Of a DNA stretch of 64,000 nt, positions 1-64,000 are shown piece after piece. Source of the DNA: Natranaeroarchaeum aerophilus (GTDB taxonomy: Archaea; Halobacteriota; Halobacteria; Halobacteriales; Natronoarchaeaceae); contig NZ_JAKRVY010000006.1 of NCBI RefSeq assembly GCF_023638055.1, positions 1-64,000 on the forward strand, read 5' to 3'. Position 1 is the stretch's first letter, and every line of letters begins with the position of its first letter. A program made the position numbers and the translations under genes. The notes below the pieces were generated by a model. It was not told the DNA's origin, searched no databases, and saw only the letters and a program-made list of their open reading frames with translations.

Positions 1-314
1 CATCCTCCTACAGGGGGGATTCTGAAATCGTGCTAGCTGGCCGTTCCGCTGGTGAGCAGTCCGATGGACTGCGATCCTCGTCAGAACTCGCTTCTGACGC
101 TGGCACGCGGCTCACATTCGGGCGTGGCGTTCTTGCCTACGAACCCGATCAAGCTGAGGCGGCCACTGGTGGTGGGTCGGCTGTCATAGCGCCTGCTGTC
201 GCCTTGCCCGAGTCGAATTCGGATAGTAGTGATGGATGCGGCCCAGTCGTCCAGCAGTGTACCCGTTTTGTACGGTGTACTACTGAAAGCTACTGAAAAT
301 TGGAACGGTAGTAG
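1..314. other. No supportable gene
   Basis: This stretch lies downstream of the pilin-like operon. An 88-codon open frame runs on the plus strand, but its translation has no recognisable domain, membrane segment or haloarchaeal signature, and the opposite strand is interrupted by stops. I see no RNA gene or repeat here. It may hold the end of the operon transcript or a degenerate gene. Confidence 0.4.
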
Positions 315-845
315 TTACTGCTGGCCAGTCGCTCGAACGCTCGTCTCGTGTGTGACCCGCTCCGAAGTACTCCGGATCTCGAACGACACTCCGAGTACGT
401 GCGTCCCCCCCGCCCGCTCCTGTACGACGATCCCGCCGATCGCCTCACAGTCGCCGAACTGTCGATCCGGGCCGCTCGGGCAGTCGTCAGCCGCCCATGT
501 CGCTGCATCGGTCTCGTCGTAAGCAATCTCATGCACGACTGATCGCTCCAGTTCGGAGACGCGGAGCGTCTCGACACGCGGTTCGAGGTCGTCTTCAAGT
601 TCACCGACTGCCGACTCGCGCTCGTCCCAGTCGTACTGCTCGGGCACGGATGCCGTGGCGTCGTGGACACTCCGATCCAGCGCGCCCACAATGCGCTCGG
701 GAGAGCCTTCCTCGCTGCGCGGGTCGATGTCCGGATGTGAACCGACCTGCAGGTATGCCAGCGCGCCGGTCGCCAGCGCAAACGCGATCACGGCCGCGGC
801 CAGCAAGACAAGTTGTCCCCGTGCGTCCGGAGTGAGATCAGTCAC
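315..845 (-). CDS. Pilin-like membrane-anchored protein, last gene of pil operon
   Basis: A small protein of about 176 residues. The N-terminus has the short charged leader ending in RGQ followed by one hydrophobic helix (LVLLAAAVIAFALATGALAY) that is typical of archaeal type IV pilin-like proteins. The rest is a hydrophilic, acidic, presumably extracellular domain with a possible disulfide pair (C..C in the DDCPSG..GDC segment). I chose the GTG at 845 because it gives a 4-bp GTGA overlap with the stop of the preceding gene, the pattern used elsewhere in this operon; a GTG nine bases upstream is the alternative. It probably contributes to the pilus-like structure built by the PilB/PilC pair upstream, as a minor pilin or assembly factor. 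The exact role is not known. Confidence 0.75.
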   Translation of the reverse strand: MTDLTPDARGQLVLLAAAVIAFALATGALAYLQVGSHPDIDPRSEEGSPERIVGALDRSVHDATASVPEQYDWDERESAVGELEDDLEPRVETLRVSELERSVVHEIAYDETDAATWAADDCPSGPDRQFGDCEAIGGIVVQERAGGTHVLGVSFEIRSTSERVTHETSVRATGQQ

Positions 846-1252
846 GCATACCACACTCTGATCGTCACGTCCCCGTGCTCGGTCGGTACCGTTGCGCTAC
901 CGTAGGGAACGCCGCCGGGGCGTTCCATTCCGGCGATACCGTGGTCGGTTTCGATCTGATACAGCACGTTATCCGGGAGCAACTCGTCGAGCCGACGGTC
1001 GGCGTGCTCGTGCTCGCGCTCGAATGCGTCCTCGCTCCGGGCGAGTTCGGTAAGACGCGTCGCGTCCTGATGTCGGGGGGCTTCTCCCGAAAGAACTGTC
1101 GCCGTATCCTCCGCGTAGAGATCGAGCTGGGCTTGCTGGGTGTCCGGTGCGGGAACACCAAGGGCAAACGTCGAGACGACGGCGAATATCAGGATCACGC
1201 CGAGGCCCGCCTCGGCAACCGGAGTCGAGAGCTGTCCTCGGCCGTCACGCAT
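842..1252 (-). CDS. Pilin-like small membrane protein of pil operon
   Basis: A 136-residue protein starting MRDGRGQLSTPVAEAG, followed by one hydrophobic segment (LGVILIFAVVSTFALGV) and an acidic, helix-rich exterior domain. The RGQ-plus-hydrophobic-helix arrangement matches its neighbours and haloarchaeal pilin-like proteins. The ATG at 1252 is preferred over a TTG one codon upstream. It overlaps the preceding gene by 8 bp and the following gene by 4 bp, so translation is likely coupled. I recognise it only as a haloarchaeal protein of pilus-type operons, and no catalytic motif is visible. Confidence 0.75.
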   Translation of the reverse strand: MRDGRGQLSTPVAEAGLGVILIFAVVSTFALGVPAPDTQQAQLDLYAEDTATVLSGEAPRHQDATRLTELARSEDAFEREHEHADRRLDELLPDNVLYQIETDHGIAGMERPGGVPYGSATVPTEHGDVTIRVWYA

Positions 1253-1940
1253 CAACTGTCACCTCCAGTACAGCCGACCGTGTCCGAACCGGGAAGTACT
1301 CGATCCGGACGTCGCCCTCGGACAACTCCCCGTTCGCTTCGATCCCGAGTGTCGCCGTTTCCAGTGGCGAGACCGTTACCTCGTGTTCACCTGCGAGTCC
1401 GGATTCGTTGTGCAGTTCGACCCGTTCATCGATCCGAACAGTGGACACCGTCGTGTCGTCGTTCGGATCGAGCGTGAGAACGACTCGATCGGTACGGCGC
1501 GGTAGCGTCACGGCGGGGTCACCCGCCCCCGATAGCCCCGGCATCCGTGTGGCCGACTGTCGCTCTTCGACGAGTACGACTCGTCTGATTGTCGTGCCAG
1601 CAGTCGTATCTCCAGTCGTTGCGAGCGTCTCGTCGTCCAGTCGTACCGTAACGTCGTGCGCTTCGAGTCCTGTATGGCGGGTATCGATATCCTGTGACTC
1701 GAACTGGGCCACAGCGCTAGCGTTGAGGACGTTGTGGCGGGCGGAGAGCGAGGAGTCCGGATGCACCAGCGTCTCGGCAAGGCTCGCTGCGGTCGCCCGT
1801 TCGGTCGCATCCCGCTCCGCGTCGCCGAACGCACCATCTGCGATCGCGAGCCCGACACCCAGTGCGGCAGTAAGAACGACGACGGCAACCGCCAGTGCCA
1901 CGAGGTTGGCCTGACCACGGGCTGGCGAGTCGCCCTGCAT
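1245..1940 (-). CDS. Pilin-like protein of pil operon
   Basis: A 231-residue protein. It begins MQGDSPARGQANLVALAVAV, a short basic leader, RGQ and then a hydrophobic helix to about residue 35. The remainder is a beta-rich acidic domain with many Thr and Val, consistent with an extracytoplasmic pilin-like fold. The start ATG shares one base with the stop of the upstream gene (TAATG), so it is part of a tightly packed transcript. The family is seen next to PilB/PilC genes in haloarchaea; whether it is a structural pilin or a minor component is an inference. Confidence 0.75.
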   Translation of the reverse strand: MQGDSPARGQANLVALAVAVVVLTAALGVGLAIADGAFGDAERDATERATAASLAETLVHPDSSLSARHNVLNASAVAQFESQDIDTRHTGLEAHDVTVRLDDETLATTGDTTAGTTIRRVVLVEERQSATRMPGLSGAGDPAVTLPRRTDRVVLTLDPNDDTTVSTVRIDERVELHNESGLAGEHEVTVSPLETATLGIEANGELSEGDVRIEYFPVRTRSAVLEVTVDA

Positions 1941-2389
1941 TATCGCTCACCCGTTTCGAGCCGTACCTCGATGGTATCATCCGACCGCTCGGCCGTGATG
2001 ACGGGCTGCTCGTCGCTTCGCCACTCCCCCTCAACCGATGTGACCGATCGAGGCAAGACGATCGGTGCTTGCTCAGCAACATCCGAATGTGGGTGTTCGA
2101 GTACGATTTCACCGTTCTGGACGCGTATCCAGTAGGTCTCGCCCCGAATTGTAGTGGGGAGATCAACCTGCTGTTCCGTCCGGTTCGTGGCTGTACTCGA
2201 CGGAACTGCCGTCTGTAGATCACCGCTCACGTCAGCGACCGTCCGATCCGCCACCTCCGTCGCGGCGGCTGTCCGGTACTCGGGGAGCACCCCAGCGTAT
2301 AGCGTCGTCGTAAGCAGACCGATGTAGATGATCACGATCGAGGCTTCCAGTGCTTTGCCGACAACGGCCGACACCGCCCTATCAGCCAT
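1940..2389 (-). CDS. Pilin-like protein of pil operon
   Basis: A 149-residue protein with N-terminus MADRAVSAVVGKALEASIVI followed by a hydrophobic helix (IYIGLLTTTLYAGVL) and an acidic soluble domain. The AVSAVVGKALE segment resembles the archaeal pilin H-domain, in which the helix is both the processing site region and the polymerisation spine. It overlaps its upstream neighbour by 8 bp. No cysteine pair or enzymatic motif is visible. The role is inferred from the operon. Confidence 0.75.
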   Translation of the reverse strand: MADRAVSAVVGKALEASIVIIYIGLLTTTLYAGVLPEYRTAAATEVADRTVADVSGDLQTAVPSSTATNRTEQQVDLPTTIRGETYWIRVQNGEIVLEHPHSDVAEQAPIVLPRSVTSVEGEWRSDEQPVITAERSDDTIEVRLETGER

Positions 2390-3125
2390 GGCTCACCTCC
2401 AGTCGCAGGTCGTGGGTGATCAAGTACGCCGTTCGATCCCCATCGACGCTGGCAACGACGCTCGTCTCGCTATCCCCGGCGAACTGGCGATCCGTTGTCT
2501 CGACCGTCGCACCGGTCTCCTCGAAATACCGTTCCCACGGACCTGGCGTCGACGTCTCGACGGCGATGCGGTAGCTGTCCGTACCGAGGTCGTGGCGCTC
2601 GTGTGAGACATCCGTTTCCAGTTGTACTGGCTGATCGGAGTTACCACCAATACCGATATGGCTCGCATTCAACTGTGCCGCGCTGATCACGATCGGGCCC
2701 TCCGATCGTTGATCGACAGTGATCGGTGGTTCGGTCCGGAACCACGCGTTTCCGGGCGCTCCGCGCACAACAGCGTCGCTGTGGTACGCCACACGCGTCT
2801 CTCCGGACTTGTAGACCAGTGCGTCGACCGGGACTGTCTCGATCGGACCGGTCTCGTTCAGCACGCGCAACTGTCGGGGCTCAATTCCGACCTGTCCGCT
2901 GGTGAACCGCACCTCTCCGATCCGATGACCCGTCGTCGATGTCGGCTGGAGGCTATCATCGAAACCGTCCGCGACGGTCGTCGCATCGGCGGCGTCCGCG
3001 TTCTCGTCAATAACCGCACCGATCCCGGCAGCCATCCCTCCGATACCGATAACAGTGATCGCAAGCAAGAGCGCGACGCCGATCACGTTGGATTGTCCGC
3101 GATCGTCCGATACTATCGGTGTCAT
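2382..3125 (-). CDS. Pilin-like protein, probable major pilin-like subunit
   Basis: A protein of 247 residues from the ATG at 3125. This start makes an ATGA overlap with the stop of the PilC gene; a longer frame reaches 3233 but would run deep into PilC. The N-terminus DDRGQSNVIGVALLLAITVI strongly resembles the conserved haloarchaeal archaellin/pilin motif (DRG..PVIGVILMVAITVI), with a helix to about residue 35. The body is a 210-residue beta-rich domain. Of the five small proteins in the operon this one is closest to a true pilin. A PibD/FlaK-type peptidase would be expected to cut just before the hydrophobic stretch; that gene is not in the window. Confidence 0.8.
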   Translation of the reverse strand: MTPIVSDDRGQSNVIGVALLLAITVIGIGGMAAGIGAVIDENADAADATTVADGFDDSLQPTSTTGHRIGEVRFTSGQVGIEPRQLRVLNETGPIETVPVDALVYKSGETRVAYHSDAVVRGAPGNAWFRTEPPITVDQRSEGPIVISAAQLNASHIGIGGNSDQPVQLETDVSHERHDLGTDSYRIAVETSTPGPWERYFEETGATVETTDRQFAGDSETSVVASVDGDRTAYLITHDLRLEVSHG

Positions 3126-5014
3126 ACTATCCCGACCCCCGAAAACACCAGATATGCAACAAACACCAGTGCACCCGAGTGAAACAACCCTTCGTACAGG
3201 CCGCGGCTGGCCACACCGGCGAACCAGCCACACGCGAGCATCGTCGCCTGTGTCACGACGTAAAACCGGAACTGATCGCGCTCAGGGTCGATCGTCGAGG
3301 CGTCCATAGCGACGCCCGTGGTGGGCTCGGAAACTGCAGATAGCTGAGCAAACCCGTCGATGACATAGCTGTCTACCGCGACCATGATCCCGATAATTAA
3401 CAACGCCGTCGTCCACCCGACCGTGACGTAAACCAGCATCGCGTTGCGGAGCGCTTGCTTCTCGTGATGCAGCCGACCAACCTCGGTCTGTAACGTCTCG
3501 AAGATATCCTCCGCATCGCCGCCCGCCTCCAGTGCGCCGGTCACGAGCCCGATCGTCTGCTCGGCCATCGGCGTCCCGATTCGATCGACGAACGAGTCGA
3601 GTGCGTCCGTTCGCAGATTTCCGTCTTTGGTCGTCAGGTTCGCGTTGAACGCGAGGGTTTTGACGTCATCGTCGAGCGCGCCGAGGTCGACATCGGCCGC
3701 GACACGCGCGACCGCTTCTGGAAACGGACGGCCGAGTTTGACGTGGCCCGAAACCGCATGGATGAAGTCCTTTATCTCCCGATCTTTCGCCTCGTTACGT
3801 CGTGCACGGCGCACTGCAACGATCCCAACCGGGACGGTCCACGAAACGTAGGTCAGCAACACGACATTAATCGGCGTTACGCGGCTCATATAGAGCGCCG
3901 CTCCGACCAGTACTGCGAGGGGGGCAAAGACGACCGATGCACTTGCCGGGTTCGAGCCTGCAGTAACGAAATGCCCGACGATATCCGGAGGACGATTATA
4001 ACTGGGCTCGGCGTGATCGTGTGGGCGAACTTGCGAGACGAGCGCTGCGGCAACCAGTCCAGTAATGAGGACGAATCCGGCGCTCCCATAGATGAGGAGT
4101 TGCTGGCCAGTGACAGTCCCTATGGGAGCACCGATCGGATCGGAGAGCCCCGGCGAGAGAACGCTCAACACGGTGACAACGATGACGAGGAGTGCCGGTA
4201 GTACCAGCAACACGATGAACAGCTCCGCCAGTAGCTCCAGAAACGACTCGGCGCGGTCCCGGGCCCGGGATTGCTGATGCGATAGCATCCTGCTCTCCAT
4301 CCGGAGATAACTCGTTAGCTCTTCGCCACCTTGCTCGGCGTGCTCCCGGAACTTCAGAACAAACGGGGCAAGGACGTTTCGGGACGGTGTATCACGGGCA
4401 ACGATTCGTAGCCCTCGGTCAAGGCTTCCGGTCAACGCTGCCTTGTTCAACGCCTTCCGGAACGCGACTGCTGTCTGCCCGTAGGCGTCCCGGTTTGCGG
4501 CGACTTTCCGGAGCATGCCGCGTCGATTGTCACTCCCAGTTGAGAGCACTCGGAGATATCGGACTGCTCCGGGGAGCGTGTGATTGATCTCCGTCCGTCG
4601 TGCACTCGCTGTCCAGCGGAGGTACTGACCGCCGAGGTGGATGACCGCGTACTTCGCAACCGCTCCGGCGACGACTCCTAGCCCGACTGCGAGATACGGC
4701 CGTTGGATATTCGATAGTACAGAAATTAGCGGTACTGATCCCGCGCTCTCGATCGGGAACGACGAAACCGAGAGCATGACCAGCGTTGCACAGACAGAGA
4801 CGATCACAAACGCGAGCCACGAGACAGCGTATACTCGCGAAAGATACACGCCGAAACTCGTACGGATATTGGTGCCGCGATAGTTTCGACGATCCGTATC
4901 GTGTCGGCGGCGATCCGCATGTCGGGAGAACAGTGCGTACAGGCCACGGTCGATTGTCGGAAGCCGCCGGGCACTCCGGGAACGACGCTCTGACTCCGAT
5001 GCCGAACTACCCAT
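3122..5014 (-). CDS. pilC: PilC/TadC-type pilus assembly membrane platform
   Basis: A 630-residue polytopic membrane protein of the type II/IV secretion F family. It has a basic N-terminal cytoplasmic tail, two hydrophobic segments near residues 65-120, and a first cytoplasmic helical T2SF domain (residues about 150-270, with the typical EQGGEEL turn). A membrane block follows, then a second T2SF domain (about 420-540, ALEAGGDAEDIFETLQTEV) and C-terminal membrane helices. This duplicated arrangement is usual for archaeal PilC/FlaJ-like proteins. It anchors the ATPase and pilin assembly at the cytoplasmic membrane. It overlaps pilB by 8 bp and the pilin-like gene by 4 bp, so the seven genes form one operon. 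Several pilB-pilC pairs usually coexist in haloarchaeal genomes; which paralog this is cannot be decided here. Confidence 0.88.
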   Translation of the reverse strand: MGSSASESERRSRSARRLPTIDRGLYALFSRHADRRRHDTDRRNYRGTNIRTSFGVYLSRVYAVSWLAFVIVSVCATLVMLSVSSFPIESAGSVPLISVLSNIQRPYLAVGLGVVAGAVAKYAVIHLGGQYLRWTASARRTEINHTLPGAVRYLRVLSTGSDNRRGMLRKVAANRDAYGQTAVAFRKALNKAALTGSLDRGLRIVARDTPSRNVLAPFVLKFREHAEQGGEELTSYLRMESRMLSHQQSRARDRAESFLELLAELFIVLLVLPALLVIVVTVLSVLSPGLSDPIGAPIGTVTGQQLLIYGSAGFVLITGLVAAALVSQVRPHDHAEPSYNRPPDIVGHFVTAGSNPASASVVFAPLAVLVGAALYMSRVTPINVVLLTYVSWTVPVGIVAVRRARRNEAKDREIKDFIHAVSGHVKLGRPFPEAVARVAADVDLGALDDDVKTLAFNANLTTKDGNLRTDALDSFVDRIGTPMAEQTIGLVTGALEAGGDAEDIFETLQTEVGRLHHEKQALRNAMLVYVTVGWTTALLIIGIMVAVDSYVIDGFAQLSAVSEPTTGVAMDASTIDPERDQFRFYVVTQATMLACGWFAGVASRGLYEGLFHSGALVFVAYLVFSGVGIV

Positions 5015-7355
5015 TGGTATCCCCTACGGCATCGGCACTCGCTCGTTCGACGGTTGCGGCTTCGTTGGTACGGAGATCGGCGAGGAACTCGAACAGTTCG
5101 GTAAACTCGTCAACGCCGTCTTCTCGAAGATAGCGGACGTACCGGTGCTTTCGATGGAACTCCGCCTCGACGGCCGCAACCGGGCGATCGGATCTGTTGG
5201 CAATAGAATGGAATGTCCGGAGCCCACACTCTCGTGTATCTTCGGGGTCGGTAGACGCTGTACGTCCGGACGTGTCGCCGTCGAACCGTGAGTCGTTGAG
5301 GATCGGTTGCTGCCGGGCAGAGTGGTGTGGCCACTCCTCGGGCGGCCCATCGCTCGTCGTCTCCAGTTTCGGATGTGAATACTCGAAGGTGAACTCTCCC
5401 CGTTCGTTTCGACCCCCGATCCGGTTCCAGTGGACCTCCGTACCCTCCTTGTCGATGATACCACACTCACCGCCGACCTGCTCATACTCCTCAGGAGACA
5501 GAAACTCGATAACGGTACCGACGTATCGGTGTCCGCCAACGTGTTTTGGAAAAATGACGAGATCGATTTCGCGCAGCAGATACGGAGGAAGTCCCTGTTC
5601 GACGACCCGATTGACGAGCTTTTCGACGTTTTCGGCGTGAGTGGTTCCGATGATTCCATGGCCGGTATTCAATGATTCGGCAAACGTCTCAAAGCTCGCG
5701 GCGGTGTTGATCTCTGCGATCACTTCGACGTCCGGATTGAGATAGTTGCACTCGGTCATCAGGTCGGCCATCGTCACCTGCTTGTACTCGTTTTCGTGCT
5801 CTCGCGTGGTCAGCGAGACACCAGTCTCGTGTGGCAAGCGGACTTCGCGGGAGCCTTCGTCGATACTGATCGGCCGATCCCGGAAGTCGACAAACGGCAT
5901 ATGGGCGTTCATCAGGGTTGTTTTCCCAACGCCAGTTGCTCCGGAGAACAGAACGACGGAGTGCTGCTCGTATAGCATCCATAGCAATGCGACGAGTTCA
6001 GTCGAAATGCTGCCCTGCTCTATCAGGTCGATCGGTGTCATCGCTTCGGGTGCCTGTTTGCGAACCGAAATATGAGGACCGTCCTCGCTGATCACGCCGA
6101 GCGCAACTGCACAGCGGATCGTCACCTCGTCATCAACGCCATCGGGAGAGAGGTTCACTTTCGCGCTAGGATTCGAGGCGTTCAACTCGGTCCCGTCTGC
6201 GGCCGCCAACTGTGTAACGACATTAATAAAGCTCGTTTCGTCCTCGAACCGGAGGTTCGTTGGGATCCGGTCGCCGTGACCCACGTCGGCCCGCGGCACG
6301 ACTTTGATCCGTTCGCCCACGCGGTTGGCCTCGATATCTTCGAGATGGCGGTCGCGGATCGGAACTGTAAGTTTCCCCTCACCGACATAGTCGCGGAGGA
6401 CGTAGTAGATCATATCCGAAAGTCGGTCGTCGGAGTACCGGCTGTCGACCGGCGGGACTGCAAGGTCGTACTCAGCGAGCGCGCTCCGGGCACGAAAACG
6501 GACGGCGTCAGGCCATGCGCGTGTACGCCGCGCAGCCAGTAATCTGGAGAGGACCCGCCGGGCGCGGTCCCGAACGAACGATTCTCGGTCCTCAACGAAG
6601 CCATCGACGTTTGCCTCCCAGATCCGTTCTTTGCATTCCGCGACCAGTGCCTCGTCGTTCGGCAACAGATCGGGCTCCTGTACGGCGTACTTCGTCGTAA
6701 ACGAGTCTCGCCCGAGGAGGTTCTCCCGATAAATTACGACCGGTATCTCGAACCCGCTGAACTCGACGTGATAGGTCGTGAGCCGTTCGCTGACGAACCG
6801 ATCGATGTACTCCGGGCTCGGGGAAAATGGGGTTCCTGCAGGCGCGTAGTTTTCGGTGTGAACGACGAGTTGCTCACCCGAACTATCTGCTACCTCGATC
6901 CGCTCGTCCAGTGCGAGCGGCGTGAGATCTCCCAGACAACGGAGTTCACAGAGGATGTGATAGGAAAGACGGCGTCGTGCCGGAGTGGAACAGTCGAGTA
7001 ATCGTCGAAGTACGTCACGATATTTCGGATCAAACCCCTGATCCATTCGTTCGATCGTTCCCTCCCTGGTCAGTGGACGGGCAAGGTTCGCATCCTCGAA
7101 ATGTGATCGGACGGTTTCGAGCTGTTTCCGATCCGTCTCTGACAGTGACGGCTCTCGGATCTCGTACCTGAACTCGTTGTTGTGCTCCCGGATCGTTGCA
7201 ACGACCCCGGGATGGATCTCGTACTGTTCCCGAACGTTCGGAGCGTACCACGCTTCCGAATCATCAGGCGATAGCGGCGGGGGGACGGCCCCCTCCGAGC
7301 GAGTCATAGACTCGGCGGGATCGGTCGTCAGCTCCAGCGATGCTCCCTCGTGCAT
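5007..7355 (-). CDS. pilB: PilB-type secretion/pilus assembly ATPase
   Basis: A 782-residue type II/IV secretion ATPase that powers pilin extrusion at the inner face of the membrane. An N-terminal region of about 300 residues is followed by the GspE-like core. Visible motifs are Walker A GATGVGKTT at 472-480, a Walker B-like VIAEIN at 545-550 (families often have GEIR/GEVR, so the Asn is a variant) and a His box GTTHAENVEKL at 570-580. The C-terminus, after about residue 640, is an acidic haloarchaeal extension. The ATG at 7355 is the first gene start of the operon and has a TATA-like element at the right distance. It is divergent from a small plus-strand gene at 7471. Promiscuous use by other pilins is known for PilB3C3 of Haloferax, and may apply here. 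Confidence 0.9.
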   Translation of the reverse strand: MHEGASLELTTDPAESMTRSEGAVPPPLSPDDSEAWYAPNVREQYEIHPGVVATIREHNNEFRYEIREPSLSETDRKQLETVRSHFEDANLARPLTREGTIERMDQGFDPKYRDVLRRLLDCSTPARRRLSYHILCELRCLGDLTPLALDERIEVADSSGEQLVVHTENYAPAGTPFSPSPEYIDRFVSERLTTYHVEFSGFEIPVVIYRENLLGRDSFTTKYAVQEPDLLPNDEALVAECKERIWEANVDGFVEDRESFVRDRARRVLSRLLAARRTRAWPDAVRFRARSALAEYDLAVPPVDSRYSDDRLSDMIYYVLRDYVGEGKLTVPIRDRHLEDIEANRVGERIKVVPRADVGHGDRIPTNLRFEDETSFINVVTQLAAADGTELNASNPSAKVNLSPDGVDDEVTIRCAVALGVISEDGPHISVRKQAPEAMTPIDLIEQGSISTELVALLWMLYEQHSVVLFSGATGVGKTTLMNAHMPFVDFRDRPISIDEGSREVRLPHETGVSLTTREHENEYKQVTMADLMTECNYLNPDVEVIAEINTAASFETFAESLNTGHGIIGTTHAENVEKLVNRVVEQGLPPYLLREIDLVIFPKHVGGHRYVGTVIEFLSPEEYEQVGGECGIIDKEGTEVHWNRIGGRNERGEFTFEYSHPKLETTSDGPPEEWPHHSARQQPILNDSRFDGDTSGRTASTDPEDTRECGLRTFHSIANRSDRPVAAVEAEFHRKHRYVRYLREDGVDEFTELFEFLADLRTNEAATVERASADAVGDTNG

Positions 7356-7381
7356 AGGAATTCTATGCTCTTTTTTCTAAC

Positions 7382-7386
7382 TTAAA
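7382..7386 (-). promoter_or_regulatory. TATA-like element of the pil operon
   Basis: On the minus strand TTTAA lies 27-31 nt before the pilB ATG at 7355, in an AT-rich patch that otherwise interrupts GC-rich coding sequence. The spacing suits a short-leader or leaderless haloarchaeal transcript. No clear BRE was identified, so the call rests on position and composition. Confidence 0.45.
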
Positions 7387-7470
7387 TTTTAGTATTTCAA
7401 TAGTGCTTTCAAAGTAGGCAGAAAGTACGCTCCCGGCAGCACCAAGCACCCCCGTCACCAACATCTGGTT

Positions 7471-7716
7471 GTGCCACACGACCGAATCCATGCCAAGAAG
7501 CCAACACACGACATCGACCGTTGGTCCGTCGGAACGATCGAGCGGGTCATAGAACGAGACGGTCACTGTATCGTGGAGGTCCGTACTGAGGACAGCCAGA
7601 CTGTCGAGCTCATCGTGACGTTCGCTATCCGAGACCTGTTCGTGAGCCGGCTGGCGATCGATGAGGGAGAATCTCCCGTCGGCGAGCGGGTCTGGTACCG
7701 GAAACGCGGAGGGTGA
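7471..7716 (+). CDS. Small conserved haloarchaeal-type protein, function unknown
   Basis: An 81-residue soluble protein starting at GTG (MPHDRIHAKKPTHDIDRW). It is rich in beta-type segments with alternating charge (GTIERVIERDGHCIVEVRTE) and ends in WYRKRGG. The amino-acid composition and the lack of low-complexity sequence look like a real compact domain, possibly a small beta-barrel. I recognise the style as a haloarchaeal hypothetical family but cannot name a function. It is divergent from pilB with 115 bp between starts, so the two may share a control region. A longer 179-codon frame lies on the opposite strand over the same bases but is Cys/Tyr-rich and unlike haloarchaeal proteins. Confidence 0.6.
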   Translation: MPHDRIHAKKPTHDIDRWSVGTIERVIERDGHCIVEVRTEDSQTVELIVTFAIRDLFVSRLAIDEGESPVGERVWYRKRGG

Positions 7717-8307
7717 AACAAATACCTCGTTGATCCGGTTGACACTATCACGGGAAAGATTGTGGAACAATCGGTAACACCGGACTCCAGATGACTTTCG
7801 ATGCTTGACTACAACGCCACCCACCAAATAATAACTTTGCAAGAATATATTGAAATAATACACGTTAACACAGCCGGTTTGTATGCACAACAGAGGGTAC
7901 AACCTTCCACTACGCTATAGCACTGAATAAATCGAAGATCGGATTGTTGGGCATAAAATCGTAGCGCTGTATGGTGGTTAGTGTTTAGGATTTTGGGTTG
8001 TGCAAGGTGATCGACAGACTTCCTCGTTCTGGGCTAATAACGCGGTTATCGGGCTCAAAGCCTATGTTTTGACGGCTGGCTGGGACCGACCTTCGGTCGG
8101 CAGGAATAACGTATAATTTTCCCTCAAATCGCTGTAGAAGCACTCTACTTGTTTTCTGGCAATTCACGATATTGTCTCGTGATCTTCCCGACCGGGTCAA
8201 ACTAACATGTGCTATAACTGTTAATTATTCAATCCTATATCTATAGTGAAACGTGAATTTGGTGTCCAGTATGCGTACCGGGTACTGGACTGGGGGCGGC
8301 TTGCAGC
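7717..8307. other. AT-rich intergenic region with possible element remnant
   Basis: About 590 bp without a supportable gene. The left half is AT-rich. Around 7980-8200 the minus strand can be read as a 71-codon frame (ending in SLSITLHNPKS) that looks like a decayed fragment, perhaps of an insertion sequence, but I cannot identify the family. A strong hairpin CCGACC-TTC-GGTCGG sits at 8086-8100. It lies downstream of the minus-strand GH81 gene and could act in 3'-end formation or belong to the remnant. Confidence 0.35.
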
Positions 8308-10692
8308 CTATTGGTGGCTGGTTTTCAGCTCGTGTGGACTGACTTCGATTGTCGTTCCGTCTGAAAACGAAACTGTTCTGTCTTCCTCGCCGGCGTTGTA
8401 TGCGACGTACGTGCGCTCATCGTCCTCGCTGAAGACGGCTGCCAGGGGGGCATCAGCGGTAACCGTCGGATCGGGTGATCCAATCTCGCCCAGAGTAGCG
8501 ATCCAGTGATAGGTGTGGGCTCGTGAGGTGCCGAACTCGGGATCGTACTCCTCACCGTCAGCGTCAAACTGTTCGATTGCGTCGTCCGGATCCGAGAGCG
8601 CTCGATACTTCCACATCACGTCTTCCCAGTACGAGAAGTTACCATCGACGGCATCCTCGACAGTTCGGTAGTTGGCATCAGCATACGATGTATTGAGTCC
8701 GAGATAGAGCGAGTGGCCGCCGACCGGCAACCAGTTGATGCCGTGAACTGGTTCGGGATTGTCAGTCCACCATGTCGTGTACGCGACACCGTTGTCCCAG
8801 ACCATCGTCGCCTGGTCGAACTGCCAGTCCTCTAACTCCGGTAAGGAGTCGCCGTCCTCGTCGAACCAGTACTCACGAGCGCCGTTTACCTCCCGAGTGT
8901 ACAGGAAGACGCCGAGGTCTCGAAGCTCCTCGTTGTCCGTGTACTCGCCCCACTGAATGATCGCCGCGTAGGCGTTGATCGCCTCAGAGCTTGATTCCTG
9001 GTTGTTCCCGAAGACACCCCCGGATGGACCGCCTGCCCACGAGTGGCCACTGTAGGGATCGAACGTTCGCAAGAACGGAAAGGTATCGTCGTCACGATCG
9101 GGGTTCGCATAGTCCCGGATCAACAGGTCTACCATCCCTCCCCACTCGGACTCACTGGCCCACTCCGGGTCAGTACGCGCAATTTCGGCTGCTGCACGAA
9201 TATAGTAGCCGTAGTGGAAGTGATGGTCGTTCAGCAGTTCGGGCGCGCCGTGGAGAGCTGGATACGCGATCAGTGTGCCCCATAGCTCGTTATAATAGAA
9301 GACGCGAGAGTCGGCAAGTGAGCCGTCTTCGTCGGTTGCCTGAAACCAATCTTCGAGATATTCTTGCATCGCATCGAGGAGCTGCTGGGATCGGTCCGCG
9401 TCGTCGAGATGCTGTGCGATACCGATGAGATCACTCGTGCGGTTGAAGTTCTTCCCCGCCCAGTAGGCTCCCTCCCCATCGCCTTCGAGCCCGGGCCTGA
9501 TGATCTGCCTGCTCGTCTCGTCGGCGAGATACGAAGCGAGACGCTCGTCGTCGTATCCACCGACATCCGGCAGATGGGGAAGGATACCGGGGTAGGTATG
9601 CGTGACGCGGTACGAACTGGTCTCGATCGTCTGCAGCGTCCCGCGTGGCGATTCGTACGTGTATCCGAGCGACTGTTCGTCGGTGTACTTGTGCTGATGT
9701 GGGAACATACCCGTGATCGTCCCCGATGCGTCGCCTTCCATCGCTTCTGTCTCGAACTGGTACGTCGTGTGGACCTCGCTCGCGTCTTCGTCGTACTTCC
9801 ATTCGAGTTGTGTATCGACGACGTGAGCGTGAGCGTACTCACCAAACGTTTCGAGCGTGTCCTCATTCCCCTCGGGCAGCAACGCGATCGTCAGGTAATC
9901 GCCGTCGCCGAGCGACGAGGCAAACGTTTCGTCGCCATCGAACGACAACTCCGCATCGGAGGGGGCGTACAGCCCGTAGTGAGCATTGTCGACGCTGAGG
10001 CCGACTGTTGAGTCAGTATCTGCCCAGACGACTGGGTCAGCATCCGCTTCGTTGAATTCAATACTGATGTCGTCGCCGTTTGCGCGCAAGTACACGTACG
10101 GCGACCCTCGAACGAGCGTCGCATCGATCCGCCCGTTCGGGCTCTCCATCGCGAACGAGACTGACCAGTCCGTCCAGTCGGTCACGACGGACTCCTCGAA
10201 CTCCGCCCCCTCGAAGCCGACGGTCGCCGCGAGCTCGATCGGACGCGTCGCGAAGTTCGGGCCGGCTGGTCCGTCCCCGACGTGCCAGTCACCCTGACCG
10301 CCGAATACGAACCCCTGCTCGCCAGTCGAACTCACGAGTGGGTGGCTCCAGAGAAACGCGTCGTTGTCGAGTAGGTGCCCCTCCCACATGAGCGCTCCCC
10401 ACCAATTATTGGTCGGAAGGGGATCGCCTTGACGTTCCTCGCTGACATAGACCTCTGTGGGTGGCTGACCTCTATCGGCTGGTTTCGTCGTTCGGTAGCT
10501 GGCATTGCCAACTGACACAACGTCTTCATCACTTTCCTGCTCCGACTCTTCGTCGCCCGGTTCGCCGTTAGCGGACTCCTCGTCGCTTGGCTCGCCGTTG
10601 TCTGTCCCGTTACTCGAACAGCCCGCAATCGTAGCCGTTAGACCTGTAGCACTGGCTCCTAAGAGGTAACGGCGGCTGATGTATCTCTGCAT
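8308..10692 (-). CDS. GH81 endo-1,3-beta-glucanase, Tat-exported lipoprotein
   Basis: A 794-residue secreted enzyme expected to hydrolyse internal beta-1,3 bonds of laminarin/curdlan-type glucans. The start ATG is at 10692 (MQRYISRRYLLG). The N-terminus has a twin-arginine signal with a lipobox (RRYLLGASATGLTATIAGC), then an acidic linker of repeated G-E-P-x-D-E-E-S units (about residues 30-60). GH81 signatures follow: PLPTNNWWGALMWEG near 90, RTFDPYSGHSWAGG near 540 and NNQESSSEAINAYAA near 560-575. The last two carry the acidic residues thought to be catalytic in GH81. Full family length is present and nothing is broken. It has its own promoter and is divergent from a small membrane protein gene and a TrmB regulator. 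With the GH3 enzyme and ABC importer downstream of the regulator it forms a glucan utilization locus. Confidence 0.88.
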   Translation of the reverse strand: MQRYISRRYLLGASATGLTATIAGCSSNGTDNGEPSDEESANGEPGDEESEQESDEDVVSVGNASYRTTKPADRGQPPTEVYVSEERQGDPLPTNNWWGALMWEGHLLDNDAFLWSHPLVSSTGEQGFVFGGQGDWHVGDGPAGPNFATRPIELAATVGFEGAEFEESVVTDWTDWSVSFAMESPNGRIDATLVRGSPYVYLRANGDDISIEFNEADADPVVWADTDSTVGLSVDNAHYGLYAPSDAELSFDGDETFASSLGDGDYLTIALLPEGNEDTLETFGEYAHAHVVDTQLEWKYDEDASEVHTTYQFETEAMEGDASGTITGMFPHQHKYTDEQSLGYTYESPRGTLQTIETSSYRVTHTYPGILPHLPDVGGYDDERLASYLADETSRQIIRPGLEGDGEGAYWAGKNFNRTSDLIGIAQHLDDADRSQQLLDAMQEYLEDWFQATDEDGSLADSRVFYYNELWGTLIAYPALHGAPELLNDHHFHYGYYIRAAAEIARTDPEWASESEWGGMVDLLIRDYANPDRDDDTFPFLRTFDPYSGHSWAGGPSGGVFGNNQESSSEAINAYAAIIQWGEYTDNEELRDLGVFLYTREVNGAREYWFDEDGDSLPELEDWQFDQATMVWDNGVAYTTWWTDNPEPVHGINWLPVGGHSLYLGLNTSYADANYRTVEDAVDGNFSYWEDVMWKYRALSDPDDAIEQFDADGEEYDPEFGTSRAHTYHWIATLGEIGSPDPTVTADAPLAAVFSEDDERTYVAYNAGEEDRTVSFSDGTTIEVSPHELKTSHQ

Positions 10693-10718
10693 CAATCAAT
10701 ATGTACATATACAGTTAA

Positions 10719-10724
10719 TATAAA
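10719..10724 (-). promoter_or_regulatory. TATA box of the GH81 gene
   Basis: On the minus strand TTTATA lies 27-32 nt before the ATG at 10692, inside a markedly AT-rich 45-bp patch. This fits a leaderless or nearly leaderless haloarchaeal promoter. Confidence 0.6.
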
Positions 10725-10904
10725 TCATTCGGAATATCGGCATCGCCAACCCGACTGGCAGTGCAGTCACGTCAATCACACGAGCTAGTACCAAACCACG
10801 GAGGGCCGTGTATCTGAATACACCCCTGTATCCGAGAACAGAGACGGTGTTGCTGTCCAACCAAAGCGATAAAACAAAAAGCCGATACTCCCTACACAGT
10901 AGCA

Positions 10905-11138
10905 ATGGACACTGCCGACTCATTCGGCGACCGTTTCTGGAAGCACGTCTGTGCATACAGACCCATCTGGTTTGGGGTACTCGCTGTGAATGTACTCCTT
11001 CTCAGTCTGGCGGCGTTCTCGTTCGCGTTTGGGTCCTTCGATGAGTATACCCGCGGAATTATGCTTTTTAATCTCCTCATCATTGGTTCGACGACCATCC
11101 TCTGTTTGTACGTTTTGCACCGTTGTAGTAACCGATGA
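10905..11138 (+). CDS. Small two-helix membrane protein, unknown function
   Basis: A 77-residue protein with an N-terminal charged stretch (MDTADSFGDRFWKHV), two predicted membrane helices (about residues 22-44 and 51-70) and a short basic tail. The hairpin topology with FAFGSFDEYTRG between helices is clean and there are no internal rare features. It stands between the divergent GH81 gene and trmB, 166 bp upstream of trmB on the same strand. Its place in the glucan locus suggests, but does not show, a link to export or sensing. Confidence 0.55.
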   Translation: MDTADSFGDRFWKHVCAYRPIWFGVLAVNVLLLSLAAFSFAFGSFDEYTRGIMLFNLLIIGSTTILCLYVLHRCSNR

Positions 11139-11304
11139 GGCATGGCCAACTTCCACGGGGCCCTGTCTGGCTTCCGAGTGCCGAAACGTACTCTGTAGTC
11201 CCGTGCGCACAGCTATCAAGGAATCACTAATCGAGGAGCAATGTGTGAGGTGTCTATGAGATGTAATACCATAGAATTTTCCCATCCCGAGACAACGATC
11301 AGAT

Positions 11305-12381
11305 ATGGACCGCGAACACGTCAGGAAAGCGTTGAAGTACGCCGGACTAACCGAGTATCAGGCGGACGCGTATCTGACGTTGCTCGATCTGGGTGCGGCT
11401 CCAGCCGTCGAAATCGCACGGAAATGCTCTGTGCCATCCTCTCAAATATACGATGTCCTTCGGAATCTAGAGGAACGTGAGTATATCGAGACGATGGACC
11501 AGGAAAAGTTGTACGCGCAACCGGAGCCACCGGAAACGGTGTTCGATGATCTGGCGTCGCGGGGGGAGCTGTTGACGGACGCGGCTGACGACATCAAGGA
11601 ACGGTATCGAGAGCCGGACACCGTCGATTATCGGATCAGTGTCACGAAACATCCCAAGAGCGCGGTCGAGCAGGCACTCGCCGGGATCGAAGATGCGGAT
11701 ACAGTCGTCGAAATCGCTGCGACCCCTGCCCAACTGCAACAGTTGCTCCCGGAACTGCAGGATGCCCGAGACAGGGGTGTTATCGTCAGGACGACGCTAT
11801 ACCTCCCGGATCACGGTGATATACCGATCGAGGACGAGATGCTCGAAGGGGCTGTCTCTGAACTTCGCGCGTGTTCGATCCCCGGCCCCTTCCTGGTTAT
11901 TCTCGATCGACACCGGGTCTGTTTCGCCCCGAACAGTCGGTCCGACGAGACCTACGGGGTGTTGATCCACGATCGGATCCTTCCGTTCATTTTCCACTGG
12001 TACTTTCTGACCTGCCTCTGGAACCTGTATCCGACTGTGTATCGGGACGACCCGACAACGATAGCCTACGTAAGTCTCAAAGAATTCTTGCGGGATTTCT
12101 ATTCGGTAGTACAGGCGGACGGTTTCGATGTAATTATCCAGGTCAGTGGTTCAGAGATCCGAACCAACTCCGATATCACCATCACTGGACGGGTGGAGTC
12201 GATGACCTACCCACAGCAACAGATAGACGAGCACCAACCGTCTCTCACCGAACTGGCGACCTATGCAACGATGGTCATCGATACCGGTGACGAGATGGTC
12301 AGTGTGGGCGGTTGGGCTGCGGTCTTCGAGGATATCAATGCGCGACGGGTCGACGTCCTCAACATCGAGTACAGCGGTTGA
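11305..12381 (+). CDS. TrmB-family sugar-responsive transcription regulator
   Basis: A 358-residue regulator. Residues about 5-80 form a winged HTH of the TrmB type (KYAGLTEYQADAYLTLLDLG..EIARKCSVPSSQIYDVLRNLEEREYIE). A linker helix and a C-terminal domain of about 250 residues follow, where TrmB proteins bind sugar. Archaeal TrmB/TrmBL proteins control sugar ABC transporters and central sugar metabolism. Standing between the GH81 gene and the GH3/ABC operon, it is the obvious local regulator. Its last codon is 65 bp from the end of the convergent GH3 gene. I did not find a convincing copy of the Halobacterium TrmB site (TACT-spacer-GAGTA) at the local promoters, so the operator may differ. 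Confidence 0.85.
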   Translation: MDREHVRKALKYAGLTEYQADAYLTLLDLGAAPAVEIARKCSVPSSQIYDVLRNLEEREYIETMDQEKLYAQPEPPETVFDDLASRGELLTDAADDIKERYREPDTVDYRISVTKHPKSAVEQALAGIEDADTVVEIAATPAQLQQLLPELQDARDRGVIVRTTLYLPDHGDIPIEDEMLEGAVSELRACSIPGPFLVILDRHRVCFAPNSRSDETYGVLIHDRILPFIFHWYFLTCLWNLYPTVYRDDPTTIAYVSLKEFLRDFYSVVQADGFDVIIQVSGSEIRTNSDITITGRVESMTYPQQQIDEHQPSLTELATYATMVIDTGDEMVSVGGWAAVFEDINARRVDVLNIEYSG

Positions 12382-12445
12382 GAACGAGCAGCCCCGCGGA
12401 GGGACCGACTCTCGATCCGAACGCTGAATCGCTCCTGCAGCAGCG

Positions 12446-14647
12446 CTATTCGATTTCGAGAGTGCGAGTCATCTCACTGCACGACAATTCGACGCGACCC
12501 GGTTCGAGCACCGACTCCCCATCCGGCCTGACGACCGTGAATTGCTCTGCGTCGACCTCCAGCGAGGTTGTTTGTTCTTCGCCGGGGGCCAGCTCGACGC
12601 GGTCGAATCCGACCAGTTGCTTGGCCGGGGTAACGACGGAACTCACCGGCCGGCTGGCGAAGACGTGGACTGCCGTCGCGCCGGCCTGATCACCGGTGTT
12701 CGCGAGCGTGACATCGACCGTGACCGTGCTGTCGCTGCTGACGGTAGCGATGTCAGTTTCGAGCGACCGGTACTCGAACTCCGTGTAGGAGAGTCCGTGT
12801 CCGAACGCCCAGAGCGGATCGTACGAGGACTCGTGTTCGTCAGCGCCGATTGGCGTTGGCCCGGGAAGGTAGTTGTGCCGTACCGGAAGATGGCCGGTCG
12901 ACCGGGGAACCGACACCGGTAACGAGCCGCTCGGATTGATCTCTCCGAAGACTGTTTCTGCCACTGCACGGCCACCCGCACTACCGGGATAGTACGCCTG
13001 GACGATCGCGGGGACGTGTTCGGCTGCCCAGGAGATCGAGAGCGGCCGACCGGCGATCATAACGAGAGCGACGGGAGTCCCCGTCTCGACGATCGCTTCG
13101 AGCAGTTCACGCTGGGCGGACGGTAAGGAGAGCGAAGTCCGTTTCGGGAACTCTCCTGTCGGCCCGGTAACATCCTGTGGTCCGAATTCGTGGAGGTACC
13201 AGTTCTCACCGAGAACGACAACCGCAGCGTCGGCGTCCGCAGCAGTGGCCGCGGCCGCTTCGATGTCATCTTCCGCTCGGATTCCCGAGCCGCGTTCGTA
13301 CGTTACCGTCGTGTCATCGGAGACGATGGATTCGACGCCGTCGAGTACCGTCTCACCCTCGAGGCCCTCATCGGGTTTGAGACTCCATCCGCCGACCTGG
13401 TGTGAAAGTTCGTCGGCGTTGGGGCCGGTTACGAGCACCTCGTCGAGATCCGTCGAGAAGGGGAGTGTCTCCTCCTCGTTTCGCAGCAGGGTCATCGACT
13501 GACGGGCCGCCTCGAGATTGACATCCTGGTGTTCTTCACGCCCGAGCGTTGTCGCCACCTGGTCGACATCAACGTACGGATCCTCGAAGAGTCCAAGGTC
13601 GTCTTTGAGGGTAAGGATACGACGGACAGCCTCGTCGACGAGCGCCTCGTCGATTTCACCGGATTTGACGAGGTCGACGACGTGTTCGACATGTTCGCCC
13701 TCGCCGAGCGAGTGTACGTCGACGCCTCCTTCGATCGACTGTTTGATCGATCCGCGGCGATCACTTGAAACGCCATGGTGCTCGTGCAGCATGTTCACCC
13801 CGTTCCAGTCCGAGGCGACGTAGCCGTCGAAATCCATCTCGTCGCGAAGAACGTCCCGAAGGAAATGCGAGGATGCGTGAGAGGGTACACCGTTGATCGA
13901 GTTGTAACTCGGCATCACCGCATCGATCCCGGCGTCGAGGACGGGCTCGAACGCGCGAAGGAAATCACGCCGGATCGAAGACCGTGATTTATCGACCGGC
14001 GCTGCGTCCTCGCCCCGACTGGGGTCGCCGTATGCCGGGAAGTGTTTTGCCATGGCCGCGACCGGCTCGCTTGCTGTGGACACGCCACGGGCTTTCGCCG
14101 CGGCGAACTCACCACACAGATACGGCGACTCGCCGAAGCTCTCGAACGTTCGGCCCCAGCGTGGGTCCAGTGCGACATCACAGGTTGGCCCGTACGTGAC
14201 TTTCCCACCAGTCGCTGCCACTTCAGTCGCCGTCAGCTCCCCAACCTCAGTAGCAAGTTCTCGGTTTCGTGTGGCCGCCAGCCCAGCATTGTGCGGAAGG
14301 ATCGTCGCCTGCTGAAGGTAGGCGTTCCCGTGAATCGCGTCGACCGGCACAGCCAGCGGGATACCATGCTCCGTCTCCTCGACAGCGATCCGCTGGAGTC
14401 GGTTTACGGTTTCAGCAGCTTCAACTGGGTCTCTGATCGGCGAAGCACCGTAGCCAAACGGCGTTGCAAATCCGAGCCCATACTCTCGCATCAGCTCAAC
14501 GACATCCTCTACGGTGCGCGTTTCACCCATTGTTCCGACGTACGTTCCCGCAAGCTGTCCGGCTTTTTCTCGGAGGCTGAGCTGATCGAGCTTCTCCTCG
14601 ATATCGATACTGTTTCGCTTCTGTCTGGTTTGGGTATTGGTATCCAT
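12446..14647 (-). CDS. GH3 beta-glucosidase, cytoplasmic
   Basis: A 733-residue glycoside hydrolase family 3 enzyme that removes glucose from beta-linked oligosaccharides. It has the N-terminal TIM barrel with KHFPAYG and the nucleophile motif YVASDWNG (Asp near residue 275). The alpha/beta sandwich domain includes ENWYLHEFGPQD, and the C-terminal fibronectin-III-like domain includes the GHGLSYTEFEYRSL motif. There is no signal peptide, so it acts on imported oligosaccharides. I placed the start at 14647 (MDTNTQTRQ). An upstream in-frame start at 14728 would add 27 residues without family character but would sit only 14 bp behind the ABC ATPase gene. It is the last gene of the importer operon, which argues that the importer carries beta-glucan fragments. 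Confidence 0.9.
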   Translation of the reverse strand: MDTNTQTRQKRNSIDIEEKLDQLSLREKAGQLAGTYVGTMGETRTVEDVVELMREYGLGFATPFGYGASPIRDPVEAAETVNRLQRIAVEETEHGIPLAVPVDAIHGNAYLQQATILPHNAGLAATRNRELATEVGELTATEVAATGGKVTYGPTCDVALDPRWGRTFESFGESPYLCGEFAAAKARGVSTASEPVAAMAKHFPAYGDPSRGEDAAPVDKSRSSIRRDFLRAFEPVLDAGIDAVMPSYNSINGVPSHASSHFLRDVLRDEMDFDGYVASDWNGVNMLHEHHGVSSDRRGSIKQSIEGGVDVHSLGEGEHVEHVVDLVKSGEIDEALVDEAVRRILTLKDDLGLFEDPYVDVDQVATTLGREEHQDVNLEAARQSMTLLRNEEETLPFSTDLDEVLVTGPNADELSHQVGGWSLKPDEGLEGETVLDGVESIVSDDTTVTYERGSGIRAEDDIEAAAATAADADAAVVVLGENWYLHEFGPQDVTGPTGEFPKRTSLSLPSAQRELLEAIVETGTPVALVMIAGRPLSISWAAEHVPAIVQAYYPGSAGGRAVAETVFGEINPSGSLPVSVPRSTGHLPVRHNYLPGPTPIGADEHESSYDPLWAFGHGLSYTEFEYRSLETDIATVSSDSTVTVDVTLANTGDQAGATAVHVFASRPVSSVVTPAKQLVGFDRVELAPGEEQTTSLEVDAEQFTVVRPDGESVLEPGRVELSCSEMTRTLEIE

Positions 14648-14742
14648 TGTGTTGTTACCGTATGTAGTGTTCGCAAGGCTGTACGTCGCGTCGGGGGGCA
14701 CGGATTGTATCCGGCCCCCGCCCGACATCCGAAGCGACGTGA

Positions 14743-15819
14743 TTATCGGTCAAGGCTGGCACCCTCCAGCGGTTCCGCATTCCAGTACTCGCTGTGCTCG
14801 TCGACGCGATAGCACGCAGTGCGATGCTCCGGGACGTCAGTCGATCGGCTCTTCGGTGCGTTGTCACGACAGTGCGCGGTCGCGTGCGGACATCGCGTGT
14901 GGAACCGGCATCCCGAGGGCGGATCCACGGGGTCCGGAATGTCAATCGTCCGAACCGGCGGCTCCGTCGCATCCGTGATCTCGAGAGACGGCGTCGCCCA
15001 CCGCAACACCTTGGTATAGGGGTGTTGTGGGTTCTGCAGGACCTCCTCTGCGGGTCCGAACTCGACGAGTTCGCCGAGATACATCACGCCGAGATACCCA
15101 TCCGCATGCTCGGCCACGTAACGCGCGTTCGAGAGGTCGTGACTGATGAACAGGTACGACGTATCGAACGAGTCCTGCAGATCCAACATGAGATCCATCA
15201 TCTCCACGCGCAAGGAGACATCGAGCGCCGACACGGCCTCGTCGGCGAGTATGAGATCGGGGTTCATCAGCAGGGCCCGGATGAGAGCGACACGCTGGGT
15301 TTCGCCGCCGGACAGCTGATGTGGGTATCGCTCCGCGTAGTCGTGTGGGGGCGACATCCCGACTTTTTCGAGCATGGCGAGGATCCGGGCTTCTCTGTCT
15401 TCCGGTCCGAGGCTCGTTTGCCACTTCTTCAGGGGCTGTTCCAGGGACGATCGAACCGATTTGTGGGGGTTCAACGACGACTCCGGATCCTGATGGATGA
15501 TCTGGAGCGAGCGACGGATCTCGGAAAACGGAATATCCGGATTCGAGAAACGTTTCTGTGCTTTCCAGATGTCCTGTCCCCGATAGCTGATCGTTCCGTT
15601 CGTCGGCTTCTGGAGTCCAACCGCGGCCTTCCCGAGCGTCGTCTTTCCGCTGCCGGATTCCCCAACGATGGCGATAACATCGTTTTCGGCGATTTCGAGA
15701 TCGACGTCGTCGACAGCCCGAACCGTCTGTGGATCTTTGAATGGGTTGAGGCTGCCGCTTTCGGACTCGAAGTGGACGTCCACACCGGACAGCGAGACGA
15801 CCGTCTCGTCGGAGCTCAT
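14743..15819 (-). CDS. Opp/Dpp-type ABC transporter ATPase (DppF-like)
   Basis: A 358-residue ABC ATPase of the oligopeptide/oligosaccharide family. Walker A is GESGSGKTT near residue 53, the signature is LSGGETQR and Walker B is LILADEAVSALD, with a switch His in FISHDL. The C-terminal oligopeptide-type extension with a Cys cluster (GCRFHTRCPHATAHC) is present. It pairs with the DppD-like ATPase, which it overlaps by 4 bp (ATGA). Opp-type transporters import peptides or, in thermophiles and haloarchaea, glucan oligosaccharides; the flanking GH3 gene favours sugar here. Confidence 0.9.
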   Translation of the reverse strand: MSSDETVVSLSGVDVHFESESGSLNPFKDPQTVRAVDDVDLEIAENDVIAIVGESGSGKTTLGKAAVGLQKPTNGTISYRGQDIWKAQKRFSNPDIPFSEIRRSLQIIHQDPESSLNPHKSVRSSLEQPLKKWQTSLGPEDREARILAMLEKVGMSPPHDYAERYPHQLSGGETQRVALIRALLMNPDLILADEAVSALDVSLRVEMMDLMLDLQDSFDTSYLFISHDLSNARYVAEHADGYLGVMYLGELVEFGPAEEVLQNPQHPYTKVLRWATPSLEITDATEPPVRTIDIPDPVDPPSGCRFHTRCPHATAHCRDNAPKSRSTDVPEHRTACYRVDEHSEYWNAEPLEGASLDR

Positions 15820-16862
15820 TGGTCGACCTCCGTGGTCAGCGGGATCTCGTCGACGTCTTCCCAGTGGTGACAGGCGACCTCCTGAGTCTCGCTAATCCGC
15901 TCGAACGACGGTGGATCGCGTTCACACTTGGAAGTGGCCAGCGGGCACCGCTCGTGGTAGGAACAGCCCGCCGGGACGTTCACCGGGTCGGGTGCGGAGC
16001 CCTCGATCGGGCGCATCTCTTCGAGTGGCGCATCGAGGTTTGGCGTCGCATTCAATAGCGCTCGTGTGTATGGGTGTGCGGGATCCCGGAGAATCGACTC
16101 CGTGTCCGCAAGCTCCACGAGCTCGAAGGCGTACAGGACGCCGATCCGGTCCGCGAGCTTCGTGACCAGCGGCAGATCGTGGGTGATAAACACCATCGTC
16201 AGATCGTACTTGTCACGGATCTCCGATAGCAGGCTCACGATCGAGCGCTGCATAAGCAGATCGAGTGCTGCTGTTGGCTCGTCCATCACGAGCACCTCCG
16301 GCTCCAGCACGAGTGCCAGCGCGATCAGCGCCCGCTGTTTCATCCCGCCGGACAGCTCGTGTGGATACGAGTCCAGCACTCTGTCTGGATCGAGATACAG
16401 ATCGCTCAGCACGTTTGCCGCGCGCTCCATCCCCGAGTCGACGGCGTACCCGTGCGCTTCGAGGGTCTCCTCGAAGTGTTCGCGCATCGCCATCGTCGGA
16501 TTAAACGAGGAGAGCGCCCCCTGGAACACCATCGAGATCTGCTCCCAGCGGAACTCCCGGAGCTCCTCCTCGGGGAGGTCGAGCACGTCGACTTCCTCAC
16601 CGTCCGTCGTCCGATAGGTTACCTCGCCAGTAGTGACGCCAGGCTCGACGACCGCATCGAGCAACGAGGAGGCAAGCATCGACTTCCCAGATCCGGATTC
16701 ACCGACGATCCCGATGATCTCGCCTCGCTGGATGTCGAGATCAACGTCGTCGATTACCCGCGATCTCCCGCGGTCCATCTCGAAATAAACGTTCAGATCG
16801 CGAATCTCAAGGATCGGGTCTGGGCTACCGGTCGTCTGGTCGAGTTCTTCCTGTTTGCTCAT
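15816..16862 (-). CDS. Opp/Dpp-type ABC transporter ATPase (DppD-like)
   Basis: A 348-residue ABC ATPase. Walker A is GESGSGKSM near residue 55, the signature is LSGGMKQRA, Walker B is VLVMDEPTAALD and the switch region is FITHDLP. The C-terminal Cys-bearing extension (GCSYHERCPLATSKC) is typical of the Opp family and may hold an iron-sulfur cluster. It works as a heterodimer with the following ATPase on the DppB/DppC membrane pair. ATGA overlaps on both sides show translational coupling. Confidence 0.9.
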   Translation of the reverse strand: MSKQEELDQTTGSPDPILEIRDLNVYFEMDRGRSRVIDDVDLDIQRGEIIGIVGESGSGKSMLASSLLDAVVEPGVTTGEVTYRTTDGEEVDVLDLPEEELREFRWEQISMVFQGALSSFNPTMAMREHFEETLEAHGYAVDSGMERAANVLSDLYLDPDRVLDSYPHELSGGMKQRALIALALVLEPEVLVMDEPTAALDLLMQRSIVSLLSEIRDKYDLTMVFITHDLPLVTKLADRIGVLYAFELVELADTESILRDPAHPYTRALLNATPNLDAPLEEMRPIEGSAPDPVNVPAGCSYHERCPLATSKCERDPPSFERISETQEVACHHWEDVDEIPLTTEVDQ

Positions 16863-17887
16863 GCGTGATCACCTGTGGGTGCCGATGCTGCTCCGTCCTC
16901 GTCGTCGGTCTTCGTCGTCGTCGAGTGTCGAGCGCGGACACGTGGATTGAACATCCGGTCTGTACCCTGTGAGAACATGATTAGCCCGAACGAAAGCAGG
17001 GTAATCGTGATCAGCGGGGCGAACAGCCAGTGTGCTGCCGCCATCGACTGGAGCCCACCGCCCTGGTAGGCCAGATCGATCATAACGCCCCAGTTGACGA
17101 CGCCGTCGTAGGGGAGCACACCGATGAAGTACAGACCAACGGATGCGAAGATGACGTTTCGTGCCGCGTTGACGAAGTTGATCAGCACGTACGGCATGAT
17201 GTTCGGTAGAATGTCACGTCGTGAGATCGATGCCGTCGACATCCCCATTGCTTTCGATGCTTCGACGTAAGGGCTCCTCCGGATCGTCAGGACTTGTGAT
17301 CGAATGGCCCGTGCTAGACCAGCCCATGCGTTGATCGTCAGGATCACGCCGATTACGATTGGGTTTGTTGGTGTCAGCACTGCGGCCAGAATCACGACGA
17401 GTGGCAGTCCAGGGATCGTCATCACAATATCAGTAACTGCCATGATCGATCGATCCGTACTTCCGCCGAGATAGCCCGAAGTTGTCCCGACAACGGTCGC
17501 CATCACCGTAACGAACAGCCCGCCTGAAAGGATCATCAACAGCATGTTCGGTGTGGCGTGGACGATCTGTCCGAGAACATCACGCCCAACGGCGTCCGTT
17601 CCAAGCGGGTGTGCGAGACTCTGAAACGCCGGTTCGAGACGTTCTCCCTGGTTGGTTCGCGGTTCGTCGACGATACGCGTGCCGATCACGCCCATCGCGA
17701 CGAACAGAGAGATAATTACGATACCGACGCGAGCCCGCATATCTGCCCAGACGATTCGAGCTGGAGCAAGAAGGCTACGCTCAATGGTGAGTGCCCACCG
17801 CTCGCGTCTGTCCAGTGTTTCGTCAGCGACCGTTTCGATTGCCTCGGTGCTCTCCAGCAGGTCGACCGAGTCAGTTCGATTGCTCAT
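16859..17887 (-). CDS. Opp/Dpp-type ABC permease (DppC-like)
   Basis: A 342-residue permease. It has the N-terminal OppC-type region with a first helix near residues 50-70 and a block of five helices. The EAA-loop coupling motif is in YVEASKAMGMSTASISRRDILPN. The long N- and C-terminal charged tails are haloarchaeal. It forms the transmembrane pore with the DppB-like permease, which it overlaps by 4 bp. The substrate is inferred from the operon to be a beta-glucan oligosaccharide. Confidence 0.9.
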   Translation of the reverse strand: MSNRTDSVDLLESTEAIETVADETLDRRERWALTIERSLLAPARIVWADMRARVGIVIISLFVAMGVIGTRIVDEPRTNQGERLEPAFQSLAHPLGTDAVGRDVLGQIVHATPNMLLMILSGGLFVTVMATVVGTTSGYLGGSTDRSIMAVTDIVMTIPGLPLVVILAAVLTPTNPIVIGVILTINAWAGLARAIRSQVLTIRRSPYVEASKAMGMSTASISRRDILPNIMPYVLINFVNAARNVIFASVGLYFIGVLPYDGVVNWGVMIDLAYQGGGLQSMAAAHWLFAPLITITLLSFGLIMFSQGTDRMFNPRVRARHSTTTKTDDEDGAASAPTGDHA

Positions 17888-18906
17888 TGTGAATCACCTA
17901 CGCTGGCGCGTGGATCGATCATGCCGTACGTGAGGTCTGCAACGTACACGCCGAGCGCGACGGTGATCGTAATGATCAGGAACACACCCATCATCAGTGG
18001 ATAATCGCGTAGCTGCAGTGCTTCGATCATGTAGTAGCCCATTCCCGGATACGCGAACACCTGCTCGATAATGATCGATCCGCCGAGTAGGAACCCAATC
18101 GTGATCAGCATTGACGTGTACATCGGAAGGATCGCGTTGCGACCGACATACCGTAACGCGATCCGTCGCTGTGGGAGCCCACGGAGACGAGCGACACGGA
18201 GATAGTCCTCGCCGAGCACCTGGATGCTGTTCCCACGCATCCCGAGTGCCCAGCCGCCCCAGGCGACGAACACAATCGACGTGATCGGCAACGCGGCGTG
18301 GTAGAGAGCGTCACCGAAGAACGTCAACGTCTCCACCGGTGCAAGCGGATTGACAGTCGGCTCGGTCGTGCTGGAGAATCGTCCTCCAGTCGGGAAGACG
18401 CCCAGTTGGTACGAGAGTCCCCAGAGGAAGATCAGCCCGTAGATGTAATCGGGAATGGAGTTCATCAGGATCGCCAGGACAGTCGAGTTGGTATCGAATT
18501 TCGTTCCCTCGCGGTAGGCCATGATGGCACCAGCCGAGATCCCGATCACGAACGCGAACGCCACAGCGGTTCCGATCATGAAGATCGTCCACGGAGCTGC
18601 GCTCGCGATGATTTCGGTGACCGGCGCCCCCTGTGAAATTGACTGCCCCATGTCTCCACGGAGTAGTGCAGCAACGTAGGAGACATACTGCTCGTGGAGC
18701 GGGGCGTCGGGCATGACGTTCAGTTGGGCCTCGACTCGCCGGTTGATCTGGTCGGTACTCATCTCAGGGTTGTTCTGGATGAGATCAGCCCGTATTGCAT
18801 CCGCAGGTCCGCCTGGAAGTCCCCGAATCAAAAAAAACGTCAGCGACATCACTGCAAAGATGGTGACCACCAGTTGCCCGGTGCGTTCCACGAGATATCG
18901 TTTCAT
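17884..18906 (-). CDS. Opp/Dpp-type ABC permease (DppB-like)
   Basis: A 340-residue permease beginning MKRYLVERTGQLVVTIFAVM, the usual OppB amphipathic start and first helix. A large extracellular loop follows (about residues 30-100), then five more helices. The EAA-type coupling loop is EDYLRVARLRGLPQRRIALRY. It follows the binding-protein gene after 25 bp and overlaps the DppC-like gene by 4 bp. Confidence 0.9.
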   Translation of the reverse strand: MKRYLVERTGQLVVTIFAVMSLTFFLIRGLPGGPADAIRADLIQNNPEMSTDQINRRVEAQLNVMPDAPLHEQYVSYVAALLRGDMGQSISQGAPVTEIIASAAPWTIFMIGTAVAFAFVIGISAGAIMAYREGTKFDTNSTVLAILMNSIPDYIYGLIFLWGLSYQLGVFPTGGRFSSTTEPTVNPLAPVETLTFFGDALYHAALPITSIVFVAWGGWALGMRGNSIQVLGEDYLRVARLRGLPQRRIALRYVGRNAILPMYTSMLITIGFLLGGSIIIEQVFAYPGMGYYMIEALQLRDYPLMMGVFLIITITVALGVYVADLTYGMIDPRASVGDSQ

Positions 18907-18931
18907 ACGTTACTTGGAGTGGACTGGCAGT

Positions 18932-20740
18932 TCATTCTTCTCTGGCAACGAGTTTCCCTTTTCGGACGAGGTAGGTTGTCGGGAAGTCGACGTGTGCGTC
19001 CGGATCATCCGTCGAGGCAGCCATGAACCGATCTCTGGAAATGAACGACTGATCCTGCTTTTCCATGACCGGCAACATCACGAGGTCCTGGTTGACGACC
19101 CATGCAAGCCGCTGGACGTACTCGCGTTCCTCTTCGGCATCAGCTGCTGTAGCGAGTTCCTGGAGATCCTCTTCCGGGACGAACGTTTCGGAGCCGCTCT
19201 CTTCGCCGACAGGGGGCAACTCGATTTCGCTATTATCGTAGTTCCGAACGTTCTCCGTATCCCAGCTATCGAGGAGCCATTCCAGACTAAAGTACGGATG
19301 GCGTTGGACATTCGCCCATTCGTGAAGCGCAACATCGAAGCCTTCGTCGCCATAAATGTCCTGGCCCCAGAACGCGGCTTCGTCCCGGGAGACGAACTCC
19401 GCCTCGATGCCGAAGTCGTTGAGAGCGTCGTTGAACGTCTGGATCGCATCGACCCAGTCGCTGTAGCCGGACGGCGCTTTCACGGGGAACTCGAGAACGT
19501 CTCCGTCCTCGTCGACCCACGTGCCATCCTCGCGCTCGAACCCGGCGCTTTCGAGCAGTTCCGCTGCACGATCGGTATCCACTTCGTACTGGTTAAAGCC
19601 ATCAGCGTGGTCACCGAGCCACTCGTCGGCTGTTCCGTCGTGATTGCCCAGGATTCCCGACGGCGTGCTCACCGGCGCTTCGGTGTTGGGGCCGGCGTTC
19701 GAGGCTACCGTCTCACGATCTATAACGTGGGCGATCGCCTGGCGAACCTCCCGTTGCCCGAAGTGTTTGTGATCGTGGTCCCAGAGGATCCCCATTCCGA
19801 AGTTGGATTCAAGAAGGAATTCACGGACGTGATCCGGGAACCCGTCGACGATATGGGGCGGCGTAAACACAGTATGGAGGCCGTCGATTTCGCCGGCCTC
19901 AAGTTCCTGCCAGCGCCCTTCGTTCGTATCGAGGAACCGGCAGTGGTATCCGGAGAAATTGATGTTGTCGGCGTCGGGATGGTCCTCGAACCGTTCGAGA
20001 TGGAGCTCCTGTTCGACTGTCTGTTCGAAGGCGAATGGCCCGCTCCCGATCGGTTCTTCGATCGTGAATTCGCCGAGTGTTTCACCGTCCGCGTTCTCGC
20101 CTTCGCCGCCATCCTCGAAGTCCTCCAGAAACTCCTGATAGTACTCCGCAGGAGTATCCAGTGTAATCTCCATAAAGAAGTTGAGCAACATCTCCTCGCC
20201 CACTGTCTGCTCTAACTCCATCTCGACGGTGGAATCGTCCGAGGCTACGATTGTGTCGAGGTCAACGTAGTTCCCGAGATTGCTCCCGTCGTGGATCTCT
20301 AGCTTCAACTTCCGAACCAAGTCCTCGGCGGTAATGTCAGTGCCGTTATGCCAGGTGAGGCCATCACGGAGCTCCAGTGTGACATCCGACTCCGTGACCG
20401 TCCAATCAGCCACGGCGCCGGGCCGGAACGTGTTGTCGAGTTTTTCCAGATAAACAAGGTCATCGAACAGCACCAGGCCCGGGCGCCAGGGGTAGTTGCT
20501 GTCGTTATATGGATTGAACTGCATGTTCTGTGGCGGGACGACGACCGGCGTCACAAACTCCGTGTCCACGAATTCAGTCTCCGATGGGTCCGGGAGTTCT
20601 TCCTCCTCTCCTGGCCCGTCATCGCCGTTACCGAAGCATCCCGCAAGACTGGACACACCCACTAGTCCAGCAGCTTGAAGTACCCTCCTGCGTTTTTTCG
20701 ATGCGACTGCTCTATCGGCTGGTATGCTTTCGTCTCCCAT
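18932..20740 (-). CDS. Family 5 extracellular solute-binding lipoprotein (Opp-type)
   Basis: A 602-residue binding protein, first gene of the importer operon. A Tat signal with lipobox (KKRRRVLQAAGLVGVSSLAGC) is followed by an acidic linker and the SBP_bac_5 fold. The fold includes LTWHNGTDITAEDLV and REVRQAIAHVIDRE, both hallmarks of the DppA/OppA family. It captures substrate at the outer face of the membrane. Opp-type binding proteins of Thermotoga loci that also carry laminarinase and GH3 genes bind laminaribiose or cellobiose, so a similar ligand is plausible here. AT-rich sequence with TATA-like ATTATATAG lies about 35 nt upstream. Peptide transport cannot be excluded from sequence alone. 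Confidence 0.88.
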   Translation of the reverse strand: MGDESIPADRAVASKKRRRVLQAAGLVGVSSLAGCFGNGDDGPGEEEELPDPSETEFVDTEFVTPVVVPPQNMQFNPYNDSNYPWRPGLVLFDDLVYLEKLDNTFRPGAVADWTVTESDVTLELRDGLTWHNGTDITAEDLVRKLKLEIHDGSNLGNYVDLDTIVASDDSTVEMELEQTVGEEMLLNFFMEITLDTPAEYYQEFLEDFEDGGEGENADGETLGEFTIEEPIGSGPFAFEQTVEQELHLERFEDHPDADNINFSGYHCRFLDTNEGRWQELEAGEIDGLHTVFTPPHIVDGFPDHVREFLLESNFGMGILWDHDHKHFGQREVRQAIAHVIDRETVASNAGPNTEAPVSTPSGILGNHDGTADEWLGDHADGFNQYEVDTDRAAELLESAGFEREDGTWVDEDGDVLEFPVKAPSGYSDWVDAIQTFNDALNDFGIEAEFVSRDEAAFWGQDIYGDEGFDVALHEWANVQRHPYFSLEWLLDSWDTENVRNYDNSEIELPPVGEESGSETFVPEEDLQELATAADAEEEREYVQRLAWVVNQDLVMLPVMEKQDQSFISRDRFMAASTDDPDAHVDFPTTYLVRKGKLVAREE

Positions 20741-22442
20741 TGCATATAGGTGTTCATAGTCATACTATATAATTATTTTCCTTAGTCGTTATCCGACTGT
20801 TCACAGTAGGGTCCATTCCGGTACCTGGAGTAGCAGTGTCTGTACATAGCGGTACGCCGAAAAATCGGGACAACTACACCGGTGATGTCGGAACTCACGT
20901 TCACGACCGTGCTTGTTTTGCCTCATAGATCTGATCGTCGTCAGGAGCTCTGGAGATTCTAGTTGAGGAGGGATATCGGTTGCAGTCACACGCGTGGCGG
21001 GGGGTTGACTCAACAGCAATACTATAAGATAGGATATGAATATTACCTTTGTAGTCAGCGGGCCTTTAGAAGGGCATCAAGAAGTCTGTAGCTCTCTAAT
21101 AGCATATAAGCATGTCCAAACCGATATTTTAATAAAAATGTCTAATAGCTCCTAACACATAATTTAAGATATGGTTTTGGACGGTTGATGTATTGCGGTT
21201 TTAGATTATGTGATCCAAAAAGCAAAAATATAATATTAGTTATGTAATGTTTATTGTAGACTGTTGGGGGTTGATGACTTGCAATAGTAACGAACACCAG
21301 TCTCGACAGGTGACTCAGGTACACCGGACAACAATGGAACGCAAGAGAGGGAGCCGCGATTGAGCAGAGGGGTCGTGGCAATCGCACTGTGCAGGCTACT
21401 ACGGTAACAGTGTAAGACGCGAATTCGGAACACAACCAACATCCGTCAGCTATACATTTTGTCGGTTATCGACCGGACTTCTCACGAATAAAACAGGGAG
21501 GCAATCCCACCAATATTCTTGTCACGCGAATACAGAAGTTGTTTACAGACATATGCCCGTAATGAGTTCCTGACGGTGTTCATACCCTGTGCAGGATTTA
21601 CATGCATACGTCTGTAATTTATTGCGGCCGGTTCAGCCGCAGGATCGACAGCTACTCGATATCCGGGACAGCTCACGTATCCGTGCAAACGAACAGTGTC
21701 CCTCGATCGAATTGCAGCTATTTCCGGTGAACCGCCTCGGGGTCAAGTGGTTCGAGACGCAGAGCGTCTCGTCATCACGAGAGGGCTTCGCTCTCTCGAA
21801 CGACCCCGAGGCAATCGCCTTGCTTATCTGTAGACTCCAGTATTTTAAATCCAATCATTTATTTTTGTCATTTTCCATTAATCATATTTTTTCTGTCTTG
21901 AACAACTGGCGATTGCGCAAATACGGCGATAATTGCAAGAATGCCACAATATTTGGCTGCTGTATAGCAGAGGAGTTCAAGCTGGGGACCGGGTCACAAA
22001 TTACCTGAAATTGACCAAATCAACGATTTTTGTGACAGAAGTCAGTACTATTTTTGATTTCGTGATATAGTACAGTACCTCAATATATTGTTTATATCTC
22101 ACAAGATTAATGCACAATCTCCCCAATCAAACTCATCCGGTACGGAGTACGACAGATATCCCAGCTATAGCAGGCAACACGCCAGCTACCTAATTGACTG
22201 CAACGGTCCCACCAACTTGTTTGAGCTTATTTACGGCGGTTATGGATTGAGACTGACGACCGTGGTTTGTCGTACAGTAGGATGAACAGTACGACTGATC
22301 GACAGCTATATCGTAGCGACAACCACATCCTTGACACACCGAAATATAAACTTTCTTTTATATATCGATCTTATCTACTCGGAGTATTGCAAAGTCCCTC
22401 CGGTGACACTGGGGCTCCCCCCTGATCACCGCACGCACGGCG
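20741..22442. other. AT-rich, gene-poor island
   Basis: About 1.7 kb with no gene I can support. Composition is strikingly different: a counted line at 21121-21180 has 16 G/C of 60, against about 65 percent in nearby genes. Short frames of 60-140 codons exist on both strands but are Cys/Ser/Ile-rich with no haloarchaeal acidity and no domain. The only organised structure is the cruciform-like repeat at 21735-21811. The left end holds the promoter of the binding-protein gene. The whole looks like a decayed or inserted segment between the glucan locus and the aldo-keto reductase gene. Confidence 0.5.
21735..21811. repeat. Nested inverted repeat: two hairpins inside a 10-bp stem
   Basis: CCTCGGGGTC at 21735-21744 pairs perfectly with GACCCCGAGG at 21802-21811. 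Between the arms lie two further hairpins. CGAGACGC/GCGTCTCG at 21753-21771 has a 3-nt loop, and CGAGAG../..CTCTCG at 21778-21798 has a short loop. The folded form is a three-way junction. It is GC-rich inside an AT-rich island. Such ends are reminiscent of the structured termini of IS200/IS605-type elements and the MITEs derived from them, but no transposase is present, so this is inference. Confidence 0.6.
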
Positions 22443-23417
22443 TCACTCGTGACCGACGATTGGCTGTGGTTCGTACGGTTCCTCCAGATACTTTACGTCG
22501 GACTCCGAGAGATCGATTGTGAGCGCCTCGACTGCCTGCTCCAGATGTTCGACCGAGGTCGTGCCGACAATGGGGGCATCCACGTATTCGTTCTGGAACT
22601 GCCAGGCAAGTGCGACCTGAGCCATCGTGACGCCGTACTCGTCGGCAAGTTCCTCCACGCGTTCGTTGATCTCCCGACCACCCCCACGAGCGTAGTCGGC
22701 TGTCGGGTTATGGTGGTTGTCCGGATCGCCACGGTCGGTACGTTCGAGCGCATCGAACGGACGAGTGAGGAAGCCCTGACCGAGTGGCCCCCACGGGATC
22801 ACCCCGATATCTTCGCGATCGCACAGCGGCAACATCTCTCGTTCTTCCTCCCGATAGGCGAGGTGGTAGTGGTTCTGCATCGTCTCGAACTGGACGAGAT
22901 CTTCCCGTTCGCTGATCCGCAGACGACGGCCGAGTTGGTGTGCCCACATCGAGGACGTTCCGACGTGCCGGACGTCCCCGCGCCGCACCGCATCATCAAG
23001 TGCTCGAAGCGTCGTTTCCGGTGGAGTGTTCGGATCTATTCGGTGAGTCTGATAGAGATCGATGGTCTCCATTCCCAGTCGATCGAGGCTGGCTTCGAGT
23101 TCCTGCTCGATCGTCTTCCGGGAGAGGCCGGCCGCATGCGGATGTTCGTCGCCGACCGGAAACCGGACCTTCGTCGCGACGACCTGTCGGTCGCGGTCAT
23201 ACTCGGCGAGGACATCGCCAAGAAGCTCCTCGGACTCCCCATCGGAGTAGGCGTTGGCGGTATCGAAGAAGTTCACTCCGAGATCGATCGCTCGTTCGAT
23301 TAACTCGCGGCTTTCCTCCCGGTCGAGCATCCACGATTCTTCACTACCGAAGCTCATGCAGCCGAGACAGATCTTCGAGACTTCCATGCCCGTGGAGCCG
23401 AGTGTAGTGTACTCCAT
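22443..23417 (-). CDS. Aldo-keto reductase
   Basis: A 324-residue AKR (start MEYTTLGSTGMEVSKICLG). The catalytic tetrad is visible in FDTANAYSDGESE (Asp and Tyr), VVATKVRF (Lys) and LYQTHRID (His). The C-terminal NADPH-binding part contains PIVGTTSVEHLEQAVEAL. The enzyme would reduce aldehydes or sugars in the cytoplasm with NAD(P)H, or act in the reverse direction. It is divergent from the epimerase gene at 23512 with 94 bp between starts. A link to sugar metabolism fits the neighbourhood, but the substrate cannot be read from sequence. Confidence 0.88.
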   Translation of the reverse strand: MEYTTLGSTGMEVSKICLGCMSFGSEESWMLDREESRELIERAIDLGVNFFDTANAYSDGESEELLGDVLAEYDRDRQVVATKVRFPVGDEHPHAAGLSRKTIEQELEASLDRLGMETIDLYQTHRIDPNTPPETTLRALDDAVRRGDVRHVGTSSMWAHQLGRRLRISEREDLVQFETMQNHYHLAYREEEREMLPLCDREDIGVIPWGPLGQGFLTRPFDALERTDRGDPDNHHNPTADYARGGGREINERVEELADEYGVTMAQVALAWQFQNEYVDAPIVGTTSVEHLEQAVEALTIDLSESDVKYLEEPYEPQPIVGHE

Positions 23418-23511
23418 ACACAACCGTTCGTGACCGAGCTAAAAAAGAGAGGACCCAGGCATGAGCCATTTTGAAATGAATGATTATACACATAGAGCAC
23501 AATAGTCCGGT

Positions 23512-24402
23512 ATGATGGAGACTATCGTCGTTACAGGCGCACTCGGAGGAGCAGGAAAATGGATCGTCGATCGGCTCAGAGCCGACTACGAGGTCGTTGC
23601 GCTTGATCAGCGACTTCCGGCGACGACGGGGATCGAAGGGGTAAGCTTTCAGAAGGTGGATCTGACCCAGCAGGGGCCGGTCTGGGAGACGATCGTTGAC
23701 GCCGATCCGTCGACCGTCGTCCACTTTGGAAATATTCCTCACGAGGAGAACCACGCCGGCGGCGACGTCTACGAGAACAACGCCGTGAGTACGTTTCATG
23801 TACTGGAAGCGGCTGGGCGTGCCGGGGCGGACGTCGTCTGGGCGTCGAGCGAGACAGTCTATGGAACTCACTGGCCGGAGCCAAAACTCCCCGAGTATCT
23901 CCCCGTCGATGAAGAGCATCCCGTCGCCCCCTGGAACGGCTACGAGACCTCGAAACTGGCTGGCGAAGCCGCTGCAGAGCGAGTTGCCAACGCGTTCGAC
24001 GTGGCGGTCACGACGATGCGGCCGACGTGGATCCAGTATCCGGGTCGCTATCAGATCACGTCGATCAGGGAGGCGTTCGACTTCGAGAGTGCGGGCAGAT
24101 TCGGGAACTTCTGGTCCTACGTCGACGTCCGGGACGTCGTTTCCTTCGTTGAGGCGGCGATTGACGAGGCTCCAGAGGGGCACGAAGTGTACAACGTGTT
24201 TGGTCCCGACAACTTCCTCGGGGTCGACACGGCCGATGCGATCGAGGCGGGATACGGCTCGCTTCCCGAAGAGTGCAGGCTGGAGGGTGACGAGTCCGCC
24301 TACACGAACGCGAAGGCGACGGCGACGCTGGGCTGGGAACCAGAACAGTCCTGGAAGACTGCCGAAGACGAGAATATTTCAGCACCGTCGTTCGACGTCT
24401 GA
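23512..24402 (+). CDS. NAD-dependent epimerase/dehydratase (extended SDR)
   Basis: A 296-residue extended short-chain dehydrogenase. The Rossmann motif TGALGGAG is at 8-14 and the acidic residue after beta-2 is in ALDQR. The active site Ser-Ser-Glu near 112 is followed by YETSK at 144-148 (catalytic Tyr and Lys). The shortened C-terminal region resembles uronate dehydrogenases and UDP-sugar epimerases. It would oxidise or epimerise a sugar or sugar acid. The second Met codon (23515) is an equally possible start. A 280-codon frame on the other strand is only its shadow. Confidence 0.85.
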   Translation: MMETIVVTGALGGAGKWIVDRLRADYEVVALDQRLPATTGIEGVSFQKVDLTQQGPVWETIVDADPSTVVHFGNIPHEENHAGGDVYENNAVSTFHVLEAAGRAGADVVWASSETVYGTHWPEPKLPEYLPVDEEHPVAPWNGYETSKLAGEAAAERVANAFDVAVTTMRPTWIQYPGRYQITSIREAFDFESAGRFGNFWSYVDVRDVVSFVEAAIDEAPEGHEVYNVFGPDNFLGVDTADAIEAGYGSLPEECRLEGDESAYTNAKATATLGWEPEQSWKTAEDENISAPSFDV

Positions 24403-24490
24403 GGGACCGGCTCGGGTTCCGTTGCACTGGCACCCGCGTTTCGTTCCCTGAAACTAAGCACAGTGAACACCAACCGTAGCTCAAACTCAT

Positions 24491-25057
24491 ATGCACTCGG
24501 AGACAGACCAGGCTGAAGGGTCCGAAGCCGACGTTCTGGATCGAGCACGGGCGTATGCCCAGGACATCCCGATCGACGTCGATCTCGGCGCGGTCCAGTG
24601 GACAGTATCTCATCGGGCCAGGCGTCGCGCCGGTTCCTGTCGGTACGATAGCGATAGCGGAGACGTCACGATCAGGCTCGCCTGGGACGCCTACCGAGAG
24701 CACGGCTGGGAGGAGATAACCGACGTCATCCGCCACGAACTCGTCCACGCCTGGGAGTTCCAGCAATTTGGCGCGTCCGGTCACGGCGAGCGATTTCGGA
24801 ACAAAGCTGAGGAAATCGATGCACCGCGACACTGTAGCCCGTTCAGCGAGCCACGACTTCGACTCGTCTGTACCGACGAGGACTGTGACTGGTCGGCAGA
24901 CCGGTTTCGCGCGTCGGTGACCGTAACCGAGCCGAACACACGACGCTGTGGGGTGTGTGGCGAGCGGTATCGCGTCGAACACGTCGCTACCGGTCGGTCG
25001 TGGCGGACGGCGGCTGGCTACGAACGGGAACGAGAACAGATCGGCGACGATTGGTAA
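24491..25057 (+). CDS. SprT-like zinc metallopeptidase
   Basis: A 188-residue protein with the SprT domain. It has the helical zinc-binding motif HELVHAWEF (His82, Glu83, His86) and a third ligand in GHGERF. A C-terminal zinc ribbon follows, with CTDEDC and CGVC. SprT-like domains of the Spartan family cleave DNA-bound or crosslinked proteins; prokaryotic members are poorly characterised. A short TATA-poor gap separates it from the epimerase, and it is convergent with the MoxR gene, 8 bp apart. Confidence 0.85.
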   Translation: MHSETDQAEGSEADVLDRARAYAQDIPIDVDLGAVQWTVSHRARRRAGSCRYDSDSGDVTIRLAWDAYREHGWEEITDVIRHELVHAWEFQQFGASGHGERFRNKAEEIDAPRHCSPFSEPRLRLVCTDEDCDWSADRFRASVTVTEPNTRRCGVCGERYRVEHVATGRSWRTAAGYEREREQIGDDW

Positions 25058-25065
25058 CCCGGTCG

Positions 25066-26016
25066 CTACTCGACCGTCGGCACGGGAACGGCGTCGAGCA
25101 CGTCGTCGACGAGTGCGCCCTTCGAGACGCCGTCGACTTTCGCCTCGGGCGTCAGGACGAGGCGGTGGGCCAGCACCGGTTTCGCGATTTCGGCCACATC
25201 GTCGGGCGTCACGTAGTCACGGCCCACCATCGCGGCGCGAGCGCGTGATGCCTCAAGCAGGCTCTGGGTCCCGCGTGGTGAGACGCCGACCGAGACCTGG
25301 CGTAATGCACGGGTCCGTCCGACGATTTCGACGAGGTAGGAGACAATATCGTCGGTTACCTGGACGGTTTCGGGTACCTCACGGAGTTCCGAGACCGCTT
25401 TCTCGGAGATCGCACGCTCGACGCTCGGCACTTGCTCGACGCGCCCGAGGCGGCGGTGCAGGAGTTCCTCCTCGCCCGCTGCCTCGGGGTAGCCGATCGA
25501 GCTCTTGACGAGGAAGCGGTCGACCTGCGCCTCGGGGAGCGGAAACGTCCCTTCCTGATCGACCGGGTTCTGTGTCGCAATGACGAAAAACGGATCCGGT
25601 AGCTCGTGGGTGTCGCCGTCGACGGTGACCTGGCCCTCACCCATCGCTTCGAGCAGGGCGGCCTGCGTTTTCGGCGGTGCACGATTGATTTCGTCGGCCA
25701 GCACCACGTTCGCGAAGATCGGTCCTTTGCTGAACTCGAACGTGCCTTCCTGCTCGTTGAAGATGTGGGTCCCCGTCACGTCGGTCGGCAGCAGATCGGG
25801 AGTGAACTGGACCCGGGAGAAAGAGAGTCCAAGCGCCGACGCAAAGCTGTTCGCGGTGAGCGTCTTTCCGGTCCCCGGAACGTCTTCCAGCAGGACGTGC
25901 CCGCGGGAGACGACGCCGAGCAGTACGGTTTCGAGAAACTCACGATCAGCGATGACAGCACCAGAAATGGAGTCGAGGACGGCTTCACACTCCTCGCTCG
26001 CTTCAGCTACGTCCAT
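25066..26016 (-). CDS. MoxR-family AAA+ ATPase
   Basis: A 316-residue ATPase from the ATG at 26016 (MDVAEASEECEAVLDSIS). Upstream in-frame starts would run towards the tRNA promoter. It has Walker A EDVPGTGKT, Walker B VLADEIN followed by RAPPKTQAALLEAM, sensor 1 IATQNPVDQEGTFPLPEAQ, an Arg finger region and the C-terminal lid. MoxR ATPases act as chaperones that mature metalloenzymes or von Willebrand-domain partners, usually encoded next to them. No DUF58 or VWA gene is adjacent here, so the gene stands alone, which is less common. It is divergent from tRNA-Ser. Confidence 0.9.
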   Translation of the reverse strand: MDVAEASEECEAVLDSISGAVIADREFLETVLLGVVSRGHVLLEDVPGTGKTLTANSFASALGLSFSRVQFTPDLLPTDVTGTHIFNEQEGTFEFSKGPIFANVVLADEINRAPPKTQAALLEAMGEGQVTVDGDTHELPDPFFVIATQNPVDQEGTFPLPEAQVDRFLVKSSIGYPEAAGEEELLHRRLGRVEQVPSVERAISEKAVSELREVPETVQVTDDIVSYLVEIVGRTRALRQVSVGVSPRGTQSLLEASRARAAMVGRDYVTPDDVAEIAKPVLAHRLVLTPEAKVDGVSKGALVDDVLDAVPVPTVE

Positions 26017-26112
26017 GGTTTGGTAGGGACAGTCGCCCCACATATGTGTACCGATGCCACTCGACGCCCGAACCGAAACCGATAAACTGTGCGGCCGGGA
26101 AGTAATGATTGA

Positions 26113-26197
26113 GCCGAGGTAGCCTAGCCTGGCCAAGGCGGTTGCTTCGAGAGCAACTGTCCATCCGGACACAGGAGTTCAAATCTCCTCCTCGGCG
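26113..26197 (+). tRNA. tRNA-Ser (anticodon CGA)
   Basis: Complete cloverleaf read by eye. The acceptor GCCGAGG (26113-26119) pairs with CCTCGGC (26190-26196), with discriminator G at 26197 and no encoded CCA. The D-arm is GCCT/AGGC. The anticodon stem GTTGC/GCAAC encloses loop TTCGAGA with CGA at 26148-26150. The long class II variable arm TGTCC-ATCC-GGACA is typical of Ser, and the T-arm is AGGAG/CTCCT around TTCAAAT. It decodes UCG. It has no intron. A GATAAACT box about 35 nt upstream may be the promoter. The 3' end is duplicated downstream (see the repeat at 26177-26342). Confidence 0.95.
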
Positions 26198-26342
26198 TTT
26201 TCACGAAGCAACACGGCGAGCGACCGCTGTGTCGCTCGCCTCTGCTGAGTGTAAACGGTCACGTGGAGATTTGAATGAGAGAAGACGCAGCGCGACCGGG
26301 GGGAGCGACCGTCTTCGCGTTGTTCAAATCTCCTCCTCGGCG
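26177..26342 (+). repeat. Direct repeat of tRNA-Ser 3' end (attL/attR-like)
   Basis: The 21 bases at 26177-26197 (T-loop, T-stem and acceptor 3' strand plus discriminator) recur exactly at 26322-26342. This is how archaeal integrases of the tyrosine family leave attachment sites: one copy restores the tRNA, the other marks the far end of the element. Only about 124 bp lie between the copies, far too little for a mobile element, so this is either a deletion scar or a minimal remnant. Inside, GGAGATTTGAA at 26265-26275 is an inverted copy of the T-loop segment TTCAAATCTCC. GAAGACG/CGTCTTC at 26281-26287 and 26310-26316 form a further inverted repeat. Confidence 0.8.
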
Positions 26343-26516
26343 CTTCTATCGACGCAACGACCGGTGAGAGACCTCCGTGTCCCTCGCACTCGTGAGCGTC
26401 GAAACCATAGCTGCCGATACGCAACCTGCTGGCACACAAATAGACGTAACTGGGGATAGAGCCTCTCTAAGGTGGCTTTGGGGAAGTGTTATACTCCTGT
26501 ATCGCCTGATTCCCTC

Positions 26517-26966
26517 ATGGCTGGCGAACCAGACCCGAACGAGAAGACGCGGTCCGATACGTCCACATCGCCTGATGGCCGATCACTGCCGCCTGACGTC
26601 CTGGAAATCGACCCCGCGTACGAGGCACTGGGCCATCCCCGACGTCGGTATCTCTGCTACACACTGCTCGAAGATACCGAATGGTCACTGACGGAGCTGG
26701 CGACGAAGATCGCGGCGTGGGAGAACGACATCCCTGAACACGAGGTAAGCGAGCGCGAGCGTGAGGCGGTGAGTGTGTCGCTGTACCACGCACACGTCCC
26801 GAAGCTGGTTGACGAGGGCGTGATTGCGTTCGATGATGCCATGGAAACGATCACACCCGCTGAGCACACCGAACAGGTCCTTACCGCGCTCGAAGGGATC
26901 GGTGCCAGCGTCGACGCCAATCAGGAAGCACACGCACGGAGTGAGATGCATGACGAAGGAAATTAG
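26517..26966 (+). CDS. DUF7344 domain protein (HTH-like regulator)
   Basis: A 149-residue protein from the ATG at 26517 (MAGEPDPNEKT); a GTG 45 bp upstream is less likely. After an acidic, disordered leader, the DUF7344 winged-helix-like domain starts near residue 30 (AYEALGHPRRRYLCYTLLE) and runs to about 115 (LYHAHVPKLVDEGVIAFD). These haloarchaeal proteins are thought to be small transcription regulators, often beside HalOD1 proteins. The next gene, which carries HalOD1, starts 11 bp after this stop. Its location just beyond the tRNA-Ser repeat raises the possibility that it is leftover cargo. Confidence 0.78.
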   Translation: MAGEPDPNEKTRSDTSTSPDGRSLPPDVLEIDPAYEALGHPRRRYLCYTLLEDTEWSLTELATKIAAWENDIPEHEVSEREREAVSVSLYHAHVPKLVDEGVIAFDDAMETITPAEHTEQVLTALEGIGASVDANQEAHARSEMHDEGN

Positions 26967-26976
26967 CGGCGGTACC

Positions 26977-27312
26977 ATGAGCGACGACGACCCACCCTCG
27001 GAGGCCAACACCCACTGGTCGCAGGTAGCACAGCGGCACTACAGACCTGACGGGAAAAGAGAGCTCACGACTGTTATTGTCTACGCGATTGCGGAAGCCG
27101 AAGACCGCTCCCCCGGCGAAATAAAATCGCCACCGCTGTACGAGTCGGTAGACGTGCCAGCGATCGAAGCGGCGTTCTTTGGCCCGGACGTTACCGAGAA
27201 TTCGCGCCAGGGTGTCGGCACCGTCGAGTTTCAGTATACCGGATATCTCGTGAAGGTGCGGAGCGATGGCTGGGTTCAGGTGTACGAACCGGCAGAAGCC
27301 GATCTCTCGTAA
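26977..27312 (+). CDS. HalOD1 output domain protein
   Basis: A 111-residue protein from the ATG at 26977 (MSDDDPPSEANTHWSQVAQRHY); an ATG at 26950 overlapping the previous gene is an alternative. It consists of one HalOD1 domain (LTTVIVYAIAEAEDRSPGEI..PPLYESVDVPAIEAAFF..VEFQYTGYLVKVRSDGWVQVYE), found at the C-terminus of haloarchaeal signalling proteins or alone. It is thought to be an output module in signal transduction; its ligand is unknown. It probably forms a two-gene unit with the DUF7344 gene. Confidence 0.82.
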   Translation: MSDDDPPSEANTHWSQVAQRHYRPDGKRELTTVIVYAIAEAEDRSPGEIKSPPLYESVDVPAIEAAFFGPDVTENSRQGVGTVEFQYTGYLVKVRSDGWVQVYEPAEADLS

Positions 27313-27321
27313 ATGAGTACC

Positions 27322-28275
27322 TCAATCGTCACCGAGTGGGGTGTCCTCGGCCTCGAACCGACGTCCGCGGAAGGGTAGCGCCCGCTGTAAGCGCTGTACT
27401 GTCGGTCGATCCTCGATCCGAATGGCGAACGCAGGAAGTACGAGTGTAACCGCCGTCAGCAACGTGAATCCGATGATCTCGATTCCAATGACCAGCGGGC
27501 TAAATGCGATGCTGGGCACGGAGATCCCGAGGAACTCGGAGATCACGCGCAAGAGCAGAATTCCGACGAGTGCGAGTACCCCGATCGCCAGCACCGCTGC
27601 ACCGGTATCAGTAGTCCGTCGATCCCGAACGTAGTACCAGCCGATAGTGCCACCCAGCGAGGCTCCGAGGGTGAGCGAGACGAACTGCCGCGAACCCAGC
27701 AAGAGCGCCCCGACCGCAATTCCGGCCGCGAGCACAAAGGTGGGTCCAGGATCGAACACACCCTCCCGTGCCAGCCAGATGCCGACGGCAACGAGCGCGA
27801 GACCGAGCGCGACGCCGACGAGGACGTCACCGACGTAGTGGACGCCCATGACGACCCGCGAGAGGGCGATAAGGCCGATGATCCCTCCGGCAAGAACGTA
27901 TCTGATCCGACGACGACCCCACTCCATTGTCACGGCGAGTGCACCGTAAAACGCTGCTGCACCCATCGCGTGGGCGCTCGGGAAGGTGTAGCCCGGATAG
28001 GCCTCGGGGGAGAACGCCAACTCGGGGCGGGGGATCTGGAAGATCCCTTTGAGTCCGGCCGACAGGGCAAGCGCGGCGATGCCGACCGCGATCACGAACG
28101 CCCGATCCCGGCGGTTGTCCGGCGCGCCGAACCAGTAGATGAGAACGCCGAGGACGACCAGCAACGCCCCGTCGCCGAGATGCGTGATCAGGTCGAACGC
28201 AGGCGCTGTCGGCCCGACAGCCTCGCGGGCGAGTTCGTTGCTCGCTTCATCCCAGAGAACAGTATAGAGGGACAT
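27322..28275 (-). CDS. PAP2-family membrane phosphatase
   Basis: A 317-residue membrane protein from the ATG at 28275 (MSLYTVLWDEASNE). The three phosphatase motifs are complete: KGIFQIPRP (KX6RP), FPSAHAMG (PSGH variant with Ala) and SRVVMGVHYVGD (SRX5HX3D). About eight membrane helices are present, with an extra C-terminal helical bundle after the catalytic part. It would dephosphorylate a lipid phosphate or polyprenyl pyrophosphate carrier at the membrane. It is divergent from the acetyltransferase gene at 28396 and convergent with the HalOD1 gene, 9 bp apart. Confidence 0.87.
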   Translation of the reverse strand: MSLYTVLWDEASNELAREAVGPTAPAFDLITHLGDGALLVVLGVLIYWFGAPDNRRDRAFVIAVGIAALALSAGLKGIFQIPRPELAFSPEAYPGYTFPSAHAMGAAAFYGALAVTMEWGRRRIRYVLAGGIIGLIALSRVVMGVHYVGDVLVGVALGLALVAVGIWLAREGVFDPGPTFVLAAGIAVGALLLGSRQFVSLTLGASLGGTIGWYYVRDRRTTDTGAAVLAIGVLALVGILLLRVISEFLGISVPSIAFSPLVIGIEIIGFTLLTAVTLVLPAFAIRIEDRPTVQRLQRALPFRGRRFEAEDTPLGDD

Positions 28276-28395
28276 ACCAGTCTGTACTCGTACGAAAACG
28301 GGTCTGCAAATATAGACCTGATGGCTAACCGGTCGACCGTCGCCTGTCCGGGTCCACACGTACGTTTTCGTTCGCGGTGGACGTAGTTCGGAACA

Positions 28396-29487
28396 ATGAC
28401 ACAACGGAGTACGTCATACACCATACGGGAGTTCGAGTCGGGGGACAGAGCTTCGTTCCGCGAGCTGTACGAGACTGTGTTCGGTGCCGAACAGGGCACA
28501 GAGTGGTTCGACTGGAAGTATCGGGAGAACCCGTACGTGGATCACGTGCCGATCATCGTTGCGACGAACGGCCACGACCGGATCGTCGGTGCCCGGCCGT
28601 TTCTCGCGCTGGCGCTGCAGGTCACGGCTAATCGTGAGCTTGCGTTACAACCCTGTGACACCATGGTCCATCCCGATCACCGGCGTCAGGGACTGTTCAC
28701 GCGGATGACCGCGCGTGCCATCGAGCGATACGCCGATCACGAAGCTGCGCTGTTTTTCAACTTTCCAAACTGGCACTCCCAGGGGGGCTACGAGAAGTTG
28801 GGCTGGAAGCCGATCGGACACATCGCCACGCGATATCGGCTCCATCGACTCCCGAGGCGCGTTGGAAACGGATCGACGGCGGAGCGGTTCGGGGGTGCAG
28901 TCGTGCGGACCGTCCAGCGAGCGTATCTCGGAATCAGGGACGCGTTGACGAAGCCACCGAGCGGGACGACCGTCTCGAAACACGATCAGGCCCCGGTCGA
29001 TGCGTTACTGACGCTGTACCGAGACGCCGCTCCGGACGAAATACACGTTCTCAGGGACGAGCAGTTCTGGAACTGGCGTTTCGACAACCCGGACTGGATC
29101 TACAGATACTATCTCGTCCACGAGAGCAGCGAACCGGTCGCTGGGGCTGTCGTAGGCAGGAAGGCCACGGAGCCAGGACACGTCCGACTCACCGATGTGG
29201 TCCCGGTGACACCAGCAGACGATACGACGGCAGCGCTGCTCGCAACCGTGATCGACGATCATCCCGACGCAGATGCGATCCTGGCACCTCAGACCCTCCC
29301 GAAACACGTCTGTACCGCGTTTGGCTTCCTCTCGGACACGCGGCTCCCGCTGTCCGCGGTGAGTTCGCCGACGACGCTCGTCGCTCGCCCGGCCACACGT
29401 GAGGCCGACAGCTGGCCGGCGTCAGTTCGCCCGGCGCAGACGCTCGCTAACTGGTCGATCACGTTTGCCGAGCAGGACACGAGTTAA
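28396..29487 (+). CDS. GNAT-family N-acyltransferase
   Basis: A 363-residue protein whose first 160 residues form a GNAT fold. It starts with SYTIREFESGDRASFRELY and has the acetyl-CoA loop MVHPDHRRQGLFTRM (Q/RxxGxG/A-type) near residues 92-106. The C-terminal half resembles the second domain of FemX/Eis-like or surface-glycan acetyltransferases. It is convergent with a polysaccharide deacetylase gene, 5 bp apart. An acyltransferase next to a sugar deacetylase suggests modification of an amino sugar in surface glycans, but this is inference. Confidence 0.82.
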   Translation: MTQRSTSYTIREFESGDRASFRELYETVFGAEQGTEWFDWKYRENPYVDHVPIIVATNGHDRIVGARPFLALALQVTANRELALQPCDTMVHPDHRRQGLFTRMTARAIERYADHEAALFFNFPNWHSQGGYEKLGWKPIGHIATRYRLHRLPRRVGNGSTAERFGGAVVRTVQRAYLGIRDALTKPPSGTTVSKHDQAPVDALLTLYRDAAPDEIHVLRDEQFWNWRFDNPDWIYRYYLVHESSEPVAGAVVGRKATEPGHVRLTDVVPVTPADDTTAALLATVIDDHPDADAILAPQTLPKHVCTAFGFLSDTRLPLSAVSSPTTLVARPATREADSWPASVRPAQTLANWSITFAEQDTS

Positions 29488-29492
29488 GTGGG

Positions 29493-30467
29493 CTACGACT
29501 CCTGGTCGCTTGCTGTCACGGATCTCGCGGCGCTGTCGTAACGACTGCGAAGGCGTTCGTTGAGCGTCGCCATCGGAACGATCTCAACCAGTTCTCTGTC
29601 GGCGAGATCGCCGAGGCGGCGGAGATAGGCGGCGATGGGCTCGAACTGCGCGTCGTTCGCGAGGTCGTACAGGTGACACCACAGGTGGAGATGCCCGTCC
29701 TCGCGGATCGCAGGACCGGTCGCCTGATCGAGCGCACGAGCGTGAAGTCGCTGGCGCAGGCGCACGGGAAGCGGTCGGAACACGGGATGGGTGGATCGCT
29801 GGCCCGACGGAAGCGCCGGCGCTGTCAGCGTGGCGGGCGTCGAGCAGTAGGTTCTGACGATGCCGTCCTGGATTGTCGGCTCGATCGCTGGCGGTGGCGC
29901 AAAGAGCAGTTCCGTTGCCCGCCGGATACCGGTGGTCCCAGTTGGGAGACTCTCACGGACGATTTCGATCCCAGCCTCCTGCATCACGTTGGCGGATGGG
30001 ACGTAATGACGAGGGGGGACGAGCGACGGTGTTTGCTCTCCCAGAGAGTCTTCGTGCTGGCGCTGTGCGAGTGCGAGATCGCGTGCCATCTCTGCGTCGG
30101 TCGCTTTTGCGGCCGGAAGATGCGAGAATGTGTGTGTGCAGAGTTCGTGACCGACAGATCGAGAGCGGATCGCCTCTATCATATCGGGGGCGTAAAACAG
30201 CGGATCGGTCGCGACGTCGGTTCCAGGATCGGCGTCGAACCACCCCTCGGGCGCTGGACCACCGTGGTCGCCGTCACACGAAGTAGAGAACAGGTGCCCG
30301 ACCACGTCGAAGGTGATCGGCACCTCGGCTTCGTCACAGAGATCGAGCAGTGTGTGGAGATACTCCCGTTCCGCCCGGCCGCGATCGCTGAGGTGGCCCC
30401 ACTCGTCGATATCGTGGACGCCCCAGCCGAGTTCGAGTTCGATGCTGATGGTGAGAGTTGCAGCCAT
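29493..30467 (-). CDS. Polysaccharide deacetylase (NodB-like)
   Basis: A 324-residue protein of the carbohydrate esterase 4/NodB type. It begins LTISIELELGWGVHD, where the usual catalytic Asp-Asp pair at the first strand is replaced by an E-L-E arrangement, as in a subset of haloarchaeal members. The metal motif HELCTHTFSHLP (HxxxxHxxxH-like) is near residue 107, and the later strand motif VPPRHYVPS is present. There is no signal peptide. It would remove an acetyl group from a sugar chain or nucleotide-linked sugar. Activity is uncertain because of the altered first motif. Confidence 0.78.
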   Translation of the reverse strand: MAATLTISIELELGWGVHDIDEWGHLSDRGRAEREYLHTLLDLCDEAEVPITFDVVGHLFSTSCDGDHGGPAPEGWFDADPGTDVATDPLFYAPDMIEAIRSRSVGHELCTHTFSHLPAAKATDAEMARDLALAQRQHEDSLGEQTPSLVPPRHYVPSANVMQEAGIEIVRESLPTGTTGIRRATELLFAPPPAIEPTIQDGIVRTYCSTPATLTAPALPSGQRSTHPVFRPLPVRLRQRLHARALDQATGPAIREDGHLHLWCHLYDLANDAQFEPIAAYLRRLGDLADRELVEIVPMATLNERLRSRYDSAARSVTASDQES

Positions 30468-30581
30468 CGTCTCAACAGACGACTATCCAGATAATAGTAG
30501 TCGGCCCCTACGGCGAAGATTGACCGATCTGACGGGCCTGACTGGCTTGCCAATCGAAGAAAACGGAGTCGGTGCCGTAGT

Positions 30582-32144
30582 TCAGTCGTCGGCCAGCACG
30601 TCCGGCTCCTCGCCCGGCACAGTCAGGAGCCGATCCATCGCATCGACCATTGCGCTGACCGACGCGGAGGTGATGTCGGTATCGCTTTTTGCGACAGTTA
30701 CCGAGTGGTCGCCCCGGCTCATCTCGACTTCGACCGTGACGACGGCGTCCGTGCCGCCGGTGATCGCATCGACCTCGTAGGAGTCCAGTGAGACGTTTGC
30801 GACCTGGCCGATCGCCTCGCGAACCGCTGTCACGGCGGCATCGACCGGCCCGCTGCCGGTGCCCGAGGCGACGCGTTCCTCGTCGTCGACCCGCAGCCGA
30901 ACACTCGCTGTTGGGATGCCGCCCCCACTCGCGGCAGTGAGATCGAGCACCTCGACGCGGCGTTCCCGGTCGGTCCCCTTGACGTCTTCCGCGATCGCGA
31001 GCAGGTCGGCGTCCGTGACGCGCTTGCCGCGGTCGCCGATCTCCTTGATGCGCTTGACGACCCGGGTAAGCTCCTCGTCGTCGACCTCGACGCCGTGTTC
31101 TTCGAGCGCGGCGCGTGCTCCGGCGCGACCGGTGTGTTTGCCGAGCACGATCCGGCGCTCTCGGCCGACCTTCTCCGGTGGATAGGGCTCGTACATCCGG
31201 TCGTCCTTGAGCGTCCCGTCGGTGTGGATGCCGCTCTCGTGGGTGAAGGCGTTCTCGCCGGTCACCGCCTTGTTCGGCGGGAGCTGGACGCCCGTGGCCT
31301 GTGCGACGGCCTGTCCGAGGCTGTACAGCTGCGTCGTATCAACCGTCTCGATCCCGTAGCTGTGATCGAGCGCGATCGCGACCTCTTCGAGCGCGACGTT
31401 GCCCGCACGTTCGCCCAGCCCGTTGACAGTGCCGTGAACCAGATCCGCGCCAGCCGCGACGCTCGCCAGCGCGTTCGTCAGGCCCATCCCGAGATCGTCG
31501 TGGGTGTGAGCACTGACCGGGCCGTACTCCGCGAGCGTGGAGACGATCTCGTAGGATCGTTCCGGCCCGGCGTGACCCACGGTGTCCGCGTAGCAGACGC
31601 GGGTCGCCCCGGCGTCGAAGGCCGTCGCCATGAGCTCTTCGAGGAATCCGAGATCCGCACGGCTGCCGTCCTCGCCGATCACCTCGGTCCAGAGGCCGTG
31701 ATCGCGCGCGTACTCGACCAGTTCGGCCGTGTCGGCAATCACTTCCTCGCGGGTCGTGTTTACTTTCGTTTCGATGTGGCGATCGCTTCCCGGCACGACG
31801 ATAGTGACGCCGTCGACGTCACAGTCGAGCGCGAGGTCGATATCGTTCTGCACGCCACGGGCGAAGCTGGTGATCGTCGCGTCCAGATCGAGGTCGGTTA
31901 CCTGTTTGATGGTACGGCGCTCGCCCTCGCCGGTGCAGGCGCTACCTGCCTCGATGACGTCGACCTGCGCACGATCCAGCGCTCGGGCGATGTCAGCTTT
32001 CTCGTCGGGCGTCAGCGAGATGCCCGGCGCTTGCTCGCCGTCGCGTAGCGTCGTATCAAGGAGCGATACATCTGTCTCGTCGTCGTACAGCGGATTCGTG
32101 GCGGGGTCGCCGCCGAAGAAGCCGCGCGAATCTCCAGGGTTCAC
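30582..32144 (-). CDS. LeuA/CimA-family synthase (2-isopropylmalate or citramalate synthase)
   Basis: A 520-residue enzyme condensing acetyl-CoA with a 2-oxoacid (pyruvate to citramalate, or 2-oxoisovalerate to isopropylmalate). It has the HMGL-like barrel with LLDTTLRDGEQAPG, the metal ligands in SAHTHDDLGMGLTNAL, and the hinge motif NGLGERAGNV. The subdomain KHTGRAGARAAL is followed by a C-terminal LeuA dimer/allosteric domain (residues about 385-505), which implies feedback inhibition by Ile or Leu. It starts at GTG (MNPGDSRGFFGG), 7 bp after the stop of a 31-codon ORF. No ilv or leuCDB genes follow, which slightly favours CimA over LeuA; a phylogeny is needed to decide. Confidence 0.85.
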   Translation of the reverse strand: MNPGDSRGFFGGDPATNPLYDDETDVSLLDTTLRDGEQAPGISLTPDEKADIARALDRAQVDVIEAGSACTGEGERRTIKQVTDLDLDATITSFARGVQNDIDLALDCDVDGVTIVVPGSDRHIETKVNTTREEVIADTAELVEYARDHGLWTEVIGEDGSRADLGFLEELMATAFDAGATRVCYADTVGHAGPERSYEIVSTLAEYGPVSAHTHDDLGMGLTNALASVAAGADLVHGTVNGLGERAGNVALEEVAIALDHSYGIETVDTTQLYSLGQAVAQATGVQLPPNKAVTGENAFTHESGIHTDGTLKDDRMYEPYPPEKVGRERRIVLGKHTGRAGARAALEEHGVEVDDEELTRVVKRIKEIGDRGKRVTDADLLAIAEDVKGTDRERRVEVLDLTAASGGGIPTASVRLRVDDEERVASGTGSGPVDAAVTAVREAIGQVANVSLDSYEVDAITGGTDAVVTVEVEMSRGDHSVTVAKSDTDITSASVSAMVDAMDRLLTVPGEEPDVLADD

Positions 32145-32151
32145 GTGTTGG

Positions 32152-32247
32152 TCACTCGTCCCCGAGAATTTCGCGCCCAGCCGGGTTGCCCCGACTTCCT
32201 CTATCCTCGGAATCCGACTGAGAGGAGTCCTCTCGTGTCATATCCAT
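32152..32247 (-). CDS. 31-codon leaderless small ORF upstream of leuA/cimA
   Basis: Reading on the minus strand from ATG at 32247, the frame gives MDMTREDSSQSD..., ending NPAGREILGDE and TGA at 32152-32154. It is rich in Ser, Asp, Glu, Arg and Gly and likely disordered. A TATA box sits exactly 23-28 nt before its ATG, the position expected for a leaderless transcript, so this ORF rather than the synthase gene should be the first translated. The synthase GTG follows the stop by 7 bp, which suggests reinitiation or coupling. It does not have runs of Leu/Ile/Val codons, so classical attenuation is not evident. A conserved micro-protein or uORF is possible. Confidence 0.55.
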   Translation of the reverse strand: MDMTREDSSQSDSEDRGSRGNPAGREILGDE

Positions 32248-32269
32248 CGTGATACAAGCGCACACGGCT

Positions 32270-32275
32270 GATAAA
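32270..32275 (-). promoter_or_regulatory. TATA box for leuA/cimA transcript
   Basis: On the minus strand TTTATC occupies -28 to -23 relative to the ATG at 32247. The ThiDN gene in this window has a TATA box at nearly the same spacing, supporting leaderless initiation at the small ORF. Confidence 0.65.
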
Positions 32276-32362
32276 CCTCACGGTTCCACAGCATCCCGTC
32301 GTCCCGCCCCGACATGGTCCCAGCAACGGCGGATACGACTAACTTCGTAAATTGAAGTATTA

Positions 32363-32383
32363 TACTTCGAAAGTTGTAGTATT
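32363..32383 (-). promoter_or_regulatory. 21-bp operator-like element shared with mutL upstream region
   Basis: On the minus strand the bases read AATACTACAA, two variable bases, then TTCGAAGTA. The same element, 19 of 21 identical, occurs on the plus strand at 58053-58073 upstream of mutL. It is an imperfect palindrome (TACTnC.AA..TT.GnAGTA), as expected for a dimeric regulator. Next to it GAAGTA-TTA-TACTTC at 32354-32368 is a perfect palindrome. The distance to the small ORF start is about 115-135 nt, upstream of the TATA box. Confidence 0.5.
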
Positions 32384-32396
32384 GTCCGCTGGGCGA

Positions 32397-32744
32397 TTAT
32401 TCGAGCACTGAGACTCGGTCACCGACGGAGACGTCAGCCGCAGCACCCGCTGGCAACTCGATCACCAGATCAGCCTTCGCTTTCCCCAGGCCAGTCCACG
32501 CCGACAGCGTCTCGACCCGCGTGACCTCGCCACCGGCGATCCAGATGGCGTCAATCGGGAAGGGGACAAAGAGCATATGGAGACTGCGCGAGGCGACGCC
32601 GTCGAACTCGAACACCAGCGCGTAGTCGTCGGGGATCGATCGCCGGAACATGAGTCCCCGGCCTCGTGAGAGAACCCCGGTTGCGCGGTCGACGGTCGAG
32701 GCCAGTACTGCAGAACCGCCCTCGCTCTCGTGGCGTACCCGCAC
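32397..32744 (-). CDS. DUF192 protein
   Basis: A 115-residue protein with the DUF192 beta fold: RGLMFRRSIPDDYALVFEFD, then LHMLFVPFPIDAIWIAGGEV and the C-terminal SVGDRVSVLE. The start is GTG at 32744, 3 bp after the ferredoxin stop, so the two are cotranscribed. The family is widespread and small, without an agreed biochemical role. There is no signal peptide, unlike many bacterial members. Confidence 0.85.
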   Translation of the reverse strand: MRVRHESEGGSAVLASTVDRATGVLSRGRGLMFRRSIPDDYALVFEFDGVASRSLHMLFVPFPIDAIWIAGGEVTRVETLSAWTGLGKAKADLVIELPAGAAADVSVGDRVSVLE

Positions 32745-32747
32745 GGC

Positions 32748-33083
32748 TCAGTCGTCGGCAGCGGCGTCGCCCGCGCCTGCTTCGGCGGCGACGTCCTCGT
32801 CGATGCTCGGCGGGTACTTCCCGCGATCGAGTTTGACGTCCGACTGCGGACGGGCCATGCAGGTCAGCGCGTAGTTCTCGGCCTCGGCCTCTGTAAAACC
32901 TCTGGCAGCGGGCTGGGTTACCTCACCCTCGACGATTTCCGCCGTGCAGGCCAGACACATCCCGACGCGACAGGAGTACTCCTGTGCGATCCCCTCTTCG
33001 AGACAGCGGCTGAGAATCGTCTCCGTCTCCGATACCGTAATCGACTCGTCGCGGCCCACGAACTCGACGGTGTGCTCGGTCAT
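32748..33083 (-). CDS. Plant-type [2Fe-2S] ferredoxin
   Basis: A 111-residue electron carrier. The cluster loop CRVGMCLAC near residues 38-46 plus a distant Cys in YALTCMARP give the Cx4-5CxxC...C pattern of plant-type ferredoxins. The acidic C-terminal tail (IDEDVAAEAGAGDAAADD) is a halophilic adaptation. It lacks the N-terminal acidic insertion of the main haloarchaeal ferredoxin, so it is a shorter paralog. It is followed immediately by the DUF192 gene. Confidence 0.9.
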   Translation of the reverse strand: MTEHTVEFVGRDESITVSETETILSRCLEEGIAQEYSCRVGMCLACTAEIVEGEVTQPAARGFTEAEAENYALTCMARPQSDVKLDRGKYPPSIDEDVAAEAGAGDAAADD

Positions 33084-33130
33084 ACTCCCCTGCTACGAAC
33101 GAACCCGATAAAACTCTTTATTCCCCTGGA

Positions 33131-33982
33131 TCACTCCTCCACGACGATTGTCCCTGTCGCCTCACCCGCGAACGGGATCGATTCGTATTCGTAGGTTCCG
33201 GGAACCGCGAACGTGTGGCTGTACTCGTCACCCGGATCGAGCGAACCGATGAAGTCGTCGTGATAGGCTGCCTCGGCGTCCTCGTAGGAGGCGGAGCCCC
33301 CGGACGCAAAATACGCGGCCCCCTCCGGAACGGAGACGGCTGTGACGGTATGGGCACGAGCAGCAGTGTTCCGCCAGACGACCTCGCGTCCAACCTCGAC
33401 AGTCAGGTGTTCCGGCTCGAACGCCATCGCCTGCATCCCTACGTGAAAGAGCGACACGTCATTCGTGGCGGGCATGTCCGCAACGTACCACTCACCGTCG
33501 GATTCGACGACGAACAGGTAATCGGTCTCCAGTTCGGTCTCGCCGAACACCTCGGTATTGGCCTCGACGTAGACGAGCTGATAGCTATCGACACCGATAT
33601 CCTCCAGATACGTCGGAATGCCTTCCTCCCAGCGGTCGAGTTCTTCGTCCAGCTGGCCGCCCGATTGCCCGGTCCGGAACGACAGGAACTCCTCCAGCGA
33701 GTGCCCCTCGATCGTCTGTAGATTCACAGCCGTTACTTCGCTGTAGCCAACGCCGATCGGGTGGATCCCTACACCCGCCTCCTGTCGAACGCGGTCGATG
33801 TCTCCCCAGTAATTCGCCTCGATCTGGGCCTCATCGTCGTCGACGACCCCGTCGTAAAACCCTTCGACGGCGTTGGTTGCATCCTCCTCGTTGTTGCCGC
33901 CGGTATCGATAGCATCCAGACAGCCGGCCGAGGCCGTCCCGATCGCACCGGCAACTACACTCAAAAGTATTCGTCGTCGCAT
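33131..33982 (-). CDS. Lipoprotein with degenerate cupredoxin domain
   Basis: A 283-residue exported protein. A signal with lipobox (VVAGAIGTASAGC) leads into a 160-residue alpha/beta domain of unknown type and then a C-terminal halocyanin/plastocyanin-like beta sandwich (about residues 180-283). In halocyanins copper is held by one His on an early loop and by Cys-His-Met near the end (YxCxPHxxxGM). Here the first His survives (RAHTVTA). The terminal loop reads TYEYESIPFAGEATGTIVVEE, with Ser for Cys, Phe for His and no Met. The copper site is therefore very probably lost. The fold may now bind protein or serve as a structural domain. Confidence 0.8.
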   Translation of the reverse strand: MRRRILLSVVAGAIGTASAGCLDAIDTGGNNEEDATNAVEGFYDGVVDDDEAQIEANYWGDIDRVRQEAGVGIHPIGVGYSEVTAVNLQTIEGHSLEEFLSFRTGQSGGQLDEELDRWEEGIPTYLEDIGVDSYQLVYVEANTEVFGETELETDYLFVVESDGEWYVADMPATNDVSLFHVGMQAMAFEPEHLTVEVGREVVWRNTAARAHTVTAVSVPEGAAYFASGGSASYEDAEAAYHDDFIGSLDPGDEYSHTFAVPGTYEYESIPFAGEATGTIVVEE

Positions 33983-34082
33983 AGGATCTGTACGCGTGGC
34001 GTGTATTAAAATATTGATATTTCAATCACTGGAGAGCCGGGCCGTACAACACGGACTGGCCCGCCGACGGGGTTGGAGCCCA

Positions 34083-34472
34083 CTACGTGACATCGAGGGC
34101 GAGCCGCTCCGCCCACTCCTCGGGCACCGGTCGGGGATCGCCATCCTCGTCAAGAATCACCTGGGTCGTCCGGGCTGTCGCCGCGCGTTCGCCATCGGCA
34201 CGGATCTCGTAGTCCAGTGTCACACTCGTCGTGCCGAACTCGGCGACGCGCACGGCGACCGTGACCTCGTGGTCGACGAGGATGGGCGACTCGTAATCGA
34301 CTTCGACGTGGGCGATCACCGTTGAGACGTCACGATCACCGATCACATCCCGGAAGAACTTGATCCGCGCCGATTCGAGATACGTGACATACACCGCGTT
34401 GTTGACGTGGCCGTAAGTGTCGAAATCGTTGTACCGTTTTTCGATCGTCGTCGTGTACTCGTAGTCGCTCAC
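34083..34472 (-). CDS. Acyl-CoA thioesterase (hotdog fold)
   Basis: A 129-residue 4HBT-type thioesterase. I placed the start at GTG 34472 (SDYEYTTTIEKRYNDFDTYG), because the longer frame extends without family character into the divergent reductase gene. Motifs are RYNDFDTYGHVNNAVYVTYLE, with the catalytic Asp in the YNDFD turn and the HVNNAVY helix, followed by FRDVIG and VIAHVEVDYESPI. It would hydrolyse an acyl-CoA. It is divergent from the geranylgeranyl reductase gene with about 105 bp between starts. Confidence 0.85.
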   Translation of the reverse strand: MSDYEYTTTIEKRYNDFDTYGHVNNAVYVTYLESARIKFFRDVIGDRDVSTVIAHVEVDYESPILVDHEVTVAVRVAEFGTTSVTLDYEIRADGERAATARTTQVILDEDGDPRPVPEEWAERLALDVT

Positions 34473-34577
34473 GTCTCCGGAGAGGCCAGTTTGGAACAAA
34501 TAGGTTGTCGTCGACGGCACCGGACGAGTGTATCCGACAAGTAAAACGTTTTGACCGTGGGGATACGACCCGTCTTT

Positions 34578-35948
34578 ATGACCACATCGGAGTACGACGT
34601 CGTTGTCGTCGGCGCGGGGACTTCGGGCTGTTACGCTGCTGCGACCGCCGCAAACGCCGGACTCGACGTCGTCATCGTCGACCGCAAAGATAGCGAGGAA
34701 GCGGGACACATCGCCTGCGGTGACGCGCTGAAAGGGGCATCAAACTTCCCCGACTCGATTCCGCGCTCGAAAATCGAGCCGGCCTTCACCAACACCGAAG
34801 TCGACCACGGCCGCTTCGAGATTCCACAGGAAGACGAGGTGCTGGAGATCCCGGTGCCGGGGGAGCTCGCCGTGATCGACCGCTGGGAGTTCGGTCGTCT
34901 GCTTATCGAGGGCGCGGAAGAAGCCGGTGCCGACCTTCACTACGACACCGTCGTCAAGGATGTTAATCAGGATGATGAGGGTCGTGTGACGGGCATCGAG
35001 ACGGCCCGGAAGGGAGAGCCACGAACCTACGAGGCCGAGGTCGTCGTCGACGCCGCGGGCGCGCTGTCGATACTCCAGGACTTCGCCGAACTCGACGACG
35101 CGACGTTCGATACGAACGTCAGATACTCGCAGTTCTGTTCGGCCTACCGTGAGATCGTCCACGTTCAGGAACCCGTCGAGTGGGACGACGCGCTGGTGTT
35201 CAAGCCGACCGAGCGTGCCGCGGGCTATCTCTGGTACTTCCCGCGCACCGATACCGAGATCAACGTCGGACTGGGCTTCCAGATGAACGAGGAACCGATG
35301 ACGCTGGTCGAGGATCTCAAAGACGATCTGGAGAACCGCGAGGAGTTCGAGGGCGCAGAAGTCGAGGACAAACTCGGCGCATCGCTCCCAACCCGACGTC
35401 CTTACGACTCCGCGGTTGCGCCGGGCTACGTCGCGGTCGGCGATGCCGCCGCCCACGTTAATCCGACGACTGGTGGGGGGATCGCCGGTGCGGCCTACGC
35501 CGGCCAGTACGCCGCCGAAACCATCGTCGACGCGCTCTCGAACGGCGGCCCGACCGAGGACGCCCTGTGGGAGTACAACGAGCGCGTGATGGATCACTTC
35601 GGCGGACGCTACGCCGCACTCGACGTCTACAACATCCACATCACGGGCGGCGAACTCGACGAGCTAACGAGTCTGCTGGCGGCCCTACCGGGACAACAGA
35701 TCGCCGAATCGCTGTACTCCGGATCGACGTCGATCCCGCTGTCCGTGAAGCTCAAGACCGCCTACAGGAGCTTTGGTCACTGGGGAAGCATCTACAAACT
35801 CTACCAGACCAAAGGACTTGCCGACAAGTTACTGGAACATTACGATGATTACCCATCCTCACCCGAGGGCTTCGACGCCTGGCAGGGTCGTCGTGACGAA
35901 CTGATGGACGAGGTATACGAGACGACCGGCGCAGAGCCAAAGTACTGA
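34578..35948 (+). CDS. Geranylgeranyl reductase-family FAD oxidoreductase
   Basis: A 456-residue flavoprotein from the ATG at 34578 (MTTSEYDVVVVGAGTSGC). The FAD Rossmann motif is VVGAGTSGCYAAATAA. A CGDALKG motif near residue 50 carries the conserved Cys of this family, and GDAAAHVNPTTGGGIAGAAYAG is the second FAD motif. Members saturate the geranylgeranyl chains of archaeal ether lipids (digeranylgeranylglycerophospholipid reductase) or of quinones. Haloarchaea carry several paralogs, so the precise substrate is open. A T-rich stretch just after the stop (35953-35960) may terminate transcription. Confidence 0.85.
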   Translation: MTTSEYDVVVVGAGTSGCYAAATAANAGLDVVIVDRKDSEEAGHIACGDALKGASNFPDSIPRSKIEPAFTNTEVDHGRFEIPQEDEVLEIPVPGELAVIDRWEFGRLLIEGAEEAGADLHYDTVVKDVNQDDEGRVTGIETARKGEPRTYEAEVVVDAAGALSILQDFAELDDATFDTNVRYSQFCSAYREIVHVQEPVEWDDALVFKPTERAAGYLWYFPRTDTEINVGLGFQMNEEPMTLVEDLKDDLENREEFEGAEVEDKLGASLPTRRPYDSAVAPGYVAVGDAAAHVNPTTGGGIAGAAYAGQYAAETIVDALSNGGPTEDALWEYNERVMDHFGGRYAALDVYNIHITGGELDELTSLLAALPGQQIAESLYSGSTSIPLSVKLKTAYRSFGHWGSIYKLYQTKGLADKLLEHYDDYPSSPEGFDAWQGRRDELMDEVYETTGAEPKY

Positions 35949-36204
35949 CCGTCGTTTTTCGAGACCTGTCTCCGCTGCCGACTCGTGGTCCGCAATCGCT
36001 CGTTGTAGAAGGTATTCCGTTCCCAGAGGAGCAAAAATACCACGTCTATTGTCTGATCGAATCGTCTTTCCGATATACAGTGTCGCTATATTTCCAAAAG
36101 AAGAATATTGGCAGTGTTCCAATTCTATATCGCAGCATATGATTTATTAGCTACGTATGGACCAACGCATGGTGCTTATGCACGCGCAGGCGATACGTCT
36201 CCCT

Positions 36205-37113
36205 ATGGTACAGAACGTCGCCGGGATCCTCCCGGAGCTCGACCCCGAGGACTTCTATCTCCTGTCGGGAGTCGAACAGGGAATGCGGTTTTCCGAGTGG
36301 GTATCGCGCGAGAAGCTCCCGGACTTTGCGGATCTCACTCCCGAGGAGGTCGAGTACCGACTTGATCGCTGTCTCGACCGGGGATTGATCGAACGGAAGA
36401 CGATCCAGTACGAGGGGTACACGCTCACGTTCGAGGGCTACGATGCGCTGGCGTTGCGGACGTTCGCCGAGCGAGAGACGATCACCGGATTCGGGGCGTC
36501 GCTCGGCGTCGGAAAGGAAAGCGACGTGTTCGAGGTTCAGTCCTACGAGCCAATGGCACTGAAGTTCCACCGTGAGGGGTATACAAACTTCCGTGAGGTG
36601 ATGAAAGAACGTGACTACACCTCGGATCGTCAGCACGTCTCCTGGCTCTACACCGCACGGAAGGCAGCGGAACGCGAGTACGAGGCGCTCGAAACCCTGT
36701 ATCCGGATGTCTCCGTGCCTCGCCCAATCGATCACAACCGCCACGCAATCGTGATGGAGAAGATCGACGGTGTCGAGCTCTCGCGCACAGGGCTGGAAGA
36801 CAAACAGGTACTCCCAGTTCTGGATCTCGTCCTCCGCGAGATGCAGACGGCCTACCGCGAGGGGTGGGTTCATGCGGACATGAGCGAGTACAACGTCTTC
36901 GTCGGCACTGACGGAATCACAATCTTCGACTGGCCTCAGGCGATCCCGGCCGACCACGAGAACGCCGAGGAGTTCCTCGAACGGGATGTCGACAACATCG
37001 TGAATTACTTCCGCCGCAAGTATCCCCAGCACGTCGAGGAGTACGACGTGCCGGCGTTGGCCGATTCAATCGAGAATAACGAGTTCGACCGGGTCGAAAC
37101 TCACACGTTCTGA
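36205..37113 (+). CDS. rio2: RIO2-family serine/threonine kinase
   Basis: A 302-residue atypical kinase/ATPase of small-subunit ribosome maturation. I chose ATG at 36205 (MVQNVAGILPELDPEDF), the usual family start; upstream ATGs at 36157 and 36172 are in frame. The Rio2-specific winged helix covers residues 1-90 and the kinase domain 90-280. A nucleotide loop GASLGVGKESDVF and catalytic VHADMSEYNVFV with the key Asp are visible, with metal-binding IFDWPQ. All functional residues are present. A hairpin downstream at 37219-37244 may end the transcript. Confidence 0.93.
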   Translation: MVQNVAGILPELDPEDFYLLSGVEQGMRFSEWVSREKLPDFADLTPEEVEYRLDRCLDRGLIERKTIQYEGYTLTFEGYDALALRTFAERETITGFGASLGVGKESDVFEVQSYEPMALKFHREGYTNFREVMKERDYTSDRQHVSWLYTARKAAEREYEALETLYPDVSVPRPIDHNRHAIVMEKIDGVELSRTGLEDKQVLPVLDLVLREMQTAYREGWVHADMSEYNVFVGTDGITIFDWPQAIPADHENAEEFLERDVDNIVNYFRRKYPQHVEEYDVPALADSIENNEFDRVETHTF

Positions 37114-37218
37114 CGTCGTTCGCCGCACTACGGGCAGGAATCGACGCCCCTCCTGGAGTTTGACCGTCCATCGTAAGGGTGGCAACTATCCACCAGTAAA
37201 CTATATGGAGCTATATCA

Positions 37219-37244
37219 AAACTATCTGGCTGGTGCGATAGTTT
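37219..37244 (+). terminator. Inverted repeat downstream of rio2
   Basis: AAACTATC at 37219-37226 and GATAGTTT at 37237-37244 form a perfect 8-bp stem with a 10-nt loop, about 105 bp after the rio2 stop. The rest of 37114-37366 holds no gene I can support. The hairpin could be a transcript end or a remnant boundary. Confidence 0.35.
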
Positions 37245-37366
37245 GAAAGACAGCCCGTCGCGATTGCTCTGTTGGCACTAGTTGGGAACAACCTCAAGAG
37301 ACGCAGTAAGGTCTCCTCCGTCAGGAGATACAGCTATGCTTCGAAGACAGCCAGGGGACCACGTTG

Positions 37367-37588
37367 CTATACGGAACGTGGTCGAGCGCTACCCCCGCTC
37401 TGGCATTCAGTTACCTGCGTCTCGACGAAATTCTTCCCCCTGTACAGGTCGACTTGCTCGGACATCCACGGAAACGAATTGTCAGTGCCGTACTGTTCAA
37501 ATAAGTCGAGTTGTTCAGGGTGCCAGTCGGTGATGTGTTCGACGTACTCGGCGAACTGCCTGGCACTCGTGCCAAGAATGTAGACGGA
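37367..37588 (-). pseudogene. nrdB: Fragment of class I ribonucleotide reductase small subunit (NrdB C-terminus)
   Basis: Between an in-frame stop at 37589-37591 and TAG at 37367-37369 the minus strand reads about 73 codons without a start Met appropriate to a full gene. The translation contains QFAEYVEHITDWH, then FPWMSEQVDLYRGKNFVETQ and VTECQSGG. The order FPWMSE..DL..KNF.ET.VTE.Q.GG is the C-terminal signature of NrdB R2 proteins, where the tail docks into NrdA. The essential tail Tyr of VTEYQ is Cys here, and the metal-binding body is missing. It is GC-richer than the nrdA gene that follows. It appears to be the last remnant of a native nrdB lost after the intact low-GC nrdAB genes arrived next door. 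Confidence 0.7.
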
Positions 37589-37616
37589 CTATTCTATCAT
37601 ACCGGCCGATGGGTGA

Positions 37617-39305
37617 TCAACTCTCACAGGCCTTGCATTCGAGAATATTTCGGCTGAATTTCTGTGCAGCATTCACGCTGTTCTGATAGTAGAGACTTTT
37701 CACTCCTTTCTTCCAGGCCTCTATGTAGAGTTGATTGATCTCTTTGACGCTCACTTCACTTGGATCAATCGAGATGTTCAGGCTCTGTGCCTGATCTATG
37801 TGTTTCTGTCTCTGCGCTGCCTGGTTAATGATTGCCATCTGTGGTATCTCAGCGAATGTCTTGAAGACTTCTTTTTGTTCGTCCGTCAGACAATCGAGAT
37901 GCTGCACGCTACCATCTTTATTCGCGATACTGTCCCAGACTTCTCTCTTGTCTTTACCTTGCCTTTTCAGTATTGCTTGAAGGAATCTGTTCTTTTGAGT
38001 CGATTTGAGTTTTGCTCCATCTCTCACGAAGTAGTTCGACTTTAGCGGTTCAATACTCGGACTGACCTGGCCCAGAATGACACTGCTCGATTTCGTCGGA
38101 GCCACACTCATCGTCGTCGTGTTGCGCCTGCCATATCCCTCAAGTACCTCTGGTTCACCGAACTGATCGGCAAGCTCTTTGCTCGCCTCGTAACTTTTCT
38201 CTCTGATCGTCCGGAATATCTCTTCGTTTTTCTGCATTGCCTCCATGCTGTCGAAAGGGATCATGTTGCTCTGGAGGTAACTGTGCCAACCGAGGACGCC
38301 GATTCCTATTGCTCTGTGTCTTTTTGCAAACCGCACAGCCCGTTCCATGAACTGTGTCCCTTCTGCTTTCTGGATGAATTCCTCCATCACGGCATCAAGG
38401 AAGCGCGTCAGAGTTTCAACTGCATCCGTGTCCTTCCACTCGTCGTAGTGGAGAGCATTCATACTTGAGAGACAGCAGACGAAGCTCTCATCCGGTGTGG
38501 CAGGTAGTGCTATCTCGGTACACAGGTTGGATGCGTTTATCTCGTAGTTCTTGTCTTTGTAGACCTGTGGCTTCCCCTCATTCATGTTGCCTCTAAAAAT
38601 AATATAGGGGACGCCGATATTGATTCGTGTCTCGATGATCTTTGCCCACGTCTCTCTCTTTTCTTCATCACCATCGATCATCTCCTGGAACCATTCATCA
38701 CCGATGATGACACCGTAGAAAATATCCTGTATCGGGTCACCCTCGGTCTTGATGTTGAGCCATTCTTCGAGATCATCATGTTCAACATCGATATACCCTG
38801 CAAACTGACCTCTTCGAGTTTCACCCTGACTCACCACATTGATAGCAGTATCGAACAGTTCTGTGAAACTATAACTCCCATTGCTCTTTCCGTTGTTCGT
38901 TATTGGGCTGCCTCTTGGCCGTATTTCACCGAAGTATCCGCTTGTGCCTCCGCCCAACTTGGTCATTTCACCGACTTCGGCATGCGTGTAGAGAATACTC
39001 TCCATATCGTCTTCCATGTAGCTGCCGAAGCAGCTGATAGGGAGACCTCTGTCCAGTCCAAAGTTCGCCCAGATCGGGCTTGCGAGACTGTAGAACCCTC
39101 TACTCATGTAGTCGTAGAACCTGTCTGCGAAGCCCTCTTCATCCAAGATCTCTTCAGCGTTTTCTGCTATCTGTCTGACTCTTTCCTTCGGTTCAACACC
39201 TTCAACCAGGTATCCTTCTCTGAGGAACTCTTTGCTGTCCTCATTCAACCAGTAGAACGGTTCTTTGTGCTGTTCTCTGACCTGTGTGAGCTCTGTTTGC
39301 GCCAT
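37617..39305 (-). CDS. nrdA: Class I ribonucleotide reductase large subunit
   Basis: A 562-residue catalytic subunit that makes deoxyribonucleoside diphosphates. Catalytic residues are all visible: Cys92 (SCFGSY), Asn260-Cys262-Glu264 (NLCTEI, the thiyl radical site), the second active-site Cys at 277/278, the Tyr-Tyr radical relay at 539-540 (LYYQNS), and the redox pair CKAC at 557-560. The regulatory N-terminal ATP cone is absent, and the protein is much shorter than E. coli NrdA (about 760). This compact form is typical of viral and some bacterial enzymes. GC content is far lower than neighbours (sampled lines 42-47 percent) and AGA codons are frequent, unlike haloarchaeal housekeeping genes. 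It follows nrdB by 2 bp. Horizontal, probably viral, origin is inferred. Confidence 0.92.
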   Translation of the reverse strand: MAQTELTQVREQHKEPFYWLNEDSKEFLREGYLVEGVEPKERVRQIAENAEEILDEEGFADRFYDYMSRGFYSLASPIWANFGLDRGLPISCFGSYMEDDMESILYTHAEVGEMTKLGGGTSGYFGEIRPRGSPITNNGKSNGSYSFTELFDTAINVVSQGETRRGQFAGYIDVEHDDLEEWLNIKTEGDPIQDIFYGVIIGDEWFQEMIDGDEEKRETWAKIIETRINIGVPYIIFRGNMNEGKPQVYKDKNYEINASNLCTEIALPATPDESFVCCLSSMNALHYDEWKDTDAVETLTRFLDAVMEEFIQKAEGTQFMERAVRFAKRHRAIGIGVLGWHSYLQSNMIPFDSMEAMQKNEEIFRTIREKSYEASKELADQFGEPEVLEGYGRRNTTTMSVAPTKSSSVILGQVSPSIEPLKSNYFVRDGAKLKSTQKNRFLQAILKRQGKDKREVWDSIANKDGSVQHLDCLTDEQKEVFKTFAEIPQMAIINQAAQRQKHIDQAQSLNISIDPSEVSVKEINQLYIEAWKKGVKSLYYQNSVNAAQKFSRNILECKACES

Positions 39306-39307
39306 TG

Positions 39308-40318
39308 TCAGAACATCTCCTCGGCTGTAACGCTCTGCGTGTGTTTGTTGTAGGTGGTCGATCGCTTGCTGAAGAAGTCGTTGTCCTTCGTCATCATAAT
39401 ATCCTCATCGAACCAGCGAGTTTCGTCAAGTAGGTCATCATTTGTCTCGAACATTGGATCTACTCCGACATTCTCCAGACTCTGGTTGAATCGGTCTTTC
39501 AAAAACTCGTCTATCCACTCTCTGGGAAGGAATTCCAGTTCTCCCTCACTGAATATCCAATCCAGTATATCCATCTCCGCCTCGTAGGCCTGCTTACAGG
39601 CCTCTTGGATATCCGCCTCGAATTCATCATCGAACAGCTCTGGGTTCTCTTCTCTGATCGTATCTACCAGCTCCACTCCGAACAGCCCGTGGATCTGTTC
39701 TTCTTTACTGGTTGCTTCGACAGCGTTGGATATTCCCTTGAATTTCTTCTCGTACTTGTCGAAGCTTGTCATTATCAGGAACTGACTGAACAGTGAGACA
39801 TGCTCGACGAACGTACTGAACAGAAGGATGCTCATCACATATTCTTCTTTGTCGTCACTGTGAGTACTTCCCAGACATTCATCGAGATACTCTATTCTGT
39901 TTTTTACAGCCGGCACTGCAGTCACCTGCTCGAAATCGTCTGTAATCCCTAACACATCGAGCAGGTGACTGTAAGCGTCCATGTGTCGCACTTCACTCTC
40001 TGCAAAGGTCATGCCGACACTGCCTATTTCTGCTTTGGGCATCTCTTCGTAGATATCTGACCAGAATGTCTTTACCTGCACCTCGATCTGTGCGATAGCC
40101 AACATCGTCCGTTTGATGACGGTCTTCTCGGCACGAGTTGTATTGACCTTGAAATCTTGAACGTCCCCTGAAAAGTTGAATTCCGTGTGAACCCAGTAGC
40201 TGTTCCGTATCGCATCCTTGTAGTCGAGGAAATCGGTGTACTCATACGGTTTTAGCTGTGTTCGTTCCGAGAAAATGTCGGTCTCCGTATCTCCGCCTGT
40301 GGTTTTGTTTTCAGTCAT
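39308..40318 (-). CDS. nrdB: Class I ribonucleotide reductase small subunit
   Basis: A 336-residue R2 protein from the ATG at 40318 (MTENKTTGGD); a GTG six bases upstream is an alternative. It generates and holds the radical needed by NrdA. Di-iron ligands can be placed at Glu79, Glu109, His112, Glu172, Glu207 and His210. The radical Tyr is at 116 (EVRHMDAY), so it is of the tyrosyl-radical type rather than the Tyr-less class Ic. The low GC matches nrdA, with which it forms an operon. The C-terminal tail (TTYNKHTQSVTAEEMF) differs completely from the VTEYQ-type tail of the neighbouring fragment, so the two small subunits come from different lineages. Confidence 0.92.
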   Translation of the reverse strand: MTENKTTGGDTETDIFSERTQLKPYEYTDFLDYKDAIRNSYWVHTEFNFSGDVQDFKVNTTRAEKTVIKRTMLAIAQIEVQVKTFWSDIYEEMPKAEIGSVGMTFAESEVRHMDAYSHLLDVLGITDDFEQVTAVPAVKNRIEYLDECLGSTHSDDKEEYVMSILLFSTFVEHVSLFSQFLIMTSFDKYEKKFKGISNAVEATSKEEQIHGLFGVELVDTIREENPELFDDEFEADIQEACKQAYEAEMDILDWIFSEGELEFLPREWIDEFLKDRFNQSLENVGVDPMFETNDDLLDETRWFDEDIMMTKDNDFFSKRSTTYNKHTQSVTAEEMF

Positions 40319-40440
40319 TGTCACGTACCCGGAGGAATCGTCCTCTGCAGGTTGGCTTCTGTCCCCGTCGTTGGTTGGTTCGGTGCGTTCGAATGCACCT
40401 GTGTCGCTTTCTGTACGTCTGTTTATGATCTATGCTCGTC

Positions 40441-40457
40441 CGGTCAAGGATTGACCG
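40441..40457. promoter_or_regulatory. Palindrome upstream of nrdB, candidate operator
   Basis: CGGTCAA-GGA-TTGACCG is a perfect 7-bp inverted repeat with a 3-bp spacer, about 120 bp before the nrdB start and 30 bp after the nrdR stop. It could be an operator for nrdAB or the terminator of nrdR. It does not match the bacterial NrdR box (ACA..AT.T.GT) well. Confidence 0.35.
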
Positions 40458-40486
40458 AACATCTGCTTGATCTACGTGTGTTTGTA

Positions 40487-40975
40487 TCATTGTGGTTCGT
40501 CTGGGGCTTCGAAGTCGTCAAGTTCTGAATCCAGGACTGCATCAAGTTCTCTCAGGAATTCCTGCGGCTCGGAGAATGTTTTATAAACAGAGACAAATCG
40601 AATGTAAGCGACCTTATCGAGCGCACGGAGGTTCTCAGAGACGAGTTCGCCGATGAGACTCGAAGAGACGATACGTGCCTCTCGGTCTTGTAGTTCGCTC
40701 TCGATATCGTCGACGAGAGAAGTCACTGTTGTCTCGGTCACATCACGCTTCTCAACGGCTCGCTCAATCCCTGCGCGGAGTTTCTGCCGGTCGAACGATT
40801 CGATGGTTCCGCCGCGTTTTTTCACCTGGAGGGACTCCCACTCCGGACGTTCGTACGTCGTAAAGCGGAACGAACAGCGTTGACACTCGCGGCGCCGTCT
40901 GACGGAGGTTCTGTCGGCACTGGTCCCTGTATCGATGACGCGTGTTTGCTCGTTCCCGCAGTCCGGGCAGTCCAT
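40487..40975 (-). CDS. nrdR: NrdR-type transcriptional repressor of RNR genes
   Basis: A 162-residue regulator from the ATG at 40975 (MDCPDCGNEQTRVID). It has an N-terminal zinc ribbon (Cys3, Cys6, Cys31, Cys34), then an ATP-cone domain (KKRGGTIESFDRQKLRAGIERAV..., about residues 50-140) that senses ATP/dATP. NrdR represses ribonucleotide reductase operons when dATP is high. It lies directly upstream of nrdBA in the same orientation. The adjacent NrdA lacks an ATP cone, so NrdR would supply the only visible dATP sensing at this locus. Its GC content is intermediate between the nrdAB genes and the rest. Confidence 0.92.
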   Translation of the reverse strand: MDCPDCGNEQTRVIDTGTSADRTSVRRRRECQRCSFRFTTYERPEWESLQVKKRGGTIESFDRQKLRAGIERAVEKRDVTETTVTSLVDDIESELQDREARIVSSSLIGELVSENLRALDKVAYIRFVSVYKTFSEPQEFLRELDAVLDSELDDFEAPDEPQ

Positions 40976-40984
40976 AGTTGTCAC

Positions 40985-41342
40985 TAATTAATCCTCCAGG
41001 CTCTTAACCCCATATGTGGGGGCTCTCTATTTTAGCCGCAATATCTGGTGGTGGTGACTATCACATAAAACTTTCCTAATGAGATTGGTATAATACAACT
41101 AAACTTGTTTAGTGACGTGTGGGTAGTTGGGATCATATACATCGAGTAACCCAGTCACAACTACTGCATCTGAGCTAGCCACCAGACATGAGAACGGTTT
41201 CATTCTCCGTGACTATTACCGGCAGCCTGTACGCCCTCACACGTCGAGAAGTTGGCCGGACACACCGGTCAGTGAAGGATAAATGAGTGTGGGTTCCGTG
41301 CCGTCTCCACAAAAAAGAGCGGTTTCGAAACCGGATGACCGC
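40985..41342. other. Intergenic region upstream of nrdR
   Basis: About 360 bp between nrdR and the end of the PTS operon with no gene I can support. It is AT-rich in the middle (41040-41110) and contains the palindrome at 41098-41113. It should hold the nrdR promoter and the 3' end of the PTS transcript. Confidence 0.5.
41098..41113. promoter_or_regulatory. 16-bp palindrome upstream of nrdR, candidate NrdR-type operator
   Basis: ACTAAAC-TT-GTTTAGT is a perfect inverted repeat of 7 bp arms, 123-138 nt upstream of the nrdR start. NrdR boxes are also 16-bp AT-rich palindromes, so autoregulation is possible, though the bases differ from the bacterial consensus and only one copy is seen. Confidence 0.4.
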
Positions 41343-41837
41343 TCAGGAGAAGATGCTCTTGAGCTTGCCGAGTAGCCCGCCGCTTTTCTCGCGGTCCGAC
41401 GAGTCATCGACGGCTGTCTGGTCAGACTCCGACGTTTCCGGGGTTGGCTCCTCGTGGTCTTCGGTGTCCGGGTCCTCGGAGTCTTCGGCAGTCGACTCGT
41501 CGATCTGTTCCTCGGTCTCGCCGCCTATGTCCCCACCGGCTTTCTCGATTGCCTCGTCGATCAGGCCGTCGGCATCGTTTACCGCGCCTTTGATATTGGA
41601 CTTGACGAGGGGTTTCCCCTCGAAGCGATCCTGGCTGACGGACGTGTCCGCTGCGATGATCACTGCGTCGGCTGCCTCGATGGCCTCTGCCGATAGCTCG
41701 TTTTCGGTCCCCATCGCACCCTGTACCTCGACGTCGATCTCGTGACCGCGCTTCGTTGCGGTGTTTTCCAGGTTCTCTGCACCCATCTGGCTGTGCGCGA
41801 TACCGGTCGGACAGGCTGTGACTGCTACGAATTTCAT
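41343..41837 (-). CDS. ptfB: PTS fructose-specific EIIB with acidic C-terminal extension
   Basis: A 164-residue protein. Residues 1-102 are a normal fructose-type EIIB with phosphocysteine in TACPTGIAHS (Cys9), which passes phosphate to incoming fructose at EIIC. After it comes an unusual acidic, Ser/Thr-rich linker of about 45 residues, ending in a short amphipathic basic segment GGLLGKLKSIFS. That tail could tether the soluble EIIB to the membrane near EIIC. It is the last gene of the five-gene haloarchaeal ptf operon, overlapping ptsI by 4 bp. Confidence 0.92.
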   Translation of the reverse strand: MKFVAVTACPTGIAHSQMGAENLENTATKRGHEIDVEVQGAMGTENELSAEAIEAADAVIIAADTSVSQDRFEGKPLVKSNIKGAVNDADGLIDEAIEKAGGDIGGETEEQIDESTAEDSEDPDTEDHEEPTPETSESDQTAVDDSSDREKSGGLLGKLKSIFS

Positions 41838-43522
41838 GATGTATCAGTTAGTAGTTCACGTATTTCGGAGATAGTACTGGCGCTCACTGCCCGTTCTGCG
41901 AGCTCCCGAGCCGCTTGCGTATCAGTTTCCGCAACCTTCGCTTTGACCTCCGGGATCGTCACTGCACTCATGCTGAGCTCGTCGAGTCCCAGCCCGACGA
42001 GTAGTTCCGTTGCCGTGGGATCTCCCGCCATTTCGCCACACATCCCGATCCACGTATCGTTGTCGTGAGCGGCGTCGACGCTCCGGTCGATCGCTCGTAA
42101 CACGGCGGGGTGTAGCGGATCGTGCAGATGGGCCACGGCGTCGTTCTCGCGCGAGGCGGCCATGACATACTGTGCGAGGTCGTTCGTCCCGATGCTGAAG
42201 AAGTCGACTCGTTCGGCGAGTTCATCCGCCATCAGTACCGCACCTGGAGTCTCGATCATCACCCCGAGCTCCGGTCGCTCGTACTCGATATCGTCGGCCG
42301 ACAGTGACTCGGCAGCGGCATCGACGGCGTCAAGCGCACCATCGAGTTCGTCGACGGTCGAGACCAGGGGAAACATCACCGACAACCGGCCGTCTCCCTC
42401 TGCAGCCGCACGCAAGAGTGCACGAAGCTGGGTCTCGAACAGATTGCTGTCGTCCTCCAGCGAGCGTCGGATTCCACGATGGCCAAGGAACGGGTTCTCC
42501 TCGTCTTCGGCATCGAGATACGGGATCGGCTTGTCGCCGCCGACATCGAGGGTCCGAACCACGACGCGTCCTTCCGGGAAGGCTTCGAGCGCCTCCGCGT
42601 AGGATTCGAACTGCTCGTCTTCGTCTGGCGGCTGCTCCCGGTCGAGAAACAGGAACTCGGTTCGGTAGAGGCCGATCCCGTCCGCGCCCTGTTCGACGGC
42701 CCCGTCGAGTTCGGCGGTCGTCCCGAGGTTTGCAGCGACCTCGATTTCGACGCCATCTGCAGTCTCGACGGGCTCCGTGCGGATCTCGACGTCTCGTCCG
42801 GCAGTGACTCGCTTGCGAGTCTCCTCGTCCGGATCGACGATGACGTCATCGTTCGTGGCGTCTACTGCGACGTCTGCACCCTCATCGATCTCCAGCAGGT
42901 CCTCGCCGACGCCGACGACGGCCGGAATCCCGAGCGACCGCGCGAAGATTGCGGCGTGGGAGGTTCGTCCACCGGTTGCGGTTGCGAACCCTGCCACGCG
43001 GTCGGGATCGAGCTGTGCTGTATCGCTCGGCGTGAGCCGTTCTGCGAGCAGCACGGTCCCTTCGGGGAGTGTAGCCAGATCCATCCGCTCGCCGCCGGAG
43101 AGAATCCGGAGCAGACGGTCGCGGATATCTCGCATGTCGTCCGCTCGTTCTGCCATCATCCCCTCCATCCCCTCGAACTGCTCGATAGCACTACCGAATG
43201 CACGGGCGACACCCGCCTCTGCGGCCGCGCCGTCGTCGATCGCCGCTTCGACGCCGTCGGTGATCTGTGGATCGTCGAGGAACTGAAGGTGTGCGTCGAA
43301 GACTGCGGCTTCCTCCTCGCCGACGCGTTCTGCCGTCTGTTCGCGCTCGGTTTCGAGTTCCTCGCGTGCCTGCTCCTGTGCGTCCGCGAACCGTTTCAGT
43401 TCGGCGTCGGGCTCACCGGCCTCGATCGATTCCGGGTCCGGGCGCTCGTCGGGACGGTACCACCGCGCCTGGCCGAGCCCGGAGAGTGGCGTGACGCCGA
43501 CGCCTGGAAGTGTTTTACTCAT
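41834..43522 (-). CDS. ptsI: PTS enzyme I (PEP-protein phosphotransferase)
   Basis: A 562-residue enzyme from the ATG at 43522 (MSKTLPGVGVTPLSGLGQARW). It takes phosphate from PEP and passes it to HPr. The phospho-His loop GGRTSHAAIFARSLGIPAVVG is near residue 187. The PEP-binding barrel shows GLYRTEFLFLDREQPPDEDEQ and the C-terminal FFSIGTNDLAQYVMAASREN and MCGEMAGDP motifs. An upstream frame would run through the HPr gene and is not used. It overlaps ptsH by 8 bp. Confidence 0.95.
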   Translation of the reverse strand: MSKTLPGVGVTPLSGLGQARWYRPDERPDPESIEAGEPDAELKRFADAQEQAREELETEREQTAERVGEEEAAVFDAHLQFLDDPQITDGVEAAIDDGAAAEAGVARAFGSAIEQFEGMEGMMAERADDMRDIRDRLLRILSGGERMDLATLPEGTVLLAERLTPSDTAQLDPDRVAGFATATGGRTSHAAIFARSLGIPAVVGVGEDLLEIDEGADVAVDATNDDVIVDPDEETRKRVTAGRDVEIRTEPVETADGVEIEVAANLGTTAELDGAVEQGADGIGLYRTEFLFLDREQPPDEDEQFESYAEALEAFPEGRVVVRTLDVGGDKPIPYLDAEDEENPFLGHRGIRRSLEDDSNLFETQLRALLRAAAEGDGRLSVMFPLVSTVDELDGALDAVDAAAESLSADDIEYERPELGVMIETPGAVLMADELAERVDFFSIGTNDLAQYVMAASRENDAVAHLHDPLHPAVLRAIDRSVDAAHDNDTWIGMCGEMAGDPTATELLVGLGLDELSMSAVTIPEVKAKVAETDTQAARELAERAVSASTISEIRELLTDTS

Positions 43523-43787
43523 ACTCGGATTCCGGTGTTGTGAGTACCTTCGCAACCGCCTCGATCGCGTCTTCTTCGTCCGGACCATCCGCCGTGAGGA
43601 GAACTTCGTCGCCGGACTTTGCACCCAGTCCGGTGACGGCGAGCATACTCGCCGCGTTGACGGCGTCGCCCCCCTCTGGCTTGACGGTGATTTCGCTGTC
43701 GTACTCGTTTGCCGTTTCGACGAACTTCGAGGCCGGGCGGGCGTGAAGGCCGTCCTCGGGAACGATTGTGACGGTGCGTTCGATCAT
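43515..43787 (-). CDS. ptsH: PTS phosphocarrier HPr
   Basis: A 90-residue carrier with the phosphorylation site DGLHARPASKFVETA (His15). The later helix LAVTGLGAKSGDEVLLTADG matches HPr; the regulatory Ser46 of Gram-positive proteins appears as Ala-Ser-Met (NAASMLAV), but no HPr kinase gene is near. It joins EI and EIIA in the operon, with an ATGA overlap on ptfA and an overlap with ptsI. Confidence 0.93.
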   Translation of the reverse strand: MIERTVTIVPEDGLHARPASKFVETANEYDSEITVKPEGGDAVNAASMLAVTGLGAKSGDEVLLTADGPDEEDAIEAVAKVLTTPESEYE

Positions 43788-44251
43788 TTGTTGATCGCCT
43801 CCAGAATGATCTCTTCGACACGCTCTGGGGATTCTGCCTCGTGGAGAGCGTCACGGTTCTCCTCATGCATCAGTGATCGGGAGAGCGAACTGAGCATCGA
43901 GAGGTGTTCTTCACCACCCTCCTCGGGCACGAGGAGCATGAAGATCAGCGTGGCGGGCTCGTCGTCCATCGCATCGAAGTCGATGCCGTCATCGACTCGA
44001 GTGAACGCGATCGTTGGAGACTCGACGCCTGCGCTTTTTGCATGGGGGATACCGATACCCATGCCGACACCGGTCGTTGCATCCTCCTCACGTGCCAGAA
44101 GATCCTCCAGTGCCTGTTCTCGATCCGTGACTCGCCCGGCATCAACGGCCAGATCGAGCAGGAATTCGATACACGGCTCTTTGATAGTCGGTGCACCGTC
44201 CAGGGCGATCAGATCAGTCGTCAACGGTTTGTGGCCACCTTCAGTTGTCAT
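43784..44251 (-). CDS. ptfA: PTS fructose-type EIIA
   Basis: A 155-residue EIIA of the fructose/mannitol/Ntr family. The active-site His is in GMGIGIPHAKSAGV (about residue 71). It accepts phosphate from HPr and passes it to EIIB. The gene lies 40 bp after ptfC and overlaps ptsH by 4 bp. Confidence 0.92.
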   Translation of the reverse strand: MTTEGGHKPLTTDLIALDGAPTIKEPCIEFLLDLAVDAGRVTDREQALEDLLAREEDATTGVGMGIGIPHAKSAGVESPTIAFTRVDDGIDFDAMDDEPATLIFMLLVPEEGGEEHLSMLSSLSRSLMHEENRDALHEAESPERVEEIILEAINK

Positions 44252-44291
44252 AGTTTGTCTTCGGGTTGGGTAATAAAAGACGTTAGCGTGA

Positions 44292-45431
44292 TCAGTCTGC
44301 AGTTGCTTCGACGGAGTCGACAGCGGCCTGGTCTGGCTTGAGCAGCGTGACCATCGCAGCGGTCACAACAGTACCCAGCACGATCGCACCGAGGAAGCCA
44401 AGCACGTTCTCGGCCAGCACGACCACGAAGATGCCGCCGTGCGGTGCAGGCATACCGACGCCGAGGGTCAGCGCGGTCGCTGCTGCCGTGGCGCTACCGA
44501 CCATGATGCTCGGGATCACGCGAAGCGGATCAGCAGCGGCGTAGGGAATCGCCCCTTCGGTGATGAACGAGAGGCCCATCGGGATCGCGGCGATAGCGTT
44601 CTCGCGCATCTCGTCGGGGTATTTGTGCGGGAACGCGAGGTTCGATACTGCCAGTCCGAGCGGCGGGGTCATCCCCGCGATCATCACTGCAGCCATCGGA
44701 CCAGTAATACCGTCTGCGACCAGTGCGACGCCGAAGACGTAGGCAACCTTGTTGACCGGGCCACCCATGTCGAAGGCCATCATCGCCCCGAGGATGACGC
44801 CCAGCAATGCGGCGTTAGCACCCTGCATTCCATCGAGCGTCGACGTCAGCGCGTCGTCGACGATGGCAATCGGGACGCCGAGCCCGAAGACAACCAGCGG
44901 CGCAAGCAACGCCACTGTTAGCACGGGAATGACCAGAATCGGCATCATCGGCTTCAGCATCGACGGAACGGACCAACTTTTCATCCAGCGAGCAACGTAT
45001 CCCGCTAGCAGACCGGCGGCGATCGCACCGAGGAAGCCCGCAGTTGCACCGTCGGCGGTAAAGCCAACAGTCTCACCGGCAGCCTCGACGATGTGTGGCT
45101 GCTGGATCGCGTAGGCAAGGATAAAACCGGGTGCCAGACCGGGTTTATCAGCGATCGCGTACGCAATGTACGCGCCCAGAATTGGGATCATGATCTCCAG
45201 ACCGAGGACGCCGATTTCCCCGAGATACCAGCCCAGCGACCCCGTTTCCTCAAAAAGGGTCTCGGTATCGCCGGCGGTAAACGGCAGCTCGGCGACCATA
45301 AACCCGACTGCAAGGAAGATACCGCCGATAGTTACGAACGGTATCATAAAAGAGACCCCGGTCATGAGGTCTTCTTTTACTTTTGTTACGTGTGATCGAA
45401 GTGCGCTTTCTGCATCGTCTTTTGTGCTCAT
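44292..45431 (-). CDS. ptfC: PTS fructose-specific EIIC permease
   Basis: A 379-residue membrane permease with about nine to ten helices. The EIIC fructose signature appears in GAYIAYAIADKPGLAPGFILA and in AIPMGLSFITEGAIPYAAADPLRVIPS, the substrate-binding GITEGAIPF-like loop. It imports fructose while it is phosphorylated by EIIB. It is the first gene of the ptfC-ptfA-ptsH-ptsI-ptfB operon, the same order as in Haloferax volcanii. Unlike that species, no glpR, pfkB or fba gene is directly attached here, so control and fructose-1-phosphate metabolism must be encoded elsewhere. Confidence 0.93.
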   Translation of the reverse strand: MSTKDDAESALRSHVTKVKEDLMTGVSFMIPFVTIGGIFLAVGFMVAELPFTAGDTETLFEETGSLGWYLGEIGVLGLEIMIPILGAYIAYAIADKPGLAPGFILAYAIQQPHIVEAAGETVGFTADGATAGFLGAIAAGLLAGYVARWMKSWSVPSMLKPMMPILVIPVLTVALLAPLVVFGLGVPIAIVDDALTSTLDGMQGANAALLGVILGAMMAFDMGGPVNKVAYVFGVALVADGITGPMAAVMIAGMTPPLGLAVSNLAFPHKYPDEMRENAIAAIPMGLSFITEGAIPYAAADPLRVIPSIMVGSATAAATALTLGVGMPAPHGGIFVVVLAENVLGFLGAIVLGTVVTAAMVTLLKPDQAAVDSVEATAD

Positions 45432-45462
45432 GGTTAATCACCCAGTGGTCTCCCCTACTGGT

Positions 45463-45696
45463 TCACAGCAACAGCGAGATAATCGCCAGAACGAGGAAGA
45501 TCAGAATGAAGATCCGGGCAATCTCCATGGAGACGCCTGCAATGCCGCGTGCGCCAACGGCAGCGGCGATGATCGCGAGGACGAAAAACAGGATCGCCCA
45601 CTGGAGGAAATCGCCGGTCAGCTGTACCGGCAGGAACTGAACACTCTCGATCATCGACTCCCAGCCGGTATAGCCGAACAGCTTGGCATATGCCAT
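45463..45696 (-). CDS. DUF1328 small membrane protein
   Basis: A 77-residue protein from the ATG at 45696 ([15 protein letters not shown]). The N-terminal part is amphipathic. Two hydrophobic helices surround [18 protein letters not shown], the characteristic DUF1328 segment. The family (YtjA-like) is common in bacteria and haloarchaea as a membrane protein of unknown function. It lies 31 bp upstream of ptfC in the same orientation, so cotranscription is possible. An internal ATG at 45654 would give a shorter form. Confidence 0.8.
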
Positions 45697-45834
45697 AGAC
45701 TCTCGTAGGATGATTGGCCTCTTTGTAATGTTACTGCTATTAGCAGTACTGCGAGCTTTCAGTAGCACACGACGGTATTACCGGGCGAAACCCCGTCTTA
45801 CTCGACGCTCGATGATGGATCGAAGCTGCTTTCG

Positions 45835-45967
45835 AAGGCCTTAAACTCCGAACAGCGGTATCCCCAAGTAACTCGCTGGACGACGGGCACCAGCGGGCAC
45901 CTGTCATCGACAGGACGGAATGTGGCCGGACTCCCGGCTGAACCACCCAACGCCCGTGGTGAAACAT
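45835..45967 (+). promoter_or_regulatory. Promoter and structured 5' leader of rpl15e
   Basis: A TTAAAC-type element at about 45840-45846 could be the TATA box, giving a leader of roughly 100 nt, unlike the leaderless genes in this window. The leader carries two clean hairpins: CCTGTC-ATC-GACAGG at 45900-45914 and GCCGG-actc-CCGGC at 45925-45938. A regulatory role in ribosomal protein control is possible but unproven. Confidence 0.35.
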
Positions 45968-46558
45968 ATGGCACGAAGTTTCTACTCACACATCAAGGAA
46001 GCCTGGAAGAACCCGGGCGACGGCAAACTTGCCGAACTCCAGTGGCAGCGCAAACAGGACTGGCGGGATCAGGGAGCGATCGAGCGCGTCGATCGACCCA
46101 CCCGTCTGGATAAAGCACGCGAACTCGGCTACAAGGCCAAGCAGGGCGTCGTCGTCGCCCGCGTGTCGGTCCGCAAAGGATCGGCCCGCAAGGTGCGACA
46201 CAAGGCCGGTCGCCGAACCAAGCGACAGGGCGTCAACCGCGTCACCCGCCGGAAGAACCTCCAGCGGATCGCCGAGGAGCGCTCCGGCCGCAAGTTCCAG
46301 AACCTCCGCGTCCTCAACAGTTACTGGGTCGGGGAGGACGGCAGCCAGAAGTGGTTCGAGGTAATCCTCATCGACCCCAACCACCCCGCCATCCAGAACG
46401 ACGACGATCTCAACTGGATCTGCGACGATACCCATCAGGGTCGGTCCTACCGTGGCAAGACCAGCGCCGGTCAGCGCGGTCGTGGCCAGCAGGGTCGTGG
46501 CAAGGGTACCGAGCACACGAAACCATCGATCAGCGGCGACCGCAACCGCGGCAAGTAG
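45968..46558 (+). CDS. rpl15e: 50S ribosomal protein L15e
   Basis: A 196-residue archaeal/eukaryotic-type ribosomal protein. It has the full L15e pattern: ARSFYSHIKEAWKNPGDG at the start, LGYKAKQGVVVARVSVRKG, RRTKRQGVNRVTRRKNLQ, NSYWVGEDGSQKWFEVIL, and a C-terminal GRSYRGKTSAGQRGRGQQ. The ATG at 45968 is set by the conserved MARSFYSHI start. It is a large-subunit protein that threads through rRNA and is unusually basic for a halophile. A T-run follows at 46576-46580. Confidence 0.97.
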   Translation: MARSFYSHIKEAWKNPGDGKLAELQWQRKQDWRDQGAIERVDRPTRLDKARELGYKAKQGVVVARVSVRKGSARKVRHKAGRRTKRQGVNRVTRRKNLQRIAEERSGRKFQNLRVLNSYWVGEDGSQKWFEVILIDPNHPAIQNDDDLNWICDDTHQGRSYRGKTSAGQRGRGQQGRGKGTEHTKPSISGDRNRGK

Positions 46559-46564
46559 ACGCGT

Positions 46565-46580
46565 TTCGACGCCGATTTTT
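46565..46580 (+). terminator. Possible T-rich terminator after rpl15e
   Basis: A stretch of five T residues (46576-46580) follows a short GTTTCGAC..GCCG segment within 25 bp of the rpl15e stop. Archaeal transcription commonly ends in such T-runs; no strong hairpin is needed. Confidence 0.35.
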
Positions 46581-46650
46581 CTGGTCTCCCGAGTACCCAG
46601 CAGACGGTTCTGCAGTCGACTTTTTGCTGATCCGGTCCCAACTGTATATC

Positions 46651-47475
46651 ATGACCGGTACGCTCCCCGCCGACACGACAATCGGTCGAGTCCGGCTCCG
46701 TGTGAACGATCTGGAGCGCGTCGTCGAGTTCTACGAGACCGTAGTGGGACTGGAATCGCTGGATCGCTCCTCGGACTACGCCACGCTCGGCGCTGGCGGC
46801 GACGTACTCCTCGAACTCGACGGTGATCCGGATGCGGCCGAGCGCCCATCCGAAGCCGCAGGGCTGTTTCACATCGCCGTTCGCGTTCCGGACGAGGCTG
46901 CACTTGCGGACGCGCTCGTGCGGATCGAACGTGAATGGGTGCTCGATGGCGCGTCCGACCATCTGGTCAGTCAGGCACTCTATCTCTCCGACCCCGGGGG
47001 AAACGGCGTCGAGATCTACTGTGACCGGCCGAAATCGGAGTGGTCGCGCGATTCGGCGGGGCGTGTCGCGATGGACACGCTCCCGCTGGAACGCGGGGCG
47101 CTCCCCGACGGCGATCCCGACCGGTCGGTCCCCGAAGAGACCGACATCGGTCACGTCCATCTGGAGACGACCGATCTGGACCGTGCCCGATCGTTCTACG
47201 TCGACGATGTGGGGTTCGAGATATCGGCTGCCTTTCCGGGGAACGCCACCTTCCTTGCCGCCGGGGACTACCACCATCACGTCGGCATCAACGGCTGGAA
47301 CGGTCGACAGGAGCCCGTGGGTGACCACTGCGGGCTGGAGTACTTCGAGGTGGTCGTCCCCGAGTCAGTCGTTGAGCGGCTCGCCGACGATCTGTCCGGA
47401 GCACGGTGGGTCGACGACGCGCTGGCGATCGAAGATCCCGATGGGATTGAGGTTCGATTCCGGGACGCGAAGTAG
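46651..47475 (+). CDS. VOC-superfamily protein (catechol 2,3-dioxygenase-like)
   Basis: A 274-residue protein from the ATG at 46651 (MTGTLPADTTIGRVRLRVND); a longer frame would run back through rpl15e. It contains two vicinal-oxygen-chelate modules, about residues 10-130 (FYETVVGLESL, LFHIAVRVPD, GNGVEIYCDRP) and 160-274 (GHVHLETTDLDRARSFYVDDVGFE, YHHHVGINGWN, FEVVVPE). His and Glu metal ligands are spaced as in type I extradiol dioxygenases and related CatE proteins. The substrate is unknown. Confidence 0.83.
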   Translation: MTGTLPADTTIGRVRLRVNDLERVVEFYETVVGLESLDRSSDYATLGAGGDVLLELDGDPDAAERPSEAAGLFHIAVRVPDEAALADALVRIEREWVLDGASDHLVSQALYLSDPGGNGVEIYCDRPKSEWSRDSAGRVAMDTLPLERGALPDGDPDRSVPEETDIGHVHLETTDLDRARSFYVDDVGFEISAAFPGNATFLAAGDYHHHVGINGWNGRQEPVGDHCGLEYFEVVVPESVVERLADDLSGARWVDDALAIEDPDGIEVRFRDAK

Positions 47476-47571
47476 CTGCATCGAACTACCGGACCGGAGT
47501 AGCCGCGTCGAAAACCGGTAGTTCGCGCGGGTGGGGGTCACTCTCTTGTAGCACAGGCCACTAGCCCATCT

Positions 47572-48195
47572 ATGACCGACGACCGACTCACGATCTATTC
47601 CGACTATGTCTGCCCGTTTTGCTATCTCGGACGCAAATCACTCGACAGCTATCAGGCGGGTCGGGAGGAGCCGATCGAGATCGACTGGCACCCGTTCGAT
47701 CTCCGGGCACAGAAACGCGGCCCGGACGGTGAGATCGACGAGAGCGTGGACGACGGCAAGGACGAGGCGTACTTCGCGCAGGCAAAACAGAACGTACAGC
47801 GGCTCGCAGAGCGGTACGACGCCGACATGGCGCTTGATCTCTCGCGGGACGTCGACTCGCTGAATGCCCAGATCGCATCCTACCACGTGAAACAGGAGTA
47901 CCCATACGAGCGATGGCTCGCGTTCGACATAGCGATTCTCGAAGCGCTCTGGGAGGATGGCCGTGACATCGGCGACCCGGACGTGCTCGCCGGGATCGCC
48001 GTGGACGCCGAACTCGACGGTGACGAGATCCGGGCGGCGATCGAGGACGAGGAGCTCGCTGGGACGGTCTCCGAGCAGTTCGAGGCTGCCTACCAGCGTG
48101 GCGTCACCGGCGTGCCGACCTTCGTGTACGACGACCACAGCGCCCGCGGTGCGGTCCCGCCCGAACAGCTAGAACGGCTGATCGAGGGCGTCTAG
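47572..48195 (+). CDS. DsbA/FrnE-family thiol oxidoreductase
   Basis: A 207-residue thioredoxin-fold protein with an inserted helical domain. The active site CPFCYLG is near residues 16-22 and the cis-Pro loop is GVTGVPTFVY. There is no signal peptide, so it acts in the cytoplasm, where FrnE-like proteins serve as disulfide isomerases or in polyketide-like pathways. A glutathione-S-transferase-like 2-hydroxychromene isomerase is a distant alternative, but CxxC favours FrnE. Confidence 0.85.
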   Translation: MTDDRLTIYSDYVCPFCYLGRKSLDSYQAGREEPIEIDWHPFDLRAQKRGPDGEIDESVDDGKDEAYFAQAKQNVQRLAERYDADMALDLSRDVDSLNAQIASYHVKQEYPYERWLAFDIAILEALWEDGRDIGDPDVLAGIAVDAELDGDEIRAAIEDEELAGTVSEQFEAAYQRGVTGVPTFVYDDHSARGAVPPEQLERLIEGV

Positions 48196-48224
48196 GCAGC
48201 TATTCGTCGTACAGGGACTGCCGA

Positions 48225-49388
48225 TCAGGCGTAGCCGTCGGCGTCCAGATCGGCGGCAGAAACGGTGCCCAGTCCCTGAGTCGTCTCCAGTGCGGTCATC
48301 AGGTCGCGCTGGGAGATCGTTCCGTGCACCTGCCCGTTTTCGGCGACGACGATGCGATCCGTTCGCTCTTTGCTGATGAGCATGAGTGCCTCGAAGGCGT
48401 CCGCGTCTGGAGCGATCGTCGGTGGATCCGCACGCATCACGTCAGAAACGCGGCGACTGTCGCGCTCGCCCGGGTCGACGTCACGCAGCTCGGCCAGCGT
48501 GACGAGGCCGACCAGTTCGGATCCCTCGACGACGGGGTAGCCGTTCCGGCGCTCGGTGACGATCCGTTCGAGCAGCGACTGGACGGTGTCGTCCGCGTCC
48601 ACGGCATCACCGCGGTCGGTCAGGAGGTCCCGAACCGTGATCCCGCGAAGCAGATCACGCACGACCGTTGTCCGCGACTCCGCGGAGGCCGCGACGTAGA
48701 TGAACATGGCGATCAGGAGGAGCAAGAGTGCTCCGGAGAGGACGGCAAAGATCGCCATCATGACAGCAAAGCCCTGCCCGACTGCGGCCGCGGTCCTGGT
48801 TGCGGATGCGTAGGGGCGTCGTCTCGCGAGGAGCGCGCGCAGCACCCGCCCCCCGTCCATCGGGAACGCAGGAAGCATGTTGAACACTGCCAGTGAGACG
48901 TTCAGAACCGCAAGCAGGCCGACGACGTAGAGGACGAGCGGAGCCGACGCTGGGACGACCTGGAGTGCCGCAAAGAACCCCCCGGCAAGCACGAGGCTCG
49001 TGATCGGCCCGGCGATGGCGATCCAGAACTCGACGTTCCAGTCCTCCGGAAGCTCTTCCATGTGGGCCATCCCGCCGAAGATCCACAGCGTGATCGACGT
49101 GATCCCGACATCGAAGTAGCGTGCAGTCCATGAGTGACCGAGTTCGTGGACCAGCACGCTAGCGAACAGCCCGACTGCGGCCGTGGCCCCGAGTAAGAGC
49201 GGTGTCTGCCCGCTCGCGAGCGCGTCGGCATCGACGGCATGAGGCGAGACCAGCTCGACGGCAGTCGCGTACGCCGCCAGCTGTTCGGGTCGACTGATCA
49301 GATACGCAAGCAGCGGCAAGAAGACGACGAGCGTGATGTTCAGCCGGATCGGTATCTTCGTGATCGATCCGATCGTGAAGTTTCGCAT
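48225..49388 (-). CDS. Site-2 protease family M50 with two CBS domains
   Basis: A 387-residue intramembrane metalloprotease from the ATG at 49388 (MRNFTIGSITKIPIRLN). Active site HELGH is at 81-85 and the third zinc ligand is in FNMLPAFPMDGGR (Asp178). About six helices precede two C-terminal CBS domains (residues about 255-385), which bind adenosyl ligands and may control activity. Members cleave membrane-bound regulators. It is divergent from thiDN; its neighbour on the other side is a convergent DsbA-like gene. Confidence 0.9.
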   Translation of the reverse strand: MRNFTIGSITKIPIRLNITLVVFLPLLAYLISRPEQLAAYATAVELVSPHAVDADALASGQTPLLLGATAAVGLFASVLVHELGHSWTARYFDVGITSITLWIFGGMAHMEELPEDWNVEFWIAIAGPITSLVLAGGFFAALQVVPASAPLVLYVVGLLAVLNVSLAVFNMLPAFPMDGGRVLRALLARRRPYASATRTAAAVGQGFAVMMAIFAVLSGALLLLLIAMFIYVAASAESRTTVVRDLLRGITVRDLLTDRGDAVDADDTVQSLLERIVTERRNGYPVVEGSELVGLVTLAELRDVDPGERDSRRVSDVMRADPPTIAPDADAFEALMLISKERTDRIVVAENGQVHGTISQRDLMTALETTQGLGTVSAADLDADGYA

Positions 49389-49469
49389 ATGCGATTGTAC
49401 CCGCGAGAGATAATATGTCGTCCGGACAGCCTCCGTGGACTGTCGCCAACTGCAAAATCCCATCACCCA

Positions 49470-49477
49470 TTTATATC
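49470..49477 (+). promoter_or_regulatory. TATA box of thiDN
   Basis: TTTATATC at 49470-49477 lies 28 to 21 nt before the ATG at 49498, as expected for a leaderless haloarchaeal transcript. Confidence 0.7.
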
Positions 49478-49497
49478 TCGAACTTATATTACAGCGC

Positions 49498-50775
49498 ATG
49501 AAACCCCCAGCCCCCGAGCGACGCCCTGTGACGGTGACGATCGCCGGAAGCGACTCCGGCGGCGGTGCAGGCATTCAGGCCGATCTGAAGACGATGGAAG
49601 CGACTGGGGCGTTCGCCACCAGCGTAATCACAGCCGTGACGGCCCAGAACACGACCGGGCTGACCAGCTCACAGATCCTGCCACTTGACGAAATCGACGC
49701 GCAGTGTGATGCCGTCTTCGACGATTTCGAGGTTGCAGCAATCAAGACGGGGATGCTCGCAAGCGCCGACGTGATCGAACTCGTGACCGACCGGGTGGCG
49801 ACTGCGAGCGCTCCCGCTGTCGTCGATCCGGTGATGGTCGCGACCTCCGGCGATCGGCTGCTCGACGCCGACGCCGAGGATGCCTACGAGACATTGATCG
49901 GAGAAAGCACGCTCGTCACACCGAACGCCGACGAGGCGGAGGTGTTGCTTGGCGAATCCATCGAGACGACCGCGGACGCGCGGTCTGCGGGCCAAACACT
50001 CGTCGGCATGGGTGCAGAGGCCGCGCTCGTCAAGGGAGGCCATCTCCACGAGGACGAAGCAACAGTCGTCGACGTGCTCGTTACCGGAACGGACATCGAG
50101 GAGTTCGAACATCCTCGAATCGACACGGACGCAACGCACGGCTCGGGCTGTACCCTGTCGAGTGCGGTCGCTGCTCGACTTGCGAACGGTGATTCTGTCC
50201 TCGACGCTGTCGAGTGGGGGACCGAGTTTATGCACAGTGCAGTCCGCTACCACCACGATGTCGGACAGGGGGCCGGAGCCGTTCACCACCTGGTCGACCT
50301 TCGAAACCGTGCGGATCAACGACAGCTCGACCAGCGACTCGAAACGCTCGCAAAGCGAGTCCGGAAGATCGGCGGTGGCGGGTCACAGGTACACCTCGCC
50401 GCCGCCAGTCGGTATGCGGAATCCAGAGCGGACGTCGTAACAGACACGGTGGCCTTCGACGGAGCTGCTCGCTCGTCAAACACTGCCGACGAGCGAGTCG
50501 TGCAGCGGCTCCTCGGCGTCCGAGATGCGATTCCAACGGTACGGTTTGCTGTCTCGGTGACGCTCGACACCGACCCGGATCACCTCCCGTCCACCCGGCA
50601 CACTTACAGCGCGGACGCACCGATTCGATCCGCGTGTCGGGACTCTGCAGCAGGGGCTACTGAAGATCCGATCGTCCTCGAAGAACGTGGGGAGACCCGG
50701 GTGTACTCCGTTTGCGGTTCGACAGTGGACGCAGTTGCTGAGGAGATTGGTGAACTCGAACGCGAAGAGCAATAA
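49498..50775 (+). CDS. thiDN: Bifunctional HMP(-P) kinase / thiamine-phosphate synthase (ThiD-ThiN)
   Basis: A 425-residue fusion for thiamine biosynthesis. The N-terminal ThiD kinase (residues 1-255) shows TIAGSDSGGGAGIQADLKT, VDPVMVATSGDRLL and the catalytic THGSGCTLSSAVAA. It phosphorylates hydroxymethylpyrimidine phosphate. The C-terminal ThiN domain (about 265-425) joins the pyrimidine to thiazole phosphate and replaces ThiE in archaea; the conserved SRYAESRADVVTD and SVTLDTDPDHLPSTRHTY regions are seen. The ATG at 49498 is set by the TATA box and by the family start. No thiamine riboswitch is apparent, consistent with a leaderless message. Confidence 0.92.
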   Translation: MKPPAPERRPVTVTIAGSDSGGGAGIQADLKTMEATGAFATSVITAVTAQNTTGLTSSQILPLDEIDAQCDAVFDDFEVAAIKTGMLASADVIELVTDRVATASAPAVVDPVMVATSGDRLLDADAEDAYETLIGESTLVTPNADEAEVLLGESIETTADARSAGQTLVGMGAEAALVKGGHLHEDEATVVDVLVTGTDIEEFEHPRIDTDATHGSGCTLSSAVAARLANGDSVLDAVEWGTEFMHSAVRYHHDVGQGAGAVHHLVDLRNRADQRQLDQRLETLAKRVRKIGGGGSQVHLAAASRYAESRADVVTDTVAFDGAARSSNTADERVVQRLLGVRDAIPTVRFAVSVTLDTDPDHLPSTRHTYSADAPIRSACRDSAAGATEDPIVLEERGETRVYSVCGSTVDAVAEEIGELEREEQ

Positions 50776-50793
50776 AATCAGCAGACCGGGCGA

Positions 50794-53727
50794 TCAGCTA
50801 TCGTCGGACGGCTCCGTATCGGGACCGGACTCGACGAACGAGAACATATCGTCGTTCGTACTGTCCTCGCTTTCCTCGCCGTCCGACTCGGCTGGCGGTT
50901 CTTCTTTGTCAGATTCGGCGTCTTGTTCCGGTTCTACTTCGGCGTCTTGTTCCGGTTCTGTTTCTGCGTCCCCCTCGCTCGCTGGCGCTCCCGCAGCGTC
51001 CTGTGATGCGGTTTCGGCGAGCGGGTCCGTTTCGGTCGCTGACTCACTCACTTGCTCGTCGGGAGAGTCGTCAGCGAACGGGTTGGTATCGGCGGCCGCC
51101 TGCGCTGTAGCGTCGAGGTCTGCATCCTCGTCGCCCGCCTCAGAATCATCGGCTCCGAAGTTGATCGCATCGTCGCCCGAGGAGGTCCGGTTCAGCGATG
51201 CGGGATCCGACCCGCTCTCCTCTTCCGGTTCCGTATCGAACGCCGGTGGTTCCTCGGTTGATTCTGGCGGCTCCTCATCTGCGTCGAGCGGGTCGTCGTC
51301 AACATGGTCGTCCGCACCGGATTCCTCAGTTGTCTGACCGGGGGTACTGTCGTCGCTAGGCGGTTCAACGGCCTCGTCTTCGGCGGCCGGGAGCGCGCTG
51401 TCCCCATCGTCTCCGACTCCGCCTTCGGCATCCGCATCAGTCTCGAAGCGATCAAGTGCTTCGGAGAGCTGTGAGGCCTGATTGGCCAGATCGGAGGCCG
51501 AGCGTGAGACCTCGGTAAGCGCGGTCGTCTGCTGTTCGGCTGCCGCGGCAACGTTTTCGGATTCCGCGGTGGTCTCCTCGGAGATCGTCGCCGCCTCGTC
51601 GACCATCGCGACGACTTCCTGGGTGGACGCGGCCTGCTGTTCGGTCGCCGCCGAGATCTCCTGCACACCGGTGTTGGTCTCCTGGGCGTAGTCGGCGATC
51701 TCGTCGAGCGCCTCCGCGGCCTTTCGGACGGATTCCGTGTGGTCCGTGATCTCGGTACTGGTTTTACGAACCTCCTCCGCCGTGTCGTCGGTCTGGGATT
51801 TGATCCGTTCGAGCCGGTCTTCAATATCCTCTGCAGCGTCTTTCGTGTCTGCAGCCAGCTCTTTGACCTCCTCGGCGACGACGGCGAACCCTTCGCCGGA
51901 CTCGCCGGAGCGAGAGGCTTCGATGTTGGCGTTGAGCGCGAGCATGTTCGTCTGCTCTGCAACTTCGGTAATGAACTCCAGCAGCTCGTCGATCTGGGCG
52001 ACCTCCTCCTGGAGCGCCTCGATCTCCTCGACTGCCTGCTCGCTTTCGGCCTCGATCGTCGCCATCCCCTCGATCGCTTCCTGTGCCGCCTCGCGGCCAT
52101 CGCGACCGGTCTGGGCGGTGCGCTCGGCGATGTCGGCCACCTCGTTCGACGAGGAAGCGATCTCCTCGGTCGTCGTCGAGAGGCCGCTCATCTCCTGGCT
52201 AACCGACTGCAGTGACTCGTTCTGTCGCTCCGCACCGTCTGAAATCTCCTGGATCGATTCGGTCACCTGTTCGCTTGCGCTCCGAACCTCCTCACTGGAC
52301 GCGGTCACTTCCTCACTGGCCGTCGCAACCTCCGTCGCGAACCGTTTGAGCTGTTCGACGGTCGCCTCGATTTCGTCGAGCATGGCGTTGAAGTCCTCCC
52401 CGATGCCACGCATCTGCTCGTTGTCGGCGTCGACGGTCGCCCTGACGGAGAGGTCGCCATCTGCTGCCTGCCCCATCACTGCACGGTATTCTCTGGCTGA
52501 GGTTTGCAGATCCTGGTTGATCCGCTCGACGCGTTCGCGTTCGGATTCGGCCTCTTCGCGGGCCTGCTGGGCCTCGCGTATCTGTTCGCGCAGGGCATCG
52601 CGCATGTTGGCAAAGCCTGCATAGAGCCGGCCGATGTTATCGATCCGCTGGGTCTCGAAGTCGACGTCGAGGTTCCCCTGCTCCATCTCCTCGGTCTTGG
52701 CGGTCAGCCGGTCCATCGCGACGGCGGTGTTCCGGCCGAGTGCGAGTCCGATGATCCCGATGAGAAGCACACCGCCTGCCGTCGCGAAGGCACCGTACGT
52801 CGTCAGGGTGTCAGCGAACCCGTAGGCCTGACTCTGTGGGGAGTGGACCACGACGATCCAGTCGCTATCTCTGGGTGCTGCGTAGCCGACGACATGGTCC
52901 TCGTCCCCGACACCGGATTTATCGGGGACGAACTGCGCGTCGACTTCCATCGATGCTGCTTCGTTGCGATCAAGATCGCGTGCGGCATCCAGTACCGGGC
53001 TGTCTTCCGGATACGTCTGGCCGACGTCCTCACCGACGTTGACATCGTCCATCAGAATCGTATCGCGCTCATCGATGGTAAACGAGTAGGAATTACCGCT
53101 TGCACCGCCGATCCGATCTCCAGAGAGAATGTTCGTCCCGACTGGTTCCATGTTGTGAACTCCGACGATGATTCGATCGTCGTCACCCGAAACGCTACGA
53201 TGGAACGCTATATACGGATCATCATCTAACTCGTACATCTCCGTAACATCGACGTTTCTGTGCTCGAAGTTCGGCTCGTCGAGCCACGGCCGATCCTCGG
53301 CGGTGTAGCTCTCACCACGTTCTATGGGTGATGAGGACGCGACAATATCACCGGTCGACGTATCGACCAGATGGACGTGTGTCAGCGTGTTGGCGCTGTT
53401 GTCGTCACCCCGGTCACCACGGAACTCCTCGAGATAGGTGTTAACGCCTTCGTCACTCGTATCGGCCTGAAGGCGATCCTCTCGTGACAACGAAAGAACC
53501 TCTATCGCGCTCTGCTCGAGCCAGTTATCGACGCTCTGTGCGTCGGACTGGGCAGTCGACTCGAGATCCTCTTTTGCACTCTGTTCGACCTGATCGGACA
53601 TCAGTGCCGTGGCGACACCCCCGACGACGGCCACGGAGATTGCGAGAATGAGCACCACGATGGCGAACTTCGCCGCGTAGCTACTACGTATCCGGTTAGG
53701 AACGATCCGGCGGAACAAATTCAGCAT
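50794..53727 (-). CDS. Methyl-accepting chemotaxis transducer (Htr-type) with long acidic tail
   Basis: A 977-residue membrane receptor. A basic N-terminus leads to TM1 (about residues 20-44), an extracytoplasmic dCache-like sensor (45-305), TM2 (about 310-332), HAMP segments (333-460) and the methyl-accepting helical hairpin with tip [37 protein letters not shown]. The tip is where CheA and CheW bind. The last 190 residues are an acidic, Pro/Ser-rich disordered extension containing a tandem EPEQDAE repeat, encoded by near-identical DNA units around 50919-50960. The ligand is unknown; dCache sensors often bind amino acids or other small molecules. The gene is convergent with thiDN and divergent from mutS. 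Confidence 0.9.
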
Positions 53728-53902
53728 AGTCGGCTACAATTCTCTGAAGTAATATAAAATCATGCATTAGTTACCGACAGGATTCATCCGGTATATATCC
53801 GGTAACAACAGACGTTGTTGTAGAGTCTGTCTCTCCGTGCCGCTCACAATTTCATACAATCATCTATTTGCGTGACCCTGCCCCATTTTCGGAACCGCAG
53901 TA

Positions 53903-53909
53903 TTTTATT
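53903..53909 (+). promoter_or_regulatory. TATA box of mutS
   Basis: TTTTATT at 53903-53909 lies 23-29 nt before the ATG at 53932, consistent with a leaderless transcript and supporting that start over the longer frame. Confidence 0.6.
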
Positions 53910-53931
53910 CGCGAGAGGACGTGCTACGAGC

Positions 53932-56622
53932 ATGACCGAAGCCGAAGGGATCGTCGGCGAGTTCAAGTCGCTCAAAGCCGACAGCGACACCGACGTGCTC
54001 GCGATGCAGGTCGGCGATTTTTACGAGTTCTTCGATGACGACGCCGAACTGGTTGGCGAGGAACTCGATCTCAAGACCTCGAAGAAGTCCTCTGGGGGCG
54101 TCAAGTATCCGATGGCAGGGGTACCCGTCTCGGAGCTGACGCCGTATCTGAAAGCGCTCGTCGAGCGGGGCTACCGGGTCGCCGTCGCAGACCAGCGCGA
54201 GACCGAGTCCGGCCACGTCCGCGAGATCACGCGCGTCGTGACGCCCGGCACCCTGCTCGATGTGACCGATGCCGACGCCCGCTACGTGGCAGCCGTCGTC
54301 GAAGACGACGGCGTCTACGGGCTCGCCTTTGCCGACGTCACGACCGGCCAGTTCTCGGTGACGACGGTCGACGACGAGGATGCCCGCGACGGCGCGCTCA
54401 CCGAACTCTACCGGTTCGATCCCGTCGAGGTGCTGCCCGGGCCGAGAGTTCGGGAGGACGACGACCTGCTCGGGACGATCCGCGACCGGACGAGTGCGAC
54501 GCTCACGCTCCACGAGTCAAGCGCGTTCGCCCCGGGACAGGCGAGACACGCCCTCACCGAGCAGTTCGGCGCGGCCAGTCTGGAGAGCGTCGACATCGAG
54601 GCGGCTGCGACGGTCGGGGCCGCGGGAGCGATCGTCGACTACGTCGAGGAAACCGGAACCGGCCTGCTGGCATCGATAACGCGGCTGCAGCGCTACGGCG
54701 ACGCCGCGTTCGCCGAGCTCGATTCGACGACCCAGCGCAATCTGGAGCTGACCGAGACGATGCAGGGCGGGGTCGAGGGATCGGTGTACTCCGTTCTCGA
54801 TCACACCGTCACCAGCCCCGGCGGGCGACGGCTCAAGTCGTGGCTTCAGCGCCCCCGCCAGTCACGCGACACCCTCGACGAGCGCCTCGCCTCGGTCGAC
54901 GCGCTGACCGGGGCGGCGCTGGCCCGTGAGGAGCTCCGCGAGGTGCTCGGGGACGCCTACGATCTGGAGCGCCTGGCAAGCAAGGCGACATCGGGCAGCG
55001 CGGACGCGGGCGATCTGCTGGCGGTGCGGGATACCCTCGCTGTCCTGCCCGCCGTCGAGGAGATCATCGGGAACGCCCCACAGCTTTCCGACACGCCGCT
55101 CGAAGCGATCATCGAGCGCCCGGATCGGGACCGGGCCGCAAAGATACGCGACACGCTCGACGACGCGCTCGCGGAGGACCCACCGAAGACGGTACAGGAA
55201 GGTGGCCTGCTCACTCGCGGCTACGACGAGGAACTGGACGAGCTGATCGAGGGCCACGAGGAGCTCGAACGGTGGTTCGACACGCTCGAAGAGCGCGAAC
55301 GCCGCCAGTATGACCTGCGCCACGTCAGCGTGGGCCGGAACAAGACAGACGGCTACTACATCCAGATCGGCAAGTCGGCGGCCGACGAGGCCCCCGACCA
55401 CTACGAGAACGTCAAGACGCTGAAAAACTCCGAGCGGTTCCGGACCGACGAGCTGGCCGAACGGGAACGCGAGATCATGCGGATCGAGGAACGGCGCGGC
55501 GAACTGGAGTACGAGCTGTTCTGTGAGCTCCGCGAGCAGGTCGCCGACTGCGCGGAGACCTTACAGGACGTCGGGCGGGCGCTCGCCGAGGTCGACGTCC
55601 TGGCGAGCCTCGCGGTCCACGCCGTCGAGAACGACTGGACATGTCCGACACTCGCCGCGCCGGGCGAGGGCATCGACATCGAAGCGGGCCGACACCCGGT
55701 CGTCGAGCAGACGACCGACTTCGTCCCGAACGACCTCTCGCTGTCCGAGCAACGGGTCTTCCTGATCGTCACCGGCCCCAACATGTCCGGGAAATCGACG
55801 TATATGCGCCAGACGGCGCTGATCGTCCTGCTGGCCCAGATCGGCAGTTTCGTTCCTGCCCGATCGGCCCGGATCGGGCTGGTCGATGGCATCTACACGC
55901 GTGTCGGCGCGCTGGACGAGCTGGCGCAGGGTCGATCGACGTTCATGGTCGAGATGCAGGAGCTCTCGAAGATCCTTCACGCCGCGACCGACGAGTCACT
56001 CGTGATCCTGGACGAGGTGGGGCGGGGAACCGCAACATACGATGGGATTTCTATCGCCTGGGCGGCAACCGAGTATCTGCACAACGAGGTCCACGCGAAG
56101 ACGCTCTTTGCCACGCACTATCACGAGTTGACGACGCTCGCGGATCACCTCGACCGCGTGGCGAACGTTCACGTTGCCGCCGACGAACGGGACGGCGAGG
56201 TGACCTTTCTCCGGACGGTTCGGGACGGCCCCACGGATCGAAGCTACGGCATCCACGTCGCCGATCTGGCGGGCGTTCCCGGACCCGTGGTCGACCGCTC
56301 GAACACCGTCCTCCAGCGCTTGCGCGAGGAGAAGGCCATCGAGGCGAAAGGCAGTGGCGGTGGTGGGTCCGCGGAGACGAAACAGGTCGTCTTCGACGTC
56401 GGGAGCGGGCAGATGACGACGGCGTCGGCGGACGGCGGGGACGCGGCAACTGCTGACGCGGCGGATCCGGGCGAGACAGGTGGCTCGGACCTCCTTACCG
56501 AGCAGTTCGGCGAGGACGCGGCCGACGTGCTCGACGAGCTGAGCGCGGTCGACATCGCCGAGACATCGCCCATAGAGCTGATGAGCGCGGTCCAAGAGTG
56601 GCGTGAACGGCTCGACGACTGA
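53932..56622 (+). CDS. mutS: DNA mismatch repair protein MutS
   Basis: An 896-residue MutS1-type protein. The mismatch-contacting Phe-Tyr-Glu motif is in VGDFYEFFDDDA near the start. Connector, core and clamp domains follow. The ATPase has Walker A TGPNMSGKST near residue 613, Walker B LVILDEVGRGTATYDG and the signature ARSARIG.. and DELAQGRSTFMVEM. After about residue 800 a Gly/Ala/Asp-rich linker leads to a short C-terminal dimerisation segment. It recognises mismatches and recruits MutL, encoded 1.6 kb downstream. The two are separated by hcp, an unusual split of the pair. Confidence 0.95.
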   Translation: MTEAEGIVGEFKSLKADSDTDVLAMQVGDFYEFFDDDAELVGEELDLKTSKKSSGGVKYPMAGVPVSELTPYLKALVERGYRVAVADQRETESGHVREITRVVTPGTLLDVTDADARYVAAVVEDDGVYGLAFADVTTGQFSVTTVDDEDARDGALTELYRFDPVEVLPGPRVREDDDLLGTIRDRTSATLTLHESSAFAPGQARHALTEQFGAASLESVDIEAAATVGAAGAIVDYVEETGTGLLASITRLQRYGDAAFAELDSTTQRNLELTETMQGGVEGSVYSVLDHTVTSPGGRRLKSWLQRPRQSRDTLDERLASVDALTGAALAREELREVLGDAYDLERLASKATSGSADAGDLLAVRDTLAVLPAVEEIIGNAPQLSDTPLEAIIERPDRDRAAKIRDTLDDALAEDPPKTVQEGGLLTRGYDEELDELIEGHEELERWFDTLEERERRQYDLRHVSVGRNKTDGYYIQIGKSAADEAPDHYENVKTLKNSERFRTDELAEREREIMRIEERRGELEYELFCELREQVADCAETLQDVGRALAEVDVLASLAVHAVENDWTCPTLAAPGEGIDIEAGRHPVVEQTTDFVPNDLSLSEQRVFLIVTGPNMSGKSTYMRQTALIVLLAQIGSFVPARSARIGLVDGIYTRVGALDELAQGRSTFMVEMQELSKILHAATDESLVILDEVGRGTATYDGISIAWAATEYLHNEVHAKTLFATHYHELTTLADHLDRVANVHVAADERDGEVTFLRTVRDGPTDRSYGIHVADLAGVPGPVVDRSNTVLQRLREEKAIEAKGSGGGGSAETKQVVFDVGSGQMTTASADGGDAATADAADPGETGGSDLLTEQFGEDAADVLDELSAVDIAETSPIELMSAVQEWRERLDD

Positions 56623-56731
56623 GGCGACTCGTCGACGTGCTCGATCCTGTTGCCGAACATGTTCGGTGGTGGCCTCACCGAGCAGGAGCCGGGTTCGTCT
56701 TTTAGGATGCTGTAGCGCCGAGCCGCTGGTG

Positions 56732-58039
56732 ATGCACTGTAACCAATGCGAGCAGACCCCCGTCGGGGGCTGTACCACCCGCGGCGTCTGTGGCAAGGAG
56801 CCGGATATTCAGGGCCTCCAGGAGCTGATTACCTACGGGATGAAAGGCGTCGCCGCCTACGCCTCCCACGCCCGCGACATGGGCTATCAGGATCCCGAGG
56901 TCGATCAGCTGCTTCACGAGGGGCTGTACACGTCGCTTACCAACGTCAACTTCGATCCCGACTCCCATTTCGACGTGGCGATGGACGTCGGCGAGGCGGC
57001 GGTCGGCGCGATGGAACTGCTCGATGAGGCCCACACGACCGAACTCGGGATTCCCGAACCCGCCGAAGTGCCCCAGAACGACGTCGAGGGGCATCCGATT
57101 CTGGTCACCGGCCACGACCTTTACGCGCTCAAACAGCTCCTCGAACAGTCGAAAGACGAGGACGTCACCGTCTATACACATTCGGAGATGCTACCGGCCC
57201 ACGGCTACCCCGAACTCGCCAAATACGACCACCTGAAAGGCAACGTCGGGCAGGCCTGGCACGATCAGCGCACGCTGTTCGAGGAGTTCCCCGGCGCAAT
57301 TCTGGGGACCTCGAACTGCGTCCAGCCGCCCAAAGCGGAGTACGTCGATCGATTCTATACGAGCGGGATCGCCGGACTCCCCGGCGTCGAGGAGGTCGAC
57401 ACCGACGACTTCGGCCCGGTCATCGAGACGGCAAAGGAGTCCCCCGAGGTCGACTGGGAGGGTGACGGGACCATCTCGACTGGCTTTCACCACGAGCCAC
57501 TCCTCGGTCAGCTCGATGCCATCGTCGACGCCATCGAGGCTGGCAAGCTCCGCCATTTCTTCGTGATCGCCGGCTGTGACGCCCCGACGCCCGGCCGCGA
57601 GTACTACCGCGAACTGGCGAAGGCGATCCCGGACGACTGTGTCATCATGACGACCTCCTGCGGGAAGTTCCGGTTCAACGACATCGACTACGGGACGGTC
57701 CCCGGCACCGATATCCCCCGGTACATCGACTTCGGCCAGTGTAACAACTCCATCTCGACCGTCTCGATGGCGACGGCGCTCGCGGAGGAACTCGACTGTG
57801 GCGTCAACGATCTCCCCCTCTCGATCGTGCTCTCGTGGTTCGAGCAGAAGGCCATCGCCATCTTGCTGGGCCTGTTCTCGCTCGGCGTCGAGGACATCTA
57901 CCTCGGCCCGACGCTGCCAGAGTTCCTCACGCCGAATCTCGTCGAGCAAATACAGGCCGAATTCGGGTTGCAGCCGACCGGCGAGCCCGAGGAGGACCTC
58001 GACGAGATGCTCGGCGAGAGGGTCGTGAGCACCGTCTGA
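56732..58039 (+). CDS. hcp: Hybrid cluster protein / hydroxylamine reductase (class III-like)
   Basis: A 435-residue protein. The N-terminal cluster motif has C-x2-C-x7-C-x5-C spacing (CNQCEQTPVGGCTTRGVC), which binds a [4Fe-4S] centre. The hybrid 4Fe-2S-2O cluster ligands are all visible: His in TGHDLYAL, Glu in THSEMLP, Cys in SNCVQP, the persulfide Cys in AGCDAP, Cys in TSCGKF, Cys in GQCNNS, and Glu/Lys in WFEQKA. The short length, lacking one helical bundle, matches archaeal class III Hcp. The protein reduces hydroxylamine or NO to N2O or acts in nitrosative stress. The ATG at 56732 starts with MHCNQC. It sits between mutS and mutL. Confidence 0.93.
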   Translation: MHCNQCEQTPVGGCTTRGVCGKEPDIQGLQELITYGMKGVAAYASHARDMGYQDPEVDQLLHEGLYTSLTNVNFDPDSHFDVAMDVGEAAVGAMELLDEAHTTELGIPEPAEVPQNDVEGHPILVTGHDLYALKQLLEQSKDEDVTVYTHSEMLPAHGYPELAKYDHLKGNVGQAWHDQRTLFEEFPGAILGTSNCVQPPKAEYVDRFYTSGIAGLPGVEEVDTDDFGPVIETAKESPEVDWEGDGTISTGFHHEPLLGQLDAIVDAIEAGKLRHFFVIAGCDAPTPGREYYRELAKAIPDDCVIMTTSCGKFRFNDIDYGTVPGTDIPRYIDFGQCNNSISTVSMATALAEELDCGVNDLPLSIVLSWFEQKAIAILLGLFSLGVEDIYLGPTLPEFLTPNLVEQIQAEFGLQPTGEPEEDLDEMLGERVVSTV

Positions 58040-58052
58040 AGTGCCCGGTCAT

Positions 58053-58101
58053 AATACTACAAAGTTCGAAGTAAATAGCTACACTTTTCGAAGCTATTTA
58101 C
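58053..58101 (+). promoter_or_regulatory. Repeated operator-like elements upstream of mutL
   Basis: The 21 bases at 58053-58073 match the element upstream of leuA/cimA (19 of 21). A related, weaker copy (TACANNNTTCGAAG core) lies at about 58080-58095. The perfect 10-bp inverted repeat GTAAATAGCT at 58071-58080 and AGCTATTTAC at 58092-58101 encloses this second copy. The segment begins 13 bp after the hcp stop and ends 100 bp before mutL. Confidence 0.55.
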
Positions 58102-58201
58102 CCGGAGAGTGCAGACAGCCGAGCGAGCAACAGGCTTCATGATCCCCCGCTCGTAACCAACGTGATACTCGAACGACGCCCAGGTCGGCGTCGATGACAC
58201 C

Positions 58202-60388
58202 ATGACGGACACAGATATCAAGCAGTTAGACGAGCGAACCGTCCAGCGAATCGCTGCGGGCGAGGTGGTCGAGCGGCCCGCCTCCGCAGTGAAAGAGCTA
58301 GTCGAGAACAGCCTCGACGCCGACGCCTCGCGTATCGACGTCTCAGTCGAGGCCGGTGGAACCGAGTCGATCCGGGTCCGGGACGACGGAATGGGCATGA
58401 GTGAGGCGGACGTCCGCGCCGCGGTCCGCGAGCACACGACGAGCAAGATCGACGACGTTTCCGATCTGGAGGCAGGCGTCGCCACGCTCGGGTTTCGGGG
58501 CGAGGCCCTGCACACGATCGGGGCGGTCGCCCGGCTGACGATCACTACGAAGCCCCGTGGCGCGGAGGGGGCGGGGACGAAACTGGTCTTCGTCGACAGC
58601 GAGGTCGAGTCCGTCGAGCCCGCGGGTTGTCCCGAGGGAACGACGGTCGAAGTAACGGATCTGTTTTTCAATACTCCCGCCCGAAAGAAGTACCTCAAGA
58701 CCGAAACCACGGAGTTCACCCACGTCAACCGGGTCGTCACTCAGTACGCGCTGGCGAACCCGGACGTCGCCGTCTCGCTCGAACACGACGGTCGAGAGGT
58801 GTTTGCGACGACCGGACAGGACGACCTCCAGTCGACGATCCTCTCGGTCTATGGAAAAGACGTCGCCACGGACATGATCCCGGTCGACGCCGAGCCCGCG
58901 GTCGGCTCCGAGTTCCCGGAGGGACCCCTCGACGGTATCTCGGGCTACGTGAGCCATCCGGAGACCAACCGGAGCACACGCGAGTACGTCTCGACGTTCA
59001 TCAACGGCCGCTACGTCACCTCCGGCGCGGCCCGCGAGGCGATCATGGACGCCTACGACGGCCAGCTGGGGAACGGACGCTACCCGTTCGTCGTGCTCGA
59101 TCTGTCGGTCCCCGCCGATACCGTCGACGTCAACGTCCACCCCCGAAAGATGGAGGTCCGGTTCGACGACGAGGCAGGATTCAAGCGGCAACTCGAAGCT
59201 GCAGTCGAGGACGCCCTGCTGGATCACGGGTTGGTCCGGTCGTCGGCCCCGCGCGGGCGTTCGGCCCCCGATGAGACGCAGGTGACGCCAAGTACGGAAA
59301 CGATGCTCTCGGGCGCTGGCCCGTCGGATGGCGAATCAGCGTCGGACCAATCCGTAGAGCGGGAGTCCGGGGCGGGAGTCGACGATAGGGAGTCTGCATC
59401 GTCGACTACCGGGACTTCGCCATCGACGGATGGGCCAGATACTAACGACGGAGACTCGACTGCAGCGGCGTCCCGCCCGGAATCGGATAGCCCATCGCGG
59501 ACGACGGGATCGGCGACTGAGAGATCGACCCACGACGCCGATACGACTGCGGAACCCGATCCGACACCCGCTTCGACGCCGATGGACACCTCGACAGCTC
59601 ACGTCGTCGACTCGGATTCCGGCAGCGCATCGAGTCCGGAGTCGGGTGCTGGGAGCACGGATCGACCGGAACCGCAGGACAGCTCCCGGCACTCCCCGGC
59701 CAGTACCGACTCTGCGAAGTTCACCGGCCCGCACGACCAGGAGACGCTATCGGGTGAGGTCGCCACCGCCGAGGCGAGCTACGACAGCCTGCCACGACTG
59801 CGCGTACTCGGTCAGTTACACGACACCTACATCGTCGCCGAAACGGACGACGGACTGGTATTGATCGACCAGCACGCCGCCGACGAGCGGGTGAACTACG
59901 AGCGCTTGCAGGAGGCGTTTTCGGGAGACACGACTGCCCAGTCGCTCGCTCAGCCAGTCGAGATCGAGTTGACGGCAGGCGAGGCGGCACTCTTCGATTC
60001 CTACCGCGAAGCGCTGGCGTCGCTCGGCTTCTATGCGAACCGGGAGGGCCACCGTGTCAGCGTGACGACGGTCCCCGCAGTCCTCGACGAGACGCTCGCA
60101 CCCGAGCGTCTGCGAGACGTGCTCTCGTCGGTCATCGACGCCGACGAGAGCGCGGGCGAGCAAGCAGTCGAGTCGCTCGCCGATGGCTTCATCGGCGATC
60201 TGGCGTGTTACCCCTCGATCACGGGTAATACCTCGCTTCAGGAGGGGTCGGTGATGGACCTGCTCGACCGCCTCGACGAGTGTGAGAACCCCTATGCCTG
60301 CCCGCACGGACGACCGGTCGTCATCGAGATCGATGGAACGGAACTGGAGGATCGGTTCGAGCGGGATTATCCAGGCCACAGCGGGTAG
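58202..60388 (+). CDS. mutL: DNA mismatch repair protein MutL (endonuclease type)
   Basis: A 728-residue MutL. The GHKL ATPase covers residues 1-330, with RIAAGEVVERPASAVKELVENS, DDGMGM and GFRGEALHTIG motifs. A long disordered linker rich in Ser, Thr, Asp and Pro spans about residues 345-540. The C-terminal domain carries the nicking endonuclease motif DQHAADERVNYE starting near residue 556 and the metal-binding CPHGRP near 700. It should therefore nick DNA itself, as expected in organisms without MutH. The ATG at 58202 (MTDTDIKQLDERTVQR) fits the family start. Confidence 0.95.
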   Translation: MTDTDIKQLDERTVQRIAAGEVVERPASAVKELVENSLDADASRIDVSVEAGGTESIRVRDDGMGMSEADVRAAVREHTTSKIDDVSDLEAGVATLGFRGEALHTIGAVARLTITTKPRGAEGAGTKLVFVDSEVESVEPAGCPEGTTVEVTDLFFNTPARKKYLKTETTEFTHVNRVVTQYALANPDVAVSLEHDGREVFATTGQDDLQSTILSVYGKDVATDMIPVDAEPAVGSEFPEGPLDGISGYVSHPETNRSTREYVSTFINGRYVTSGAAREAIMDAYDGQLGNGRYPFVVLDLSVPADTVDVNVHPRKMEVRFDDEAGFKRQLEAAVEDALLDHGLVRSSAPRGRSAPDETQVTPSTETMLSGAGPSDGESASDQSVERESGAGVDDRESASSTTGTSPSTDGPDTNDGDSTAAASRPESDSPSRTTGSATERSTHDADTTAEPDPTPASTPMDTSTAHVVDSDSGSASSPESGAGSTDRPEPQDSSRHSPASTDSAKFTGPHDQETLSGEVATAEASYDSLPRLRVLGQLHDTYIVAETDDGLVLIDQHAADERVNYERLQEAFSGDTTAQSLAQPVEIELTAGEAALFDSYREALASLGFYANREGHRVSVTTVPAVLDETLAPERLRDVLSSVIDADESAGEQAVESLADGFIGDLACYPSITGNTSLQEGSVMDLLDRLDECENPYACPHGRPVVIEIDGTELEDRFERDYPGHSG

Positions 60389-60559
60389 CTGGCTGCTCTT
60401 GACGGCACAAAGCATATGACAATGGCCAACGGCAACTAGTATGCGGCGGTGTCCGCTGCGCCGCACGGCCCCCACTGAGCCGTCCTGTCGGGTGGGGGGC
60501 CATACCCCCGGATTTTGCAAGTAGGTGAACTTATACTACACGCGGCCGTTGGCCGAGCC

Positions 60560-61513
60560 ATGAGCGATCTCGTTACCTTCGGCGAAACGATGCTTCGACT
60601 CTCGCCACCACAGGGCGAGCGTGTCGAGACGGCGCGTGAACTGGAATTTCGCGCCGCGGGCGCGGAGAGCAACGTCGCAGTTACGGCCGAGCGACTGGGC
60701 GCTGTCGCGACGTGGCTCTCGAAACTCCCTGACTCGCCGCTGGGGCGGCGGGTCGTCTCGGGGCTTCAACAGCACGGCGTCGATGTCGACGTGGCGTGGA
60801 GCGATCAGGGACGACAGGGGACGTACTACCTCGAATACGGGGGCAAGCCACGGGGGACGAATGTCATCTATGATCGGAAAGGTGCGGCAGTCCAGACGAC
60901 CCATCCCGAGGAGCTGAATCTCGATGCGATCCGCAAGGCGCGTGTGTTCTACACCAGCGGTATCACCCCTGCACTCTCGAACCGTCTCAGGGAGACGACC
61001 GCACAACTGCTCAAAACTGCCAAAGAGTCGGGGACGAAGACTGCCTTCGACGTCAACTACCGGTCAAGCCTGTGGTCGGAACAAGAAGCCCGAGAAACAC
61101 TCACTCGACTGTTTCCGGCGGTCGACATCCTCGTCGTTCCGTTCCGCGATGCCCAGCAGGTGCTGAACTTCGAGCGCGACCCACGGCAACTGGCCCATCA
61201 CCTTGCGGCCGAGTATAATCTGCAGACGGTGATCGTCACCAACGGGGAGAAGGGGTCGCTCGCGTGGCACAATAACACAGTCTACGAACAGGACATCTAC
61301 CAGTCTGACACTCACGACGCCATCGGGACCGGCGATGCGTTCGTCGGGGCGTTCCTGGCGCGTCGCCTGTCGGGAGATGACGTCCCGCGAGCGCTCAAGT
61401 ACGCGGCGGCGACGGCGTCGCTCAAACGCACGATCGCGGGCGATATCGCGACCGTGACGAAACCGGAGGTCGAGGCAGTGATCGGCGACGACATGCAGGA
61501 TATTTCGCGGTAG
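60560..61513 (+). CDS. kdgK: PfkB-family sugar kinase, probable 2-keto-3-deoxygluconate kinase
   Basis: A 317-residue ribokinase-fold enzyme from the ATG at 60560 (MSDLVTFGETMLRLSPP). The start pattern VTFGETMLRLSPP, the AGAESNVAVTAERLG motif and the C-terminal catalytic DAIGTGDAFVGAFL match haloarchaeal KDG kinases. They phosphorylate 2-keto-3-deoxygluconate in the semi-phosphorylative Entner-Doudoroff pathway, the main glucose route in haloarchaea. This would consume glucose released by the GH3 enzyme 46 kb away. Fructokinase or 1-phosphofructokinase are alternatives. An AT-rich CTTATAC box lies about 30 nt upstream. Confidence 0.8.
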   Translation: MSDLVTFGETMLRLSPPQGERVETARELEFRAAGAESNVAVTAERLGAVATWLSKLPDSPLGRRVVSGLQQHGVDVDVAWSDQGRQGTYYLEYGGKPRGTNVIYDRKGAAVQTTHPEELNLDAIRKARVFYTSGITPALSNRLRETTAQLLKTAKESGTKTAFDVNYRSSLWSEQEARETLTRLFPAVDILVVPFRDAQQVLNFERDPRQLAHHLAAEYNLQTVIVTNGEKGSLAWHNNTVYEQDIYQSDTHDAIGTGDAFVGAFLARRLSGDDVPRALKYAAATASLKRTIAGDIATVTKPEVEAVIGDDMQDISR

Positions 61514-61599
61514 CTGGCGGCCACCGGGAGCCGCTCTGGTTGTGCATAGTATCGCCCAACCGGACAAACTACTAAGCCCGTTGCCCCTCGTTTTCGGAC

Positions 61600-63033
61600 A
61601 TGGTACACGTAGCGATCATCGGCGCGTACGGCAGCGCCGGTGTAGCAGTAGCCGGCGATCTCGTGGACGTAGACGGCGTCGAGTTGACCCTGATCGACGA
61701 CGGCGATCCGGGTGGCGGGCTCTGTATTCTGGATGGGTGTATGCCTTCCAAGGAGGTGCTGTCGGCCGGAGAAGCACGGTTCAAAACGAGACACGACGAT
61801 CGAGTGCGTGGCACGCCGGAGATCGATCTCGATCAGGTCGTCGCCACGAAAGACGATCACACGCTCGGGTTCGCCGAACATCGTCGCGCGGCGGTTCACG
61901 ACCTCGCCGAGCGCGAGACCGTCGAGTTCATCCACGACACCGCACGGCTGGTCGACGATCGTGTGCTCGCAGTTGGCGACCGAAGGATCGAGCCGGACTA
62001 TCTCGTAATCGCGACAGGCTCGACCGTCGACGTCCCCGACCTGCCCGGAATCGACAAGACGGACTTCTCGACCAGTGCGGACGTGCTGGACACCACCGGG
62101 TTCCCGGACTCGGGAATCGTCATGGGCTTTGGCTACGTCGGGCTGGAACTGGCCCCCTACATCGCCGAGGCGGGTGAGACCGATCTCACGGTGATCGAAC
62201 ACGACGCTGTCCCGCTCGACGAAGCCGATTCCGAGTACGGCGCTGAGCTTCTGGATATCTACGAGGAGAACTTCGATATCGATGTCAGGACACATACCCA
62301 CGAGCGACGGCTCGAATCGACTGATGAGGGCGGCGTTCGACTGCACGTTGACCACGAGCCACCGAACGGGGAGGCCTCCAGCGACGTCATCGAGGCTGAC
62401 GAGCTGTTCCTCTTTACCGGTCGGAAACCCGCACTGGACGGGCTCGGACTCGACCACACCGCACTGGAGCCGGGCCCGGACTGGGTCGAGGACCCGATGC
62501 AGGCGCGTGACGACGAACGTGTGTTTGTCGTGGGCGACGCCAACGGGCACGAACCAATCTTGCACGTCGCCAAGGAGCAGGGGTTCAAAGCCGCCGAGAA
62601 CATTCTGGCGCACTCACGAGGCGATCCCACAGATGGGTACGAGAACGTCCATCATCACGTCGTCTTCTCCGGACTGGGTGTCTATCCGTACGCCCGAGTG
62701 GGCCACTCCGAAGCCAGTGCCACAGCAGCAGGGATCGATCACATCGCGGTAACGCGATCCGCCAGCGACGACGGCGTGTTCAAGACCAAAGCAGTCCCAG
62801 AGGGGCGGGCCACGCTCGTCGTCGGCGAGGACGGGACCGTCCTTGGCTATCAGGGTCTGCACTACCACGCCGACGTCATGGCCAAGACGATGCAGATAGC
62901 CGTCGAGATGGGTCTAGACGTGCGGGAGATACCGGATCGCTCGTACCATCCGACGACCCCGGAGATTCTCGACGGGCTGTTGCGGGACGCAAGCGCGAAG
63001 CTGGAATATGCCGATACTACTCGATCACTGTAA
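61600..63033 (+). CDS. FAD/NAD-linked disulfide oxidoreductase (dihydrolipoamide dehydrogenase-like)
   Basis: A 477-residue class I pyridine nucleotide-disulfide oxidoreductase. The FAD-binding loop GAYGSAG is at 8-14 (a variant of GxGxxG), the redox disulfide CILDGC with MPSKEVL follows near residue 43, and the central NAD domain has MGFGYVGLELAPYIAEAG. The second FAD motif is VFVVGDANG. The C-terminal dimer domain ends with the catalytic pair in SYHPTTPEI. The E1/E2 genes of a 2-oxoacid dehydrogenase complex are not adjacent, so this is more likely one of several haloarchaeal paralogs with an unknown disulfide substrate. It overlaps the convergent MOSC gene by 17 bp. Confidence 0.85.
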   Translation: MVHVAIIGAYGSAGVAVAGDLVDVDGVELTLIDDGDPGGGLCILDGCMPSKEVLSAGEARFKTRHDDRVRGTPEIDLDQVVATKDDHTLGFAEHRRAAVHDLAERETVEFIHDTARLVDDRVLAVGDRRIEPDYLVIATGSTVDVPDLPGIDKTDFSTSADVLDTTGFPDSGIVMGFGYVGLELAPYIAEAGETDLTVIEHDAVPLDEADSEYGAELLDIYEENFDIDVRTHTHERRLESTDEGGVRLHVDHEPPNGEASSDVIEADELFLFTGRKPALDGLGLDHTALEPGPDWVEDPMQARDDERVFVVGDANGHEPILHVAKEQGFKAAENILAHSRGDPTDGYENVHHHVVFSGLGVYPYARVGHSEASATAAGIDHIAVTRSASDDGVFKTKAVPEGRATLVVGEDGTVLGYQGLHYHADVMAKTMQIAVEMGLDVREIPDRSYHPTTPEILDGLLRDASAKLEYADTTRSL

Positions 63034-63793
63034 CCTCGTCGCCGACCCGGAGTGTCGACCCGGCGGCGTCTTCTCCGAGGCGCGTACAGACCATCAGTCG
63101 GAAGTAATGGTCGTACCAGTCTCGGTCGACCCACTCCGGAAGCGTCGCTTCCCGGCGCTCGACAAAGCGCTCCCGGAACCCCTCGGTCTCCGCACCGGTA
63201 TCGGGGTCGCGCGTCGGCACGACACAGCGCTGGCAGGGGTTGACACCAGCGAGTTCGGCGTCGCCAAGTCGGAACGGAACGACGGAGTCGCGATCGGCGT
63301 ATAGCTGATCCTCCCAGAACGGCTCGCCCGCCTCGATGATGATGTTCGGGCGGAGCCTGCGACGCATCTCGGTCGCATCGATGCCGTCGAACCAGCCCGC
63401 GACCGCGTCGAGCGTCTCTCGACTGATCACCGTGGGTCCCGATGCGTCCGTATCGTCGGGCATCCCCCCTGGATCTCGGATCACGCTCACCGGGTAGCCG
63501 AAGTACTCCGAGAGCCAGGCGTTGAGCGAGCCCCGCTCGGCGTCGAGGCTGAACGTCGCGGCGTCCCGATCTGGTGCGCTCACGGTCAGCGCCCGCGCTT
63601 CGGGATCGAACGAGGACTCGATACGGTGGACCGCCCGCTCGCGCTTCCCGTTGACGTACTCGCGGTCCTCGTCGACGATAGCGTACTGTCGGTCGCCGTC
63701 GAGCGCGCCGCTTTCGCGGAGCCGTGCCGAGTCGACGCGGTGTGAGTCGAGAGATTTGACCGGATGGACGAATAGATCGGAAATCGTTGGCAC
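63017..63793 (-). CDS. MOSC domain protein
   Basis: A 258-residue protein. The N-terminal beta-barrel domain (residues 1-115, LFVHPVKSLDSHRVDSA) is followed by a MOSC domain with the conserved Cys in NPCQRCVVPTRDPDTG. This resembles mARC/YcbX-type molybdoenzymes, which reduce N-hydroxylated compounds using molybdenum cofactor, with a [2Fe-2S] ferredoxin domain often fused; here it is absent. A separate ferredoxin would be needed. The 3' end overlaps the plus-strand oxidoreductase gene by 17 bp. Confidence 0.88.
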   Translation of the reverse strand: MPTISDLFVHPVKSLDSHRVDSARLRESGALDGDRQYAIVDEDREYVNGKRERAVHRIESSFDPEARALTVSAPDRDAATFSLDAERGSLNAWLSEYFGYPVSVIRDPGGMPDDTDASGPTVISRETLDAVAGWFDGIDATEMRRRLRPNIIIEAGEPFWEDQLYADRDSVVPFRLGDAELAGVNPCQRCVVPTRDPDTGAETEGFRERFVERREATLPEWVDRDWYDHYFRLMVCTRLGEDAAGSTLRVGDEVTVIE

Positions 63794-63949
63794 GAGTCAG
63801 TATCACATCCCGAATACAAAATAAGTTGGCTTCCGCGCAACTTCAGTGTCTGATGCAGCTACGACGAAAGAAAGTGTTGGGTAAATAATAGCAACACATG
63901 TAGATATATATCTTAACTCCTAAGACGGATGGCGACACTGTAATTACAC

Positions 63950-64000
63950 ATGACTCAGGGAAACCGGTTCGTTGATCGGAGAAACTACATGAAACTGGCG
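63950..64000 (+). CDS. N-terminus of a Tat-exported protein, cut by window end
   Basis: The last 51 bases open a frame from the ATG at 63950: MTQGNRFVDRRNYMKLA. RRNYMKLA is a twin-arginine signal (RRxFLK-like), so the product is probably folded in the cytoplasm and exported by Tat, as many haloarchaeal secreted or lipoproteins are. An AT-rich TATATAT patch at 63902-63912 may be its promoter. Nothing can be said about function. Confidence 0.6.
   Translation, partial: MTQGNRFVDRRNYMKLA

Follow-up and report, generated by a model that had tools for sequence, protein, structure and literature searches.

The window, a stretch of 64,000 nucleotides of Natranaeroarchaeum aerophilus DNA, carries what we consider very likely to be a chimeric RNR operon that has spread horizontally, with a history of gene displacement, spread by a transposon and later decay. 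Comparison with relatives shows that phage-type nrdBA replaced the part of an ancestral nrdR-nrdA-nrdB operon between nrdA codon ~25-29 and nrdB codon ~190. The replacement could be mapped in this way because two scars survive in frame and register (Table 1).

Table 1. Features of the RNR cassette and its insertion site in the window
Feature	Position	Strand	Basis
RIO2 kinase (host gene next to the insertion)	36157..37113	+	PF01163/PF09202
Target (att-like) motif TATAGCTCCATATAGTTTA, downstream of RIO2	37197..37215	-	motif comparison with relatives and intact transposons
First ~16 codons of transposase gene, truncated	37233..37281	-	homology to at least 8 cassettes
Inverted repeat GACCACGTT-N9-AACGTGGTC	37357..37383	-	inspection of sequence and alignment
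3' scar: decayed C-terminal part of subclass Ic nrdB	37381..37579	-	tblastn; shared with other species; neutral decay
Phage-type nrdA (NrdE-prime), large subunit without ATP-cone	37617..39305	-	TIGR02510; dN/dS
Phage-type nrdB, class I RNR small subunit	39308..40324	-	PF00268, alignment, dN/dS
5' scar: first ~24 codons of subclass Ic nrdA, MIQTHVDQADVRSILDRTSIDHKQ	40419..40490	-	ATGA overlap and frame; N-terminal HMM
nrdR, RNR transcriptional repressor (Zn-ribbon and ATP-cone)	40487..40984	-	TIGR00244, PF22811 and PF03477
nrdR upstream/promoter region, common to cassettes	40985..41133	-	homology among cassettes
Transposon left end CAGTAGTTGTGACTGGGTTACTCGATGTATATG	41134..41166	-	shared homology start; family motif

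The intact nrdA exceeds the curated cut-off of the NrdE-prime model TIGR02510 (916 bits against 602) over residues 7-562 of its 562, and the profile searches found no ATP-cone in it, as the sequence-only reading had described. The nrdB product has 338 residues (PF00268, 183 bits), and alignment places the retained radical tyrosine at Y118 (E111-H114-Y118). nrdR scores 162 bits with TIGR00244 (cut-off 124.65) and also matches PF22811 and PF03477; its membership of the unit had been overlooked earlier, as had the second fragment, in the nrdR-nrdB spacer. Purifying selection acts on both subunits (pairwise dN/dS 0.02-0.06 for nrdA and 0.045-0.10 for nrdB). Their GC content is indeed low, at 48.1% and 47.3% against 57-64% in RIO2, the GGR-family gene and the PTS genes, but the figures first given (42-47% against 65%) were slightly too extreme; the frequent AGA codons were borne out (AGA makes up 17 of the 29 Arg codons of nrdA and 3 of the 11 of nrdB, and occurs 0-1 times in the neighbours). 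We infer that the enzyme is a class I RNR that depends on oxygen, uses a tyrosine cofactor and works under NrdR control beside a resident class II NrdJ, and that, having no ATP-cone, it would lack dATP sensing of its own.

The RNR is of viral type. It has relatives at 73-80% identity on putative halovirus contigs of IMG/VR and, at lower identity, on more than 550 viral contigs and in about 500 phage records; in our trees, from which Halophage AAJ-2005 is absent, the window RNR clusters with halovirus and Salinibacter sequences. The phylogeny agrees with the viral donor considered plausible from the sequence, and a tailed virus of the hypersaline biota is the most likely source of nrdBA, the suggested direction of transfer resting on a topology with long bacterial branches. 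The NrdE-prime or phage class Ia RNRs (TIGR02510; Staphylococcus and Sporosarcina phages, IMG/VR) have the same 562-residue NrdA without ATP-cone and the same nrdB-nrdA order (54-60% identity for the phages), but the window's genes lie under nrdR in a cellular chromosome with no virus genes around. A search of Salicola phage SCTP-2 for NrdR found none, a negative result that tells us little. A provirus was rejected: the flanks hold RIO2, a GGR-family gene and a PTS operon, and no virus structural or replication genes surround the RNR.

The 3' scar reads RQFAEYVEHITDWHPEQLDLFEQYGTDNSFPWMSEQVDLYRGKNFVETQVTECQSGG. The C-terminal NrdB signature noticed in it does mark an nrdB remnant, of a different NrdB type from the intact gene: it matches the C-terminus of that other haloarchaeal NrdB at 62-64% over 64 residues (tblastn E about 1e-18, far beyond chance), and its counterparts in relatives reach E values down to 1e-38. 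It had been taken for the leftover of this genome's own nrdB. This is contradicted by the finding that the same scar, after the same nrdA, recurs in about a dozen species, which belong to at least eight genera, with one junction and one frameshift shared across several genera. Its decay is neutral (pairwise dN/dS mostly 0.8-1.1, against 0.02-0.10 for nrdA/nrdB), stops occur in several copies, and the copies in the window, L058, L258 and L271 have large deletions. These observations make it scarcely credible that either fragment has a function (as a small peptide, or as a 3' UTR or terminator under selection) and is not a scar, even though many species retain the 3' fragment, with a conserved hairpin after it; a functional peptide was rejected because of the frameshift, the stops and the dN/dS near 1. 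The inverted repeat of Table 1 is a possible terminator, kept in the scar-bearing cassettes.

The 5' scar is recognisable only from the nrdR-nrdA junction of intact Ic operons, and tblastn with whole proteins found no remnants of Ic nrdA. Its ATG overlaps the nrdR stop, with the same ATGA overlap and frame as in intact Ic operons; from this overlap nrdA starts (M)SQQTTTTDDIRSILDRARTG in the intact operons, (M)SQQSTTTPDSRSILDRARTDIETS in the L258 cassette and (M)IQTHVDQADVRSILDRTSID in the window. Among 1729 six-frame segments of the window, the scar is the top match to an HMM of the Ic-NrdA N-terminus (E 0.008; the next has 0.21). Taken alone, this evidence is weak.

Subclass Ic nrdR-nrdA-nrdB operons are known from Halogeometricum, Halorhabdus and Natrialba, and according to Lundin 2010 (PMC3019208) their nrdAB was itself imported from bacteria. 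Such operons are the source of nrdR, the promoter region and the first ~24 and last codons that form the scars; of subclass Ic nrdAB, the window has these two ends only. The intact relatives have EAVHTDTF at the tyrosine position, that is, a Phe in place of the radical Tyr of the window, whose NrdB is about 22% identical to theirs; their NrdA is about 850 residues long with an N-terminal extension. In related chimeras, homology to the upstream region of Ic operons covers roughly positions -136 to -85 with respect to nrdR. In two genomes besides that of the window, the chimera still lies in the older operon's neighbourhood; the chimeras of G312 and G249 have the upstream gene, nrdR and nrdA start in common with intact Ic loci of other genera, and that of G312 also the nrdB end. 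Non-orthologous displacement, as the sequence-only reading had proposed, did happen, as the two scars attest; that it took place here, or is caught in the act here, is not supported, the remnant having travelled through many genera. The scar is scattered over the NrdB tree, present in some clades and absent from others, and L143 has a 3' end like that of another clade, which indicates recombination between cassettes; one origin for all scars is not proven.

We conclude from these comparisons that the nrd site of the window is a new insertion downstream of RIO2, because the same-genus genome G001 has no nrd genes at the corresponding place and the Ic operon of G003, from the same family, lies on another contig. 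The window is collinear with G001 up to 37223, and cassette homology ends at 37233. It is very improbable that the window's own ancestral nrdAB stood here and was overwritten by the viral RNR. The remnant adjoins viral-type genes and, among eight other genomes of the family, three have a class Ic nrdAB somewhere, as such a history might lead one to expect, but a dozen other species have the same scar and junction, and both the lack of nrd genes at this place in the collinear G001 and the position of the G003 Ic operon on another contig speak against it. A similar target motif is found at the same place in all eight same-genus or same-family genomes, and the same motif lies ~31 bp beyond the right end of intact transposons. 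A search for other nrdA, nrdB or nrdJ genes found no second intact nrdB in the genome; the only other large RNR subunit is NrdJ on contig C1, and the resident essential RNR is probably this class II enzyme.

The window copy is, by its homology to other cassettes, a decayed derivative of a cargo transposon. In relatives the order is left end, nrdR-nrdB-nrdA-scar, transposase, right end; a transposase accompanies the cassette at L064, L065, L068, L070, L073, L075, L143 and L259, and transposase and right end are intact at L065, L070, L143 and others. Homology of the window to about 20 other cassettes begins at 41162-41172, where its left-end motif has one mismatch to that of the family, and homology to at least eight cassettes stops exactly at 37233, inside the 558-residue transposase ORF. 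Neither an intact transposase nor a right end is present in the window copy, and a possible target duplication matches at only 5 of 8 bases; transposition into this genome is for these reasons inferred. The genome has no strong match to the transposase (E<=1e-100). Target duplications of 7-8 bp flank other family members (L311, L313, L315, L316, L319 and L322), and the nrd elements themselves have no matching ones, since each of their right ends adjoins the end of another element. Across 30 of 30 loci the right end follows the transposase by 178-180 bp. A simple insertion sequence, with the left end beside the transposase, was rejected: none of the 30 loci has the left-end motif near the transposase on its upstream side, the two matches both lying more than 900 bp away. 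Between left end and transposase, the family carries 1.4-9.4 kb of varied regulator-plus-operon cargo (NrdR and RNR; a DtxR-type repressor and zinc/manganese uptake; TrmB and efflux; an AsnC-type regulator and potassium uptake), and it forms tandem arrays.

Could the cassette instead have spread by homologous recombination on plasmids, with nrdR and the dead nrdB tail as homology arms and the transposase as a late bystander? The NrdR sequences of cassettes and Ic operons intermingle in the tree, nrdR of the G265 cassette has 89.5% DNA identity to that of an Ic operon from another family, the cassette occurs on six plasmids, and the G312 and G249 chimeras have no detected transposon ends. We nevertheless regard this as unlikely, since the left end begins at one and the same place in about 20 species in differing contexts, the arrangement of transposase and right end is fixed and the same as in transposons with other cargo, and the window site has no Ic operon as partner.

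Transfer of class I RNR into haloarchaea has been published, with halophilic bacteria as the inferred source, and an nrdR-nrdB-nrdA group was described from Halomicrobium mukohataei, Halorubrum lacusprofundi and Natronomonas pharaonis plasmid PL131, together with Halophage AAJ-2005 and Salinibacter ruber (Lundin 2010, PMC3019208). The window agrees with this group in gene order, enzyme type, radical tyrosine, clustering with halovirus and Salinibacter sequences and patchy distribution among halophiles, and the plasmid copies of N. pharaonis and H. mukohataei match the cassette at 81-82% over 90-98% of its length. The text of that paper mentions no transposons, remnants or pseudogenes; the two scars, the replacement inside an operon and the transposon as vehicle go beyond it. 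The elements resemble IS4/ISH3-type transposons in their 558-residue DDE transposase (PF01609), short inverted ends and 7-8 bp target duplications, but match the ISH3 model NF033541 weakly (99-104 bits, below the cut-off of 225) and differ in having the transposase at the right end only, in their cargo and in tandem stacking. We found no published account of the double scar or the transposon family in the literature searched, an absence that is no proof of novelty.

The two scars show that, in an ancestral haloarchaeon with a subclass Ic nrdR-nrdA-nrdB operon, phage-type nrdB-nrdA took over the operon's middle: nrdR and its promoter kept their place ahead of the new genes, and the start of nrdA and the tail of nrdB survived as dead pieces. 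The chimera would then have become cargo of the DDE transposon, between left end and transposase gene, a step shown in relatives and presumed for the window, and have spread among genera, onto plasmids and, here, into the chromosome beside the motif downstream of RIO2. The window element has since lost its right end and nearly all of its transposase and is therefore stuck.

Trees are the usual evidence for gene displacement. Here the event can be mapped within a few codons because the displaced operon has kept its two ends in frame, and the scar lets the chimeric product be followed through later hosts. The cell took up a viral enzyme for an essential pathway and retained its own repressor. 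Gene exchange is heavy in haloarchaea. They probably have in common a family of cargo transposons, so far undescribed, which moves complete regulator-plus-operon modules, stacks in tandem arrays next to a conserved motif of the chromosome, and spread, besides other modules, a phage-type RNR that had already displaced the cellular RNR in its own operon, leaving datable scars. For haloarchaea, this family may be a main route for exchanging regulated metabolic modules.

The sequence-only reading had described a low-GC, AGA-rich nrdAB pair followed by an NrdB fragment, and the observation holds. GC is 48.1% in nrdA, 47.3% in nrdB and 54.8% in nrdR against 57–64% in the neighbours, and AGA supplies 17 of 29 arginine codons in nrdA, 3 of 11 in nrdB and nearly none in adjoining genes. 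NrdA (562 residues) scores 916 bits with TIGR02510 (NrdE-prime; cut-off 602), and a domain search found no ATP-cone in it. The nrdBA enzyme is a working one, with dN/dS of 0.02–0.10 for both genes against five relatives.

Features of the nrd region in the window
Feature	Position	Strand
Motif TATAGC-N3-AT-N4-TTTA	37197-37215	
Inverted repeat, putative transcription terminator	37357-37383	
3' scar (decayed C-terminal nrdB piece)	37381-37579	minus
nrdA	37617-39305	minus
nrdB	39308-40324	minus
5' scar (Ic nrdA start)	40419-40490	minus
nrdR	40487-40984	minus
PTS operon (IIB, EI, HPr, IIA, IIC)	41343-45431	

Downstream of nrdA the minus strand encodes ...QFAEYVEHITDWHPEQLDLFEQYGTDNSFPWMSEQVDLYRGKNFVETQVTECQSGG. 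This resembles the C-terminus of a second haloarchaeal type of NrdB, with a match of 64% over 64 residues (E about 1e-18); that type is about 22% identical to the intact NrdB of the window. In alignments, the radical Tyr site reads EVRHMDAY in the intact protein and EAVHTDTF in the other type, the Phe for Tyr replacement being a subclass Ic signature (Lundin et al. 2010, PMC3019208). The same piece follows the same nrdA in Halomicrobium katesii (L064), Halorubrum amylolyticum (L065), H. halophilum (L075), Halonotius pteroides (L070), Halobellus (L073), Halovenus salina (L092), Halorutilus salinus (L058), a Haloquadratum MAG (L062) and genomes G162, G102, G194, G312, G249 and G137. These copies align with one common sequence past the nrdA stop and one common frameshift, and their nrdB homology begins at the same point, near codon 190 (an estimate made after removing an upstream extension of the query ORF). 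The piece decays neutrally, pairwise dN/dS for seven copies being mostly 0.8–1.1 (range 0.5–1.6), and is a scar that travels with the working enzyme. The fragment had been taken for a remnant of the native gene; it is a real nrdB remnant, but it recurs in many other genera and does not derive from this genome's own nrdB. Separately, the decayed tail in L068, L264 and L270 carries an additional insertion of ~1.2–1.4 kb.

A second scar shows where DISPLACEMENT took place. NrdR was found in 57 of 372 genomes in a wider search, and among 28 new loci read it precedes Ic nrdA in 13 and phage-type nrdB in 15; the NrdR of both arrangements intermingle in the tree, with moderate supports. In most intact Ic operons the nrdA ATG overlaps the nrdR stop (ATGA), reading MSQQTTTTDDIRSILDRARTG and similar, and the nrdR–nrdB spacer of cassettes retains this overlap and frame (MSQQSTTTPDSRSILDRARTDIETS in L258, MIQTHVDQADVRSILDRTSIDHKQ in the window). 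With an HMM built from the N-termini of Ic NrdA, the window's spacer segment ranks first among 1729 six-frame segments (E 0.008; the runner-up has 0.21). The match is weak by itself and convincing through its place, frame and relatives. The two scars are in frame and register: phage-type nrdBA took the place of everything between about codon 25–29 in the nrdA and about codon 190 in the nrdB of an Ic operon. Intact Ic loci of other genera have nrdR, the nrdA start and the final ~108 bases of nrdB (79–89%) in common with the G312 chimera, whose upstream gene also occurs in several of them; the G249 chimera, 93% identical to it, has its front part in common with Ic loci. A transposon left end was looked for in both and not detected, and both may keep the original place of the replaced operon. 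Other nrdR fusions have occurred, since NrdR-bearing cassettes without a 5' scar exist (L060, L087, L088, L091, L147). All scars probably go back to one origin, which falls short of proof because scar presence is scattered over the tree and cassettes have recombined (the 3' end of L143; the nrdR of G265, whose DNA is 89.5% identical to the nrdR of an Ic operon).

Displacement had been proposed for this genome, at this spot, and the relatives contradict it. The window and the same-genus genome G001 are collinear over 28957-37223, with smaller gaps; the alignment then jumps to 45463, and G001 has neither nrd nor PTS genes at the corresponding site. G003 and G005, of the same family, have RIO2 and the PTS block with no nrd in between. 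The PTS operon adjoins RIO2 in these two and is missing at this place in G001. Eight or more other cassettes stop matching the window exactly at 37233, and homology to about 20 begins at 41162-41172. The nrd site is an insertion relative to the sister genome. The Ic operon of G003 is on a different contig, and the window's own genome, when searched for further RNR genes, holds a single NrdB and a single class I NrdA besides a class II NrdJ. We conclude that nothing was displaced beside RIO2. NrdJ-type large subunits are present in nearly all relatives; that of this genome (G000:C1:501629-504538, L002) matches over ~970 codons against a 523-position model, within a 1469-residue frame, and probably contains an intein.

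In relatives the cassette lies in a transposon. A 558-residue DDE transposase gene (PF01609; weak ISH3 match), intact or broken, follows the scar in L064, L065, L068, L070, L073, L075, L143 and L259. Across 30 transposase loci the right end (GTAGTCTCAACTTCC) lies 178–180 bp past this gene, followed either by a new left end (AGTTGAGACTGG-N-CTCAATGCAT) 25–29 bp from the right-end start or, at some sites, by the motif TATAGCG-N2-ATA-N3-TTTATA, usually 31 bp from it; the nrd element of G162 terminates in the same right end and motif (L317). Cargoes include zinc-uptake ABC genes with a DtxR-type repressor, TrkA/TrkH with an AsnC-type regulator, and SMR efflux with a TrmB regulator. Several members have target duplications of 7–8 bp (e.g. 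CGGTCGCG in L322 and L313); none matching was found in nrd-carrying elements. Tandem arrays (L303–L322, e.g. L303:3287-14064, reverse-complemented) combine a common transposase and ends with differing regulator-plus-operon cargo, and one 4.58-kb unit (TrmB regulator, SMR efflux, FAD oxidoreductase) is nearly unchanged in four genomes. The tabulated motif stands downstream of RIO2 in all eight same-genus or same-family genomes (L130–L137), and a comparable motif is located after nrdB in L354; the transposons use it as a target. Six haloarchaeal plasmids bear most of the cassette. What remains in the window is the left end, the target motif and about 16 codons of the transposase, and the genome gave no strong transposase match. 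We suggest that transposition brought the cassette here.

The donor had been thought plausibly viral. Close relatives (73–80% in NrdB) occur on six IMG/VR contigs, near genes for tape-measure protein, DNA polymerase, dCTP deaminase, thymidylate kinase and thymidylate synthase on those examined (GC 37–54%). Relatives are also encoded on more than 550 other viral stretches (53–80% for the best 80) and in 503 phage records, where all are below 60%; the closest bacterial plasmid relatives are from Thermus (about 44–47%). A tree including haloviruses and rooted on Thermus unites the chromosomal copies of haloarchaea in a single group (97/97) within a halophile clade. Viruses and nanohaloarchaea make up the remaining branches of this clade, and the Salinibacter group falls outside it; L093, a copy from a MAG, is paired with a virus. 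The nrdA of L090 and L097 has a ~1.1 kb interruption (intron or intein), as reported for Salinibacter ruber. The RNRs of this group had already been placed with Halophage AAJ-2005 by Lundin et al. (2010, PMC3019208), who proposed transfer from bacteria. These findings support a viral donor, though the long outgroup branches of the tree leave it short of proof. The acquired enzyme lacks a dATP-sensing cone of its own and would now be controlled by NrdR.
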